DNA of 64,000 nt from the NCBI GenBank assembly GCA_024699855.1, contig JAMPIQ010000004.1, positions 95,735-159,734 on the forward strand. Reading direction: 5' to 3'. Both the position numbers and the translations under genes were made by a program. Source of the DNA: Aphelenchoides besseyi (lineage: Eukaryota > Nematoda > Chromadorea > Rhabditida > Aphelenchoididae). The notes beneath the pieces are model-generated. The model was not told the DNA's origin and made no database searches. It saw nothing but the letters and a program-made list of their open reading frames with translations. Of this stretch, positions 1 to 64,000 are shown in pieces. Positions within the stretch are counted from its first letter, which is position 1; every line of letters begins with the position of its first letter.

Positions 1-1464
1 CGAGTAATCCACCGACACAATCGGGCAGTCCAGATACTTTGCCCACAACCGTAAATATGTTTCGTGCGATTTTGACGATGTTGCTACATAACCTAAAAGA
101 ACGAACTCGCGTTTTTATATGTTTACCGCTTTTCCAACCTCCACCGTGGCAATGAAGCAATAGATTAGAGGAAAGTGGCTTCGTTGATTTTTTGGACGAC
201 TAAACATCTCAACGATCAGAAGCATTCAATCCACGTGACCTACCAATCCTTCACGACTTGTTGCCGACAGGATGCGCACTTGTATCGGAGCTGATGGTCC
301 ATGAGCACCCGGCTCAGGGATTTCAATTGACCGCCCATCTCTTCCATCCAATCGGATCGGACCGTCCATCGGAATCAGAACGACTTTGTTAATCTCCATC
401 GTTGGACAAAACAGTTTCGGCGGCGGGATTTCGGATAGATTCCAAAAGTCGCGGCAAAACTCCAGATCGGCTTCCCGAGTCACTTTGATGATTCGTCGAG
501 CACGTTCTTCAGGATTCAGAAAGTAGCGGCCGGAATGGAGCAACGAACTGAACGCCGCTGTTCCGCTTTCCCACGACAACGAGTAGGTGGCCAAAATGAT
601 TCCAATCACATTGAAGATCGACGTGACGCTCGGAGCAAACTAAAAGCCAAAAAGAAAAGCAATTTCAAAGACTTCGAACCTACGAACCTGAAAACCGAAT
701 GTACGACCATAGAAACAAGAAGCATCCAAGCCCTCGATTCCCTTCAGCATCCCATGATACAACGAGTAGTCGCAGTCAAGCGACGGGAACAACGAGTTCT
801 CGTCCAATGTTTCGGTCAAAAGCACGACCTGAACCAACGACTCGACATTTCGCTGTCGCTCTTTTCGAACTGACCTGTTGAAATGAAAGAGCGAAGAAGC
901 GAAGAATAGCAACGTAATTTTCCAGGTCTTTGCAGACGGTCGTCGATTGGAACAAAAGACTATTACGCGTTTCAGAGCACTTCTTCAGTTCAGCCACCAA
1001 ATGCAAGGCGACCATATCGCAAACGCAAATCAGTGACCTGAACAAACGGAATGGGAATCATTGCTAAAGCTTTCGATTACCGAAATCCATTTCCCGGTGT
1101 GTGTTCGTCGTAATCACATTTTCGTGCAGCCTCTTGCATCTTCAGCATCAAGTCTGAAATCAGAGATCTTTCGAATGGACGATGTCAACAGTTGTTACCG
1201 TTGATCATTTCGCTTGTCTCGTGGATTTCGCTGCAACATTCGGCGATTCGCTGATAGTACATGGATTTGGTTCGATTCGCATCGAAGTAGACGTGATTCT
1301 CGTCGGCCAGCTAAACACATGAAGTCATTTCGAACACGAAGAAATCAGATCACCAGTTTGAGCAAACGGAAAACTCCATCACGCTCCACGAGAATTCGCG
1401 GTCCGATTTCAACTTTGCGCGGAACGACCGTTGGAATGGCGTTGCGATGAGTTTCCGTTTGCAT
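1..1464 (-). CDS. LIPE: Hormone-sensitive lipase, copy A (5' part, runs off left edge)
   Basis: Cytosolic neutral lipase that hydrolyses diacylglycerol and cholesteryl esters. Eight exons read in phase: 1464-1354, 1310-1199, 1153-1081, 1037-875, 828-688, 639-244, 199-139 and 92-1, with short GT-AG introns. The translation follows the LIPE N-terminal domain: [29 protein letters not shown], then [10 protein letters not shown]. It enters the alpha/beta-hydrolase fold with the oxyanion-hole motif [14 protein letters not shown] near base 130. The nucleophile GDSAGGN, the acid and the histidine lie beyond the window edge. Start chosen at 1464 (MQTETHRN), about 240 bases from the AP-2 stop codon. 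No stop or frameshift was seen, unlike the two related copies near 50 and 54 kb. This is probably the functional gene. Confidence 0.88.
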
Positions 1465-1701
1465 CGAGTTGGCTGAAACACGCAAACGTATGATAAACCA
1501 TCGGATGTTCATGACACGCAATTGCATTCCGTTTCGACGGCTTCGAATATCGAACAGCAATCAGCAAGCATCTGTTTATTGGTATAAAAACATAATAAAA
1601 AGTTCAAATCAGCTAAAAACAATCACTAACGAGAATGAGATAAATAGTAACGTGGGTCGATTGAACTTGCGGCGAACAACAATGTGGCATTATGTAAAGG
1701 C

Positions 1702-3206
1702 TTAAGCGTTGGGACCGCCGGTCTGTTTCAGCCCACTCATATGACGAAAGATCGCTTTCAAAGCGGGAATTCCGAAGTTGTGCGTGGCCTACAAATCATG
1801 AATGAACGTTCAACTTAAGTTCGATTACCATGTTGAAATCCCGAAGTTTATCTTGTAAACTTTTCGGCAAGTCGCTGCTCATGTGTTCCTTGTCGAGGAT
1901 TTCGTACATTTCTTGGCAGGCGACTTCGAACAATATGTCGAAAACTGCAGACAGTCCATTGGGTCGAGATCGACATTCGCGTATTCTGCTGATCATCTGA
2001 GAATACATGAGACGATTGCGTCGACGGGAGCGACGCAATTCGCTTCGGACTTCATTGGTCGGAAATTGTTTAAACATAAACAATTTCAAATCGTCGGCCA
2101 TTTGCATGGCTTCAACTAAAAATGAAACGTGATTACGAGTTCGAATGTCGAACTAACCTTCGCAAAGAGGTATGAAGCAGTTCAGTTTCACGTTCACTCT
2201 CTGGCCGGCAGAAACCTCGACTCTGTATTCGGCCAACTTTTGCTTCAAAGCTCTTCCTGCATCTTGACCTTTGGCTCTAAATGGTCGGATTGAAGAATCG
2301 GTTTCGTGGTTTTGACTCACTTTCTGATGATGCCGTTGATGTACGAAATGTTCAAGGTCTCCGGGGCTGACAGACGGCGTTTGATCTCCGAAATTGTGAT
2401 TTGGTATTTTTTGTTTTCGTTCAACAATCCCAAACGACCCGGAATTTGAAACAAGACATCATCTTTGGTCTTGATGTTGTTGTTTTGCGAAGCCATTTGT
2501 TTTGGGGAATTTCCGAAAAGATCATTTGCAGTAGTTGATAAACCTAAATTGGGGGATAAGATTTCGCATTTAGTAGAAAGCATTCTAAAGCTTGTTTGTT
2601 GCGCATATCATGTGGCAAGTTTGTTGAGTCACTTTGTAATTTAAACCGAACATTGTTTACTTACTGTTGAGTGTCGATGAAGGATCCGTGTAAACGCCGC
2701 TGTCGAACGTGTTGTTTTGAGCGAAAAACGAAGTTGGTTGCATTGGGGCCGAAGACATTGGAAAGTTGGAGGATGGTAGTGAGTTGTTTGCGAGTTGTTG
2801 AGTTGACAGTTGCGGCTGATATGGAGGGTACGTGTGGCTGGGCCATTGGGTTCCAATTCCGTAATTCTGAAATTGAGAGTACATCAACTTGCTCTCATCT
2901 TCTAGATACCTCAAAGAATCCTGCTTGCGAGACCGGGATGAGCGGAAATGAAGGTTGGTAGTCTGTAAATGTGGTCATTAGCTAGAACGACCTTCAAAAC
3001 TTACGGCCGAGGTTTTGCGGTGTTGATTGAGTAACCGGTTGGAATGATTGCCGATTGTAAGAGTTCTCTGTTAGAACCGTTTGCTTCTGTACGATGTTCT
3101 CTTCATGATCAGCCGAATCACGAAGACGTTGGCAACTGTTCGCCAAGCCGGACGACGACGCGAACGGCGGGAGTCCGTCATTGTTGTCTCGGACGTTGCT
3201 GTTCAT
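1702..3206 (-). CDS. TFAP2: AP-2 family transcription factor, copy A
   Basis: Sequence-specific nuclear transcription factor that binds DNA as a dimer. Exons on the minus strand are approximately 3206-3005, 2962-2665, then one starting near 2550 with the basic region (IPGRLGLL, ISEIKRRLSAPETLN), one carrying KGQDAGRALKQKL and RVNVKLNCFIPLCE, the helix-span-helix exon near 2118-1830, and a last exon with ATHNFGIPALKAIF. The N-terminal part has a PPYQP motif like the AP-2 activation-domain PY motif, in a Gln/Ser/Pro-rich stretch. The helix-span-helix is divergent but aligns around RDFNM-ATHNFGIPAL, where vertebrate AP-2 has HFNL-THGFG. Exons 2 to 6 join in phase. The exon 1/exon 2 junction is off by one base in my reading, so that boundary is unsure. 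Confidence 0.82.
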
Positions 3207-4614
3207 TTTGGTGGCGTTTGGAATGAAACAGATGGACTGCAAATAAAAAGTTCACGATATAAGACGTGAGTCAGAGTTTTCGCGCCAACACGATTTTGGC
3301 ACTACAAACGTAAACGTCTCTGAGCCAACTCCAGAGAATAATCACCGACTGAACGACTTGTTCTGAGTGGCTTTGTTCGTTCAATACCCCAACCATTTCA
3401 CCACACCCTTATTTGTTTTTGAAGCCTTCAAATTTGGCTGTAAAACCCCACGCAGACCAATTAGAGATTGGATAACAACGTCAATCAGTTCAAGTACAGA
3501 TCAATTTGGCGGATGCAGGCTTGACCCGCGGGTACCTCTCATTCGTTTCCGCAGATCGGTCATTGACCTGACGGTTCGAATTCAAACCGAAAATGTCGAT
3601 CTTCGAATTAAGCACTAAGATTGAATATCAGAACGTGCGATGAGCAGCCACCTTCTATTACGTTAGATCGTAAACTCAGTAGGGTTTGTTTATGAGAGAG
3701 TACGAAAGACAATGATTAAAGCGAAACCGCATATTGAAGGCAATCAACTTAATGACAAGCCTGCGAACTCCCATAATTTCATAAATGCAAGATGCGCAGT
3801 GAACATCGAAGATAAGAACACTTATTTTTCAGTTGTTACCGGACCGATTTCCTACGCTTTTTGCGTTTTGTCCGGAATTAATAACTTCCCCACAATCCCC
3901 GCGCATCAAGAAAAAATCACGCCGACGAGCACAATTTGTAGCTGCTGGAACGGCTTCATGACGACCAAAACCGAAACGTCCACGAAAACGTCGCTGAACA
4001 GTCACCTGACTTTACGTTTTCACAAATCCAAGAACATGAAACGCTGTCAGTTCCGCTGTCCAATCCTTTTGACGACAAATTGGCATGAGTGGGTGTTAGT
4101 CGTCTCAACGACCAAAGGGCGTGTTGAAGACAGTAACCGATTGAGGGAGGAGGAAGAGCGCCGACAACAAGGTCATTGGCCCAGACTCCTACTTTCGAAA
4201 GAACAAAGGGCGCTGATTACGCAAATCAGCGAGTCGTTTAAATTTTGCCCTTACGACTTGTGATGCGACAATTGGTAGCGCCCATTGAAAGGCGCGCAAA
4301 AACAACAGTTTTCGCTAATCACCCACAGCAAACGCCGTCGGTGTTCGGTGGTTTCAAGATTTGAATTTTTGCTTGCCAGTCGAAAACAATGATTGCCGCG
4401 AAACATTGCTAACTGCCGTCTATTTTTGAACGTCAATCTGAAAAAGGGGCTTTTCATCGCCGACAATCGCAACACAAGAATTCGATTCTGTTGCTCTGAA
4501 ACGCCAGAGGCTCAGTTCTTCTCTTCGATTAACAAAGCGGTTGAAGTTGTGAATTTGATTTCTTTTACAATTCGCTGTGGTTTCGTTCGAAAAGTTTATT
4601 CATAGACAAAAAAA
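3185..4614. repeat. Block X, copy 1 (1.4 kb segmental duplication)
   Basis: This stretch recurs in the same orientation at 51351-52783 with only about one or two differences per 100 bases by eye. It begins in the first codons of the AP-2 gene and holds its 5' flank. A 183-codon open frame at 3712-4263 is broken in the other copy by a two-base insertion (AACACTTATT against AACACACTTATT), so I do not regard it as a gene. No other coding signal was recognised. Confidence 0.85.
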
Positions 4615-4621
4615 CTTGAAA

Positions 4622-5109
4622 ACATAACCAGTAGCTTTCATCAGGATCATCGTGTTCGGCCGAAGAAGTTGAAGGCGGTTCGGGATCGCTCAGGGCCGCG
4701 TAAGCTGCGTGAAGTGCTTTAACTCCAAAATTGTGGGTAGCCTGAAAATAGAAGATTGGCCATCATATCGAGCGTAACCAACCAAATTGAAAGCGTGAAG
4801 TTGATGTTGTAAATCTGGCAGTAACGGCGTCCGATCCATGAAATCGTCCGGATCCCCGTAACCCATCTCGAGTAATTATCGATCGCATTCGAGTTCGAGC
4901 ACCTCAGCGGCACAACCGAACATCGCTATCATAAGGTCACCGATTGCGTCGGCCATCTGATCAATTTTGTATTTGACTGAACTCGAATCGTTCATTTCTG
5001 TAGTTACAAGTCTGACGACATTCTGAGTAGAGAATGAAAGTCGATCAAGACGAGTAATAGACATCCTCAGGCTTATGAATATGATTGGAATTTGCGGCCA
5101 TGTCTTCAA
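4622..5109 (-). pseudogene. AP-2 remnant, copy B (helix-span-helix only)
   Basis: The two final AP-2 exons can be read on the minus strand. One carries TPLLPDLQHQLHAFNL, followed by an intron of about 40 bases ending TTTTCAG and the last exon with ATHNFGVKALHAAYAALSD. This is closer to the usual AP-2 helix-span-helix than copy A. Upstream in the same frame is MADAIGDLMIAMFG and then an in-frame TAA at 4878-4876, between ELECDR and LLEMGYGD. No basic DNA-binding region or activation domain is present before it. I call it a relic; an alternative splice that avoids the TAA is possible but not evident. Confidence 0.6.
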
Positions 5110-5473
5110 TTCACAAGTTTACGTGTATTCCAAGGACAATTCTAAAACTTTTGTTTCATTTAGCACGTTGAGCGTAAGACCACCCGAATCGTTTGATTGA
5201 CGACGTTAACTGGACTTACGGTCCATTCGTCTTCCTGAGGTGAAAAGAGAAAGTTTTATGTGCCGATCGAAACGCAACGGTTGTTTTCATGCCGTTTTTT
5301 GTGTGTGAGGATCTTCACCTCGAAAGTTTGACGAAGCGAAATGTCAATCCGTTTTATTGCCATTCTGACAATGCGCGTCGGAAGACCACACGTGAGAAGT
5401 AATTCGAATTTCTCGGTGTCAGTTTTCGGTGTTCGTGTTTTACGATCACTCGCCACTACCGTACTTCTCAGAG
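5110..5473. other. Intergenic, no feature recognised
   Basis: About 360 bases between the AP-2 remnant and the start of the secreted-protein gene. It should include the promoter and 5' leader of the latter. No coding or RNA signal was seen. Confidence 0.4.
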
Positions 5474-6119
5474 ATGATCTTTAAATGTGTTCTTTTTTGT
5501 CTTCTTGCATTCGTCTTTGCTTCTTTCACTCTCGATTTGACTATCGATGGTCAAGAGTTGAGTGAAGGAATGAAGAGATCTAACGAACAAGTGGCCGTCG
5601 AAGAATGTTGTGCCGCCAAATACCACGAGTGTTGCATTGATGCTATTGAGTATTATCGACCGCTCAATTGTTTGAGCAATCGGTTGGCTACGTGGAGAAT
5701 GGCCGATTGTCTACATCGGCATCTGTTCAACGATTCAACAACTGCGGACTCACAATCCAAGTTGATGCCCGTGAGCAGTAAGAACACAATTGTGGTTACC
5801 TTGTGATTGTTTTGTTTTAGAAATTGCTTGTTGCGACACGTTCACGCAGAACTTCAACGATCCGCAAGACGTTTGCAAGCAGAAATGCACGGATTCAATC
5901 TTGAGTCCAGGTCAAAGCTTCTCACACAAAATGTTCTTAATCCAGAACTGCAAACGAAACAATCAGCTGTTCGACGTAAGTTCATTCACTCGCTGACATG
6001 ATTCCCGTTTTTAGTGCTTTGAAAAGTGCGTCGATTCGGAGGACAACGAAGTGCAGTTTGAATGTGGAATTGAGTATCGTCTTAAACCGGGTGAGGTCTA
6101 TATTGGCGAGGAGTATTAG
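5474..6119 (+). CDS. Secreted cysteine-rich protein (DB-module-like spacing)
   Basis: Three exons, 5474-5777, 5821-5975 and 6015-6119, join in phase and give about 188 residues. The start MIFKCVLFCLLAFVFASF is a clear signal peptide. The mature part has two adjacent-cysteine motifs (EECCAAKYHECC and KIACCDTF), followed by DVCKQKC, IQNCKRNN and CFEKC. The pattern CC...CxxxC...C...CxxxC resembles the nematode DB module, which is found in secreted or surface proteins of unknown function. That assignment rests on spacing alone. It ends GEVYIGEEY. No catalytic motif is present. Confidence 0.72.
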
Positions 6120-6465
6120 CCCAAACATCTTCGTATCTCAATCACCATATTTTACAAGTATCCAAAGATACCCGCTTGTTTAGACGTTAGCACGCTCTTC
6201 TAATCCAGTTGTTATCAAATTTTGTTGATTACGAGCTCTCTAAGTACCTTCCCACTGATAACTCACTTACTCATTAAATATTAAGCAATAAACTGAGATA
6301 TTGCATCGAAACTAACTCATTTCTATCAAAGAAATGGTATGATCCAAAAGCGATGGAAACAACCATGAACCCTCTATGTTGATATAATTTGACTGTCAGT
6401 TAAGAAGGTGCGTTCTTTGAATACAAGATTTGGGTCACAGTTTATTCGATCGTTTGGTAAAGGGG

Positions 6466-7675
6466 TTACTTCTTGAAAACATCTTCGCCGATTCCCGCCA
6501 GAGTTTGGTATTGTGGATCTTTGGCATCGGCCTTCTCGATCTTCGGTGGCGGTTTGAAATCCTGCTTCACTGGAGTTTTCTTGTCCTTTGCATTTTCTTT
6601 GCCAGCGAAAAGCTCGTCGTTGTTGAGCCCAACGAGGGTCTAAAGAACGACTAGAGTCACTGGAACTCCTTGACTCACTTGGTATTGGGGATCCTTTGCA
6701 TCGGCTTTGCCGAATTGTTGTGGTGCTTTAATCTGCATTTTCTTTTTGTTTTCGCCAAAAAGATCGTCGTTGTTCAAACCAGCCAACGTCTGAAGTGGAA
6801 CTGTGAGTTGAAGCAGATCCACTTTACCTGATACTGTGGATCTTTGGCATCGACCTTCTTTCCTTTCTCTTGCGGTGCCGTGATCTTGACTTGATCGGCC
6901 TTGTTGCCGCCGAAGATATCGTTGTTCAGTCCCATCAACGTTTGATATTGCGGATCTTTGGCGTCCGCTTTACCCAGTTTTTCCGGACGTTTGAAATTGT
7001 CGGGTTTTGGCGGTGGAATCGGTTCTTCAGCCGCCAGTTCTGGTGGCGCTTGATCCGGAGCCGAAGTTCCAACAGGTGCTCGTTGTTCCTCCTTCTTTGA
7101 CTTTTCCTTCAACTTTTGTTGTTGTGGAGCAGCGACACCAAGCACCTGAAAGATCGAGAAACATAAGATGAGAATCCGGTTTCTGACCTCTTCCTCCGTC
7201 ACATCTTCGACACACGCAAAGTTCATGCACGTCTCAGCAACAGGTTGTTTTGGTGGAACAAAGAGCGGAACTCCGCCCGGACGATTCATACGAACATTCG
7301 ATTGAGCACCGGCCATGTAAGCAAACTGAAAACCCTCAGATCAGTTCACTTAAAACATCAACTTCGCGGAGCGCGAAACGTGACAGCTCGGTCTCTCGTT
7401 CATCTTCCATGTCCCGCAAACTGAATCCCGCAATTGTTGACATGAAACGAAGGACCAATTTGGGCAAAGAACGCGACTCAATAGCATGTGCTGCAGAGCT
7501 CAGTTTGTTTGCCCACAACTTGTAACGACGATTCAACTGAAACACAAACTTGTTCTCGAGCTTATCGTCTTACCGAAACGATACGAAACAGAAGTGACCA
7601 TACGAAGACATTGGCAGCAAAAGAGACTACAACGTAAATTCCAATGACAACGAGAAGAATAATCTCGTCGATCAT
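6466..7675 (-). CDS. Membrane-anchored protein with [10 protein letters not shown] repeats
   Basis: Family not recognised. The first exon starts at 7675 ([19 protein letters not shown]) and encodes one N-terminal membrane helix of about 25 residues. A basic/charged stretch follows ([12 protein letters not shown] ... [14 protein letters not shown]), then a cytosolic-type segment [20 protein letters not shown] and a proline/glutamate-rich region ([17 protein letters not shown]). The C-terminal part repeats a unit of about 30-35 residues four times: [12 protein letters not shown](M/A/V)GLNNDxxFxG followed by a Lys-rich linker. Introns fall after DPQYQ at several unit boundaries, so the repeats probably arose by exon duplication. 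It ends GEDVFKK. The intron before MAGAQS would be only 31-37 bases. Confidence 0.7.
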
Positions 7676-7876
7676 CTCAAAAAACAAAATCGCCCTCTTG
7701 AGCGACTTCTTAATCCACAGAATGGTGTTTTACATATTCGAAGCTTGAGAATTTGAATAAGCAAATTTCACTGTTTCTGTGTATAAAGGATCGCGCATTG
7801 ATGAGGTTGCTCATTCATTCGGTGCTTCGACGCCTCTTCTACTCCTAGTCTTCTCCATCACCCAGTTCGATCCACG

Positions 7877-8421
7877 ATGGCAATTGGTAATGGAATGGCG
7901 ATGAAACGCCTTCAACGCGTGAGTTTTTTTCATCTCCTCTGATTTGATAGATTCGTTTTCAGGAGCTACGGATGATGAAGCGCGACATGCCATCAGGAGT
8001 TACGGCTGAACCAACCGACGGCAATCTTTTCAAATGGCACGCAACAATCGAAGGACCAGCAAACTCGCCGTTTGCAAACGGAATCTTCCATTTGGAAATG
8101 GTCTTCACGGATGCCTATCCAATCAAAGCACCACAGGTCCGCTTCATCACACGCGTTTACCATCCTAATATCAGCGACGACGGTTCAATTTGTTTGGATA
8201 TTTTGAAAAAGGAGTGGTCGCTTGCATTGACGATTCGAACAGGTTCGTTTCTTCTCAAATCTTCTGATCAGTTTTCAGTTCTTTTGTCCATTCAATCCTT
8301 GCTATGCGATCCCAATGCAGGCGATCCGTTGAATGGTCATGTGGCAAACGTCTACAAAACGAACCGAAGACAATACAATGAAACTGCCAAGGAATGGACT
8401 GAGAAGTATGCCAAAAAGTGA
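7877..8421 (+). CDS. UBE2D: Ubiquitin-conjugating enzyme E2, UBE2D-like
   Basis: Carries activated ubiquitin as a thioester and passes it to substrates with RING E3 ligases. Exons 7877-7918, 7963-8242 and 8279-8421 join in phase. The UBC fold is complete: ELRMMKRDMP helix, GPANSPFANGIF, YHPNI with the HPN motif, SICLDIL with the active-site cysteine, VLLSIQSLLCDPN, and the C-terminal EWTEKYAKK. It matches the UBE2D (let-70) class in length and end but is divergent, for example KEWSLALTIRT where the family has SQWSPALTIS. The start could be 7877 (MAIGNGMAMKRLQR) or 7895 (MAMKRLQR); the second fits the family start MALKRIQ better. Confidence 0.9.
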
Positions 8422-8545
8422 TCCAATTGATTCAATCCATTAATTTCTTTTTATGTCCGATTTCTTGAGAATAAACTTGAGATGGACTAAAGAACTTGCT
8501 CGATATCTAATTTGGAAAAAAGAATCAAAGGTGGTAAAAAGTTAC

Positions 8546-8617
8546 TGGAGATATGGGGAATTGAACCCCAGCCCTCTCGCATGCTAAGCGAGCGCTCTAC
8601 CACTGAGCTATATCCCC
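8546..8617 (-). tRNA. tRNA-Ala (anticodon AGC)
   Basis: On the minus strand the sequence starts GGGGATATAGCTCAGTGG (A box) and carries GGTTCAATTCC (B box). Acceptor stem GGGGATA pairs with TATCTCC with one G-U. The anticodon loop CTTAGCATG gives AGC, which reads Ala codons. There is no intron and all four arms can be drawn. Confidence 0.95.
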
Positions 8618-10145
8618 GCACACCAACCGGCCAGTTCACTCGAGTGTCATTGAACGAACAGCAAAAGCGAAGAAATGCTTCTGCAGAACTTCAAAGAACC
8701 GTCGAAATGAAAATTCTTTTTGTTTTTGCAGACTGCAATAGTTGGGAGTGTTTTTCGCACTAACTTGCGATTGAAGGTTCTTTATGTTGTCAAAACACGA
8801 AGATAAGAATAAGCAATGTCATAGGGGGCATTATTGACGTGATGAATACAAAGATGTTGTGACGACTTAAGATACAAACAAAAACCAGATAATGAAAACA
8901 GAAGGTTAGATTATTTTTGTTTGTTTATTGACTTCATGGTCAGTTTACTTTCGTGTTTTCGATACCCGTGGTTCGGCAGATTTTTTCGAAAACAATTCAA
9001 TGGAACAACGCTTGTCCGATGGGCGTGAGATGTACTTCGTTTTGACATACTGGCTGAACGACGGTCCTTGTAGTGCGCAGATGAAGAGGAAGTGTTTGCC
9101 GTCTTCAATCATAATTCAAACATAATTTCGGCTTGAACGGTGATAGTTATACTGTAGGCTGCGTACGGTCTTTGACTATTTGTTCCACCCACCGAATTTG
9201 CCCTTTTTATCTTTACGAATAAATTTTGATGAGCAGTGAAATCAGACATTTTTTGATCACCATTTCAACGAAACAATCATTTCTATTAAGGTCTTAGTTG
9301 GACCTTTTCTATTAGACCACCCGCATTTCTCACACAACAGACGTCGAATCGATTAACATTTTTAGAACAAATTCGCGTCTTTGTTCACAAAAGAAATTGA
9401 GCAATCACGAGTATTTCTCAAAAGCCATAAAATCATGTAATTGATCGGTCAACGACTTGCGACCTCATCTTTCAGAAGTCCTGTTAATGTTCAATGGTCG
9501 ACAACAAGCTTCCGGTCGATTGCGAGCCGTTTGGAAGGTGCAAAGTCGCGAAATTGACCTTTACAGAAGGGTAATCAAAACTTGCAAACGAACACAATTT
9601 CTTGAAAGGTCAATCAAAAAACAACGTGGGTGGTCTATCAGAGGGAAGGAAAGTTTAGAGTTTAACGTCCCGTCTAAGTACAAGCGGAAAAGTGCACGTC
9701 TAATTGGTGTAAAATTATGGTGTTCGATTCAGAAAAAGGGAGATAGCGTAACTGATTAACCAAACAAAATTGTCACCTGATTTCATTGATCGAGACAAAA
9801 ATCTAACGATAGGTGCGTAACTGGAAAACGAACGTCGTAAGACCCCACACGACGATTGTAAAAGCGAATTTTTATCAGACCTATGAAGAGACGGTCAAAA
9901 AACATAAACGAGTGATAAATGTTATTACACACCTGAGTTCTTTACGTTACACTGTCTACGACACTCCGATGTACTTAAACATACAAAAAAACTCCGATCA
10001 AGAATCTTCTACAAGAGGCGTGGCCAAGAAATTCCGAAACGAATATAAATAGGAGCTAATGGACCTTAAACCTCGAAGCTGGACTTTTCGTGGCTAATTG
10101 ACTGACCGACTGTTTTCAACTAACATTACTGTACTTCCAGATTGT
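8618..10145. other. Intergenic, nothing recognised
   Basis: About 1.5 kb between the tRNA gene and the desaturase. Both strands are AT-rich with only short, unrelated open frames, none with splice-supported continuation or family resemblance. A splice-acceptor-like ACTTCCAG lies just before the desaturase ATG, so a 5' non-coding exon may sit here. Confidence 0.4.
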
Positions 10146-11579
10146 ATGTCAAGAGCAGACTTGGTGTCTAAAATGGCCGTACCATTTAATTGCAAGTCGA
10201 CCGTTACCGATTACAATGGTGTTCTCGATCAAAAGCTGCGAAAGACCGGTGTTTTTCGTGTGAAACAAATGGAACTGGAAAAGAAAGTTTCGAACAGTTT
10301 GGCCGAGGATGAAGTTCTTTCGACTGAAATGGAGACTTTGCGAGCGGAATACAATACACAACCGAACTTTCCGACTTTATCTCAAATCCGCAACTGCATT
10401 CCGCTTCATTGCTTTGAACGTCCGGTAACCAAGTCGATTGCTTACGTGGTATTCGATTATGCTGTTATTGCCGCTTTCTACTACAATGTTTCATATTTTG
10501 AACTTGCTGGAATGGGTGGTCTATTTCTATGGTAATTTTTGCTGTGAACAGTCAGAATATAACCGTTGGCTTTTAGGTATTGCTTAACGGGTCTATTTAT
10601 GGCTTCAGTGTTTGTAATTGGGCACGATTGCGGACATGGTGCTTTTTCGCGTCATCGAATTGTAAACGACATCTTTGGACACATCTGCTTTGCTCCGATT
10701 CTTGCACCGTATTACGGTTGGCAGAGAACTCACAGACAACATCATCAGTATACAACGCATCTCGGTAAGAACTTTGAATAAGAGATTATCACAACGAATG
10801 TTCTAGAGAAAGATACAAGTCATCCTTGGGTCACCGAAAGCGACTATAACAGCAGAAACTTTTTTGTTCGACATTTTTGTAAACTGCCGTTCAGTGGCTT
10901 CTTCAGATGGGATCCAATTTACACGGTAAATAGCACGTAATAACATCGTATAAACAGTTGTTTTAGGTCTTAGGTTTACCCGACGGTTCACATTTTTGGC
11001 CCTACTCACGCATCTTTAAAACAAAACGTGATCAAATCGAATGTGTTATTAGTGGGATTGCATGTTTAATTTGCATTCTCGCTGTTTTCCACATGTGCAA
11101 TTACGAGGCTTACACGTTTTTCAAATACTATTATGTAACCATCCATTTTCAAGGTAGTTCGTTGAAACCAAAACACTTTCATTCTCTGGGTTTTAGGTTT
11201 TATTATCATTGCGGTTACATATATGCAACACGATCACGAAGAAGTCCAAGTTTATGACAAAGACACGTGGAGTTATGTCAAAGGTCAAAGTGAAACAATC
11301 GACAGAGTATTTGGATTTGGGTTGGATTGGATCCTGCATCATGCCACTGATGGACACGTTGCACATCATTATGGAAACAAGATTCCGCATTATCACTTAA
11401 TTGAGGCCACTCAACATATTGAACGATTTCTGGCTAAATATCCGGGTTTATACAAAACCAAACCGGCACCTTTTTCTTTTCTCGAATTCTGCTGGTTGAA
11501 CGTTAAATTAGATTGTTTAAAAGAAAAGGCTCCGGGTATATGGAAATATCGATGCTCTAAAGATTTCGTTAAAAAATAA
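10146..11579 (+). CDS. Methyl-end (omega-3/omega-6) fatty acid desaturase
   Basis: Membrane di-iron desaturase of the ER that inserts a double bond toward the methyl end of fatty acyl chains, as nematode FAT-1/FAT-2 do. Exons 10146-10531, 10577-10765, 10807-10925, 10967-11153 and 11197-11579 join in phase to give about 420 residues. All three histidine boxes are intact: HDCGH, HRQHH and HVAHH (followed by YGNKIPHYHLIEAT). Family signatures include IPLHCFERP before the first helix, HLEKDTSHPWVTE, and YMQHDHEEVQVYD with KGQSETIDR. Membrane segments lie around FDYAVIAAFYYNVSYF and IACLICILAVF. Whether it acts at the omega-3 or omega-6 position cannot be told from sequence. Confidence 0.92.
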
Positions 11580-12069
11580 ACTTCTAGCAACTTTTGTTTA
11601 TCTACTCAATAGACCTTAAGTACAATAGAAGCTGTTCTATAACAACAAAGCAAAGTTTAACTGTTTAAAACTGTCTTTTCATCTACAAAGTTTTTTTGAT
11701 CTCTTCGAACAATATAACAGTAAACATTAACCGACATAACTACTCGCACTCATCTAAACTCACTGCTAAGTTCCTGTAAATACTAATTCCAAACACTTTG
11801 ATTCTAAAGCATCTAAACTGCTAAAACCATTTTGTTGTCCTTTCACTCTTTTACGATCTTTCGTGCGTTCAACAAGATGCTCACCTTCTTAATCTATTCA
11901 AGTCAATGACTTTGTTTGTTTTCCTCCAGTTTCACATCTTTAGTTTATCGATAAAATAGGAGATTTATTTTGGTAACAACATTTGAACAACGACTTAAGT
12001 AGAAAACGTTTAAGTACTGTAAAAATTTTTACACGTATTTGATTGAATGGAACCCATAAATCGAACAGG
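11580..12069. other. Convergent 3' flanks of desaturase and Axin genes
   Basis: About 490 AT-rich bases between two stop codons facing each other. Presumably both 3' UTRs. No other feature seen. Confidence 0.45.
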
Positions 12070-14190
12070 TTAATCGGAGTCATGAAAACTGCGACATTCA
12101 GCCGTGATTCGGCCCTCGAAAATGGGAAGAAGAGTGAAGTCATCGTCGATTACTGTCCACTGATAGGGTGCCGAGCCGTCTTCGCAATCACTTTTGAACA
12201 TAAATCTGAAACTATTCGTTTCATCAACTGGTCAGCATTTTTTACCGTTTGTTGTTGTTCGATGAAATGCCGAACTGTTTACGAAAATCGCGGAATACTA
12301 ATGGTCGAGCTTCAACTCGGGCAACAAATGGAACTCCTGTTACATCGTCTTTGTAACTCAAAGTTAAAAAACGCGAATCGTTGCATGGTGGTGAGCGAAA
12401 GTGTGGAATAGTCAACGGACGATCTGAAATCCTATTGATGAAAATTGGAAATCAAAAAGCAAACAAACCGATTGGAAATGAGTTGTCTCGTGGCATTCGC
12501 AACGAACGCATTTCATGCCGATAAGGCTCCGAATCGGAGAATTGGAAATGAGCCGATTCGGATGAGCAGAATCCTGAGCTGTCACTTATTTGTTGATAAG
12601 TGCTGAATCGTAATTTTTCAGTTTGTTTTTACGATTGCAAACTTACCCATTGGCCAAAGAATGAGCGGCATTCAAAAAAGATCTTGGCGCAGGAGATGGA
12701 GGGAAATGATCGCGCGAAACGTGATGATGAGCATGTTTGTTGGAAAGCGGAGCTACCAAATGTCGATGCACAGCATAAAGTTGATCTGGAAAATTGCGAT
12801 CACTACTCAACTGCGTATCTCAGTTACTCACCTCGTAGAAATGGACGATCGTTTGGTGGGAGTGTTGAGTTGTGAAGCGAATCGAAACCACGAAAAGAGC
12901 TTCCATTAACCGGTGGATTGGATCGATAATCAAAATTCGAGAAACCAATTGACGCGGATTTGTGCATTGGTTTAAAGTCGGCGATTGTCAACAGACCATC
13001 GTAATGTGTTGTTGCGATTCGCGCACTTGGAGACAAACTCCATTCGTTCAATATTTCTGGCGGAATCGTGTTCTCTTCATCCCACGGGTCTTGTGAATCT
13101 CGGCTGATCAAACGAAGTTCATCTTCTTGATCGTCGTCCATGAGATCGGTTTCCCGATCGATTTTGTATTGTTCTTCTTGACCATCGTTATCGTATTTTG
13201 CAGCCATTTTGATATACGGAGTCAGACGTTCACAAATCATTTGAAAGAACTTTTCACGATCTTCGGCACGATCGTGACGAATCGGGAAGATTTGACCGGG
13301 TTCTCGATTTCGATCCTAAACATAAAGAATTGATATCTGACAACAGAGTGTTATTTTTTACTTGTCGATTTTCGTCAACGTTTTGTTCGTCATTTGCGTT
13401 CGGATTCAAATTTTCATTTACAGTGGTTCGATTTTGTCTGAAAAAAATAACTTTGTTTTTCATTCAACGCTCACTTTTGCGCTGGTGGTTCACTGCGTGG
13501 TCGACTGTGTCGTTTTTCCATCATTGGTACATGTCGTTCTCCTTTCATTCGGTATTTGGCAAAACCGATAAGCGGTGGAACTCTCGTATGTGCAGTTGCA
13601 TTTCGTTGAGCGGTCAGTTCAGCCATATGCAACTGAGTTGGTTGTTCGGCTGACTGTACGACAGTCGAAAACTGTTTGCTGCAAACAAACAACGCGTGTT
13701 GTTCGCGCAAATAAGCCTATAAACACGGTTAACTTTCTATATCTGTTCGGCTTACCCAAACTAGCGGCGCAACACTGTCGAAGAGATCCAATGGAGCGTG
13801 TCGCTGAATATCCGAGTTTCGCAGTGCTGCGATCTTGTTCGTTGCTTCAATGCGTAGAGCCAACGGAAGAAAATCGCAAAGTCCAGTGCGAGGACTAAAG
13901 CACAAAAAAGCTTAAACTCAGTTCAGTATTATTGTCTACCTAATGTAGCGTTTTTGTATTCCGAATGCGATACTCAATGCTCGTTGATCGTGTCGTCGTG
14001 CATGTCGACGAAATGCGATAATCGCAAGATAGAGCTCCAAAGCATCATCTTTTCGATGAATTCGAAGCCAAAGACGAAAGGCGTCGATGGCCTTGCGTTC
14101 GCTTAGCACCGACTCCAATGAGCGATGCCAATCATTCGACGAAGTGACTGGTGGTTTTTGGTCGATACTCATTCCCTGGAAAGATTCCAT
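12070..14190 (-). CDS. AXIN: Axin, Wnt pathway scaffold
   Basis: Scaffold of the beta-catenin destruction complex. The N-terminal RGS domain lies at 14190-13650 over three exons (WHRSLESVLSERKAIDAFRLWL, LDLFDSVAPLVWAYLREQ, LFVCSKQF). A likely GSK3-binding helix follows (DREKFFQMICERLTPYI). Then come EENTIPPEILNEW, resembling the beta-catenin-binding motif EENPESILDEH, a His-rich stretch (NKHAHHHVSRDHF), and a C-terminal DIX domain (LSYKDDVTGVPFVARVEARP, KRFRFMFKSDCEDG, LLPIFEGRITAEC). Junctions from 13930 to 12070 join in phase where checked. The RGS is very divergent and the whole protein is shorter than vertebrate Axin. TTTCCAG just after the assumed ATG at 14190 looks like a splice acceptor, so the true first exon may lie upstream. 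Confidence 0.85.
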
Positions 14191-16301
14191 AATTGAGTAT
14201 AAACGAATAAAACTCGGTCAATCAAGTTTTCGAAATTGCGTTTACGTTCGAAAGCTGTAAACCACAGTTTATGATCTGAAAACGCGTTTGTCGGCACCGA
14301 CAAACCGAAAGTTTGTTGGCTTCGAAGACGATAAGTTTTTTGCGCTTCAAAAAAAAACTTCCGATAGATGTAATGACACTAAACGGCCACTTTCTCGACC
14401 AATTTATCAGCTTCGAGGCAGGGAAGAAAACGGAACAAAAGCAACAAACACGATGGAAAGCGGCAAAGATGAAAAGCGGTAAAAACGAGCAGAATTGGAT
14501 TTTCAGTTGATACCTTCCAATTGAAATTAATTCATCGAGTCAATTAGCCGCCTAAACGCTTTTAGTGGACGTTCAGTTGTTTTCGATTTGCAACACCTAA
14601 TCTCCACGAATTTGAATTCGAAATTTTGCGCATGAAACTCCATTTAGAGCTCGATTGTCATGGTGACAATTAGGCGCATTCTCGCTCCAAATGTCTTTAG
14701 AGTTAAAAAAAACAGTTGCACTGTTTTGAAAAGAGGCATCTACGGTATAAGAACGAAGAAAATTGAGTACAAATGACACGAATTTCATAAACGAGTTCAT
14801 TAGTCCAATGATCCTAATGAAATTGACGGATCGTAAACGCCAGGCGTCAATCGGTGTCGACTGCCGAAAACGCCGAATTCGCGCTCAATCGATAACGCCT
14901 CCTACCACATTGTATTTTTACTAACTCCCGCCTTTTCCCAATTAACAAAAACGAACCGCTCGCCGAAAGGTAGTGAGTCAAAGCAGCGAACGGGGCGGTC
15001 GCTTTTGATCGGCGGTCCAACTTGCTTCCTGCGCTTTGAGGCGCCGACAAAAAGCGATAGCGCCGCCGTCGTTCGTTTTGGAAATTTTAATAAAGTCGAG
15101 AATCGGCACAGACATCGACCCACGTATCGTAGACGTTTATCGTAGATCGGAAATAAAAATCGCGAGAACATGCATTGTGCTTACGATCGTGTTAAATCAA
15201 TTTGTTTGCAATGAATTTTAAAGTGATTTTGGCGCTTGTTTTTCACGTCGACGCAATCGGCAGCGGCGTTTGCCAAAAAAAGCGTTTCGGTTTTTAAAAA
15301 AAGCGAGAAAGAGAAGCGGCGATCTTGAGTAAATTCGCGCTTTGAAGTGCCGCAAAAAGAAACCCCGACAAATTTCTTCGATTAATGACACGGCGAATGT
15401 TGAAACAAAAATGCCGAAAAACCGCAAAGATCATTCCTCGGGCAGCGAATGACTGACGGCTCGGATTCGTGAGATTCAATTTGGTGATTAGTTTTTATCA
15501 GAATTCGGCCTCTTCGCAAAACTTTCCACCCCAAAAAAAAGAATGAAGAAGACTGACGATTCGTGGAAGCGCCGGTAAACACGGTTGGTTTGAGGATATC
15601 CATTTTCGTATTTCGTTTCTTTTTGGACTTCAAAATCAGATAAAAAAACGGAAACGCCGCGGATGGGACGTCGCGGACGGTGACCGTTCTGCTCACAAAA
15701 TTGAAACAATTTCCGTCCCACCATTGCACTTACTCGATCCCAAGCTTCCATGAACTGACGAAACGAACCGCGAGCTAACACACCTAGCACCTTGTACTTT
15801 TTGCCCAATTTTGTGTTCGAAAACATTTGAGCTTCTAAATTTGAATTTCAAAGCTTCACACACGAATACAAAAGCTCGAAAACACGCGTCACTTCTCTCC
15901 ACCCCGAATCCTCAACGATTCTCCGTGGAGCGTCGGAGTGTGCAAAAGGTGTCGAAAAGAACACCTTTATGTTGCTCATTAATCGCCTAAACGGCCCGTT
16001 TCTTATACATGGTCAGCGACGGTTGACGACGAAAAGGACTTCTGCCATGGGCACCACTCGTTAAAATTTCTATTCAATTTGTTTGTTGGCCAATGAGTTC
16101 ACTACCTACGTTTCCGGTTTAACGACTTCGAACAAAAGAAGTGGGTCACATGCGAAGGAATTGGTTCGAATGTCTTTGAAAACGTAGAAACTTTCAATTA
16201 TAACAAAAAGTCTGTCAGTCTGATCGATGAAAATATTCGTTTATTTCTTGTCATTTGACACTAAAACTTTTCCACTACTACCTAATAGCTGACTAGCGAT
16301 A
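14191..16301. other. Gap with one possible 5' exon (15826-15734, minus)
   Basis: Two kilobases with no clear gene. On the minus strand 15826-15734 starts MFSNTKLGKKYKVL and reads 31 codons to GATCGA followed by a perfect GTAAGT donor. Its phase would fit the acceptor at about 14178 in the Axin gene, so it could be a distal Axin first exon with a 1.5 kb intron. That would be unusually long here, and no known domain is visible. The rest holds short random open frames and T/A runs. Confidence 0.3.
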
Positions 16302-17482
16302 TCAACTGTTTTCTCGTTCAGTTCGTGATTTGTATTGTCTGGCCGGTTGAGGAGCACGAACGACGTTCATCCATCGCGCCTCTTCGCGAATTTCCAAGGG
16401 ATTCTTGACGCCGGTCGTACGATTCTCTTCATCTCGTCGTTTCTGTGCCGTTTCGATGTCCGATCGAAGAATTTGAGCAAGGAAGTCGATCTGAAACGAA
16501 GTTAATTAGCACAACAATTTCAACTGAAAGTACTTACTTGCAACTGATCATGTTGTTTGTCTTTGAATTCTCGTTGACGCAAAAATGAACGGGCGATCTC
16601 GTCTTTGGCAATCAGTCGATCGAACGCTTTTTCTTGCTGATAAAGTCGATACCTGAAAACAAAACAAGTAATGTAAGATGTCCATTGAACTAACCAGTAA
16701 ACAAAATTATAAATGCTAACGGCAACAAAGCCGCCAATCGTGAACCAAATTACATTTCTCCATCTTCGACGTTCAATCTCCGGCTGGCCTGGTGCTTTAA
16801 AGTTTTGATCGTAGTACGAATGCCAATGGTAGTTCCAAGATTGTCCCGGAGCTTGTTGGGAATGTTGATAATGACGAAACGAATGATTGATACCATTCAG
16901 AAACATGTCGTATTGTTTTCGATCAGCCGGACGTCTCAGAACGTCTAAACAAAACAAAATGAGACCGAAAAGAATGTTCAAACATACCATACGCCTTCTT
17001 CAACTCAAGAAACTCAGCCGATGTTTGTGTTGTTTTGGTGTTCGTGGAGTCGGGATGACAAATCTTGGATTTCGTATAATACGCCTGTTTGATCTCCCGC
17101 AAGGTGGCTTTAGACGAAACACCCAAAACGTCGTAATGAGTACGAGAACGACTAAATTTGAAGGATTAAACTCATGGGCCAAAAACACTTACTTTACCGA
17201 ACACAAGTGAATTCGACTTGTTTGTGCGATCTGCGAACACCAACCCACGGAGCAACGACAAACAGCCGTCAATTCCATTGCTTTTTTTGTTTCCGGAAAA
17301 CAGTCGAGATACCTGCTGTCTAAGTGATCATTGTAAAGTCGGATCCCGAATTTGTTTCCATTCCGAGTTCGCACGATCGCGTCCAGTTCGCTGCGAATTT
17401 GTTCTTTGCAGTTCGACAAAAACTTTTGCTGCTTTTTGATCGGTCGATGAAAAGTTTTTGTTTTTGAGTTCTTGTTTGCCAT
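16302..17482 (-). CDS. DNAJC4: DnaJ-domain membrane protein, DNAJC4-like
   Basis: Hsp70 co-chaperone. The J domain starts THYDVLGVSSKATLREIKQA, has the essential HPD tripeptide in ICHPDS and ends LKKAYDVLRRPADRKQYD. The middle is QAPGQSWNYHWHSYY, resembling the DNAJC4 spacer. A single membrane helix follows (VIWFTIGGFVAVSIYNFVYW), then a charged coil (RLYQQEKAFDRLIAKDEIA) and a last exon ending RQYKSRTERENS. The first exon at 17482-17193 ends two bases into a codon and fits the J-domain exon. Translation may begin at 17482 or at an internal ATG near 17279 (MELTAVCRCSVGWCSQIAQT), which would give a mitochondrial-type presequence. The start lies only 38 bases from the divergent ETFA start. Confidence 0.82.
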
Positions 17483-17520
17483 CAGATTCCATTGACTTCA
17501 ATTTTCAGATTCTGCGGACA
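17483..17520. promoter_or_regulatory. Shared 38-base gap between divergent starts
   Basis: The ATG codons of the DnaJ and ETF alpha genes lie on opposite strands only 38 bases apart, with TTTTCAG just before the ETFA start suggesting a splice or trans-splice acceptor. The two genes must share promoter sequence or overlap their 5' leaders. No specific element was recognised. Confidence 0.4.
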
Positions 17521-18693
17521 ATGCTCTCGAAGACGATCTTTCGTTCGTTCGCTCGTCCATCCGTTTTCCAATTGCGTCTAAACAGCACGTTGGTGATCGC
17601 CGAGCACGACGATGAGAAATTGGCGGCCGTGACATTGAACGCGTTAACTGCCGCTCAGAAGATTGGCCACGAAATTAGTGTCCTGGTGGCGGGAGCGAAC
17701 AGCAAAGCGGTGGCTTCAGAAGCCGCCAAACTGCCGAACGTGAAACGAGTGCTCGTGGCGCAGGACGAACAACTGAAAAACCAACTGCCGGAGCGTATTA
17801 CCGAAACGATCGTTGCATCACACGAAAAGTTCAAGTTCTCCCACATCGTGGCCGGCGGATCATCGTTCGGTCGTGGAGTAATACCGCGTGTTGCCGCCAA
17901 ATTGGACGCATCTCCGATCTCCGACATCAGCGCCATTCACGATGCGGACACCTTCTCGCGACCAACGTACGCCGGTAATGCCATTGCAAAAGTAATAAAG
18001 ATCGATTTTTCTTTTTTCATTTTAATTTTTAGGTCAAATCATCAGCTCCAGTCAAGTTGCTCACAGTTCGTGGTACCGCTTTTGAAGCCGCGAAGACTGA
18101 CGGTGGATCAGCGAATGTAGAGGATGGTAAGTGGAAGAAAGGGCTTCGTATTTGTATTCACGTCTTCAGCGCCAGTCGGAAATATCAACAGCGAAATCAG
18201 CGAATATGTGGGTCAGGAATTGTCCAAATCCGATCGTCCCGACTTGCAAACCGCAAAGACTGTCATTTCCGGTGGTCGTGGATTGAAGTCAGGCGACAAC
18301 TTCAAGTTGCTATACGATTTGGCCGAGAAGATGGGCGCCGCCGTTGGTGCATCGCGAGCTGCTGTAGACGCTGGATACGTTCCAAATGACATGTAAAATA
18401 CGATGGGAAATGAGAAATACAAAAGTTTCTTTTTAGGCAAGTTGGCCAAACCGGAAAGATTGTTGCACCAGTGGGTTTGGGCTTATTGCCGTTTTTACCT
18501 CAACTTTTAGGATCTTTACATTGCCGTGGGAATCTCCGGGGCCATCCAGCATTTGGCAGGAATGAAGGATTCGAAAGTCATCGTCGCAATCAACAAAGAC
18601 AAAGAAGCACCAATCTTCCAAGTTGCTGACTTCGGCCTGGAAGCCGATTTGTTCAAAGCTGTTCCCGAGTTGACTCAGGAACTGAGCAAATAA
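17521..18693 (+). CDS. ETFA: Electron transfer flavoprotein alpha subunit
   Basis: Mitochondrial matrix flavoprotein subunit that takes electrons from acyl-CoA dehydrogenases and passes them to ETF-QO. Exons 17521-17991, 18033-18126, 18170-18392, 18437-18470 and 18511-18693 join in phase, giving about 335 residues, the family length. [20 protein letters not shown] is a typical matrix presequence. The FAD-binding domain is clear: [54 protein letters not shown] and [20 protein letters not shown], ending [17 protein letters not shown]. Confidence 0.97.
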
Positions 18694-18788
18694 ATTTATT
18701 CTCTGTTGTAATAGTCCTTTGCCATAACGTGCCATTAGTTGTAGAGAAATTTATCAGATTGTGAAATAAAAACGTGTAAATTCGCAAC

Positions 18789-19360
18789 TTAACAACATCG
18801 ACCTAACAACCGCGTAAGTAGCTGGTTAGCATAGGGTATGAAAGAAAGGCTGTAATAGACCATACAAACATATTGAACAACAACACAGACGATTGCCAAA
18901 ATGGGATTTCTCCAAACCAAACCGGCCATTAGAGTCAGAACGATCATCAACAGGTACAGAAGTGTTGCGATCAAACGTCGTGGTTCAAACATCGAAAGAA
19001 GCTGTTTTTTCGGACCGGTCAGAAAGAAGGTTCCGCCAATCGAAATGATGGCACCCAACGATGTGAGAACAGCGAACTCGGCGAACTTTCCGACGAACAT
19101 GAACGGAGATCCCTGTAAATGAAGATTGTGAACAACATGAACTAATAGTTGAACAAACCAAAACACTCGTCAAAATGGACAAAATCAAACACCCAGCGAA
19201 ACAATAGAGGCGTGTTTCGTAGCTTAAACCACTTAGTTGAGTTGTCTAAAAAATAACAGTCAGTTAATTCGACGTATTAGCTCACATCTTCTTCGATAAT
19301 TCCTTGAGTTGATTGAGTTTCCAAGTCCGCCGGCACGGAACGTCGAAAACGATCGAACAT
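18789..19360 (-). CDS. SFT2D: SFT2-family Golgi transport protein
   Basis: Small tetra-spanning Golgi membrane protein linked to retrograde vesicle fusion. Exons 19360-19286, 19245-19159 and 19112-18789 join in phase to give about 160 residues. The cytosolic start MFDRFRRSVPADLETQ and the signature LSYETRLYCFAGCLILS lead into four hydrophobic segments. Between them is the family loop FFLTGPKKQLLSMFEPRRL, followed by the final helices (LAIVCVVVQYVCMVYYSLSF). The order matches SFT2D1/2; which paralogue it is cannot be decided. Its 3' end faces the ETFA 3' end, and its start diverges from ZC3H15 with about 270 bases between. Confidence 0.9.
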
Positions 19361-19629
19361 TGCGATTGGATTAGTGGAGTAATGTCAACGAAGTACACAT
19401 TTCAGTTGACAACGCCATCACCAAGTTGTAATGACTAAGAAAAAAGTCTATGGCTAAGAGTTGTCACGTTGGTCGTTTCTGTCTTGACTTCTTGCCGACC
19501 AGATGAACGAGTTCGAGTGATCGAAGTTTGTTTGTGCGTGTAATTTCACAAATTTTTAATCGATTAAAATTTAAAGGTTTGTCATCTTGTTTGCCTTAAC
19601 TCTCACAACTGTTTCAGTTCTTAGCAATC

Positions 19630-21208
19630 ATGCCACCGAAGAAAGATGGAGGAGCAAAGAAGCCGAATGCAAAAGAGCAACAAAAAAAGATGCAGGTAGG
19701 ATAAACACTACTAATTCTAACTGATTAGTCGATCCAGAAAGTCATCGAAGACAAAACCTTTGGACTGAAGAAGACGAAGAAGAATCAACATTACATTCAA
19801 TCATTGCAAAACTCGGTTTGTTCTTTTTGATGTCGTGATCCAAATTTTCAATTTTAGGTCCAAAACTCTAAGCAAGCTCAAGCTCAACAGGCGGCTAAAA
19901 AGAAGAAAGAAGAACAAGATGATATGCGTGACTTGTCAAAGATCTTTAAACCCGTTCAAGAGATGCCAAAGATTGCGGCGGATGTCGATCCGAAATCCGG
20001 TAAGCAATCGGTGCAAAATCGATTTTCAATCGAGTGTTTAGTTTTGTGTGTCTTCTTCAAGCAGGGACTTTGTACGAAGGGCAAGAAGTGCAAATTCAGT
20101 CACGATCTGTCAGTCCAACAAAAAACTGCCAAACGAAATTTGTACGTCGATAGTCGCGACTTGAAAGGCGACGATGAAGAGAAAGCAAAAGAAACAAACG
20201 AAAATTGGGATGAGAAGCAGCTCGGCGAAGTGGCTGAGAAGAAACACGGCGAAAAAGATCGAAAACGACCAAATCAAACCGAAATCGTAAGTGGGATAGT
20301 TTTGGAGATTGTGTTTATGTTGTCTAGGTTTGCAAGTACTTCATCGATGCTGTTGAGAACTCAAAATACGGTTGGTTTTGGGAATGTCCGAATGGTGAGT
20401 TTATTGAATAGGGAATTGAACAAAACGATCTTCACAGGCGAGAAATGCATCTATCGACACGCTCTGCCTCCTGGTTATGTTTTGTCTAAAGATCGAAAGA
20501 AAATGGAAGAACAGAAACGCTTGGAGCAAATCAGCTTAGAAGAGTTGATTGAGAAAGAAGTGAGTAGTTAACTTCGGAAGAGTATCCTAAAGACGATGTT
20601 TTAGCGTGCTAATTTGTCTTCAAAAGCTCAAACCAAAGTAACTTTAGAGACGTTTATTGCGTGGAAAAAGAAGAAACTGATCGAAAAACGACGAAAAGAA
20701 GCGGCTGATGAGAAGAAGAAACGATCGAATTTCAAGAGTGGTAATAAGGTAAGTGATGAAGACGAGTCGTTTGGTATTCGAATGTATAGGTCGAATTGAC
20801 TGGTCGTGAAATGTTTACTTTTAATCCGCAAATGAACACCGATGAACAGGACGAAGAAGGCGGTTCAGTTTTTGTTCGGGAAAAAGAAGAAGACAATCCG
20901 GTAAGCAGAATAAGTTATTTCGTATTTGAATCGTTGGAGTTTAGGATGAAGTCAAAGCGTTTGTTATTGACGAGCGAACGTTCCTGGACCTCGAAGAAAA
21001 CGGAAAGTTCTTGGACGATGATTTGAATGACGACGAACCCAATTCGTCTGAACAACCGGGTACAACTTCCGAAAACAAGGTCGAAGTGTTCGACGAGAGT
21101 GTTTTCAATGTCGACGATGTGGACGATTTGCCGGATACCGACGACGAAGAGGATCAGCCCGAAACATCGAAACTGGAGGATCAAGTGAATTCGAAGTTAA
21201 AAATCTGA
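19630..21208 (+). CDS. ZC3H15: ZC3H15 / DRG family-regulatory protein 1 (DFRP1)
   Basis: Partner that stabilises the translational GTPase DRG1. Nine exons from 19630 to 21208 join in phase (exon ends 19695, 19815, 19999, 20286, 20394, 20559, 20748, 20900). The start MPPKKDGGAKKPNAKEQQKK is the family N-terminus. Two CCCH zinc fingers follow: VLCVFFKQGLCTKGKKCKFS and VCKYFIDAVENSKYGWFWEC with EKCIYRHALPPGYVL. The DFRP core ISLEELIEKERANL, KVTLETFIAWKKKKL and LTGREMFTFNP is intact. The tail is acidic with the conserved DESVFNVDDVDDLPD. Length about 410 residues, as in animals. Confidence 0.96.
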
Positions 21209-23531
21209 AAGTCCAATGAATGGGCACGCTCAACGTGCGAACTCTGAGTATCATTACTGGTATTTACACGTTGTTGTTAAGTTTACTGATTGCTTTATAT
21301 AAAGTTTTTGAACCGTTTTTCCTTCAATAAGATAGCTCGTGATAATGTTTTTGTTAGTACCGTATCAATGTTTGGAAACCGAATGGAGCTTCTACGTGGC
21401 ACTTTAAACTGCGCAATTCGACGTTGAGCGCAATCTAAAGAACTTCGATTGAACGAAAAAATCGGACTGTTGAGAAAGAAGCTGCTCGTTCCTTTTCTTA
21501 ATAGCGGGTATTTTGCTTAGTCATGATCATTAGGTTTGTAGGTGCGGAAGTCAAATGATTTGGTGATTGTTGAACGGCAGTTTTCATCATTTGCTGACAA
21601 CCTTCAGTTTAAGTTATTCTCGAGGAGTTGAATTCGAAATGAAGTCGTGGGTTTGGATGCGACAAGTGAAAACGGCATCCTAGCTATTCGATAGCACTTT
21701 TGCAAGGATTGTACGGCAAATGGAACCCTTCTATAGCTCGTTCTTCGTAACAAAAGAAATTGGCGATCGGGTGATTTGATAGTTGAACGTGAGTTCCGCA
21801 CTTTTTTTTGCTGAGTAGCAACTATCAGTGATCGTAAATTAGCTGACGAAATAAGATCGTACAGATATCTCGAGCTCGGCACATGGGGACCCACGAGCGT
21901 TGTTGTTTTGATTGCTTCAACTGCGATTACGGAGAGTCCAATGAGTTCGATTATTGTGCAAAATTTGAAAGCGTTAACCCAGGACTTAAGGGCGAGAACG
22001 AGTCGGGGTCTTAGATTTCGTGGTCGGTAAAACGGGCGGAGGTGATTCCTAAGCCGTAAGGGTTTTTGCTTTGGCTAATTGGGCCGTCGGTCAGCACGAA
22101 GAGTCGCCGAGTGCGCGAATTTTTTCGAAAGCACGCGAGAATCAGCCTCCACTGCTAATGACGAGTGAGCAGGTATTTTGATTGTCGATTCTACAGACCC
22201 AATAGATCGTTTTTTTCAAACACTGTTCGTGTTTACTACCGCCTTGTTTGAACCATGGTGGTCATCACGGAGTTTTCGTGCTAATCGCTCAGCATTTCTC
22301 ACGCTTGTCGTTGTGTCGCTGCAAATCGCAATGAATGAGGCGGAGCACGTCCGCCAACTCCACGAACTTCGATGACCCGAATCTCTTTCCCGTTCTCTTC
22401 AGCTGCACGTTCGTTGCCCTCCAGTTGTCTTCTGTCACCTTTTTCTCGTCAAAACGTTTACCTCAAAGCAATAACCAACGGGCACTGTTTACTTGAGAGA
22501 AGAGTCTATCGACATGCCTATTCACAGGTTTGTTTTCGAAGTGATTACGAAGGCTCGAACGGCACAGTCGTCTGATCGATCGCTCTCTTACTGATTATCG
22601 TCGCCAAATATCGAAACGAAATCGCTCGAGCTGATCTCTTCGTTTTTCACGAGCGATGCCATCGCGCCCCGTACGTGTATTTGGCTTTCCACAAAACTTT
22701 CTAAACCGTCAGTTTCTGTCGTCGTTTGCGCATTGAAATTTTTCACCGTTTCGACGCGCAAAATCGAAATTTTTGGCGTTGAAGGTCGATCATTCTTTTT
22801 GAATCCCGCAATCAAGTCCAACTCATCAGACGAAGTTTTGCGCCCGAATTTCGGGTTATTAACTAGAGAGTTTTTGTGTCCAGCGCCTTCTGTAGCCGAG
22901 CCTTTGAGGAGCTTCTTGTTTTTCCATTACGTGAATACTGTTGTTGCCGTGGACTTCGCGGAACCGATGTTACCACCAACATCGCAGTATCACCTTCCAC
23001 TTTTGTATTCCGCCAAACTCTCGAGCACCCAAAAGTTTTTTTGGTCAAACGGCAAAAACGTTGTGCGCGAGTGAGAAAGCGACGATTTTCACGTGCGCGC
23101 AAAAGGCGCAATTCTTTTTGCCGTTAGTGCGCAGAAACCGAATCGCCCTCCCCACACCTACACATGACTTTCTTTCTGATTTCAAAATGGCAATTTTGCT
23201 GCTTTCGAGATCGTGTGCGCAAGTGTGTTTTGCGTTGTTTATCGGAACGTCGCGTCCGCGAAAACCGTATGGCCACTAGTCAAAAGTTGCGCAATTCGAC
23301 CGGTTTGCTGGCGAATCGTGACGACGAATCGAGAAAGCGCGGATTTCGTTTCTGATTAGCCGCGTTTCTTAACAGTCGATGAGCGTGAAGCGACGTCAGA
23401 AATCGGCGAACTGATCGAGAAAGTTGTTTTCAGATCGTTTGTCCCCATTCCCAAGATTTCTATTCGTACGTTCGTCTAATTCTGCTTGTTATGAAGAGAA
23501 CTTCTCATCCAAAGTCCACAATAGCGCAGTT
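21209..23531. other. 2.3 kb gap with one candidate exon (about 22900-22588, minus)
   Basis: Upstream of the megalin gene. On the minus strand an open stretch of about 110 codons ends at 22588. It runs through KNKKLLKGSATEGAG, KFGRKTSSDELDLIAGF, RPSTPKISILRVETVKNF and SSSDFVSIFGDDNQ. The composition looks like coding sequence, but no upstream exon, clear start or known family was found. The remainder, including 21.2-22.1 kb and the CG-richer 23.0-23.4 kb, shows no convincing coding signal. The part nearest 23.5 kb should hold the megalin promoter. Confidence 0.35.
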
Positions 23532-26500
23532 ATGAATCGAAGGCAAAAGATCGCGATCGTTCTCGTCGCGATTGCCGCCGTCTTCTTGCCTCTCACAAAT
23601 GGGATCAATCCCGAGGCCACGATACACAGTAAGTTCAAAGATTGATTCCTGGGTAATTCGGGTGTTTGTTTTTCTTTCAAACTTTCTTGCGCAATCTCCA
23701 AAAGAACCGACGATGCGGATTTTCTTCCTCTTTACTTTTGAAAGCGACGGATTTGAAAGCCGCAGGCAGGAAGCACCTAATTCCTGTTGATGAACCGGTT
23801 CCCTCTTACATGTTCATCATTGTCGAGAGATGAACACATTTCAACAATACGTCTACTCAATCACTGAGGGATAGAAGATCTCAGAAATCGAATGATTAGA
23901 AAATGACATTGACATCTGACTTCCGACTTAAAAACATAGATCAATTAAAAAATTGTAGCCGTTCCATTGATACGCACAAGTCCACCCGGCACAAGACCAT
24001 TAGTCTCCGGAACCTCCAATCGACATGGTTCGACGGTTTGTGCACAAAATGAATTTCGATGTAACGACGGAAACTGCATACGGTTTTTCGAAGCTCTATA
24101 TTCAAATTTACATTATAGATTTTAAGATTGGAGTGGAAATGCGATGGCTCCGGTAAGCTGTGGCTTCGGGAACGTGTTCTGACTTTCAAAGTTTAGGTGA
24201 TTGCGCAAACGGCGAAGACGAAGAAGGATGTCGTAAGTTGTCTTTTACACGGAGAGAGGGTCAAATGTGATCGACGGTACAAAACGGCGGCAATCGAAAA
24301 GTCGATCGGCGTGACCTCGTTGCGGACGACGAAAACACGCGTTCGTTAGTTGAAAGGCTCCATCTGCGACAGCCACTGTCGTGCACATTTTGGGTTTGAT
24401 TGAAGGTCGAAATTTTCACGTACGAAAAAGGTCGCAAAGTCAACGAGCAGAAGAAGTTCGATTCGTGTAGAAATGCAAAAAAAACAATTCGAAATGATCA
24501 ACAAACACACGATAAACATCTTCGATTGCAGCTCATCCGGGATGTAAAAGCGATCAATGGGCCTGCGATACCTACAGATGGCACTCAGTATCGTGCATTG
24601 CCGAGTATCAACGATGTGACAACATAACTGGTAGAGTGTAAAGAAGCTGTTCATAACCTCAAAGACTTAAGATTGCGCAGATGGTTCGGATGAACACGAC
24701 TGCCCGAGTTTGAACGTATCGTGCGATTCAACAAATGGCTCGGTTTTCGTTTGTGCCGATGGTCGTCAATGTTTCGATATTTCGAAGAAATGCGATGGCC
24801 TGTATAATTGTCGTGATTTGTCCGATGAGAAAGACTCTTGTCCACCAAATCACACCAGTTGCTTCCCGTATCAGTTTCGATGTGCCGATCAAACTCAGTG
24901 TATACAAAAGGTAAAGATGTTTGCTGACAATTTATATCAACTTGTATTTTCAGAGCTGGGTGTGTGATGGTAAGTGTAGACCTCCGGATACAAATAAACA
25001 TATTCGACGTCTTTGAAATCACTGAAATTACGTTTGCTTTTAGGTACTCCCGACTGTTCAGATGCATCCGATGAACCGAAAACATGCGAATTCAAAGACT
25101 GTGCAGTAGAAGACTTTCAGTGCAAAAACAAAAGATGTGTACCAAAAAGATTCCGATGTGATGCGGTACTTTCGTTTGATCTTCTTAAGTAATTGAAAGG
25201 ACTTTAGGTCGATGATTGCGGAGATAATTCAGACGAAGACGACTGTGGCGCATACAAATGTCCACCGAATCAGTGGCCCTGTCCAGGCTCCGGTCATTGT
25301 ATAGAAGAGGAGAAGGTTTGCAACGGCAAACCGGAGTGTCCGAATGGAGAAGACGAAAAGTCGTGCTGTTAGTTTTGATAGTTTGCATAACTACATAACC
25401 TCAAAATTTAGCCATTAATCTTTGTCCGAGTTTGGGATGTCAAGCTGGATGCAAGCCATCAACTACCGGAGGTTTGTTTGATCTCCGAAGATACTCAAAT
25501 CGCGGTTTAGGAGCTTGTACATGTCCGGTTGGTTACAAATTGGATGAACGATTCAAACGCACTTGTTCCGGTAAGTCGACTGATCAACAACACCGATATG
25601 TCTGTCTGTAGATATTAACGAGTGTTCGGAATTTGGATTTTGCGACCAAAACTGTCAAAATCATCGACCTGGTTTTGCTTGTTCTTGTTTGGGTTCATGT
25701 TATAAATTGGAAATGCGACACGGTGCTGAAGCGGACAATCAAACGGCTCGCGGTTATTGTATCTCACAAGAACCGGAAAAGATGCGTTTGTACGTGGCTC
25801 GTCGTGAAGGTCTCTATCTCTTGGATCCGACGAACGAAGAGAACGTGGAAGCGAAGAAAATTGCGTCTGGAGAATTCATTTACGGTGTTTCCTATGATTA
25901 CAACAATCGAAAACTCTTTTGGACCGATCGACTTTCTCATGCGGCATTTAGTGCTGAGTTGGCCCAGGATGGAAGTATTGATCATATCAAGAAGCTGGAT
26001 TTGAAGTCATTGATTTATCCGCGTAACTTGGCTGTCGATTGGATAGCCAACAATCTTTACATCGTGGAGAGTGGATCGCGACGAATCGACGTTTCCTCGT
26101 ACGATGCTAATAAACGAACCGTTTTGATTGCTGATGGTTTAACACTTCCACTCGACATTGCGCTGGATCCTATTCGAGGGTACAGATTGAAAGAAATGTC
26201 GTGCGAATGTTTGTTTTTTTAGTGATATGTTCTTTTCGAATCAGTTTAAATTGGAAGCCTGTTCAATGGATGGTACGAATCGCCGTGTTCTAATGGACAC
26301 TCATACGCATCAAGTTAGCGGGGTAGTTGTGGATATTCCGGCTAAGCGCGTCTATTGGGTGGTTAGTTTTTTGCCCTACAAGCTTTCACTGGTAGTTAAT
26401 CTAATTTGGTTCAGGATCCAAAAGTTGATCGAGTTGAGTCAATGGACTATGATGGTAATGATCGTAGGGTTGTTGCTGCCGGAATGAACTCCGTTCCACA

Positions 26501-29500
26501 TCCGTTTGGTCTTACACTTTTCGATCAATACTTGTATTGGACAGATTGGACTCGTTTGGCTGTTTTGAGAGTTGAGAAATTTGGATCACCAACAAAAATT
26601 TTATGGTAAGGTTACAGTTCTTGAACTTGTTTTTATGACTTTTAAAGGACAAACAAGGAAAACAACGTCTTCCCAATGGGTATTACCGCTTACCATCCAC
26701 TTGCACAGCCAGGGCCTCAACACAGTGAATGTTATCAGCAGACAATCATCAATCCATGTGCAAATGCCGATTGTAAGCAAATACAACATTTTCTTTAATC
26801 TTGATCGAAACTTTAAAGGTCAAGGGATGTGTATAATCGCCAAAGATTCCTCAGGTTTTGGTGTTGGATTTCGTTGCGCGTGTCCGATCGGTCAGAAGCT
26901 GGTCGACGGCAAACGTTGTGTTCAAGCCATTGACTACTTGTTGTTCAGTAGCAACAAAGTTGTACGTGGTATTTATCCGAACTCATTGGAGCCAGCGTTG
27001 GCTGATGCAATCTTGCCAATTTCGCCGATTTCACAACGACGAATCGGAATGTACTTTGCTGTTGAGTGTGATGTTCACGGAAATGATGTAAGTTGTCGCA
27101 ACTTTTATGACACTTACAACCTTTTCAGTTCTTCTACGCTGACATCATGGATAACACCGTTTATCGTGTTAAACCCGATGGCGAAGGATCGGCTCCAATT
27201 CTCGTGACACATAACGACGGACTGATTGCAATGTCTTTTGATTGGTTAAGCAAACAATTGTATTATTTGGACAACATTCGAAACTCATTGGAGGTTGTGA
27301 AAGTGACTGATCAGGTATTTAAGCGAAGGGAAGAAGTGAATTGGAATCAAATTTAGGGTCTTGTACATCCCGATCAATTGATTCGTCGTCAATTGCTTTC
27401 GCATTTGCGAGATCCCGTTGCAATGGTTGTTAGTAAGTTTGACGGCAAACAAACTTGTAAGTAATCCAAATTGCAGATCCATGGCGTGGTTTTGTTTTCT
27501 TTGCTGAAGCTGAAAAACCGGCGCGAATTTGGCGATGTAACGTCGATGCTACAAAGTGCATAATCATTCGGAACGTAACTCTTGGTCGACCTTCTGGAAT
27601 GGCCATTGATTACGCCGAAGATAAGCTGTACATCGGTGACACGTTGCTTAAATACATCGCATCAATGGACTTTGATGGAAACAATTTCAAGACTCTCGAG
27701 ACCGATCAACCAATTCCCGTTGCTTTAACGATTCTTGGCGATCAAGTTTACTATATTCATCAACGACCGTATTCTATTCGCAAAGTCTCGAAACAGTTCG
27801 GTGGTTCTGGACGTGTGGTTCGCGATTTCAGCAAAGAAGAACGAACGATATTTTCGTTGAAAGCCTGTTCTGTAGGCAACCAGCCAATACCCGACAATCC
27901 GATCAATCATCCGTGTCACGAACATGATTGTGCTCATTTGTGCTTTGCTGTTCCCGATCCCGAGCACACGGGCACTTCGGCGGCGCCGTTGGTTCGAAAA
28001 TGTGCTTGCAAATGGGCGTATATGTTGAATCCCGAGAATAATCGAAGTTGTATTCGCAATCCGGCCGAATTGGTTGAACCATTGTGTCCGAGAAATGGAT
28101 CGCAATTCCAATGCAACAATGGTCGATGCATTCCAAATGAATGGCGTTGTGATGGTCAGACATTCCTTCTGAGTGTCAGTCATCTAATTTGTTGTTTAGG
28201 CGAACAAGATTGTTTGGATGGAAGTGATGAAGTCGATGAGCACGGAGAGAACTGTTACAAGGAAGTTGCCTGTCCAGAAAACACAATCACTTGCAACAGC
28301 ACAAAGAAATGTAAGTCTTCTACGTTTTGGTTTTGCAATCAACGTCTCTTACTACTCATAGTTTTAATTGAGTAAACGAGGAAAAATTACAAAATCGCTA
28401 CAAGCAGAAAAATTTTCTTTGAAGCTTCCGCGAGTTTCGTGACATTAGACCTATAATCCAACCTTCTTGTAGGTATTCCAATGCAATACGGCTGCGATGG
28501 TGATAATGACTGTCCGATAGGTAAGTATCTGCAATATAGCTTTTTATACTGTAGATTATGATCTTAATAACATTCAATAAGGTTAAGACTTGTTTCCAAG
28601 TCGAAAACTGCATTTTTCGCTTACTGTATTAAAAGGATTCAAAAAAGTTTTTATTGTCGAGGCTTATTGGAAAAGGGACAGATGTTCTTTACAATTATCT
28701 GAGCACAGATAAACCTAGAAATTTAGATGGATCAGATGAAGATCCAAAGTATTGCAAAGACGGAAAACATCAACTGTGTGGCCCGAAGAAATTCTCTTGT
28801 GCCAATGGACGTTGTATTCCGGAGCAATGGAAATGTGATTCGGATAATGACTGTCAAGATGGTTCCGATGAAGCATTGGAAATTTGTGCGAACACCACTT
28901 GTTCGGCCAATCAATTCAGATGCGGATCGGGAAGATGCATTCCAGTAATTTTAAATTTTTACTTAATGACTAATTCGATCATTTCAGATCTATTGGCTTT
29001 GCGATAGTGAGTTTTCTGAGCTTTTTTGATTAACAGAAGATTATTGAACTTGAACAACATTAGGTTTCTTATCAACAATTTTTAGACGACAACGATTGTT
29101 ATGACGGTAGTGACGAGGATAAAGAACGATGTCCTCCTTTACAATGCCGAAGTGATCAGTTTCGTTGTGCAACAAGTCGGCAATGCATAGACTTAAAGAA
29201 CCACTGCGATGGACAATCCGATTGTGCAGATGGATCTGGTAACTAACAAGACAAGAAAATCAACTGCTGTTCATTTCAGATGAGGATGCGTGTGCTCAGA
29301 ACGAGAATAAATGTTCGCCTGACACATTCAAATGTTCTGGCACTGATATTTGCTTACCGAACAGCTATAAATGTGATGGTCAGATAGATTGTCCAAATGG
29401 TGAAGACGAAACTCAACATTGTACTGGGACCTGTGCTAAAGACCATTTCCAATGCGACAATAAGCGTTGTGTATTCAATTCCTGGCTTTGCGACGGAAGT

Positions 29501-32500
29501 AATGATTGTGGAGATAACAGGTGAGTTTCTAGAGTCAACCGAAGAATTGAGCCTCTTTTTAAATCCATTGGACTTGAAAAGTGAATTCCAATTTCTGGTG
29601 AAATATCAAACACTAGAATTCAAGTAATGACTTTAAACTAACAAAATTTAGTGACGAAGACGCTCGACACGGTTGTCATCGTCCCGAATTGGAGCAAACG
29701 AAATGTCCGTTTGAACATGTTCCATGTGCAAGTCAATCTGATCAATGTATTCACGTCTCAAAGTTGTGCAATGGTCTGTTATTCTCGTTATTGAGCCAAA
29801 GATATGCCTATTTTTAGGCAACAACGACTGTCCCAGTGGAACGGATGAAGGCGGACGTTGTGCTCGGGATTTGTGTGCTGCTGATCGCGCTGGTTGCCCG
29901 TACAAGTGCCACAATTCGCCCGATGGTCCGGTTTGTACGTGCCCATTTGGAGAGAAGTTGGTTAATGGAACCCGGTGTGAAGATGTAAGTACAATAGAAA
30001 AGAAAACGATAAGAATCGAATTTCAGGAAAATGAATGTTTGGACCCGCGAACTTGTAGTCAGAAGTGTACGGACGAAAAGCACGGTTACAGTTGTTCGTG
30101 CGACATGGAATACGTACTTGCACCGGATAAACACACGTGTAAGGTTGCCGACAATCGTACGGACATGCGAGTTTACGTTTCGAATCGAAACCGCATCTAT
30201 TGGTCGGATAGCACTTTGGAGAATTGGCGAACCTTTGCGGCTCAAGTCGAAAATGCAGTTGCAAGTGAGTTTCTTCAAAGAAATCATTTGTACTCAACGT
30301 ATTTTCAAGTTGCTTGGGATTCGGTGAGTGATCGAATCTTCTGGTCGGACATTCGCGATAAACGAATCTATTCGGCAACTCGAAACGGAACAGAAGTTGA
30401 GGTCTTCATTGGTAATGGTCTCGACATCACCGAAGGAATAGCAGTGGATTGGGTCGGACGTAATTTGTATTGGGTCGATTCGTCGTTGAATACAATCGAA
30501 GTTGCGTGTTTGGATCGGAAGGGAGTTCGCGCGGTTTTGTTGCACGAAAACATCGATCAACCTCGTGGTTTGGCTTTGGATCCGCGCGAGGGATTGATGT
30601 TCTGGACTGATTGGGGACAACAGCCACGAATCGAACGTGCGAATATGGACGGAACCGATCGAAAAGTTTTGGTCACAACGAAAATCTACTGGCCAAATAC
30701 AATTGCATTGGATTATACAACCAATCGTGTGTATTTCGCTGATTCGAAACTTGATTACATTGATTTCGTCAATTACGATGGAACGGGTATGTTGAAATTT
30801 CAACTTTCGACTTATACATTGTTATAATTTAGGTCGAACTCAAGTTCTTGCATCGTCGAAATTCGTTCAACATCCTCATGCAATGGCAATCTTCGAAGAT
30901 TCGATTTATTTCAGTGACCGTCGACTTCAAAAACTTCAGGTTTATCCAAAGTATCCAAATGGCACGAGTCGAGATTATCCATCGCACACGTTTTCGAAAG
31001 CTTTGGGAGTGGCAGCCGTTCATCCCGTTCTTCAACCTTCGTCTGATCGAAGTGCCTGTAAAAACAATCCGTGCAGTCACATTTGTCTTATTGGCGCCAA
31101 CAACTCCTTCACTTGTTTGTGTCCGATGGGACTATCGTTAAAAGACAAAAAGGAGTGTGTTGCTGATGACAAGCCATTTATGCTGATGATTTCCAAAACA
31201 AACGTTTTTGGCATCAGTTTGGAAAAGTCGTTGAATGGAACTCCCGAACTGGCTGGAATGGTTCCAATTTCTGGTTTGAGTAACGCATTCGATGCCGACT
31301 ACAACGCAGTTGATCGTGAAGTATGTTTGTTTGAAGACCTTCTGAGGCTAATTTCCATTTTAGCTCTATCACTTGGAACATGCAACTACCGCTCGAATCA
31401 TTGGAGCAACGTTGATTTCGGATTCTCGAATCTATCGCACAAACATGACCGACGCGAATCGAACCCAATTGCTGAACACTCAGATTGTTAACGATCCCTA
31501 TTGTTTGGCTTACGATTGGAACGGTCGAAATTTGTACATCGGAAACAAAATCTCTCAAACCATCGAGGTTGTTCGAACGCAAGGAGAAAACTATCGCGCC
31601 ACAATTTTGATGAACGACGACTCGCCAACCGCCGTTGCTCAACCCGTTTCGATTGCCGTCGATTCGGATCAAGGAGTTTTGTTTTGGTTGGATCAAGGCA
31701 GTGGATCGAATGGTCGCAAAGTCATTCGCGCCGATTTGAGCGGTGAAAACCCTTTGGTTATTGTGCGCAATGATTTGTCCGAATTGGATCATATCGCTTT
31801 GGATACGGTCGGTCGTCGAGTATATTACAGTGAAGCTAAAGCAGGACGAGTAAGTTGGAAAGTAACAAATGGGTTGTGATTGTTGGCGTTCAGATCAGTT
31901 CTGTTGCATATGATGGTGCTGATTGGCATTACGTTTTGAATGATGCGGGAAAACAACCCAATGGTCTTGCATTCTTCAACAACAAACTCTACTACGGTGA
32001 TACGGCATTCGACAAGATTCTGGTTGCTGATGTTTCATCGGGCGGTGAACAACCGTTGGAGTTTTCGGACTTCAAGAAGAATGTCGAACAGCTTGTGAAC
32101 ATTAAGATCGTGAATCCTCATCATGGTAAGTCGTCTGTAAACTTTAAAGACTTATAACCGAATTTTAGCCAACAATCATCCATGTCAAACGAACAACGGA
32201 AACTGCGATCATTTGTGTATTCCCGAACAATACTCGCATTTCAAATGTCATTGTGCTTCCGGATACACGCTTCAAGGAAGCACCAAGTGTGTTGTCATTG
32301 ACCGATCGTTCCTTTTGATTGCAACCAAAACACGAGTCACTGGAATCGAGTAATTGTACTTTTTTTTCTCAACTTTATCTTTTGCAGAATTGATCAAACA
32401 CACACGAAAGGCGTTGCCATTGAACCGATTGGCGGTACAGCATTGACGAGCATCGACTTTCATTACGAATCCAAATCGATTTTCATTGCTGAAGCCGGTG

Positions 32501-35500
32501 GACCAAATAAGGGAATTACACGTGTTACAATTGGAGATGGTACAAGCAAAGAGATTGTACGCAATCCGTTTGGCGGATTCACAATTCGTAGTTTGGCTGT
32601 CGACTGGATTAACTACAATCTTTACTTCATCAGTGCTGATTCTGATCGTACACACATTGAAGTCTGTCAATTGAACGGCGATAATCGAAAAGTTTTGCTT
32701 TCAACAAAAACCGAAACACCAACTTCAATTGCTGTTGATCCAATCAAACGTTATATTTATTGGTCGGATCAAGGACAGAAACCATCCATTCAACGGGCAC
32801 ATCTCGACGGTACAACGAAAACGGTGATTGTTAGTGAGGGATTGAAAGAACCAACTGATTTGGCCATTGATCCTAATACTCATTACGTTTATTACGCGGA
32901 TGCAGGAATGGATGGTATCTAGTAAGTTTAAACATACAAGTCTCGGCTTCAATGTTTCTTTAAGCCGTGTTCGTCCTGAAGGTGGCAAACCAGAATTAGT
33001 ACGCAGCGATATTGCCGAAGCAACGGGCCTTGCGATGCTCAAAAACAACATGTATTGGACGGATCGTCGTTTGGAAAAAGTTTTCTCCGCTACGAGCAGT
33101 CCCAATCAAACTCAATTGTTTCTTTCGCCAACAACCATTGAATCGCATTTGGAAGATTTGGGCGATATCGTTGCTTTCGATCCATTTGTTCAACCACGCG
33201 CCACAAGTCCATGTCATATTACGGACAATCTCCGCAAACCGCCGTGTCCACAGCTGTGTTTTGCTTTGCCCGATCAGCCAGTTCCGATTTGCGATTGTGC
33301 TCGTGGAGTTCCTCGAGGTCGAACATGTGAAGGTAAAATTGTTGAAGTGAAAGTTATATAACTTTATTTTTCAGAGCCGGAAACTTATTTGCTTGTCGCT
33401 GATGGCGATCAAATCATCGACTCAATGATTGTACCGGGACTAAAATCCTCACAACCACTTCGAGAACAACTACCATCACTTCCCGGACTGCAAATGTTCG
33501 ATATTGATGTCACTCTTCGTCGAATTTATTACGTGACCGAAACTCCACAAGGTGCAAATATCAGTTGGTTTGCATTGAATGCCGCTCATGCGCCTCGACT
33601 CTTGTTCAGTCCTGATAGATCGAAATCTACGGAACAGAATGCAAGACATATCTCCGACTTGCGTCTTGATTGGGTTACTCAGAAATTGTATTGGACGACT
33701 GGAAGAACTGGAAAATTGTACGCTATGGACACACAAGGCGAACATTTGGTGACAATTGCCAACGGCGATTGGACTTATGCTCTTGCATTAGATCCTTGTG
33801 CTGGACTTGTTTTCTGGTCAGACAGCGGCTACAAACTCACGGGTGGAGCCTACGAGCCTCGTATTGAAAGAGCGAATACGGCGGGCGGAGAACGTAAAGT
33901 TATTGTCAATACGGACATCAGTCTTCCCGCTGCATTGACCGTTGATTTTCGCGATCAGCGACTTTACTGGGCGGATATCAATCGATTGAATGTCGAGTCA
34001 TGCGATTACGACGGAAACAATCGTCGAGTTGTTGGTGTCGGATATCGAGCTAAGAGTTTGGATCTTTGGCAACGTTGGTTATATATAAGTGATCCATTGG
34101 CCAACGGTGTTTATCGTATGGACAAAGATACGGGCAATGGATTTGAGTTAGTGGTTGGCGATCGACGCGTTCCTGGCACTGTTCGAATGTTCGCATCGGA
34201 AGCAAATGTTGCCACACGAAATCAGTGGTGCAATGCACACACTCAAGTAACCATCAAAAACAATCAATTTACCTATTATATTCTTAGGATTTGTGTCGAA
34301 AAAATAACGGCGGTTGTGATCAAATTTGTAATGCTATTTCGTCGACGGTTGGAGTTGCGGCAAATCGTGTTCAATGCTCATGCAACGACACCTTCCAATT
34401 GGTTCTTGAGCCGGGAGAAGATTTCCCAACTCAATGTGTTCCATTAGCTGCTGCACGTCAAACATGTGAAGGTCCCTACAACTTCCAATGCGAATCGGAC
34501 GGCGCCTGTGTTTCATTGGACGTTACATGTGATGGCAAACCGGATTGTTCAGACTCGTCTGATGAGCATCCAAACTATTGCTGTAGGTCGATTGCATCAA
34601 TTCCTTTACCAACTTCTTTACTGCAGTTACTCGATTCTGTCCCGAAAAATACTACTTGTGCACGAATCGAAAGTGTATTCAAGAGGCTTTGCGTTGTAAT
34701 GGAATCAACGAATGCGGCGATTCTTCCGATGAACTCGATTGCAATCCAAGTTTAAGTTGTCCAGCCGGTACTTTCGCTTGTACGAACGGTCATTGCATCA
34801 ACGAAACCAAAGGTAATATTGTAAATGAGATTGTGTGATTAGCGCCGCAGATCGCAACTCCTTTAATTTATAGTTTCTTGCTGTACTGTTTATTTGCCTA
34901 CCAATTATCATGCGTACATTTAACACATAACCTACATGCTTTCAAAAAATTACTTCAAAACCTTCGCTCCAACTGCACAGATTCCACTAATCGCCGCCGA
35001 CAAATTGAATTGCACGCTCTTCTTGTACACGGCTATTAAGACGTCTAAAAGAAGATAGAAGTATCTATGACATTGACTAACTCTCTTTCAACACACGAAA
35101 TCAATTCATTATCGTTTGATGGTCGCTTCGTCCATCGAGCACTGCTTCTCAGCAGAACGAAACTGATAGTTCAATGGCGTTTCATTTCAACTCAAAGTTC
35201 ATTCTCGACGCTTACCTATTATCATTTAAATTTTCTCACGACATTTTGCAGTTTGTGATGGCAAGAACGACTGTCGAGATCCCGATGTTTCGGACGAAAA
35301 CGAAAAAACTTGTCCCGGACTTCCCATCGATTGTCGAGGCGTTCGAATGAAATGTCAGCGAACGAACATTTGCATTCAACCTGCCGGTAAGAATTGAACT
35401 TAAAGTGTTGAATTATAACCTTTTTCTTAGATTTGTGCGATGGCTATGACGATTGCGGTTTAGGGGACGACGAGCAGCGTCTATTCTGCATGAGTAGACC

Positions 35501-38500
35501 GTGTCCCGAACATTACGTTCGATGTCCGAGTAGTGGCCGTTGCATTCCAAATACGTGGATTTGCGATGGCGATAACGATTGCGGTGGAGCAGACGCGTGG
35601 GACGAAACACACACCAATTGCACAGATTCGAATGGTAACTATTCGTTTATGGAACAGCTTTCTTGCGGTTCACTTTGTCTAATGTCGTTTTTGAAACAAA
35701 TAGTTTATTTACAATAGGCTAAATAAGAGAAGTGACCAGTTCAAGGTTCTTATACGATCACTACATTGCTCATTTTCTTCTTCAATTGAATACACAAAAA
35801 TTTCAGGAAAGCACGTTTGCGTAGGCGACTACGTCTTTCAATGTATGGACGGAAAATGGTTAGTTTATATCATCACTTAACCTCCAATTGTCGTAAACCC
35901 GTATTGATCGCACATAAGGGTTTGAAGCTCAAGAAAGAGAGAGCATATTAGAAATTGATTTTTCAATAAAATGTAAAGGCTAATGGACATTTACGGTAAT
36001 TGTAATGTCCAAAAGGATATCGCCTTCTTTGACTATTAGTGGCCTAATCGATAAAAGTCATATCAAACGAGATACACAGAATAAACTCTACAGTCAGTTA
36101 TGTCAAAAAAAAAGTAAAATTACTTTCCGTGTAAAGACGTAGAGTAAACAAAAATAAGATTAAATTTAAAGGTTGTTCATCCCTTTTCTTTCAGCATAAG
36201 CCGAAGCTTCATTTGCGACGGAGAAGCTGATTGTGCCGATGGTTCAGGTAAGCTAATTGGGATTCTATTGGGCATTCAAATCATTCTGAAACTAAACTGA
36301 TATTTAGATGAAAGTGAAGTCCATAACTGCGGCAATCGAACGTGTACCGACCAAGAGTTTCATTGCGCTTCAAATGCCAAATTGGTTCAGCCAAAATATG
36401 AATGCATTCCAAAGTGAGCTTATAGTCGTTGTTAGTAAAGAACTCGATTTGTTTCAGATCATGGCTTTGCGATGGGGAAGTAACGTGTAGTGGAGGAGAA
36501 GATGAGTCTCCAGAATTATGCGGTGTCACAAAACGAGATTGCAATAAGGGCGAATTCAGGTCTGACTATGATTTTTTGAAGAGATTACATTCAATTCCGA
36601 ATTGTTTAGATGCAACAATTCTCATTGTATAAATTCTGCTTGGTTGGTTTTAAAGTTAAAGACTCGAGTAATGCATTTGTTTCAGGGTTTGTGATGGTAC
36701 GTTTGTTCGCTGCAGGATACCCTTACATTAAGTCGAATTGTATATACTCGAGATTTTCAGGCGAAAACGATTGTCTTGATTCGAGTGATGAGCATTCAAA
36801 TTGCAGTATGTTCATTTCGTTAACTCAAAGTCAATAATCTAATTTGCAGCATATGCTCAATGTCAACCCGATTTTTGGGCGGTAAGTGGCCAAAGAACTA
36901 TTCTGTTCACAGTAATTTGTAGTGTGCTAATCACAAGTGCATTCCAAAAACCTGGAGATGCGATGGAAATGACGACTGTGCAGACGCATCTGACGAACAC
37001 GATTGTCCAAGTGTCGATGCCCACACGTCTACAGGTGTTGATGGTCATGTTTGTGGACCCAATCAGTTCGCGTGTACTTCGGGTGAATGTCTTCCGCTAG
37101 AAAAAGTAAGTGCTATTTTAGAGAGAGTTGGCTTTATAGTAATTACACAAAATTTACGTAGAAAATCGCTCTCTTTAGAACATATAACCGAATAAAATAA
37201 CAAATTTTTGGGATGTTTCCACGAAATACTACATTGCGCACTTGCTCGATGTCGTTACGGGTTTTCGAATTTGCAGGTTTTTGTATCGACTTTCTGAAAA
37301 ATGCAAAAATTTATTCGGTTCAACCAATTTAACAACGAGACAAATAGGTACAAAAGATGATGATTAGTTAAATTGATGCGAATGCTTCGACCGCTTTTTT
37401 ATTCGCTCCGGTCCTTAACAGTTTGCTGTTATGCTGATCCAAGTTCCTTCCATGTCTTTTCGCCAGCGATCCGCGGGTCTTCCTAGTGGTCTCTTCTGAT
37501 CGTATCGCCATCATAAGGTCGTTCGAGTAGTCCAACAGTTGTCGTTTCGTCTGGCTACACGACTCCTCCAATTGAACTCACGTTGGATTGCATCTTCCAC
37601 TGCGTCCTTGAACATTTTGCGGTTCCGGATTGTGGAGCTTCGGGTCTTTTCGCGCAGACGAATACCAAAGACTCCATTGCTCGTTGGGTTGTTGTTAGCT
37701 TGATCCGTTCGGTTTTTCGTATAATCCAAGTTTTCGAGTCGTAATTGAGCGTTGGCCGGACTATCGAGTAGAACAACTGGACACGTATCTTGGCGTTTGT
37801 AGTTTTCCTTAGTACTTGCTGAATATTTTTGAATCCAAGTAACCAGCTGATCGTCATCTTTGAATCTCGCCGTCGATTTTGTGGCCTTCGGTAATTTTCT
37901 GTCTTAGACAAACGTATTATTTAACTTGTCCAATTTGCCCGCCTTTGAATTCAATTAGTTTTGGTCTGCAACTCGGGTTAGGCATGACATTCGTTTTCTT
38001 ACCATTAATCCAAAGTCTAATTGGCGTGCCAGCATCATCCAGTTCGTTCTACATCATTTCAGTTGACTCAAAGTTGTGAGCGAACAGAACGATATCGTTG
38101 GCGAACCCAAGGTGATGTAATTCTTCTCCATTGATTCGAATTCCGTAGTTTCTCTAGTCCAACCGGCGAGTAACGTCCTCCAGGGCGCAGTGAAAAGCGT
38201 CGGTGATATGGTATCGCCTTGTCTTACTCCACAATACATTGGAATTTCTACTGGTTTGTAGAAGAATTGGAAAGTGTTGGAACAGTTGGAATTGATGTTG
38301 AGTAGTGTTCTGGTGCATTTTTTTCGGGATGTTTTGGTGAACCAGTGAGTTGATGGCTGCGTTGATTTCCAATGGCTTAAATGCTTTCTCGTCGTCTACC
38401 AATACTAAGCACAGTGGCATCTTTATCTTGCGACATCTTTCCATCAGTTGGTTTACCGTTTAAAAACGATCGACCGTTGAACATCCAAAATGAATGCCGA

Positions 38501-41500
38501 TTTGTTCTCGTGGTTGTTCGGCGTCCAGTTGACTTGTCATTCGCTTGACCAGTACTTTCGTGAACAACTTGTATGTTGTTGGTAGGAGTGCAGTCGGTCG
38601 GTAGTTCGGGAGGTTCTCGAGGTCGCCTTTCTTTGGTATCCGAGTTGAATGATTTTCACGTCTATCGTTTCAAGCAGTTTTTCTGGAACTAACTGTAGTA
38701 ATAAAATGACACTGTTCTTGGGTGAATTCAATAAGCATTTCTGCGTTACCGTCTTTGTTTCATTCGTTTCCAGTAAAAGATCTCATGAAACGTTGATTCG
38801 AACCAAATGCAAAGAGCAGTTACAAAAATCTGCATTTTGTGTTTTTTGCAGTGCCGTGGAAGCATCTCAAAAACCTTTATTATTTCAACGACTTATATGA
38901 GTTTGTAGGTGTGTAATAAAAGGTACGATTGTCCCGACAATAGCGATGAATCCCCGCAGTGCTGTAAGTTATGAAATAAGATTGCAGTTGAAATCTGTTT
39001 TCAGTTGTTGATGAGTGTACACTGGCCGATAGACCGCTTTGCGAACAAAAATGTGTTGATTTGCCCATTGGCTACAAATGCGAATGTTTCGACGGTTTTC
39101 AATTGGATAAAGACGACGGAAAGTCTTGTCACGATTCCAACGAATGTGAAGATGGTACCGCTCTTTGCTCACAACAATGCGACAACAAGGTTGGAAGCTA
39201 TCGATGTACTTGTGTGGATGGTTATTCGCTGGAAGCAGACAATCACACGTGTAAACGCGTCGAAGCCACGCCCGTTCCATTTCTTTTGCTTGCTAACAAA
39301 CATTACATTCGACAAATCACTGTTGACGGTTCGCGAATGGATCTTGTGGCGCGCGGATTTGAAAATGTTGTTTCAATGGACGTTGACGTTCACGACAATA
39401 AGATTTATATTATGGATGCCGGCAAACTTCGTCTCTATCGAATTGGTATCGACAATATTGGAGCTCCGATTGCGGATTACGAAACGATTGTTCGACACAA
39501 TGTTTTCGGCACTGAAGGCATAGCTGTAGATTGGGTGGCTCGCAAGTTGTACATGTTGAATCGACAAGATCGATCTTTGCGTGTTTGTGAATTGGACGGT
39601 CGTTATTGTCGAACTTTGATTCGTGATCGTATTCAACAACCCAAAGCAATTGTTATTCATCCACAAAAAGGATATTTGTATTTCACCGAATGGTCACTTC
39701 AACCTTACATTGCTCGTGTACCGTTGGATGGAGGTCCGAATATGGCCGATCCAGTGGAAAAGTTGGCTGAACACGATTTGGGTTGGCCGAATGCATTGGC
39801 AATCGATTTCTACGCTGATCGACTCTTTTGGGGTGATGCACATTTGAACGAAATTGGTTGGATGGATATGGGAGGCCGCAGTCGGCATCACATTCCCGCT
39901 AAGCGAACATCTCATGTGTCGTCGATGACCGTCTTTGATGATCGACTTTTCTGGTCTGATTGGAATCTACGACAAGTTATCGCTGCTGATAAGTGGACTG
40001 GTAAAAACGAAAGTGTTCTTGCAACCACAATTCAATTGCCAAATGATCTTCGAATCGTCCACCCACTTCGACAACCTCGTTATCCAAACCCTTGTGGTGA
40101 TAACAACGGCGGCTGTTCGCATTTGTGTTTGATTGCGGCCGGAGGAAAGACGTTCACGTGTGCGTGTCCAGATCAGTTCATTTTGATTAACAATCAAACT
40201 TGTGAACCGAATTGCACGGCTCGACAGTTCGCTTGTGGAGGAGAAGACGCCAAATGTATAAGCCATTTGTGGTATTGCGATGGTGAGGCGTTAATTGAAC
40301 TATTTGATATTGTAAATTTGTAGGAGAAAAAGATTGCGCCGACGGTTCGGATGAGCCAGGCGAAGCGATTTGTGGTCCTCGAATTTGTCCTGTTGGTGAA
40401 TTTCAATGCTCAAACCACAATTGCACTCGACCATTCCAACTTTGCGATGGCATGTTGTTTTTAATAAACTCTAATTGGTGTTGGTCTTTTAGGAATCGAC
40501 GATTGTGGAGATCGATCCGATGAAATGAACTGCGAACTGCCATGTGATGATTGGATGTGGAAATGCAAAGACACAGGTAAGTCGTTATGCAATCAAGGCA
40601 CGAGCGAGCTTCTCACTGTCTTCCGGTCGTTCTTTTTGCCTTTTGTTGAGCGGGGTTAAATTCGATGTTTATAGGCAAATGTATTCCCAAGCGTTTCACG
40701 TGTGATGGTAAGAGATCAACTTATAGTTTTGAATGAAATGCGAATGTTCAGGAGATCGAGATTGTAACGACGGTTCGGACGAAGCACCGGAAATCTGTCA
40801 GAATCCGCAACGAAATTGTACGGCCGAAGAGTTCCGATGCTCCAATCACAAGTGCATTCCGAAATCTTGGCGTTGCGATAACGAAAACGACTGCGGCAAC
40901 GATGCTCCTGGATCGGATGAGATCGGTTGCGAGAATGTTGAGTGTCCGAAGGGTTGGTCGCGTTGTGGCAACGGAAATGGACAGAATTATCGTTGTATTC
41001 CTGACTGGGCCTTCTGTAACAATGTTGACGATTGTCATGATGGAAGTGACGAGTTAGTTTCTAACTGCCCGGTTTGTGACGATGTTGGAGAGTTTCGTTG
41101 TGCGGCTTCGAGCAAATGTATTCCGCTGAGATGGATGTGTGATTGTAAGTCAAGGGAAGTTTGAGAATTCACGAACACGTTTTCCTTTAGCTGAAAATGA
41201 TTGCGGCGATAATTCGGACGAAACAGATGCACGTTGTGGCGGTACAAGTCGACCATGTTCGGAATCAGAGTTCAGATGCAACGATGGTCATTGTTTAGCG
41301 CCGTCAAAAGTAGTTAAAACATGGGTTTCTTCATCCTTGTTAATTTCAGGTCTGTAACGGAATCATCGAATGCTCTGATGGCTTAGACGAGTCACAATGT
41401 CATTTGCGAAAATGTCAAGAAGGAATGCGACAATGTAATGATGGCACCTGTCTGCCGGCCAGTAAATTGTATACGAAGCTTTTCTGAACAACGTCGTTAA

Positions 41501-44500
41501 CTTTTGCTTTTAGCTGTGATCGTAGACGTGATTGCGCTGGAGCAGAAGGTTAGTTCCAAGTTCTATGCCACAGATGAAAACTTGTCCTTTCAGACGAACA
41601 AAATTGCGAGAGTGTTTCACGTCGAATGTGCAGTCCATTCGAATTTGAATGCGGCAATTCGGTTTGTGTTCCACGAAAAGTACTTTGCGATGGAGATGAT
41701 GACTGCGGTATGTTAATGTTCTCTGCAACCTTCGACCGTCAATTGTTGTAGGCGACAATACGGACGAGACGAACGATCAATGTCGAACTGCACTTTGCGA
41801 GCCACCACTTCGTTTCCGTTGTTCGCATTCTCGACGTTGCTTGAACATTTTGCAATTGTGTAACGGAGTCAACGAATGCGGAGAAAACGACTTCTCCGAC
41901 GAGCATCTATCCATGTGCTCTTCATTCAGCGAGTACGGAGAATGCTCGTCAGAACAGTTCAAGTGTTCAAGCCCTCACATCGATCGTGAGTCTCATTCTC
42001 GTTTTACTGTTTATTGCCTTCCAAGTATGATGCACAAATTTAATTCAAAAATTGTACTCTCAAGTAAGATCACCGTAGAACTTTCGCGCTGATTGCACAA
42101 TCCCAGTAATAGTACTTGTCAAATCGAACTCCACGTCCTTCTTGTACACGGCCATCAGAACATCTGAAAAAAGGTGTTTTCAACATCGATTTTTTATCAG
42201 GTGCACCAACCTTTGTTTCCAACACCCGGAATCAAGAAGAAACTTTTGTTAATAGCCAGGACGATATCTCGCTTTACACCCAACACTTTGGCGATTTCGA
42301 ACTTCGAGAAGTGCGCGTATACCTTGTTGTTGCAACGACTTTTGTTCTTAGCGGCGTTCATCAAGATCTTGACAGTTTTTTGCGCATACTGAAGTTTAAC
42401 GTTTACATCATGAATCTTACAATAGCTGTTACGTCACTTTTGTTTGATTACTCGAATAGATTTGAACGACACGATTTCTGTTCTGAATCTTGCAAGCGCT
42501 GTCGAGATTCTTTTGTTATCGAAAGTGCTTCGATGTCCTAAACAACAGCTATTCACGAAAACAAGTTTCGAACCTTTTCAACGCAATCAAGTCCACAAAT
42601 CAGTGCGAACTGATTAGTTTGATCTTCGCTGCTATTTTCCACACCAGAAAAACGATTGCCGAGCATCGCTGCAAAACGTTCAATTCATTATCGTTTGATG
42701 GTCGCTTCGTCCATCGAGCACTGCTTCTCAGCAGAACGAAACTGATAGTTCAATGGCGTTTCATTTCAACTCAAAGTTCATTCTCGACGCTTACCTATTA
42801 TCATTTAAATTTTCTCACGACATTTTGCAGGAGATCGTTGTGTGAATTCGAGTGTTGTTTGTAATCACGTGGATGATTGCGGTAGGTTGCAAGTTGCATA
42901 CGTACAAGTTAGAAGCTTCGTTTTAGGTGACAACTCGGACGAAATTGGATGCAGCAAAAACAACGGCAAGACCTGCTCTTCACATGGCGATAACGGTGGT
43001 TGTCGACACTTGTGTACGGATGTTTCGGGCGGCTATTTCTGTCATTGTCGTGATGGTTTCCAACCGGATCCATTGAATCCGTTCGACTGTATTGATATTG
43101 ACGAATGTGCCGGAAACAACACGTGTACTCAATTGTGTTTGAATACCAAAGGCTCGTATTTGTGTCGTTGTGTGGACGATTACGAAAATGCTGTGGTTGT
43201 TGGTGCTATGACCGGAAAAGATTGTCGAGCAAAGGTGCGAATTCATTGTCGAGTTCAAACTGAAGTTCTGATTTTAGGGTGATTACGCGGAGGTTGTGGT
43301 CGCTTCTAACAATCAACTCGTTCAACTCGCACTTCACGGTTCTCAGGGCGTCAATCATAACGCTGCTGTTCATCCAACAAGTGACGATGAAAGCAACATT
43401 GTGGCCGTCGATTTCGATCCCCGTCGTCAACTGATGTTTTGGATTGATGCACAACAACGTCGAGTCTATCGATCAGCAATTGCTAAAGGCAATCAATCGC
43501 ACGTTGGACAGAAATTGGACGTTGACTTCACGACACTCGGCATTCAACCAATGGCAATTGCTGTCGATTACTTGAGCGGAAACGTTTTCGTAACGACAGT
43601 CGGCGATGAGAATGCGGCGGCTGCATTCGATTTGCGTCGACGAAAGCGAATGTCCGAACCGAGAATTCCGGATATTGGAGCCATCTATTTGATGACATCC
43701 GATGGTCGTTACATCAAACGAATTCTCAACGGCAATCTTCAAGTCCCGACTGCCATTGTAACGCTGCCACAATTGGGTCGAATTTGTTTCGCTGATGCGG
43801 GTCTTATGGCTAAACTGGAATGCGCTGATATGGACGGCAACAAACGACAGGTTTAGACCATAATATTAACATACCTTCAATTGGAACTTTTAGATCATCG
43901 TCAATCAGTTGATCTTTGAACCGAAGTCGATGACCGTAGATGAGGGTCGTAATCATCGGATTTATTGGGCAGATCCAAAAACGCGAAAGATTGAATCCGT
44001 GTTACCGGACGGAAGTCGTAGACAAACGATTGTCCACGACAAAAAGATACCATTTGCTGTCGATGTCTTCGAAAACCATCTTTACTGGGCATCAAAAGAT
44101 ACTCTGTACGTACAAGATAAGTTCGGTCGCGGTCGAGTTCATGTTTTGGCTTCTGCTCTCACCGACGTTCACAGCGTTCGAGTTCAACAACGTTATGCTC
44201 GAGATGTTTCTCGTGCTCAAAGCTCGTGTATCGATCGTAATGGCAATTCGGTTTGCTCGCATTTGTGTGCCGAATTACCGTCTGGTCAACATCACTGCTT
44301 ATGTCCGGAGAACGTGACACAACTGATCGATGGTACATGTGCTGGGCTTCAAGTTCCCGAATTGCCGTTACCAAAACAATGCGCTTGCGAGAATGGCGGT
44401 CGTTGTATGTTGGACGGAGCTTGCGATTGTTTGGACGATTACGAAGGAGAGTTCTGTCAAAAAGGCTCAACCGTTTCACGTCAAGTAAGCTGTCGAGTTG

Positions 44501-44946
44501 TTTCTTCAATGAGTTTACTTGTTTAGTTGATTGGACGTCTTGGCTCCGGTGGTCTGTTTGCCATTCTCTTTATGTTCTTTTTGCTTGTCGTTTTGGGCGG
44601 CATCACCGTGCTGATTATGAGCACGTACAAAAAGCGACTGTTGATCTTCAAAAAGAACGAACTTGCTGATGGTGCTGTTTCATTCCGCGGAAATGTGATT
44701 TCGTTCAGTAATCCGGTCCTCGATCATGAACCGGCAAAGGTTTGTACTTACCCAAGCAAACGATCTGATTAGCAACTTCAGGGGGATATCGAAAATGAAG
44801 ACGACTATTCGGTCGGTGAACTTAGCCTGCCGAATTCCACTACAACAACCACATTCTCGAATCCTGTTTACGATATGGAAGCGAATGCGGACGCTGAAGG
44901 CAATCATCCCGATACGCCTTCAACCTCACGAGTTTCTACTCCTTAG
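23532..44946 (+). CDS. LRP2: Megalin/LRP2-type giant LDL-receptor-related protein
   Basis: Endocytic cell-surface receptor (nematode LRP-1 type). Starts with signal peptide [20 protein letters not shown]. By eye the ectodomain has LDL-receptor class A repeats in clusters of about 6 (24.0-25.4 kb), 8 (28.1-29.8), 10 (34.4-38.96) and 11 (40.2-42.9). EGF modules and YWTD/LDV beta-propellers separate them: 25.8-27.9 (two), 30.2-34.2 (four), 39.3-40.1 (one) and 43.3-44.2 kb (one). This 6/8/10/11 plan and only two EGF modules before the membrane fit LRP2, not LRP1. Class A repeats keep CDG..DC.DGSDE calcium ligands. The transmembrane helix is [20 protein letters not shown]. The tail has FSNPVL and FSNPVY, the second a full NPxY internalisation motif. 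Roughly 60 short exons; not every junction was checked. Confidence 0.93.
34950..35044 (-). pseudogene. Antisense reading frame in megalin intron, copy 1
   Basis: Inside the intron 34813-35251, on the opposite strand, TTCTTTTAG precedes a 31-codon frame [19 protein letters not shown] followed by [12 protein letters not shown] and a stop. It is clearly related to the last exon of the antisense pair at 42057-42388 ([20 protein letters not shown]). The preceding exon seen there is missing here. Family not recognised. It may be the decayed 3' end of a small nested gene. Confidence 0.45.
35101..35251 (+). repeat. 151-base identical intronic tract, copy 1
   Basis: Starts TCAATTCATTATCGTTTGAT and ends ACATTTTGCAG, which is the 3' splice site of megalin intron 34813-35251. 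It is identical base for base to 42680-42830. Identity stops at the first base of the following exon (TTTGTGATGG here). Confidence 0.95.
37330..38760 (-). mobile_element. Degraded RTE-type non-LTR retrotransposon
   Basis: Within megalin intron 37106-38907, antisense to the gene. Read on the minus strand through frameshifts, it shows reverse-transcriptase fragments in order. [17 protein letters not shown] lies near 38600, a VDDEKAF stretch near 38390 (the usual V/FDYEKAFD block) and [16 protein letters not shown] near 38200. The RTE C-terminal region follows ([28 protein letters not shown], and [16 protein letters not shown] near 37440). The YADD-type box is altered and stops interrupt the frame, and no endonuclease domain was seen, so it is a 5'-truncated dead copy. 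Ends are approximate and no target-site duplication was identified. Confidence 0.85.
42057..42388 (-). pseudogene. Antisense two-exon reading frame in megalin intron, copy 2
   Basis: On the minus strand of intron 41996-42830, an acceptor AACTTCAG precedes exon 42388-42211 ([19 protein letters not shown], then [29 protein letters not shown]). It splices in phase at GTTGGTGC...TTTTTTCAG to 42163-42057 ([20 protein letters not shown] ... ARKFYGDLT, stop). The clean phase and amino acid conservation with copy 1 at 34950-35044 argue that this was a real coding unit. A further possible upstream exon near 42540-42450 ([16 protein letters not shown]) does not join cleanly. No start or known domain. 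Nested gene or relic. Confidence 0.5.
42680..42830 (+). repeat. 151-base identical intronic tract, copy 2
   Basis: Identical to 35101-35251 and also ending exactly at a splice acceptor (ACATTTTGCAG, then exon GAGATCGTTG). The flanks on both sides are unrelated to those of copy 1, apart from the antisense reading frame further upstream in the same intron. Confidence 0.95.
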
Positions 44947-45318
44947 AAACAACTAGTTTTGCTGTCTGTACACTTTTTCTCAACGCTCAGTCACAACTTC
45001 TTTTCTCTATTTATTCACCGTTCTTGTTATCCCGCACTTATTGTTCCGTTGACTTAACTCATATCCACCTTCATTTCTACGGCTCAAATTCACGCACTTT
45101 CAGTTTTCGCATATCCGCCGAAATTTCGAGGTATCAATGCGGGTTCTCTCTTAGTTTTTACTCGTTAATTTGTTGCAAATAAAAGTTATTCAAAAGTCAG
45201 GGAACCGTTTGTAGTGAAATTTTTAATGGAAAACGAAAATCTAACAGCTCGACGTAAAACTTAACGAAAGAAAAAATCAAAGACAAGCGAAATCCAATAG
45301 AGGAGATCTAATCGGTAA
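44947..45318. other. Convergent 3' flanks of megalin and VRK genes
   Basis: About 370 bases between facing stop codons. An AATAAA signal at about 45179 (GCAAATAAAAG) probably ends the megalin message. Confidence 0.5.
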
Positions 45319-46515
45319 TTAGCGAACAACCTTGATACCCGTCAATTTCACTCGTTCGGTGTAACCAGTGCTCGAAGCCAATTTGTAGATTTTGGAAACC
45401 AAACTCGCGGCGTCAGCATTCGAAATCAACTTCTTGACCAGCGTCGGACTGTCGATGTACTGTCGCTTCAATTCATGCACTTGGTCCAACTCTTTCGAAG
45501 TGTTCTTTTTTGCATGTGCCTACAAAGTAGTGGATGATTCGAATGTTTCCGCGTTCAACTCACTTCCCACGGCAACTTGTTTAATCCAGCAAACCAAGTG
45601 AGAAGATTGTGTCCGAGAATCTCGTAGTCACCGCGAAACGTCGCCGAACACCCACGATGTGCATCCGTAGACGTGTAATACGCGGTTCCGTTGTGTGCTG
45701 GAACGAACAATGAGAACTCAATGAAAACTCGTCGACTTACCTTGTTTTGGTTTCGGCTGCTCAACCATCTTGTTGGCCATTCGCTGCGCAATCCCAAAAT
45801 CGATCAAAGTTAATTTCTGGAGATTGTTCTTGTCGTTCAATGGAAACATCAGGTTTTCAGCCTTCAGATCGGCATGTACGACATTCTAAAACAACCAAAC
45901 AATCAGTTAAAAGCAATCCGAACGTCACCTCCGAATGCAAGTACTCGTAAGCATCGATAATAATGAAGAGGAACTTTTGGACTTCGGCGTAAGTGAGCAC
46001 TTTGCCCGGGCGAGCATCGATGTACGCTTGAAGCGAAGAATTGTAGAGCGGCATGGAAATGAATCGCAATTCTTGTGCTTTGAACGTGAAGACACCAAAT
46101 CGAACGCAATGCGGAAGACCCAACCACTTCAACTCTAAACCGAGAGTAAAAACAATCACAAGACTGATGAACTCACTGTTCTTCAATTTGTAAGCCTCGA
46201 GTGCTTTTTCGGTCAAAATGCTTTGGAAGAGTTTTTGCTCAACGTACAAACATCCGTTCGCCGACGGTTCGACTTTGATGGCACACGGTTTTTTGAGGTT
46301 CTAAACAAGACGAATTAAAAGACGACAAGCAATGAAGAACGTACCTTGATTTCACCCGCATACACACGAGCAAATCCGCCATTGCCGATCTCTTTGCCAA
46401 CAATCAACGTCGGATTCCCGTCGATCTCGAACTTGCTCGGAATCTCGACGCACAGTTTACTCTTCTTCGGCGGTCGTCCGGCCGGTCCAGCAGCAGCGAC
46501 ACGTTTCGGTGGCAT
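45319..46515 (-). CDS. VRK1: Vaccinia-related-kinase-type (VRK) serine/threonine kinase
   Basis: Nuclear kinase of the casein-kinase-1 group; VRK1 phosphorylates BAF and chromatin proteins. The first exon 46515-46345 starts MPPKRVAAAG with a basic KKSKL stretch and contains the glycine loop IGNGGFARVYAGE. The next exon has the lysine in CAIKVEP. Later exons give YEYLHSENVVHADLKAENLM (catalytic Asp, Lys and Asn present, but HAD replaces the family HGD), LTLIDFGIAQRM (metal-binding DFG), and the VRK hallmark GTAYYTSTDAHRGC with DYEILGHNLLTW and KLPWE. About 335 residues, ending KLTGIKVVR, shorter than VRK1, with little C-terminal extension. The exon 2/exon 3 junction near 46170 is approximate. 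Confidence 0.92.
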
Positions 46516-46749
46516 TGGAACGGAAATTGAGCAAAAATAAGAAAATTCAGACGCAAACAAACGCCCAACGTAAAATTCGAAATTGCGAAAGCCGCGGCGC
46601 CAAGCCGACGAATCCAAACGAACAGAACGCCACAACGGTGATTTTCCCGTCAATGAACCAAACGTTGAACAACTCGTTTGTTGAGACAAACTCAAGAACA
46701 AGTTTATTCTTTTTGACTTGCAATTCAACATCGAAAAATTGTTTAGCAT

Positions 46750-46948
46750 TCACTTGGTGGTTAGATTAGAAGCACAAGTGAACATCTCGAACAAGTCACG
46801 ACACTGTTTTGCGGTGTAAATCCAAACTTCGGGAGTGGATTTTGCGATAACACGAAGAGCACAAAAGGCCGTACATGGTGGTCCCATAAATGCATTCATG
46901 AGCGTTGACAAATTTTGTTTGTCGCAGTAGAGTATAGCGTCCAGATGT
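46750..46948 (-). CDS. Terminal exon of an unrecognised gene
   Basis: After CTTTTCAG on the minus strand an open frame of about 65 codons reads HLDAILYCDKQNLSTLMNAF, then TAFCALRVIAKSTPEVWIY and CRDLFEMFTCASNLTTK, stop. The composition and the good acceptor suggest a real last exon. The obvious upstream exon (ending near 47030 before GTAAGTCAAATT) gives a TGA when joined in the expected phase, so the join is unresolved. Family unknown. Confidence 0.35.
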
Positions 46949-47035
46949 CTGAAAAGTGTAAGGTTAATTGTCATGAACATTTCTAGATCCCAAAGTCCCA
47001 ATTGTCAAATTTGACTTACCAGCATTTGTAACTGT

Positions 47036-49959
47036 TGCGTTGAACGGGATTTATTAGGGTGCTTTACAACAGACGATGAACGGAACTGGATTGAAAGGGA
47101 CTTTGAAGTGGGAGCTCGGGAATTCTGTAGGAGTCTTTCCGGTGGTGTTTTTTATAGTACCCATTTCGGTCTTCCATCTGGCAAGCAATGTGAACGAGTG
47201 GTCAGAATCGAGGCTTTTTAATAAGAATCTAATTTCGCTGTTCGAGTTCGCCTGTATAGGTTGATCTTTCGAAGCAATACTTCACGTTACCGGCAGTCCT
47301 GCAATTGGGACTATTGTAACGGAAATGAAGATAGAAGATGTGACAACTTACAATCGAGTTTCGTTAGTCGGCTCCCTGGTGTATTCAGGAAGTTAGTTGG
47401 TCAAATAATCGAAACAACCCTTCTGATGATTTTCGCTAGAGGCCAATACAATCCAAAGTGAGTAATAATGTTCATGACATTAACAAATTTTCAGGTTCTT
47501 CGAATTCATTTCTTGAATATCAAGGCTGTGTTATCCGATTCTATTGGTGGGAGTTTGATCACTACTCCTAGGGTTGAATTTTGGTCCCAAATAAAACATT
47601 ATGCCGACTATCGACAAGCGTAGTGACTTTGAGATCTTCACCATTTGGCGAGGAGATTAGAGACTTTCAGTTACTCAATTGCTTTTGTCGTAAACAAACC
47701 TTTAAAATCATTTTCTTTTGTACTTTCAATCTTCGACTTAGAGTCGCGAAGACAACCGGCAAATTTCATGTCTTCATTTTCGGTTTGGAGACTGTTGAAC
47801 ACATTGATAGAATCTCGTAGGCATCAACTATATCAACATACAACCACTCACTATTGAACTATCACAAATTAACATGATCGGAAATCACTTAATCTTGTGA
47901 TCACAATTTTGATTATAGCTTTTGATATCGATCTCAGTAACTGTAAATTGCATGAATAATGTAGTCTAAACATAGTCGAAGCAAATGAGCCGTAAATTTC
48001 AACCATCAGACATTAAAGTCCGAGAGAAGTCAACTTCCATTGTCTACAACTCGAAGACCAGTGACTGTATAAGCTTGTAGTTAACAAAACAACAATAAAC
48101 ACTATTGCACTCTAAACCCTGTGAATATCAGCGAAATCCGATCAGCCAATGAGCTACAATACAAAACACCCCCCCCCCCCCCTTCCCTTGTTTGACACGT
48201 CCATCGTGCAAAACGGTGTATCTTGGAGATTCTGGCAACAACTAGTGCTCAAATTGTTTTAACAGATAGCTTAAAGGTTTAGCTATTCAAGGTGTTCAAA
48301 CTCGTAGCTACCGGATAACTGGAAGAGAAGTGAAAGCACTTCAAAGCCCAACAGTTTGTCAAAAATCGTCCAAAATTGCAAAAGTTTGTGGAGCTCTTCT
48401 CACTAAAGATGGATAGCTGTAATTTGGCACACTTCTTATGGAGCTTAAAAGATTATAATTCTAGGAATTTCGAGAGCTGAGGTTGATCGAGAGCAGAATT
48501 GGAATCTAAAACACACTCAAAAACTGAGTCTCGTGAACTTGACTATAACAACGATATTAGTTGGTCTCAATCGCTGTAATTTGCGGGACAACTACACAAT
48601 ATTGGATTAGTTTGTGGTGGTTACTGCATGTTAATCGATTTAATGCTTGCAGAAATCGAACCTCACGTCTACGGCTTGAGATAAGGAAAAGTAAGAAGCA
48701 CAATTGCTTTCATATCTCAACTTCTAGTCGTCGAATGTTAATCAACTTCCAGCCACGTCGAATCAGTCAATATCTTAACATCTAGAGTTCTGATCAAACG
48801 TTTCTCGTGGTTATCGTAGTGAACGCTCTCTAAAATTTATTGGTTCAATTATCGTAAAGAAATTTAAAATCACTACGTGAAAAAGCTACCGGATCTTCAC
48901 GTCATTCCATTGTTAGATACACAAATGACCGCGAGTATCGCTGATACGTCAACCCGTTGGACCGATGTTGGGTTGCATATAAACCCGTGAAATCAATCGA
49001 TTCAGCCATTTTCACTCTTTTTTTCCTTCATTTGCTCTTGGATCCCGTTCAGTGGATCAAAACATGGATTTTCGTTTACTATCGCGTTTCGGATTGGGAC
49101 TGGAAGGAAGTGGAATTTGATGATTGTAGTGTATTCGGAGAGTGTTATTAGCGAGCATTCAGGCAACCCTCATGTAGTGAGATCGATTTTGTTGTTCTTC
49201 ATCTGCGACTGTTTCCAAGGAATCTCAAGTGAACGTCACAGCATCTAGCCACTTGTTTTCAATATCTGGTCATTAAAAAACCATCACACTACTCCAAGCT
49301 TTTGCATTCAATAGTTCAAACAGAAGCTACTCCAGTTTTGCCATCGTATATTCTGGAATGCGATCACTGCGAGTTTATAAGCAACGTCCAACGATGATCA
49401 TTCGTGTTGTTTGGGCGCAAAGAGAAATGTAAATGGCGTGCCAACCAGCTTCGCGCAGTAAAAGACGGAGCTACCTTGTTTCGTGATCGGGCGCCATGGC
49501 CGTTCAGATGGTCAGTTGCCGTTTTTCTTCATGACCAAGCAACCGGTTGCCATCTCTTCCTCCGCTTTGTTCTAATCTTCGTCGTTTTGATTTCGTTTAC
49601 CCAACGATTTCTCCTGCTTGATTAATCTGAAGTTTAGAGTCACCTATCCAGTGGTCATCCGAAGCTCTAATCTTGATTGCCTCATGTCGCTTTCCTCCGC
49701 GTTGGTCAAGAATTGTGTTCACTGTTGTTGTGTTGTTGCAGCTTGTTGTTATGCTTTCTTCCCATTTCCTACGCATTTCAATTTGTTGTTTGGGTTTGTT
49801 AAGTCAAGCTTGAGAATAACTCTACGACTGTCGTTGTCATCATTCTTTTTGCTAACAGAGATCGAAGAAAATTTGGGGACTTCGATTTGAATGAATCTTA
49901 GAAATCTTGTAAGAGAGTGTTATCCACTTATTCGCTTGCAGTTTTGTGATCTTGTCTAG
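47036..49959. other. 2.9 kb apparently gene-free stretch
   Basis: No reading frame with splice support or family resemblance on either strand. AT-rich, with a run of 14 C at 48169-48182. It ends at the breakpoint with the lipase pseudogene at 49960. A highly diverged repeat or a lost gene may be hidden here, but nothing can be named. Confidence 0.45.
48169..48182 (+). repeat. Homopolymer run of 14 C
   Basis: ACAAAACA followed by 14 C and TTCCC. A mononucleotide tract in otherwise AT-rich sequence, of uncertain length because such runs are error-prone in sequencing. Confidence 0.8.
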
Positions 49960-50610
49960 CGAACTGAACGCCGCCATTCCGCTTTCCCACGACAACGAGT
50001 AGGTGGCCAAAATGATTCCAATCACATTGAAGATCGACGTGGCGCTCGGAGCAAACTAAAAGCCAAAAAGAAAAGCAATTTCAAAGACTTTGAACCTACA
50101 AACCCGAAAACCGAATGTACGACCATAGAAACAAGAAGCATCCAGGCTCTCGATTCCCTTCAGCATCCCACGATACAACGAGTAGTCGCAGTCAAGCGAC
50201 GGGAACAACGAGTTCTCGTCCAATGTTTCGGTCCAAAGCACGACCGAAATCCATTTCCCGGTGTGTGTTCGTCGTAATCGCATTTTCGTGCAGCCTCTTG
50301 CATCTTCAGCATCAAGTCTGAAATCAGCGATCTTTCAAATGAACGATGTCAACAGCTGTTACCGTTGATCATTTCACTGCAACATTCGGCGATTCGCCGA
50401 TAGCACATGGATTTGGTTCGATTCGCGTGGAAGTAGACGTGATTCTCGTCGGCCAGCTAAACCCTATGAAGTCATTTCGAACACGAGGAAATCAGATCAC
50501 CAGTTTGAGCAAACGGAAAACTCCATCACGCTCCACGAGAATTCGCGGTCCGACTTCAACTTTGCGCGAACGACCGTTGGAATGGCGTTGCGATGAGTTT
50601 CCGTTTGCAT
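49960..50610 (-). pseudogene. Hormone-sensitive lipase pseudogene C1 (5' fragment)
   Basis: Matches copy A at 541-1464 in the same order. It keeps the exon with MQTETHRN, the exon with the start of the N-terminal domain, the [10 protein letters not shown] exon, and about 80 bases of the next, where it stops abruptly at 49960. It is broken in two ways: one G missing near 50570 (TTTGCGCGAACG against TTTGCGCGGAACG) shifts the frame of exon 1, and the segment equal to 832-1083 of copy A, which includes exon 1037-875, is deleted. Not functional. Confidence 0.88.
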
Positions 50611-50846
50611 CGAGTCGGCTGGAACACACAAACGTATGATAAACCAGCGGATGCTCATGACGCCCCATTTCATTTCGTTTCAACGGCTCCGAATATCGAA
50701 TAACAATCAGCAAGCATCTGTTTATTGGTATAAAATCTTAATAAAAAGTTCGCGTCAGCTGAAAACAATCACTAACGAGAATGAGATAAATAGCACGTGG
50801 GTCGATTGAACTTGCGGCGAACAACAATGCGACATTCGGTGAAGGT

Positions 50847-51372
50847 TTAAGCGCCGATCTCTTTCGGCCCGCTCATATGACGAAAGATCGCTTTCAAAAC
50901 GCGAATTCCTAAGTTGTGCGTGACCTGCAAATCATGAATGAAAGTTCAACTGAAGTTCGATTACCATGTTGAAATCCCGAAATTTATCTAGCAAACTTTT
51001 CGGCAGCTCGCTGTTCATGTCTTCCTTGTCGTTGTTGGATTGTAACGAACGTTCCACCTTGTCGACGACTTGGAACATTAGTTGGTTAGCAACTTTGTTC
51101 AATACGTCCTGAATTGCAGACAGTTCATCGGGTCGAGATCGACATTCGTCCATTCTGCGGAACAATTCAGAAGACATGGGAAGAGTGCGTTGATAGGAGC
51201 GGTCGAATTCGTTTTGAAATTCATTGAGCGGAAGTATTTCAACAATGAACAAGTTGAAAACGTCGGCATATCGCATGCCTTCGACTAAACATGAAATTTC
51301 ATTACGAACTCGACTGCCAAACTAACTTTCAGGAAGACCTGCGAAGCCGGTGTCTCGGACGTTGCTGTTCAT
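50847..51372 (-). CDS. AP-2-derived short protein, copy C (dimerisation domain only)
   Basis: Exons 51372-51327, 51284-50965 and 50924-50847 join in phase, giving about 147 residues. It begins with the first seven codons of AP-2 copy A (MNSNVRD), then TGFAGLPE, and splices straight to the helix-span-helix exon (EGMRYADVFNLFIVEILPLN ... ECRSRPDELSAIQDVLNKVA ... LPKSLLDKFRDFNM), ending VTHNLGIRVLKAIFRHMSG with PKEIGA. The activation region and basic DNA-binding exons of copy A are absent. No stop or frameshift interrupts it. From AP-2 biochemistry, such a protein could dimerise but not bind DNA; that is inference, and expression is unknown. Confidence 0.6.
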
Positions 51373-52783
51373 TTTGGTGGCGTTTGGAATGAAACAGATG
51401 GACTGCAAATAAAAAGTTCACGATATAACACGTAAGTCGGAGTTTTCGCGCCAACACGATTTTGGCACTACAAACGTAAACGTCTCTGAGCCAACTCCAG
51501 AGAATAATCACCGACTGATCGATTTGTTCTGATTGGCTTTGTTCGTTCAATACCCCAACCATTTCACCACACCCTTATTTGTTTTTGAAGCCTTCAAATT
51601 TGGCTGTAAAACCCCACGCAGACCAATTAGAGATTGGATAACAACGTCAATCAGTTCAAGTACAGATCAATTTTGGCGGATGCAGGCTTGACCCGCGGGT
51701 ACCTCTCATTCGTTTCCGCAGATCGGTCATTGACCTGACGGTTCGAATTCAAACCGAAAATGTCGATGTTCGAATTAAGCACTAAGATTGAATATCAGAA
51801 CGTGCGATGAGCAGCCACCTTCTATTACGTTAGATCGTAAACTCAGTAGGGTTTGTTTATGAGAGAGTACGAAAGACAATGATTAAAGCGAAACCGCATA
51901 TTGAAGGCAATCAACTTAATGACAAGCCTGCGAACTCCCATAATTTCATAAATGCAAGATGCGCAGTGAACATCGAAGATAAGAACACACTTATTTTTCA
52001 GTTGTTACCGGACCGATTTCCTACGCTTTTTGCGTTTTGTCCGGAATTAATAACTTCCCCACAATCCCCGCGCATCAAGAAAAAATCACGCCAACGAGCA
52101 CAATTTGTAGCTGCTGGAACGGCTTCATGACGACCAAAACCGAAACGTCCACGAAAACGTCGCTGAACAGTCACCTGACTTTACGTTTTCACAAATCCAA
52201 GAGCACGAAACGCTGTCAGTTCCGCTGTCCAACCCTTTTGACGACAAATTGGCATGAGTGGGTGTTAGTCGTCTCAACGACCAAAGGGCGTGTTGAAGAC
52301 AGTAACCGATTGAGGGAGGAGGAAGAGCGCCGACAACAAGGTCATTGGCCCAGACTCCTACTTTCGAAAGAACAAAGGGCGCTGATTACGCAAATCAGCG
52401 AGTCGTTTAAATTTTGCCCTTACGACTTGTGATGCGACAATTGGTAGCGCCCATTGAAAGGCGCGCAAAAACAACAGCTTTCGCTAATCACCCACACCAA
52501 ACGCCGTCGGTGTTCGGTGGTTTCAAGATTTGAATTTTTGCTTGCCAGTCGAAAACAATGATTGCCGCGAAACATTGCTAACTGCCGTCTATTTTTGAAC
52601 GTCAATCTGAAAAAGGGGCTTTTCATCGCCGACAATCGCAACCCAAGAATTCGATTCTGTTGCTCTGAAACGCCAGAGGCTCAGTTCTTCTCTTCGATTA
52701 ACAAAGCGGTTGAAGTTGTGAATTTGATTTCTTTTACAATTCGCTGTGGTTTCGTTCGAAAAGTTTATTCATAGACAAAAAAA
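51351..52783. repeat. Block X, copy 2
   Basis: Near-identical to 3185-4614, same strand, starting within the first codons of the AP-2 copy on each side and ending in the same A-rich run. Differences are scattered single bases plus small indels (an extra T in AATTTTGGCGG, an extra AC in AACACACTT). No gene recognised. Confidence 0.88.
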
Positions 52784-52809
52784 ACGAAGAACATGGTTGT
52801 TAACAAGAT

Positions 52810-52870
52810 CAGTAGCTTTCATCAGGATCGTCGTGTTCGGCCGAAGAAGTTGAAGGCAGTTCGGGGTCGA
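52810..52870 (-). pseudogene. AP-2 copy B C-terminal remnant, second copy
   Basis: Corresponds to 4625-4685: the last codons of the AP-2 copy B frame (PSTSSAEHD region) on the minus strand. The match ends at GGGGTCGA, where lipase pseudogene D begins, so this is a breakpoint junction. Confidence 0.7.
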
Positions 52871-54696
52871 CCCGCAATCTTCATGAACCCTTCGTTCGTT
52901 GAAACCGGCGATTCGAACGCCGGCATTTCGAAGTTTCTTTGCAAACGTGATCGTATCGTCCAACAATGGATCCAGATGGCACGACTAAACTCGAAAATTG
53001 TACGTTCAAAATCGTTCGCTTACAATGAAACGACAAGTCGGAAGTTCGCGGAGCAACTCGTCGGGAGTGTACATGGGCGAAATCGAACAGTCTCGTGGCA
53101 GATTCAATCCGAGCAGCTCGCTAAGCGAAGTTTCAACTTTCTCTGCTTCCTAAAATCACTATCTTTACTACGTCGAATACTCGACTAAACCACCTTCTGT
53201 GCAGCACGAGCAGCTTCGTGGAAGTCGGCAGTTGCAGCACGAGTCAATTTCGGAGTACTGCAGGTGCGAGTTCGTGGACCGCAAATGCGTACCGGAGTCG
53301 TGCAGTGAAATAGTCGCCGTCATGCATTCACTACGTCGACATATTCCAACAACGACTTGTGTCCTCGTTGACTGATCAAACTGTTGCTTGTGATTTCCGA
53401 TCTAGTTCCATTCGGACAACAGTCTGTGTACGCAGCAGCACAACGAATAACAATTCCCATGTGAAGAAGCGGGTCTGTGAAACTGAGCACCCGTGATGGC
53501 GAAGGAAGATACTATAAATGGCAACTTCAAAAGATCATAAAGAAAGCAAAGTACTTGGAATCAAACCGTCCGGCATTCTCGCGGCTTTCAATTGAGCCAA
53601 ACGAAGGGCAACCGAAACGATCAGATTACCACCGGCCGAATCTCCGACCATCAAAAGTTTTTTGCCGTCCCATCCAAACTTCTCAGGATTCTTCAGAATC
53701 CAGGCATAAGCGTAGAGCACGTCTTCGGTGGGAAGTGGAAATGGGAATTGAGGAGTTAGCGAGTAATCCACCGACACAATCGGGCAGTCCAGATACTTTG
53801 CGCACAACCGTAAATATGTTTCGTGCGATTTTGACGATGTTGCTACATAACCTAAAAGAAGGAACTCGCGTTTTTATATGTTTACCGCTTTTCCAACCTC
53901 CACCGTGACAATGAAGTAATAGATTGGAGGAAAGTGGCTTCGTTGATTTTTTGGACGACTAAACATCTCAACGATCAGAAGCATTCAATCCACGTGACCT
54001 ACCAATCCTTCACGACTTGTTGCCGACAGGATGCGCACTTGTATCGGAGCTGATGGTCCATGAGCACCCGGTTCAGGAATTTCAATTGACCGCCCATCTC
54101 TTCCATCCAATCGGATCGGACCGTCCATCGGAATCAGAACGACTTTGTTGATCTCCATCGTTGGACAAAACAGTTTCGGCGGCGGATTTCGGATAGGTTC
54201 CAAAAGTCGCGGCAAAACTCCAGATCGGCTTCTCGAGTCACTTTGATGATTCGTCGAGCACGCTCTTTAGGATTCAGAAAGTAGCGGCCGGAATGGAGCA
54301 GCGAACTGAACGCCGCTGTTCCACTTTCCCACGAAAACGAGTAGGTGGCCAAAATGATTCCAATCACATTAAAGATCGACGTGACGCTCGGAGCAAACTA
54401 AAAGCCAAAAAGAAAAGCAATTTCAAAGACTTTGAACCTACGAACCTGAAAACCGAATGTACGACCATAGAAACAAGAAGCATCCAGGCTCTCGATTCCC
54501 TTCAGCATCCCACGATACAACGAGTAGTCGCAGTCAAGCGACGGGAACAACGAGCTCTCGTCCAATGTTTCGGTCCAAAGCACGACCGAAATCCATTTCC
54601 CGGTGTGTGTTCGTCGTAGTCGCACTTTCGTGCAGCCTCTTGCATCTTCAGCATCAAGTCTGAAATCAGCGATCTTTCGAATGGACGATGTCAACA
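52871..54696 (-). pseudogene. Hormone-sensitive lipase pseudogene D
   Basis: Covers most of the gene on the minus strand. It runs from the exon with the TPGNGF region near 54690 through [10 protein letters not shown] and [10 protein letters not shown] to HCHGGG at about 53900 and VSVDYSLTPQFPFP. The nucleophile motif GDSAGGN lies near 53660, the TDCCPNGTRS region near 53390, and the acid-residue motif HLDPLLDDTITFAKKLRN near 52940. Defects: the same exon deletion as C1 (equal to 832-1083 of copy A), a missing G near 54185 (GGCGGATTTC against GGCGGGATTTC) that shifts the frame, no first exons, and truncation before the catalytic HGF. It shows what the rest of copy A should look like beyond the left edge. 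Confidence 0.9.
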
Positions 54697-55175
54697 CCTA
54701 ATCACTAATCAATTCGTGCATTCCCTTCAATCGGAAGTTGATGCAGTCGCTTTTGTTGTCCGAGCACATGCTTAAAACGGAGATGATGTCGGCAGAGACG
54801 CTGAAACGATTGGACTACAAATCCATGTTGTAAATCAATTCATACCTTTGCCGGAGTGTCGCCCATCTTCTCAAAAACTTGTTTCATCTGTGAGTAGTGC
54901 GGAAGCATGAACTTCAGCGGTTTCGGAACTGAAGTCATCGAAGTCGTTGATGCACGAATAAGACCGCGCATGCTCTCCAACAATGGAATGTAGAGATTCT
55001 AGTCGTTTTCCTGTAGACGAGCAATCAGTACCTCGAGATCCTCTTTCAACTTCTTGTCTTCATCGCTCTGAAAAACGATCATCAACGTTCGAGCTCGCAC
55101 TGGACAAACCAATTCGACGGGGTTTTCTTCCCGTTCTTCTCGCTTTCCAGTGGTTTGCGCGTGTTCACAAGACAT
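54697..55175 (-). pseudogene. PSMD2: 5' fragment of 26S proteasome subunit RPN1/PSMD2
   Basis: Start at 55175 (MSCEHAQTTGKREEREEN), intron, then [40 protein letters not shown] and [21 protein letters not shown] further exon has FSVSADIISVLSMCSDNKSD with FRLKGMHELISD. This is the RPN1 N-terminus. An in-frame TAG interrupts it near 55000 (QEND-stop-NLYIPL), and it ends at 54697 where lipase pseudogene D joins. The remaining roughly 800 residues are absent. It lies head to head with STOML2, about 195 bases between starts. Confidence 0.87.
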
Positions 55176-55370
55176 TTTAAGACCGTGATCAACTGAAAAA
55201 TTCAACGGTAAAAGTTGTTTCCAAAAGACGAATCCAAGTGAGCAAAACGATGCGAGAAAACGATGACTATTGGGGTTGAAGAGAAAGTTGACACTCGCAG
55301 TTTGTTTCCCTGCATTTCGCCGTTTCTTATTTTGCATCAGTCGTTTCGTTGTTTAGATTCCAGAAGTGCA

Positions 55371-56722
55371 ATGAACTCTTCGACTCTTTTGAGAACGTTA
55401 CGATCAACCCAACGGTAATCGTCTTTCAATTGCCTTCTACTTTTCACCGTTTCAGTTTGGCATTAGCGGCAAACCAAAATGCTACGAGATTCATTCATCG
55501 GAACACTTTCGTCAACTTTGTTCCACAACAAGAAGCTTGGGTAAGCGCGGGAACTGAGGACCGAGTGATGAACGCGGTTTGCAGGTCGTGGAACGAATGG
55601 GACGTTTCCATAAGATTCTAGATCCTGGCTTCAATCTCCTAATTCCGCTGGTCGATCGTATCAAATATGTCCAGAGCTTGAAGGTATGAAACGAAAAAAC
55701 AAAGCGAGTGATCAATCGCAAAATGTTCAGGAAATAGCGATTGAGATTCCACAACAGGGTGCGATCACCATTGACAACGTTCAACTGAGTCTCGACGGAG
55801 TTTTGTACTTGCGAGTTGTGGATCCCTACAAGGTAATAATGCTATTCGTGGCATTCGTTTACTCTCGAGATTTAGGCTTCTTACGGAGTGGATGGTTTGT
55901 GTTTTTACGCCCATTTCCTAAAGACTTGTGCTTTTCAAATCCCGAATACGCGGTCACTCAACTGGCGCAAACGACAATGAGAAGCGAAGTCGGAAAGATC
56001 AGTTTGGATACCGTGTTCAAAGAACGCGAGCAACTGAACGTCTCGATTGTCGGTGGGTTTCAACTTGTAGTTTATTGATTCGAAATGAAGTTTAGAAGCG
56101 CTGAACAAAGCAGCCGAACCGTGGGGTTTAACTTGTATGCGATACGAGATTCGAACAATGACGATGCCACAGCGCATACAGGAAGCCATGCAAATGCAAG
56201 TGGAAGCGGAACGAAAGAAAAGAGCGGCGATTTTGGAATCGGAAGGTAAACGTGATGCGGCAATTAACGTCGCCGAAGGTGAGAAACAGGCGCGAATTCT
56301 GGCTTCCGAAGCGTATCTTCGCGAACAAATCAATCAGGCCGAAGGTAAAGCCCAGGCGATCGTACTTGAAGCCGAAGCACGTCGTAAAGGTAAGACAAAC
56401 GCTTGTTGCCCAAACGAATGTTCAGGATTAACTCGTGTTGCTGAATCTTTGAATGCCAAAGGCGGAAGTGGGGCCGCTTCGTTGGCGGTTGCTGAACAAT
56501 ACGTGAAGGCGTTTGGTTGGTTGAATATTCGAATGAGACTCAATATCGTTTTAGGTCAATTGGCCAAGAAACACAAACACTTTGATTGTGCCCGCAAATG
56601 CAGCTGACGCGAATACGATGATTGCACAAGCGATGACCGTCTACAAAAAGCTCTCTGACCGTTCCACCAATTCGGCAGTCATCGAGTCCGCAACACCCAC
56701 TGATTTGCCTAACTTGTGGTAA
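55371..56722 (+). CDS. STOML2: Stomatin-like protein 2 (mitochondrial SPFH protein)
   Basis: Inner-membrane scaffold that organises cardiolipin domains and proteases. Exons start at 55371, 55456, 55585, 55731, 55876, 55924, 56096, 56426 and 56555. The first two give a presequence, MNSSTLLRTLRSTQRLALA. The core follows human STOML2: FVPQQEAWVVERMGRFHKIL, VLYLRVVDPYKASYGVD, PEYAVTQLAQTTMRSEVGK, and the coiled coil EAMQMQVEAERKKRAAILE, then ASLAVAEQYVKAFGQLAK. Two oddities: five extra residues (LCFSN) before PEYAV, and a one-base frame change near 56570. After GQLAK the conserved TNTLIVPANAADANTMIAQA lies in the next frame. The stop at 56722 is in that second frame. Confidence 0.88.
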
Positions 56723-56904
56723 GAATTTATTGGACCCAGCAACAAAAATCACTTTGTGATATGATTCAGATCCGACGAACTGGCGCTCAAATTCGAATAT
56801 GGAAAACACGTTGAAAGTCAGTGCTTCTCGAAATCGCATGCTCAAATTCCTATAAAACCTATTGATAGTAGAATGTCAATGAAGAAATTTTGACAAAAAG
56901 CTTT

Positions 56905-57738
56905 TTATTCGCCACCTTCAACTAGTACCTGATATCTGAAATAATCAGAAGCTTTTAGATTTGTGTTCAACATCTTACGAAATTTGCTCATCGCCATCAA
57001 GGTCCGCCTCTTCGATGATCCAAAAGTGGCTAGGATATTTATTTGTTATTGTTTGATTTCTTACCCGTTCGATTATAAACTCGACTTCTTCGTCGCTTAG
57101 TTCGTCTCTCGTCAAGCATCGAATCGTTTTGCTCAGGTCGTCGTGTCCGAGCTGATCGTCGTTGTCATAATCTGAAACCAGTGAGTATTATCGCAGGCTT
57201 TTGAATGCTCACCGTAGATCTTGAACGCGTACTTCAGTTTGAGGTGCAATGGAGCGGTTTCGCTGAAGACGCTGAACCTGAAAACAGAAGGGTTGGAGTT
57301 CATAAAAAAGTTAGGAAGTTCACATGTCCAAAAAATCATCAAAAGTCAAGTTTCCATAACCGTCTTCCGAGAACACGTCGCAAATCCGTCGACGAAATGG
57401 ATTTTCCTGAATGTGTACGATATGAAATACAAATGATTATAGTTTCTCTTACTTTCAATTCGGGCATCTTTTCTACTTCTTCGAATGTCAGTTTGATTAT
57501 TGACGTCCGACTGTCCTGCATATTCGTTCCCACTTTCGACGGATTGAGAGCGTAGAATCGTTTGTAAAGTCGAAGAATATCTTTCTTCGTGAAAAACGTA
57601 CAATCCTGGAAATCGATTTTGAGTTGAGCCCACTCATTTGCAACACCTACTTGGTACTCATCCAACTGTTGGGACGTGAAGACACCGCCTTTTGGAGAAC
57701 AAATTCAAGTCGGTCAACGTACTTCGACTGTTGCCCAT
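56905..57738 (-). CDS. CIB2: Calcium- and integrin-binding protein, CIB2-like
   Basis: EF-hand protein of the CIB family. Starts [18 protein letters not shown] over two exons (first donor GTACGT after CGAA at 57738), with a myristoylation-type MGNS. Then [47 protein letters not shown], and EF-hand regions [20 protein letters not shown] and [11 protein letters not shown]. The first part agrees closely with CIB2. The 3' end is poorly resolved: the intron near 57065-57030 does not keep frame with canonical sites, and the usual C-terminal segment after the last EF-hand is replaced by [10 protein letters not shown] and a stop at 56905. Either a junction is misread or the gene is damaged. Confidence 0.78.
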
Positions 57739-58900
57739 TTTCCGCCGATATCCGATCGTTCGTTCGAATTGACGGTGTATAACAAGAACAACGAAGGCAA
57801 GATGGAAATTTGACTTTTGGCAGCCGCCAACCCGACTTTATTGATAGTGGGGAGCCGTTTCGGCAGTTTTTCTTTTCGTTTACCAGGCCAAAGACATATT
57901 TTCGGTCGGTCGCTCTTCGTTTTGTCTTTTTGCTGCTGGTGGTGTTTAGTCATAGAGGGAGAAGAATAGCTACTGGTCATTTGACTGCTATCGAAAAGCA
58001 TATGGTCACAAACCCACGTGCTCCATCATAACATTGATTCATTAACTGTCAATACGATTTCAAATTAATTTACGACACTTTCTCACCAGAAAAACAGTCA
58101 GAAAAGTTAAGATCGTGTTTTCACTGTTTTAACAGCGGCGATCTCTTTCTCGGCAAAATGGTGTTAGAACACGATAACAACTGAGAGTTCATCAGAATAC
58201 TGTGTTTATGAGATTAGAAGTAAAAAGAACGGATGTTTCTACGTGAATTCGGTGTTTGAGCGCAATAGTTCGAATCGTTCCGCGGTACCCTTAAGTACAT
58301 TAACTGACGAAACAGTCTCGTCCTAAACGTTGCAGTCTTCAAATGGCAACGTTATTTCCAATAAGCAAAAGTGAGCTCTGCTTGCGAGTTCGCTATCTCT
58401 ATTGGTGCTTCTAACCTTGGTTGAAGGATTTAATGGCTTTGAAAGATGCTGTTATACACTGCATTGATTCGTCTATCGAAACATTCTTGCACTTCAAGTA
58501 GTCCTGATGAACTTGAACTTGATCTTTTTTATCTTTTTGTTCTCGTCAATCCTGTCTTAGCGAGCGTCCAGTATCGCTATACGGAAAGAGTGAATCACCG
58601 AATTATGTAAGGGTGCAGTTTTTCTTCAATACCCTTCTTCATAGTTCTCCTCAATTTTGCAACACCACTTCTATCCATACGAATAGGATTTTTCCGTTTT
58701 TAAAAAGAGTATTGACATCAGGGAGAAGTTCGTTTTTGAACAAAACTAACAGCGAAACGCTCAACGTATGTGTACTTCTGTTTACTTTCCCAGGTGTTTT
58801 AACTATTCACTAATGTCGCTTACGAGTTAATCAATCGGCTACTAGAATTTCTGAAGATTCGAAACACAAATTCTAACGATGTGATCTCGTTAATTGACGA
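57739..58900. other. Intergenic, no gene recognised
   Basis: About 1.2 kb between the divergent CIB and DOCK genes. No SH3-like coding sequence, which would be expected as the N-terminus of a DOCK-A/B protein, could be found on the plus strand. Short open frames only. Confidence 0.4.
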
Positions 58901-61900
58901 GGGAAACACGTTTTGTGGAGCGGGGTGTTTCTTTGAGACTTGAACGTGACTTGACAGTCGCACCCGAACACTTCAACATCATCAGTGCGGTATGCATATT
59001 TTAAAGGTTTTTATGTTATAAGATGAATTTAGGTTGAGTTCATTGAAAAATGGCAATATCGTAAGGAGTTATCAACAAAAAATGAAAGTCAACGAATTTC
59101 GACGTCAAGTTACCATTCCGATTTCTCATTTCAAAGTCAACAGTCTTTTACGTCCTTATTGCTAAGATTCAAAGGCAAACGTCTAGTTGAAGAAATGTTC
59201 GAATTGGATGCTCAGATATTGGACAAGAAAGGTCTTCCAATCTACGAAACATTTTGGATCACAAAATTGTTGGAAGACGAGTTTTGGATTCTGCTACAAG
59301 ACTTCCCAACCACAATCGACTTACAACTGCAGATCACTGGATACGAACTAAGTTGGCCAGAGCTACCAGGACAATTGAGTGACGAGTTTTTGCATACGAG
59401 GTTAAACGCATCATTAACCTCGAGCATATCGCTTTCCACCACACATAACAGCCATTCTTTCAAACGTTGTGTTGAACTGAAAAGACTGCATAAGCAACCA
59501 GCAACCACCGATTCAACTGAACAACTTCAATCTCAAATTCAAATCAAATTGTACGGTGAAGTGATCACAAGCTCAACCACATTCGAACTATCGTCGTGCT
59601 TGGAAAAACGTAAATTGCACTGCAGTCGACTGACTCCTTTTGTTTCTTCGCAATTGAGAAGCGACAAGAAGTCGGAAAATAGAAATTCTGCGCACTTCTC
59701 GTTTGACTTCTTCGATTATTTGAAAGAATTCAAACGTATCGATGCGATTGTTCAAGTGGTGGATTCAAATGGAAAGCAACAAAAGGTACTCACTTATTAT
59801 ATTAGGTAGAAATAACGACGACTTTTAGGGTGTTTTGATGACGATCTTGAATTCGAACAGAAAGAACTTGAATACTTCGGATGAACTGCTCTTTTACAAC
59901 TACAAAGCGAGCTCATCGAAAGAGAATATTCCTCAGGTTCTGAATGTTCAAATCCGATTGCCAACCGAAGAGAACTGCACTTTGTATCTTCGCCTTCTTT
60001 TGAATGTTATGGTAAACGATGGAAAGCATAACAAAACCCAACAACTTCATCTCGCATTTGTTAAAGTTGTGGATAGTGGTTTGCTGGTAGAATCGGGAAA
60101 AACGAATTTGTTGATATACAAGGTCAACTCTGTTGCTAATCTTAACCGACTACACTACGCAAACTCAGTTGATCGAAAGCAACACGACAAAGTCAAATAC
60201 GAGTCGACGTCTATGATCGATGGGTTTGCGTTGTTGGATTTGCACATTACCACTCATATCGTAGCGTTCTCGCAAATCTACACGCAAGATCCCAATATTC
60301 TTTTCCTGTTGAATTCTGTTGATTTCCAACAACAAAACGCCATGGAAAAAGCGATCGAAAAATTGTGTGCGGTTTCCAGCGACTTTTCGATTTTCATTCC
60401 TCGGATTTTCGGTCGATTGTTCACGAAGATCGGGACTGTTGAGAATTTGGATAGAAAACTCTTCGACTTTGTTTGCTACGCAATGCTAAGGTATGAGATC
60501 TTTTGCTGGTATACGATTGCTCCATTTCTAGGGCTGAAAATCCGAAAGAATCTCATTTGAAGTCAGTGATCGCAAAAGAGATTGGGAAGATTGACAATCC
60601 GATGATTTTCCGTCCATTTCTCAACCAGTTGATTGGTGCATTGACCGCCGATCTTGTTTCAACAGTTGAGATCAAGAAATGGATTAAAATGGTGGAAATC
60701 ACAAGCCAAATGGTCGAACTGATCATCAGATCGTATTTCATCTTTGCCGATACGAACGATGAGTTCGAAGTGAGCGTTATGCACGATGAACTAGAGAACA
60801 GTTTTCGTTTGATGTTGACTACAATCATTAATCGATTGGACGACAACCTTATGAACAACAAATGTACGATCGTAAAGAATCTTCCATCGATGTTCAATTC
60901 TCTTCTGTTACACGAATTGGTGACACCCGAGTTTCTAGTCAACTTCAGTATTGACTTAGTCAAAAAAAATACCAGTGGACATGTTTATAATTAGAATTCA
61001 AACTGTTCGTGCAATCGTTAAATCCGACCTTTTCGAAGGACAATCGCACAACTGTTTGGCTCCAACGTTGATACCCGAAATCAAAAGCTGTTTGGAGGAG
61101 GCGTCTAATCAACCAGTCGCTTTGTTATCGTTGTTAAACACGACAATAGCAACATTATCGGATCTTATGTCCAAACTCACACCAATGCTAACGTCTACAA
61201 ATGGAGACTGTAATGCACGAGAAACGTTTGTTCACGTTGTTGATTCAACTTTTTCGCTAATAATTCAAAATTGTACGTTCGGTAAGTCAAGAATGTGGGC
61301 CCGTTGGTTGATTTTATTTCAGATAACTATAACGGTTGTAAAGACATTCAATCACGATCTCAGTATCTTTTTGCCAGTATGCTTGAATTTATGGACGTTA
61401 CCGTCTTTACGCACTATTTAAACTACCTACCTTCATCAACAGACGTTCAAGTGCTTTTATGTCAAATAATTTACGCTCTTCGATCGTTGATTGAACCATC
61501 TACGCGGACAACTTTCAACGACCCATCTATTCGTTGGATTCTCAATCGCTTAGTTGTCAAAATGTTTGAATATCTTCGGACATGTCTCGTGGACAAACGA
61601 ACACTACCAACGTTTTCTCTTGCCTTATGGAAAAGAACTCTTGCATTGCATTCATGCGTTCATGATCAGCACGGTCTCTCGAGTGGCTTTTGGGATCTAC
61701 GATGAGAGGAATGCAAGACTTCGATTGACCGTTGCAGAACTCATTCGCTCTTTGTGGTTTCTATTACCCTTTCCGTTGAAGAAGATGAATTTGAGGAACA
61801 TGCTCGAAATGCTCATTGATTTGCTGTGCAGTGGATGTACACGACAGATTCGCATCATTCTGATGCCGATTTTCAGCGATCTGATTGCCACTGCTTATGC

Positions 61901-63813
61901 AGAAAGCGAGGGAGTGATTGCGACCGGAGTCGACGATTTGTACAAGTGGGTGGTGTTCTAACGTACAAACCTGACATTTGACTTTAGAATCTTGCATCAT
62001 CGACTTCTCAATCACAAACGCAAGGCCGACGAGGATTCGACAATAACAACCGAAATGAACTTTGAAGTGCAGTCGATGATCGAATCAGCTCCCGAGTTGA
62101 ACAAAAATGCCAAAATTCGCTTACTCCCAAAATACTTGAGGTGATTAGTATGTGGCGCAATCGGTCGAAAGCGTTGATTTTAGTTTGATCGAATACGGAC
62201 GACAAGCTCTAGTTAAGAAGAGCACGTATCAATTCGAAATTGTGCATTCCGAATTGGTATCATTTGCACTTCAAATTAACGAACAATCTTTGACAACAGA
62301 ACTTCGCATCAAAATCTACAACTTTCAAAATGATCGTGGCCTTTTTGTTGAAGCAGCAATTGGACTTCAAAAGTGTGCCAACGGTTTGAGTTGGCTTGCA
62401 AAACCACTAGATTCTGATGCAAAGTTCATCAATCAGCGCATGAAGTTGTCGTGTGAAACGGAAAGCGAATTGAAACTCACACTCCATCGTATGTCTATTG
62501 ATCTGTTTCAACGAGCTCAAGCTTGGGAATTGGCGATTGAGTCGCTGAAAGAGTTGGCGACTTTCTATGAAGAAACAGCCGTCGACTACAAACAATTGAC
62601 TGAAGTTCTGAACCAAATGCGTCTGACTTACCAAAAGATTATTGAGACGATACGCGTAGAACCGTTTTACTTCCTGGTGTGTTGTTTGATTAGTGAAAAG
62701 AAAAACAAACTAGAGATCTGGAGGAATTATGAGTATTCAACGCGTTTATAGGTGTGCTTTTACGGACAACGATTTCCGAGGTATTTGCAAAACAAACGTT
62801 ACGTGATGCGAGGAATGGAGCGGTTTGGGAATTTCCGTCAACGAATAACTCGCGAATTCGGATGTGAACTGATCACGAATTTGGATGCCAAGCCGGAAGA
62901 ATTGGAGCAGAAACGCGGAAAATACGTCAAAGTAAGTAAATAAACCTGAAGAGACTTATCCTATAATTTCAGTTAACAACTGTAGTTCCCGTGCCATCAG
63001 AAAGATACCAGGAAATGTCGAAAGCTACCAATCCACTGGTTCCTTGGTACTATAAACATCATTTCGTAGACACTTTCGATTTCCTTCGACCCTTTCAACA
63101 GAAACAAACGAAATGGACGAATTTGAGAGAGAACGATGCAACAAAAGCGTGGTTTCAACGGACGCGATACAAAGTCGGATCCCAACTTCCAAACGATCTT
63201 TCGTTTGGTGAAGTAATCGAAGAAATCGAACTAGAACGATTGAATCCGCCACAAGTTGCTTGCAAACGATCAACGGAGCGAACGAACAGCTGGAATGGTT
63301 AACCAAATTGGTCCAAAACGGCTTCCAAGATACCCACCTTACCACACAACTTGTTGGGCAGGTACGCGGAATCCTACAAGCTTTTGTTGGCGGCGGAATT
63401 CAAAACTATACGGTAAGCATTTCCACCCCGTGAACTTTATAGATAGTCAACGGTTTAGGCGTTTTTTTTATCCGCTGATGAACACATCGAATTGGACGCC
63501 GGAGAAAAAACAAGACATCGAAGAGCTACGACAGCTATTGATCAGACAAGTGGAACTGTTGGATCAGGCGCTTTGTGCTCATAGTAAATGTGTGACCAAT
63601 GAGACACGCCACTTCCACGACACGCTAATCGAAAGTTTTTACGAATTCCGACGTACCGTCCAAGAAATTTGCACCTGTGAATGCAAACGGATTGCAGTTC
63701 AGAAGACCGGATCCAAATCAAATTCTTCTTTCGAAACCGAATCAACGGTCTCCGACTTCTCGAATTCGTTGACTTTGCCACCTCGTTTGTCTGATCGCCA
63801 TTCGATCAACTGA
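58901..63813 (+). CDS. DOCK1: DOCK-family (CED-5/DOCK1-type) Rac guanine exchange factor
   Basis: Activates Rac together with ELMO in cell migration and engulfment. The first confident exon begins at 59033 (VEFIEKWQYRKELSTKN); 58901-58980 (ERGVSLRLERDLTVAPEHFN) is probable. A C2/DHR1-like part follows (DELLFYNYKASSSKENIPQV, CTLYLRLLLNVMVNDGKH, LHLAFVKVVDSG), then the long helical middle. The DHR2 exchange domain has LFQRAQAWELAIESLKELA, FYGQRFPRYLQNKRYVMRG, NPLVPWYYKHHFVDTFDFLR, TKAWFQRTRYKVGSQLP and a final helix ETRHFHDTLIESFYEFRRTV. No SH3 domain was found, and the true start is unknown. At 63459-63470 a run of eight T puts the last exon one base out of frame with DHR2. Very divergent overall. 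Confidence 0.85.
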
Positions 63814-64000
63814 ATTTGTTCCAAAGAAAACAACTGAATCTTATCGACATATCACTCACTCAAATAAACCATGAATGAATAAATATGAGCAGTCAGACAA
63901 GAAATTGAGTTGTTTCAATAGGTCCTTAATCAAAATCCGATAGAAAAATAAGCAAACGTCAGGTATGGAGCAAGACGAAACTTGTTTGCTCGTAGAAATG

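What the first reader, a model, noticed from the sequence alone, without database searches (positions are those of the whole stretch)
35101..42830. Identical 151-base tracts that end exactly at two splice acceptors of one gene
Megalin introns 34813-35251 and 41996-42830 end in the same 151 bases without a mismatch, while the exons that follow are unrelated. Identity stops at the AG. Seven kilobases of diverged sequence lie between. This could be a recent gene conversion, or the 3' end of an element that supplies its own splice acceptor, in the manner of introners. Exact coincidence with the 3' splice site is hard to explain by random duplication.
Basis: partly seen in the sequence, partly recalled or inferred. 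Interest (0 to 1): 0.82.

Follow-up and report, generated by a model that had tools for sequence, protein, structure and literature searches.

The report
Recently copied intron end in megalin
Two introns of one nematode receptor gene are old, diverged copies that each hold traces of a small gene on the opposite strand, and the last 151 bases of one were probably copied into the other recently; it looks like ordinary DNA copying rather than a new kind of mobile intron.

Summary
Bases 35101-35251 and 42680-42830 are identical (151/151), and identity stops on the last intron base in both. The whole-genome search found these two copies only, so a spreading introner is not supported.

On the minus strand this block is the last exon of a predicted nested gene, modelled with five exons in intron B and left as a remnant in intron A. 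Synonymous divergence there is near saturation (dS about 1.7, only 22 codons), against 0/151 in the tract.

This points to two layers: an old copying of an intronic segment between two introns of the gene, and a recent copying of B's last 151 bases, probably into A. The tract's left end in A is a junction with 4-base microhomology (TCAA), where 448 bases of B are missing. Its right end is where the introns give way to exons that are not homologous in register. The exact stop at AG is then largely expected.

Direction, repair route, expression of the nested gene and intron presence in relatives could not be tested. Ordinary in kind; moderately interesting.

The parts
34813..35251 (+). Intron A of the megalin (LRP2/lrp-1-like) gene, 439 bp, phase 1
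   Evidence: Gene model; sequence
41986..42830 (+). Intron B of the same gene, 845 bp, phase 1
   Evidence: Sequence. The gene finder put a plus-strand exon 42201-42524 inside it, which I judged false and removed; the segment is antisense coding in my reading
35101..35251 (+). Identical tract, copy in intron A
42680..42830 (+). Identical tract, copy in intron B (likely template)
34875..35054 (+). Older homologous block in A (68-70% to 41996-42173)
   Evidence: score 65 against a maximum of 19 in 500 shuffles
41996..42173 (+). Older homologous block in B
35085..35104 (+). Left junction in A: 16/20 match to B 42216-42235, ending in TCAA, which is also the first four bases of the tract
   Evidence: best match in the 64 kb apart from itself, though two unrelated places reach 15/20; inside intron B the next best is 12/20; 5 of 1000 shuffles reach the flank score
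42232..42679 (+). 448 bp of B with no counterpart in A, bounded by TCAA repeats (placement can shift by up to 4 bases)
34813..34873 (+). Possible original short intron A (61 bp, ends ...TTTATAG); the next bases, TTT, repeat the start of the exon at 35252
   Evidence: inference; weak acceptor score 2.9
42060..42163 (-). Nested gene in B, last exon (DVLMAVYKKDVEFDL...*)
   Evidence: shared with A at protein level
42211..42388 (-). Nested gene in B, fourth exon (predicted)
   Evidence: lies in a 78-codon open frame
42438..42482 (-). Nested gene in B, third exon (predicted, uncertain)
42574..42668 (-). Nested gene in B, second exon (predicted, uncertain)
42795..42804 (-). Nested gene in B, first exon ATGATAATAG (predicted, uncertain); lies inside the identical tract
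34950..35044 (-). Remnant last exon of the nested gene in A (DVLIAVYKKSVQFNL...*), acceptor CTTTTAG kept
   Evidence: the gene finder on its own predicts no gene here (score 0)

Best explanation
Two layers. First, long ago, an intronic segment carrying a small antisense gene was duplicated from one megalin intron to another at DNA (unspliced) level, most likely without its exons. The copy in A has since diverged and lost 448 bp between two TCAA repeats. Second, recently, the last 151 bases of the intron were copied between the paralogous introns, most likely from B into A, by ectopic conversion-type repair. The tract ends where alignable sequence ends: on the left at A's deletion junction, on the right at the intron-exon boundary. 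Shown: identity, older homology, antisense coding pattern, junction microhomology, copy number. Inferred: order of events, direction, conversion as the route, presence of related sequence in A's 3' part before the event.
For: 0/151 differences beside a co-linear block at 68-70%. If the tract had the block's identity the chance of 151 matches would be about 1e-25. The last nested exon has dS 1.72 and dN 0.23 over the 22 ungapped codons (Fisher p 0.0004 on rounded counts): an old pair with sign of protein constraint. The nested intron before that exon is kept in A (acceptor CTTTTAG; tail of the preceding exon), so no spliced antisense RNA was copied. The modules that hold the introns are not among each other's four best matches, and the introns sit at different module positions, so exon heterology limits a tract on the right. 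The copies lie about 7.4 kb apart in the same orientation, in line with Caenorhabditis ectopic conversion as reviewed in PMC3966223 (passages): frequency falls with distance over 1-8 kb, same orientation is suggested to favour it, introns were included in 15% of detected events.
Against: The remaining homology is about 30% diverged and the island is only 151 bp, poor for classical conversion; the same review says that fast intron divergence may impede conversion. No outgroup shows what A's 3' end was before. No polymorphism or read data. dS rests on 22 codons, and the gapped, less conserved tail of the exon was left out, which lowers dN.
Confidence: 0.48

Rival explanations
1. Same two layers, but the recent event was a homology-independent templated patch: break repair in A switched template to B at TCAA, copied 151 bases, and switched back within the 3' splice-site motif (CAG or longer). 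The same event removed A's 448 bp.
For: One event explains both the missing 448 bp and the left limit; TCAA is shared exactly at the junction. Other intron pairs of the gene share 2-11 terminal bases, which offers a return point at AG. C. elegans germline repair by polymerase theta makes microhomology deletions and inserts templated near the break (PMC4490562, passages).
Against: A patch of 151 bases copied from 7.4 kb away is not what those passages describe; they tell of deletions of about 7-13 bp and inserts matching sequence close to the break. A 4-base match at one junction is weak evidence alone. 53 of the 58 other introns share only 2-3 terminal bases with the tract.
Confidence: 0.27
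2. Introner-like unit: the segment is an element whose end supplies the splice acceptor, and it inserted twice.
For: Both copies end on the acceptor. In A a possible short intron of 61 bp ending ATAG precedes the element, and AGTTT stands at both of its ends. The introns sit at different module positions.
Against: Only two copies found in the genome, both in one gene. The left ends do not coincide with donors. The upstream part is 30% diverged while the tract is identical, so one recent insertion cannot explain both. The candidate target repeats seen by eye, AGTTT in A and GATCGT or GAG in B, do not correspond.
Confidence: 0.09
3. Extreme constraint: the 151 bases are a functional intronic RNA or a promoter kept identical since the old duplication.
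For: The plus-strand fold is unusually stable (z -3.06, 1 of 200 shuffles as low; only 3 of 400 random 151-base windows of the contig have as low a z). The tract holds the predicted start of the nested gene.
Against: Identity runs without a change through unpaired bases and the pyrimidine stretch to the AG, beside near-saturated synonymous sites. No Rfam family at gathering threshold. The one hit in intron A at relaxed threshold lies outside the tract and below cut-off. The minus-strand fold is ordinary (z 0.02).
Confidence: 0.08
4. Assembly artefact: the second copy was placed there by a mis-join.
For: Cannot be excluded without reads. The window is the end of a 159.7-kb contig.
Against: Both copies lie well inside the contig in open, spliceable host-gene context with ordinary acceptor scores (A 4.3, B 5.5, median 4.6 of 60). 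A sharp 151-base copy with diverged related sequence up to its left edge is not a typical assembly error (judgement).
Confidence: 0.06

Closest known systems
Ectopic (interlocus) gene conversion in Caenorhabditis, including introns (reviewed in PMC3966223, passages read)
   Same: Patchy identity over an older duplicate pair; kilobase distance; same orientation; tract inside introns; diverged flanks
   Different: Here both partners are introns of one gene and the repeat is an intronic antisense gene, not a pair of host paralogs; the island is short and its surroundings are strongly diverged
Polymerase-theta end joining with templated inserts (PMC4490562, passages read)
   Same: Microhomology at a deletion junction; sequence copied from nearby DNA
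   Different: The copied piece is longer and comes from farther away than those passages describe
Introners (PMC9860276, passages read)
   Same: Intron-to-intron similarity that stops at a splice site
   Different: Two copies, one gene, unequal age of the two similar blocks, no matching target repeats
Intron transposition or duplication proposed for Caenorhabditis (Coghlan and Wolfe 2004; not held; known here from its citation in PMC3488318, and from memory)
   Same: One intron resembling another (same-gene cases are recalled, not checked)
   Different: Here the old layer is 30% diverged and carries a nested gene, and intron gain is not shown
Intronic nested genes on the opposite strand (general knowledge)
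   Same: A small spliced gene predicted inside a host intron
   Different: Predicted only; no relative found in the one protein search made with its last exons

Membership tests
Ectopic gene conversion | Tract of much higher identity inside an older homologous pair | tested here: met
   100% over 151 beside 68-70% over about 180
Ectopic gene conversion | Homology between partners across the tract before the event | not testable with these tools
   No outgroup DNA was available; inferred from the co-linear upstream block
Ectopic gene conversion | One-way transfer (donor unchanged) | not testable with these tools
   A's left junction looks derived, which suggests B to A; not proof
Introner | Several copies in unrelated genes (the survey kept families of at least 4 introns and removed pairs from similar proteins) | tested here: not met
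   2 copies found in 47.4 Mb, same gene; criteria from PMC9860276
Introner | Similarity spans from near the donor to the acceptor | tested here: not met
   Reaches the AG, but begins 62 bp (A) and 10 bp (B) after the donor; B alone comes near
Introner | Target-site duplication or terminal inverted repeats (in a part of families) | tested here: inconclusive
   By eye only: AGTTT in A, no corresponding repeat in B, no terminal inverted repeat
Templated patch by microhomology-mediated repair | Microhomology at both junctions | tested here: inconclusive
   Left TCAA present; right junction lies in the splice consensus, and A's earlier sequence is unknown
Nested antisense gene | Open spliced coding model better than chance | tested here: met
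   Score 13.4 against at most 6.2 in 150 shuffles; dN below dS in the shared exon. But a decayed retroelement stretch in another intron scores 10.7, so the score shows coding ancestry, not a working gene
Nested antisense gene | Transcription | not testable with these tools
   No RNA data

The most novel reading that the evidence does not exclude
A nested antisense gene acts as a portable intron end: its 5' flank doubles as a 3' splice acceptor for the host, so that copies can settle at an exon boundary without harming the host message and are renewed by repeated copying between introns. This would be a low-copy, host-gene-bound relative in function of introners.
Probability: 0.08. Interest if true: 0.65.

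Novelty: new member of a known kind. Interest (0 to 1): 0.32.

Why it matters
If right, it shows that perfect identity ending at two splice acceptors can arise from ordinary copying between introns that are already related, a false-positive route for introner searches that use similarity stopping at splice sites. It also gives one gene in which two events of very different age can be read apart, and a predicted nested gene with a partial paralog in the same host gene.

Tried and rejected
Introner family: rejected on copy number. Co-duplication of the introns with their LDLa modules: not favoured. Module 13 (host of A) matches 3, 15, 18 and 16 best, module 28 (host of B) matches 2, 12, 24 and 26 best, and intron positions differ. 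Against this, the modules just before A and B share 21 of 23 bases (34695-34717 and 41859-41881, E 0.002), and of the 29 modules cut out by a text pattern several are out of register, so an old module duplication with a shift is not excluded. Retrocopy of a spliced antisense message: rejected, the nested intron before the last exon is still in A. Known structured RNA: at gathering threshold nothing in the window except a tRNA elsewhere; one sub-threshold hit in intron A outside the tract. Identity of the nested protein (last two to three exons only): two sub-cutoff Pfam hits, three solved-structure hits at E 0.57-0.88, no homolog at E up to 1, no third place in the genome (A itself only at E 0.185). 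Codon-usage scores of single nested exons are modest (5.6 and 2.9 for the last two in B, 1.6 in A where an opposite-strand frame scores 2.5). The nematode SL1 leader pattern was sought to place the species; 0 matches with 22 and with 16 bases, unexplained. Species: nearest named protein Bursaphelenchus xylophilus at 69%; genome size 47.4 Mb equals that listed for Aphelenchoides besseyi in PMC10706385 (passages), so an Aphelenchoides is likely but not shown. A wider survey of other genome regions for similar cases was not made.

Limits of my own scripts: the gene model comes from a simple script trained on 82 open frames of this contig. One exon inside B was judged false and dropped before counting introns, and the weakly modelled region 37106-39004 stayed in the count of 60. 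Of 31 (A) and 34 (B) codons of the last nested exon, 22 ungapped ones were used for dN and dS. My notes give the missing stretch as about 445 bp; the recount is 448.

Full report
OBSERVATION. The two tracts are identical over exactly 151 bases and differ on the first base to either side. Both end at a phase-1 3' splice site: intron A 34813-35251 (AAAG|GTAATA...TTTTGCAG|TTTGTG) and intron B 41986-42830 (GATC|GTGAGT...TTTTGCAG|GAGATC). In a gene model of 60 introns (38 of them 41-46 bp long) the next best of 1770 intron pairs shares 11 terminal bases. The whole-genome DNA search returned two matches, these two.

Upstream of the tract the introns are related too: 34875-35054 and 41996-42173, 68-70% identical, same order and orientation (score 65, maximum of 500 shuffles 19). 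The genome search with this part found the same two places only. On the minus strand the block is the last exon of a predicted nested gene. In B the minus strand scores 13.4 with a five-exon model, against at most 6.2 in 150 shuffles and 0.2 for the plus strand. The shared exon has dN 0.23 and dS 1.72 over 22 ungapped codons, with an excess of synonymous change (p 0.0004 on rounded counts). Leaving out the gapped tail lowers dN. The searches with its last exons found no relatives outside these two introns. The first and middle exons of the model are uncertain, single-exon codon scores are modest, no gene is predicted in A, and a decayed retroelement elsewhere in the gene scores 10.7; so coding ancestry is supported, a working gene is not shown.

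JUNCTIONS. Left: in A the 20 bases ending with the first four of the tract match B 42216-42235 at 16 of 20, the best match in the 64 kb apart from itself, though two unrelated places reach 15; the flank alignment is reached by 5 of 1000 shuffles. TCAA is common to that place and to the tract's start in B. Relative to B, A thus lacks 448 bases between TCAA repeats. Right: the tract ends at AG. The following exons are not homologous in register: the two introns lie at different positions of LDL-receptor class A modules (between cysteines 3 and 4 in A, between 2 and 3 in B), and the modules are not among each other's four best matches. The modules before A and B do share a 21 of 23 base match, so an old module duplication with a shift is not fully excluded.

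READING. Near-saturated synonymous sites beside 151 unchanged bases are hard to give one age (chance about 1e-25 at the block's identity; 0 of 151 puts the tract's divergence below 2% at 95%). So an old copying of an intronic segment with its nested gene was followed by a recent copying of the intron's 3' end. A's junction is the derived one, which suggests B as the template. A tract limited by similarity must stop at the exon, so the stop at AG is expected; consensus at 3' splice sites helps as well. Whether the route was conversion or a microhomology patch is open: conversion explains the right end better, a patch the left end.

AGAINST. Homology around the tract is poor for conversion. The plus-strand RNA of the tract folds unusually well (3 of 400 control windows as low), so some function is not excluded. 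In A a possible 61-bp intron with its own ATAG (weak score 2.9) seems to precede the segment, with AGTTT at both ends; this is the best hint for an element that brings its acceptor, but B shows no corresponding repeat.

KNOWN. Ectopic conversion in Caenorhabditis behaves in this way (distance 1-8 kb, orientation, introns included; PMC3966223, passages). Templated repair in the C. elegans germline is known (PMC4490562, passages). Introner families in the published survey need more copies and dissimilar proteins (PMC9860276, passages). A review passage calls intron transposition apparently negligible in nematodes (PMC3488318, passages). In the listings of searches for intron gain, gene conversion, introners, nested genes and template switching (titles and starts of abstracts) I saw no described case like this; subscription papers are mostly not held.

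VERDICT. A new member of a known kind, moderately interesting.

Noticed in passing
window 37106-38851 (minus strand): Another long megalin intron region holds pieces of what looks like a decayed reverse transcriptase, antisense to the host gene (RVT_1, E 7e-5, below the Pfam cut-off, in one of three pieces tested).
   Followed up: partly
window 1-4688 and 49958-54696: Direct repeats about 48-54 kb apart at 75-98% identity, with further copies, some inverted, elsewhere on the contig. One copy contains a minus-strand frame that by eye resembles a hormone-sensitive lipase (53535-53873).
   Followed up: partly
whole genome G000: No exact match to the canonical nematode SL1 leader (22 bases, recalled) or its first 16 bases, although the genome is a nematode's by its megalin.
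   Followed up: partly
window 35101-35251 (+): The plus-strand RNA of the tract has a lower folding z-score than 397 of 400 random 151-base windows of the contig, with no Rfam match at gathering threshold.
   Followed up: partly
window 34950-35044 (-) with the tract: In A the predicted first nested exon (in the tract) and the remnant last exon are in the same phase, so a short protein could be read (by eye); expected by chance one time in three.
   Followed up: no
window 8546-8617 (-): A tRNA gene (Rfam RF00005).
   Followed up: no
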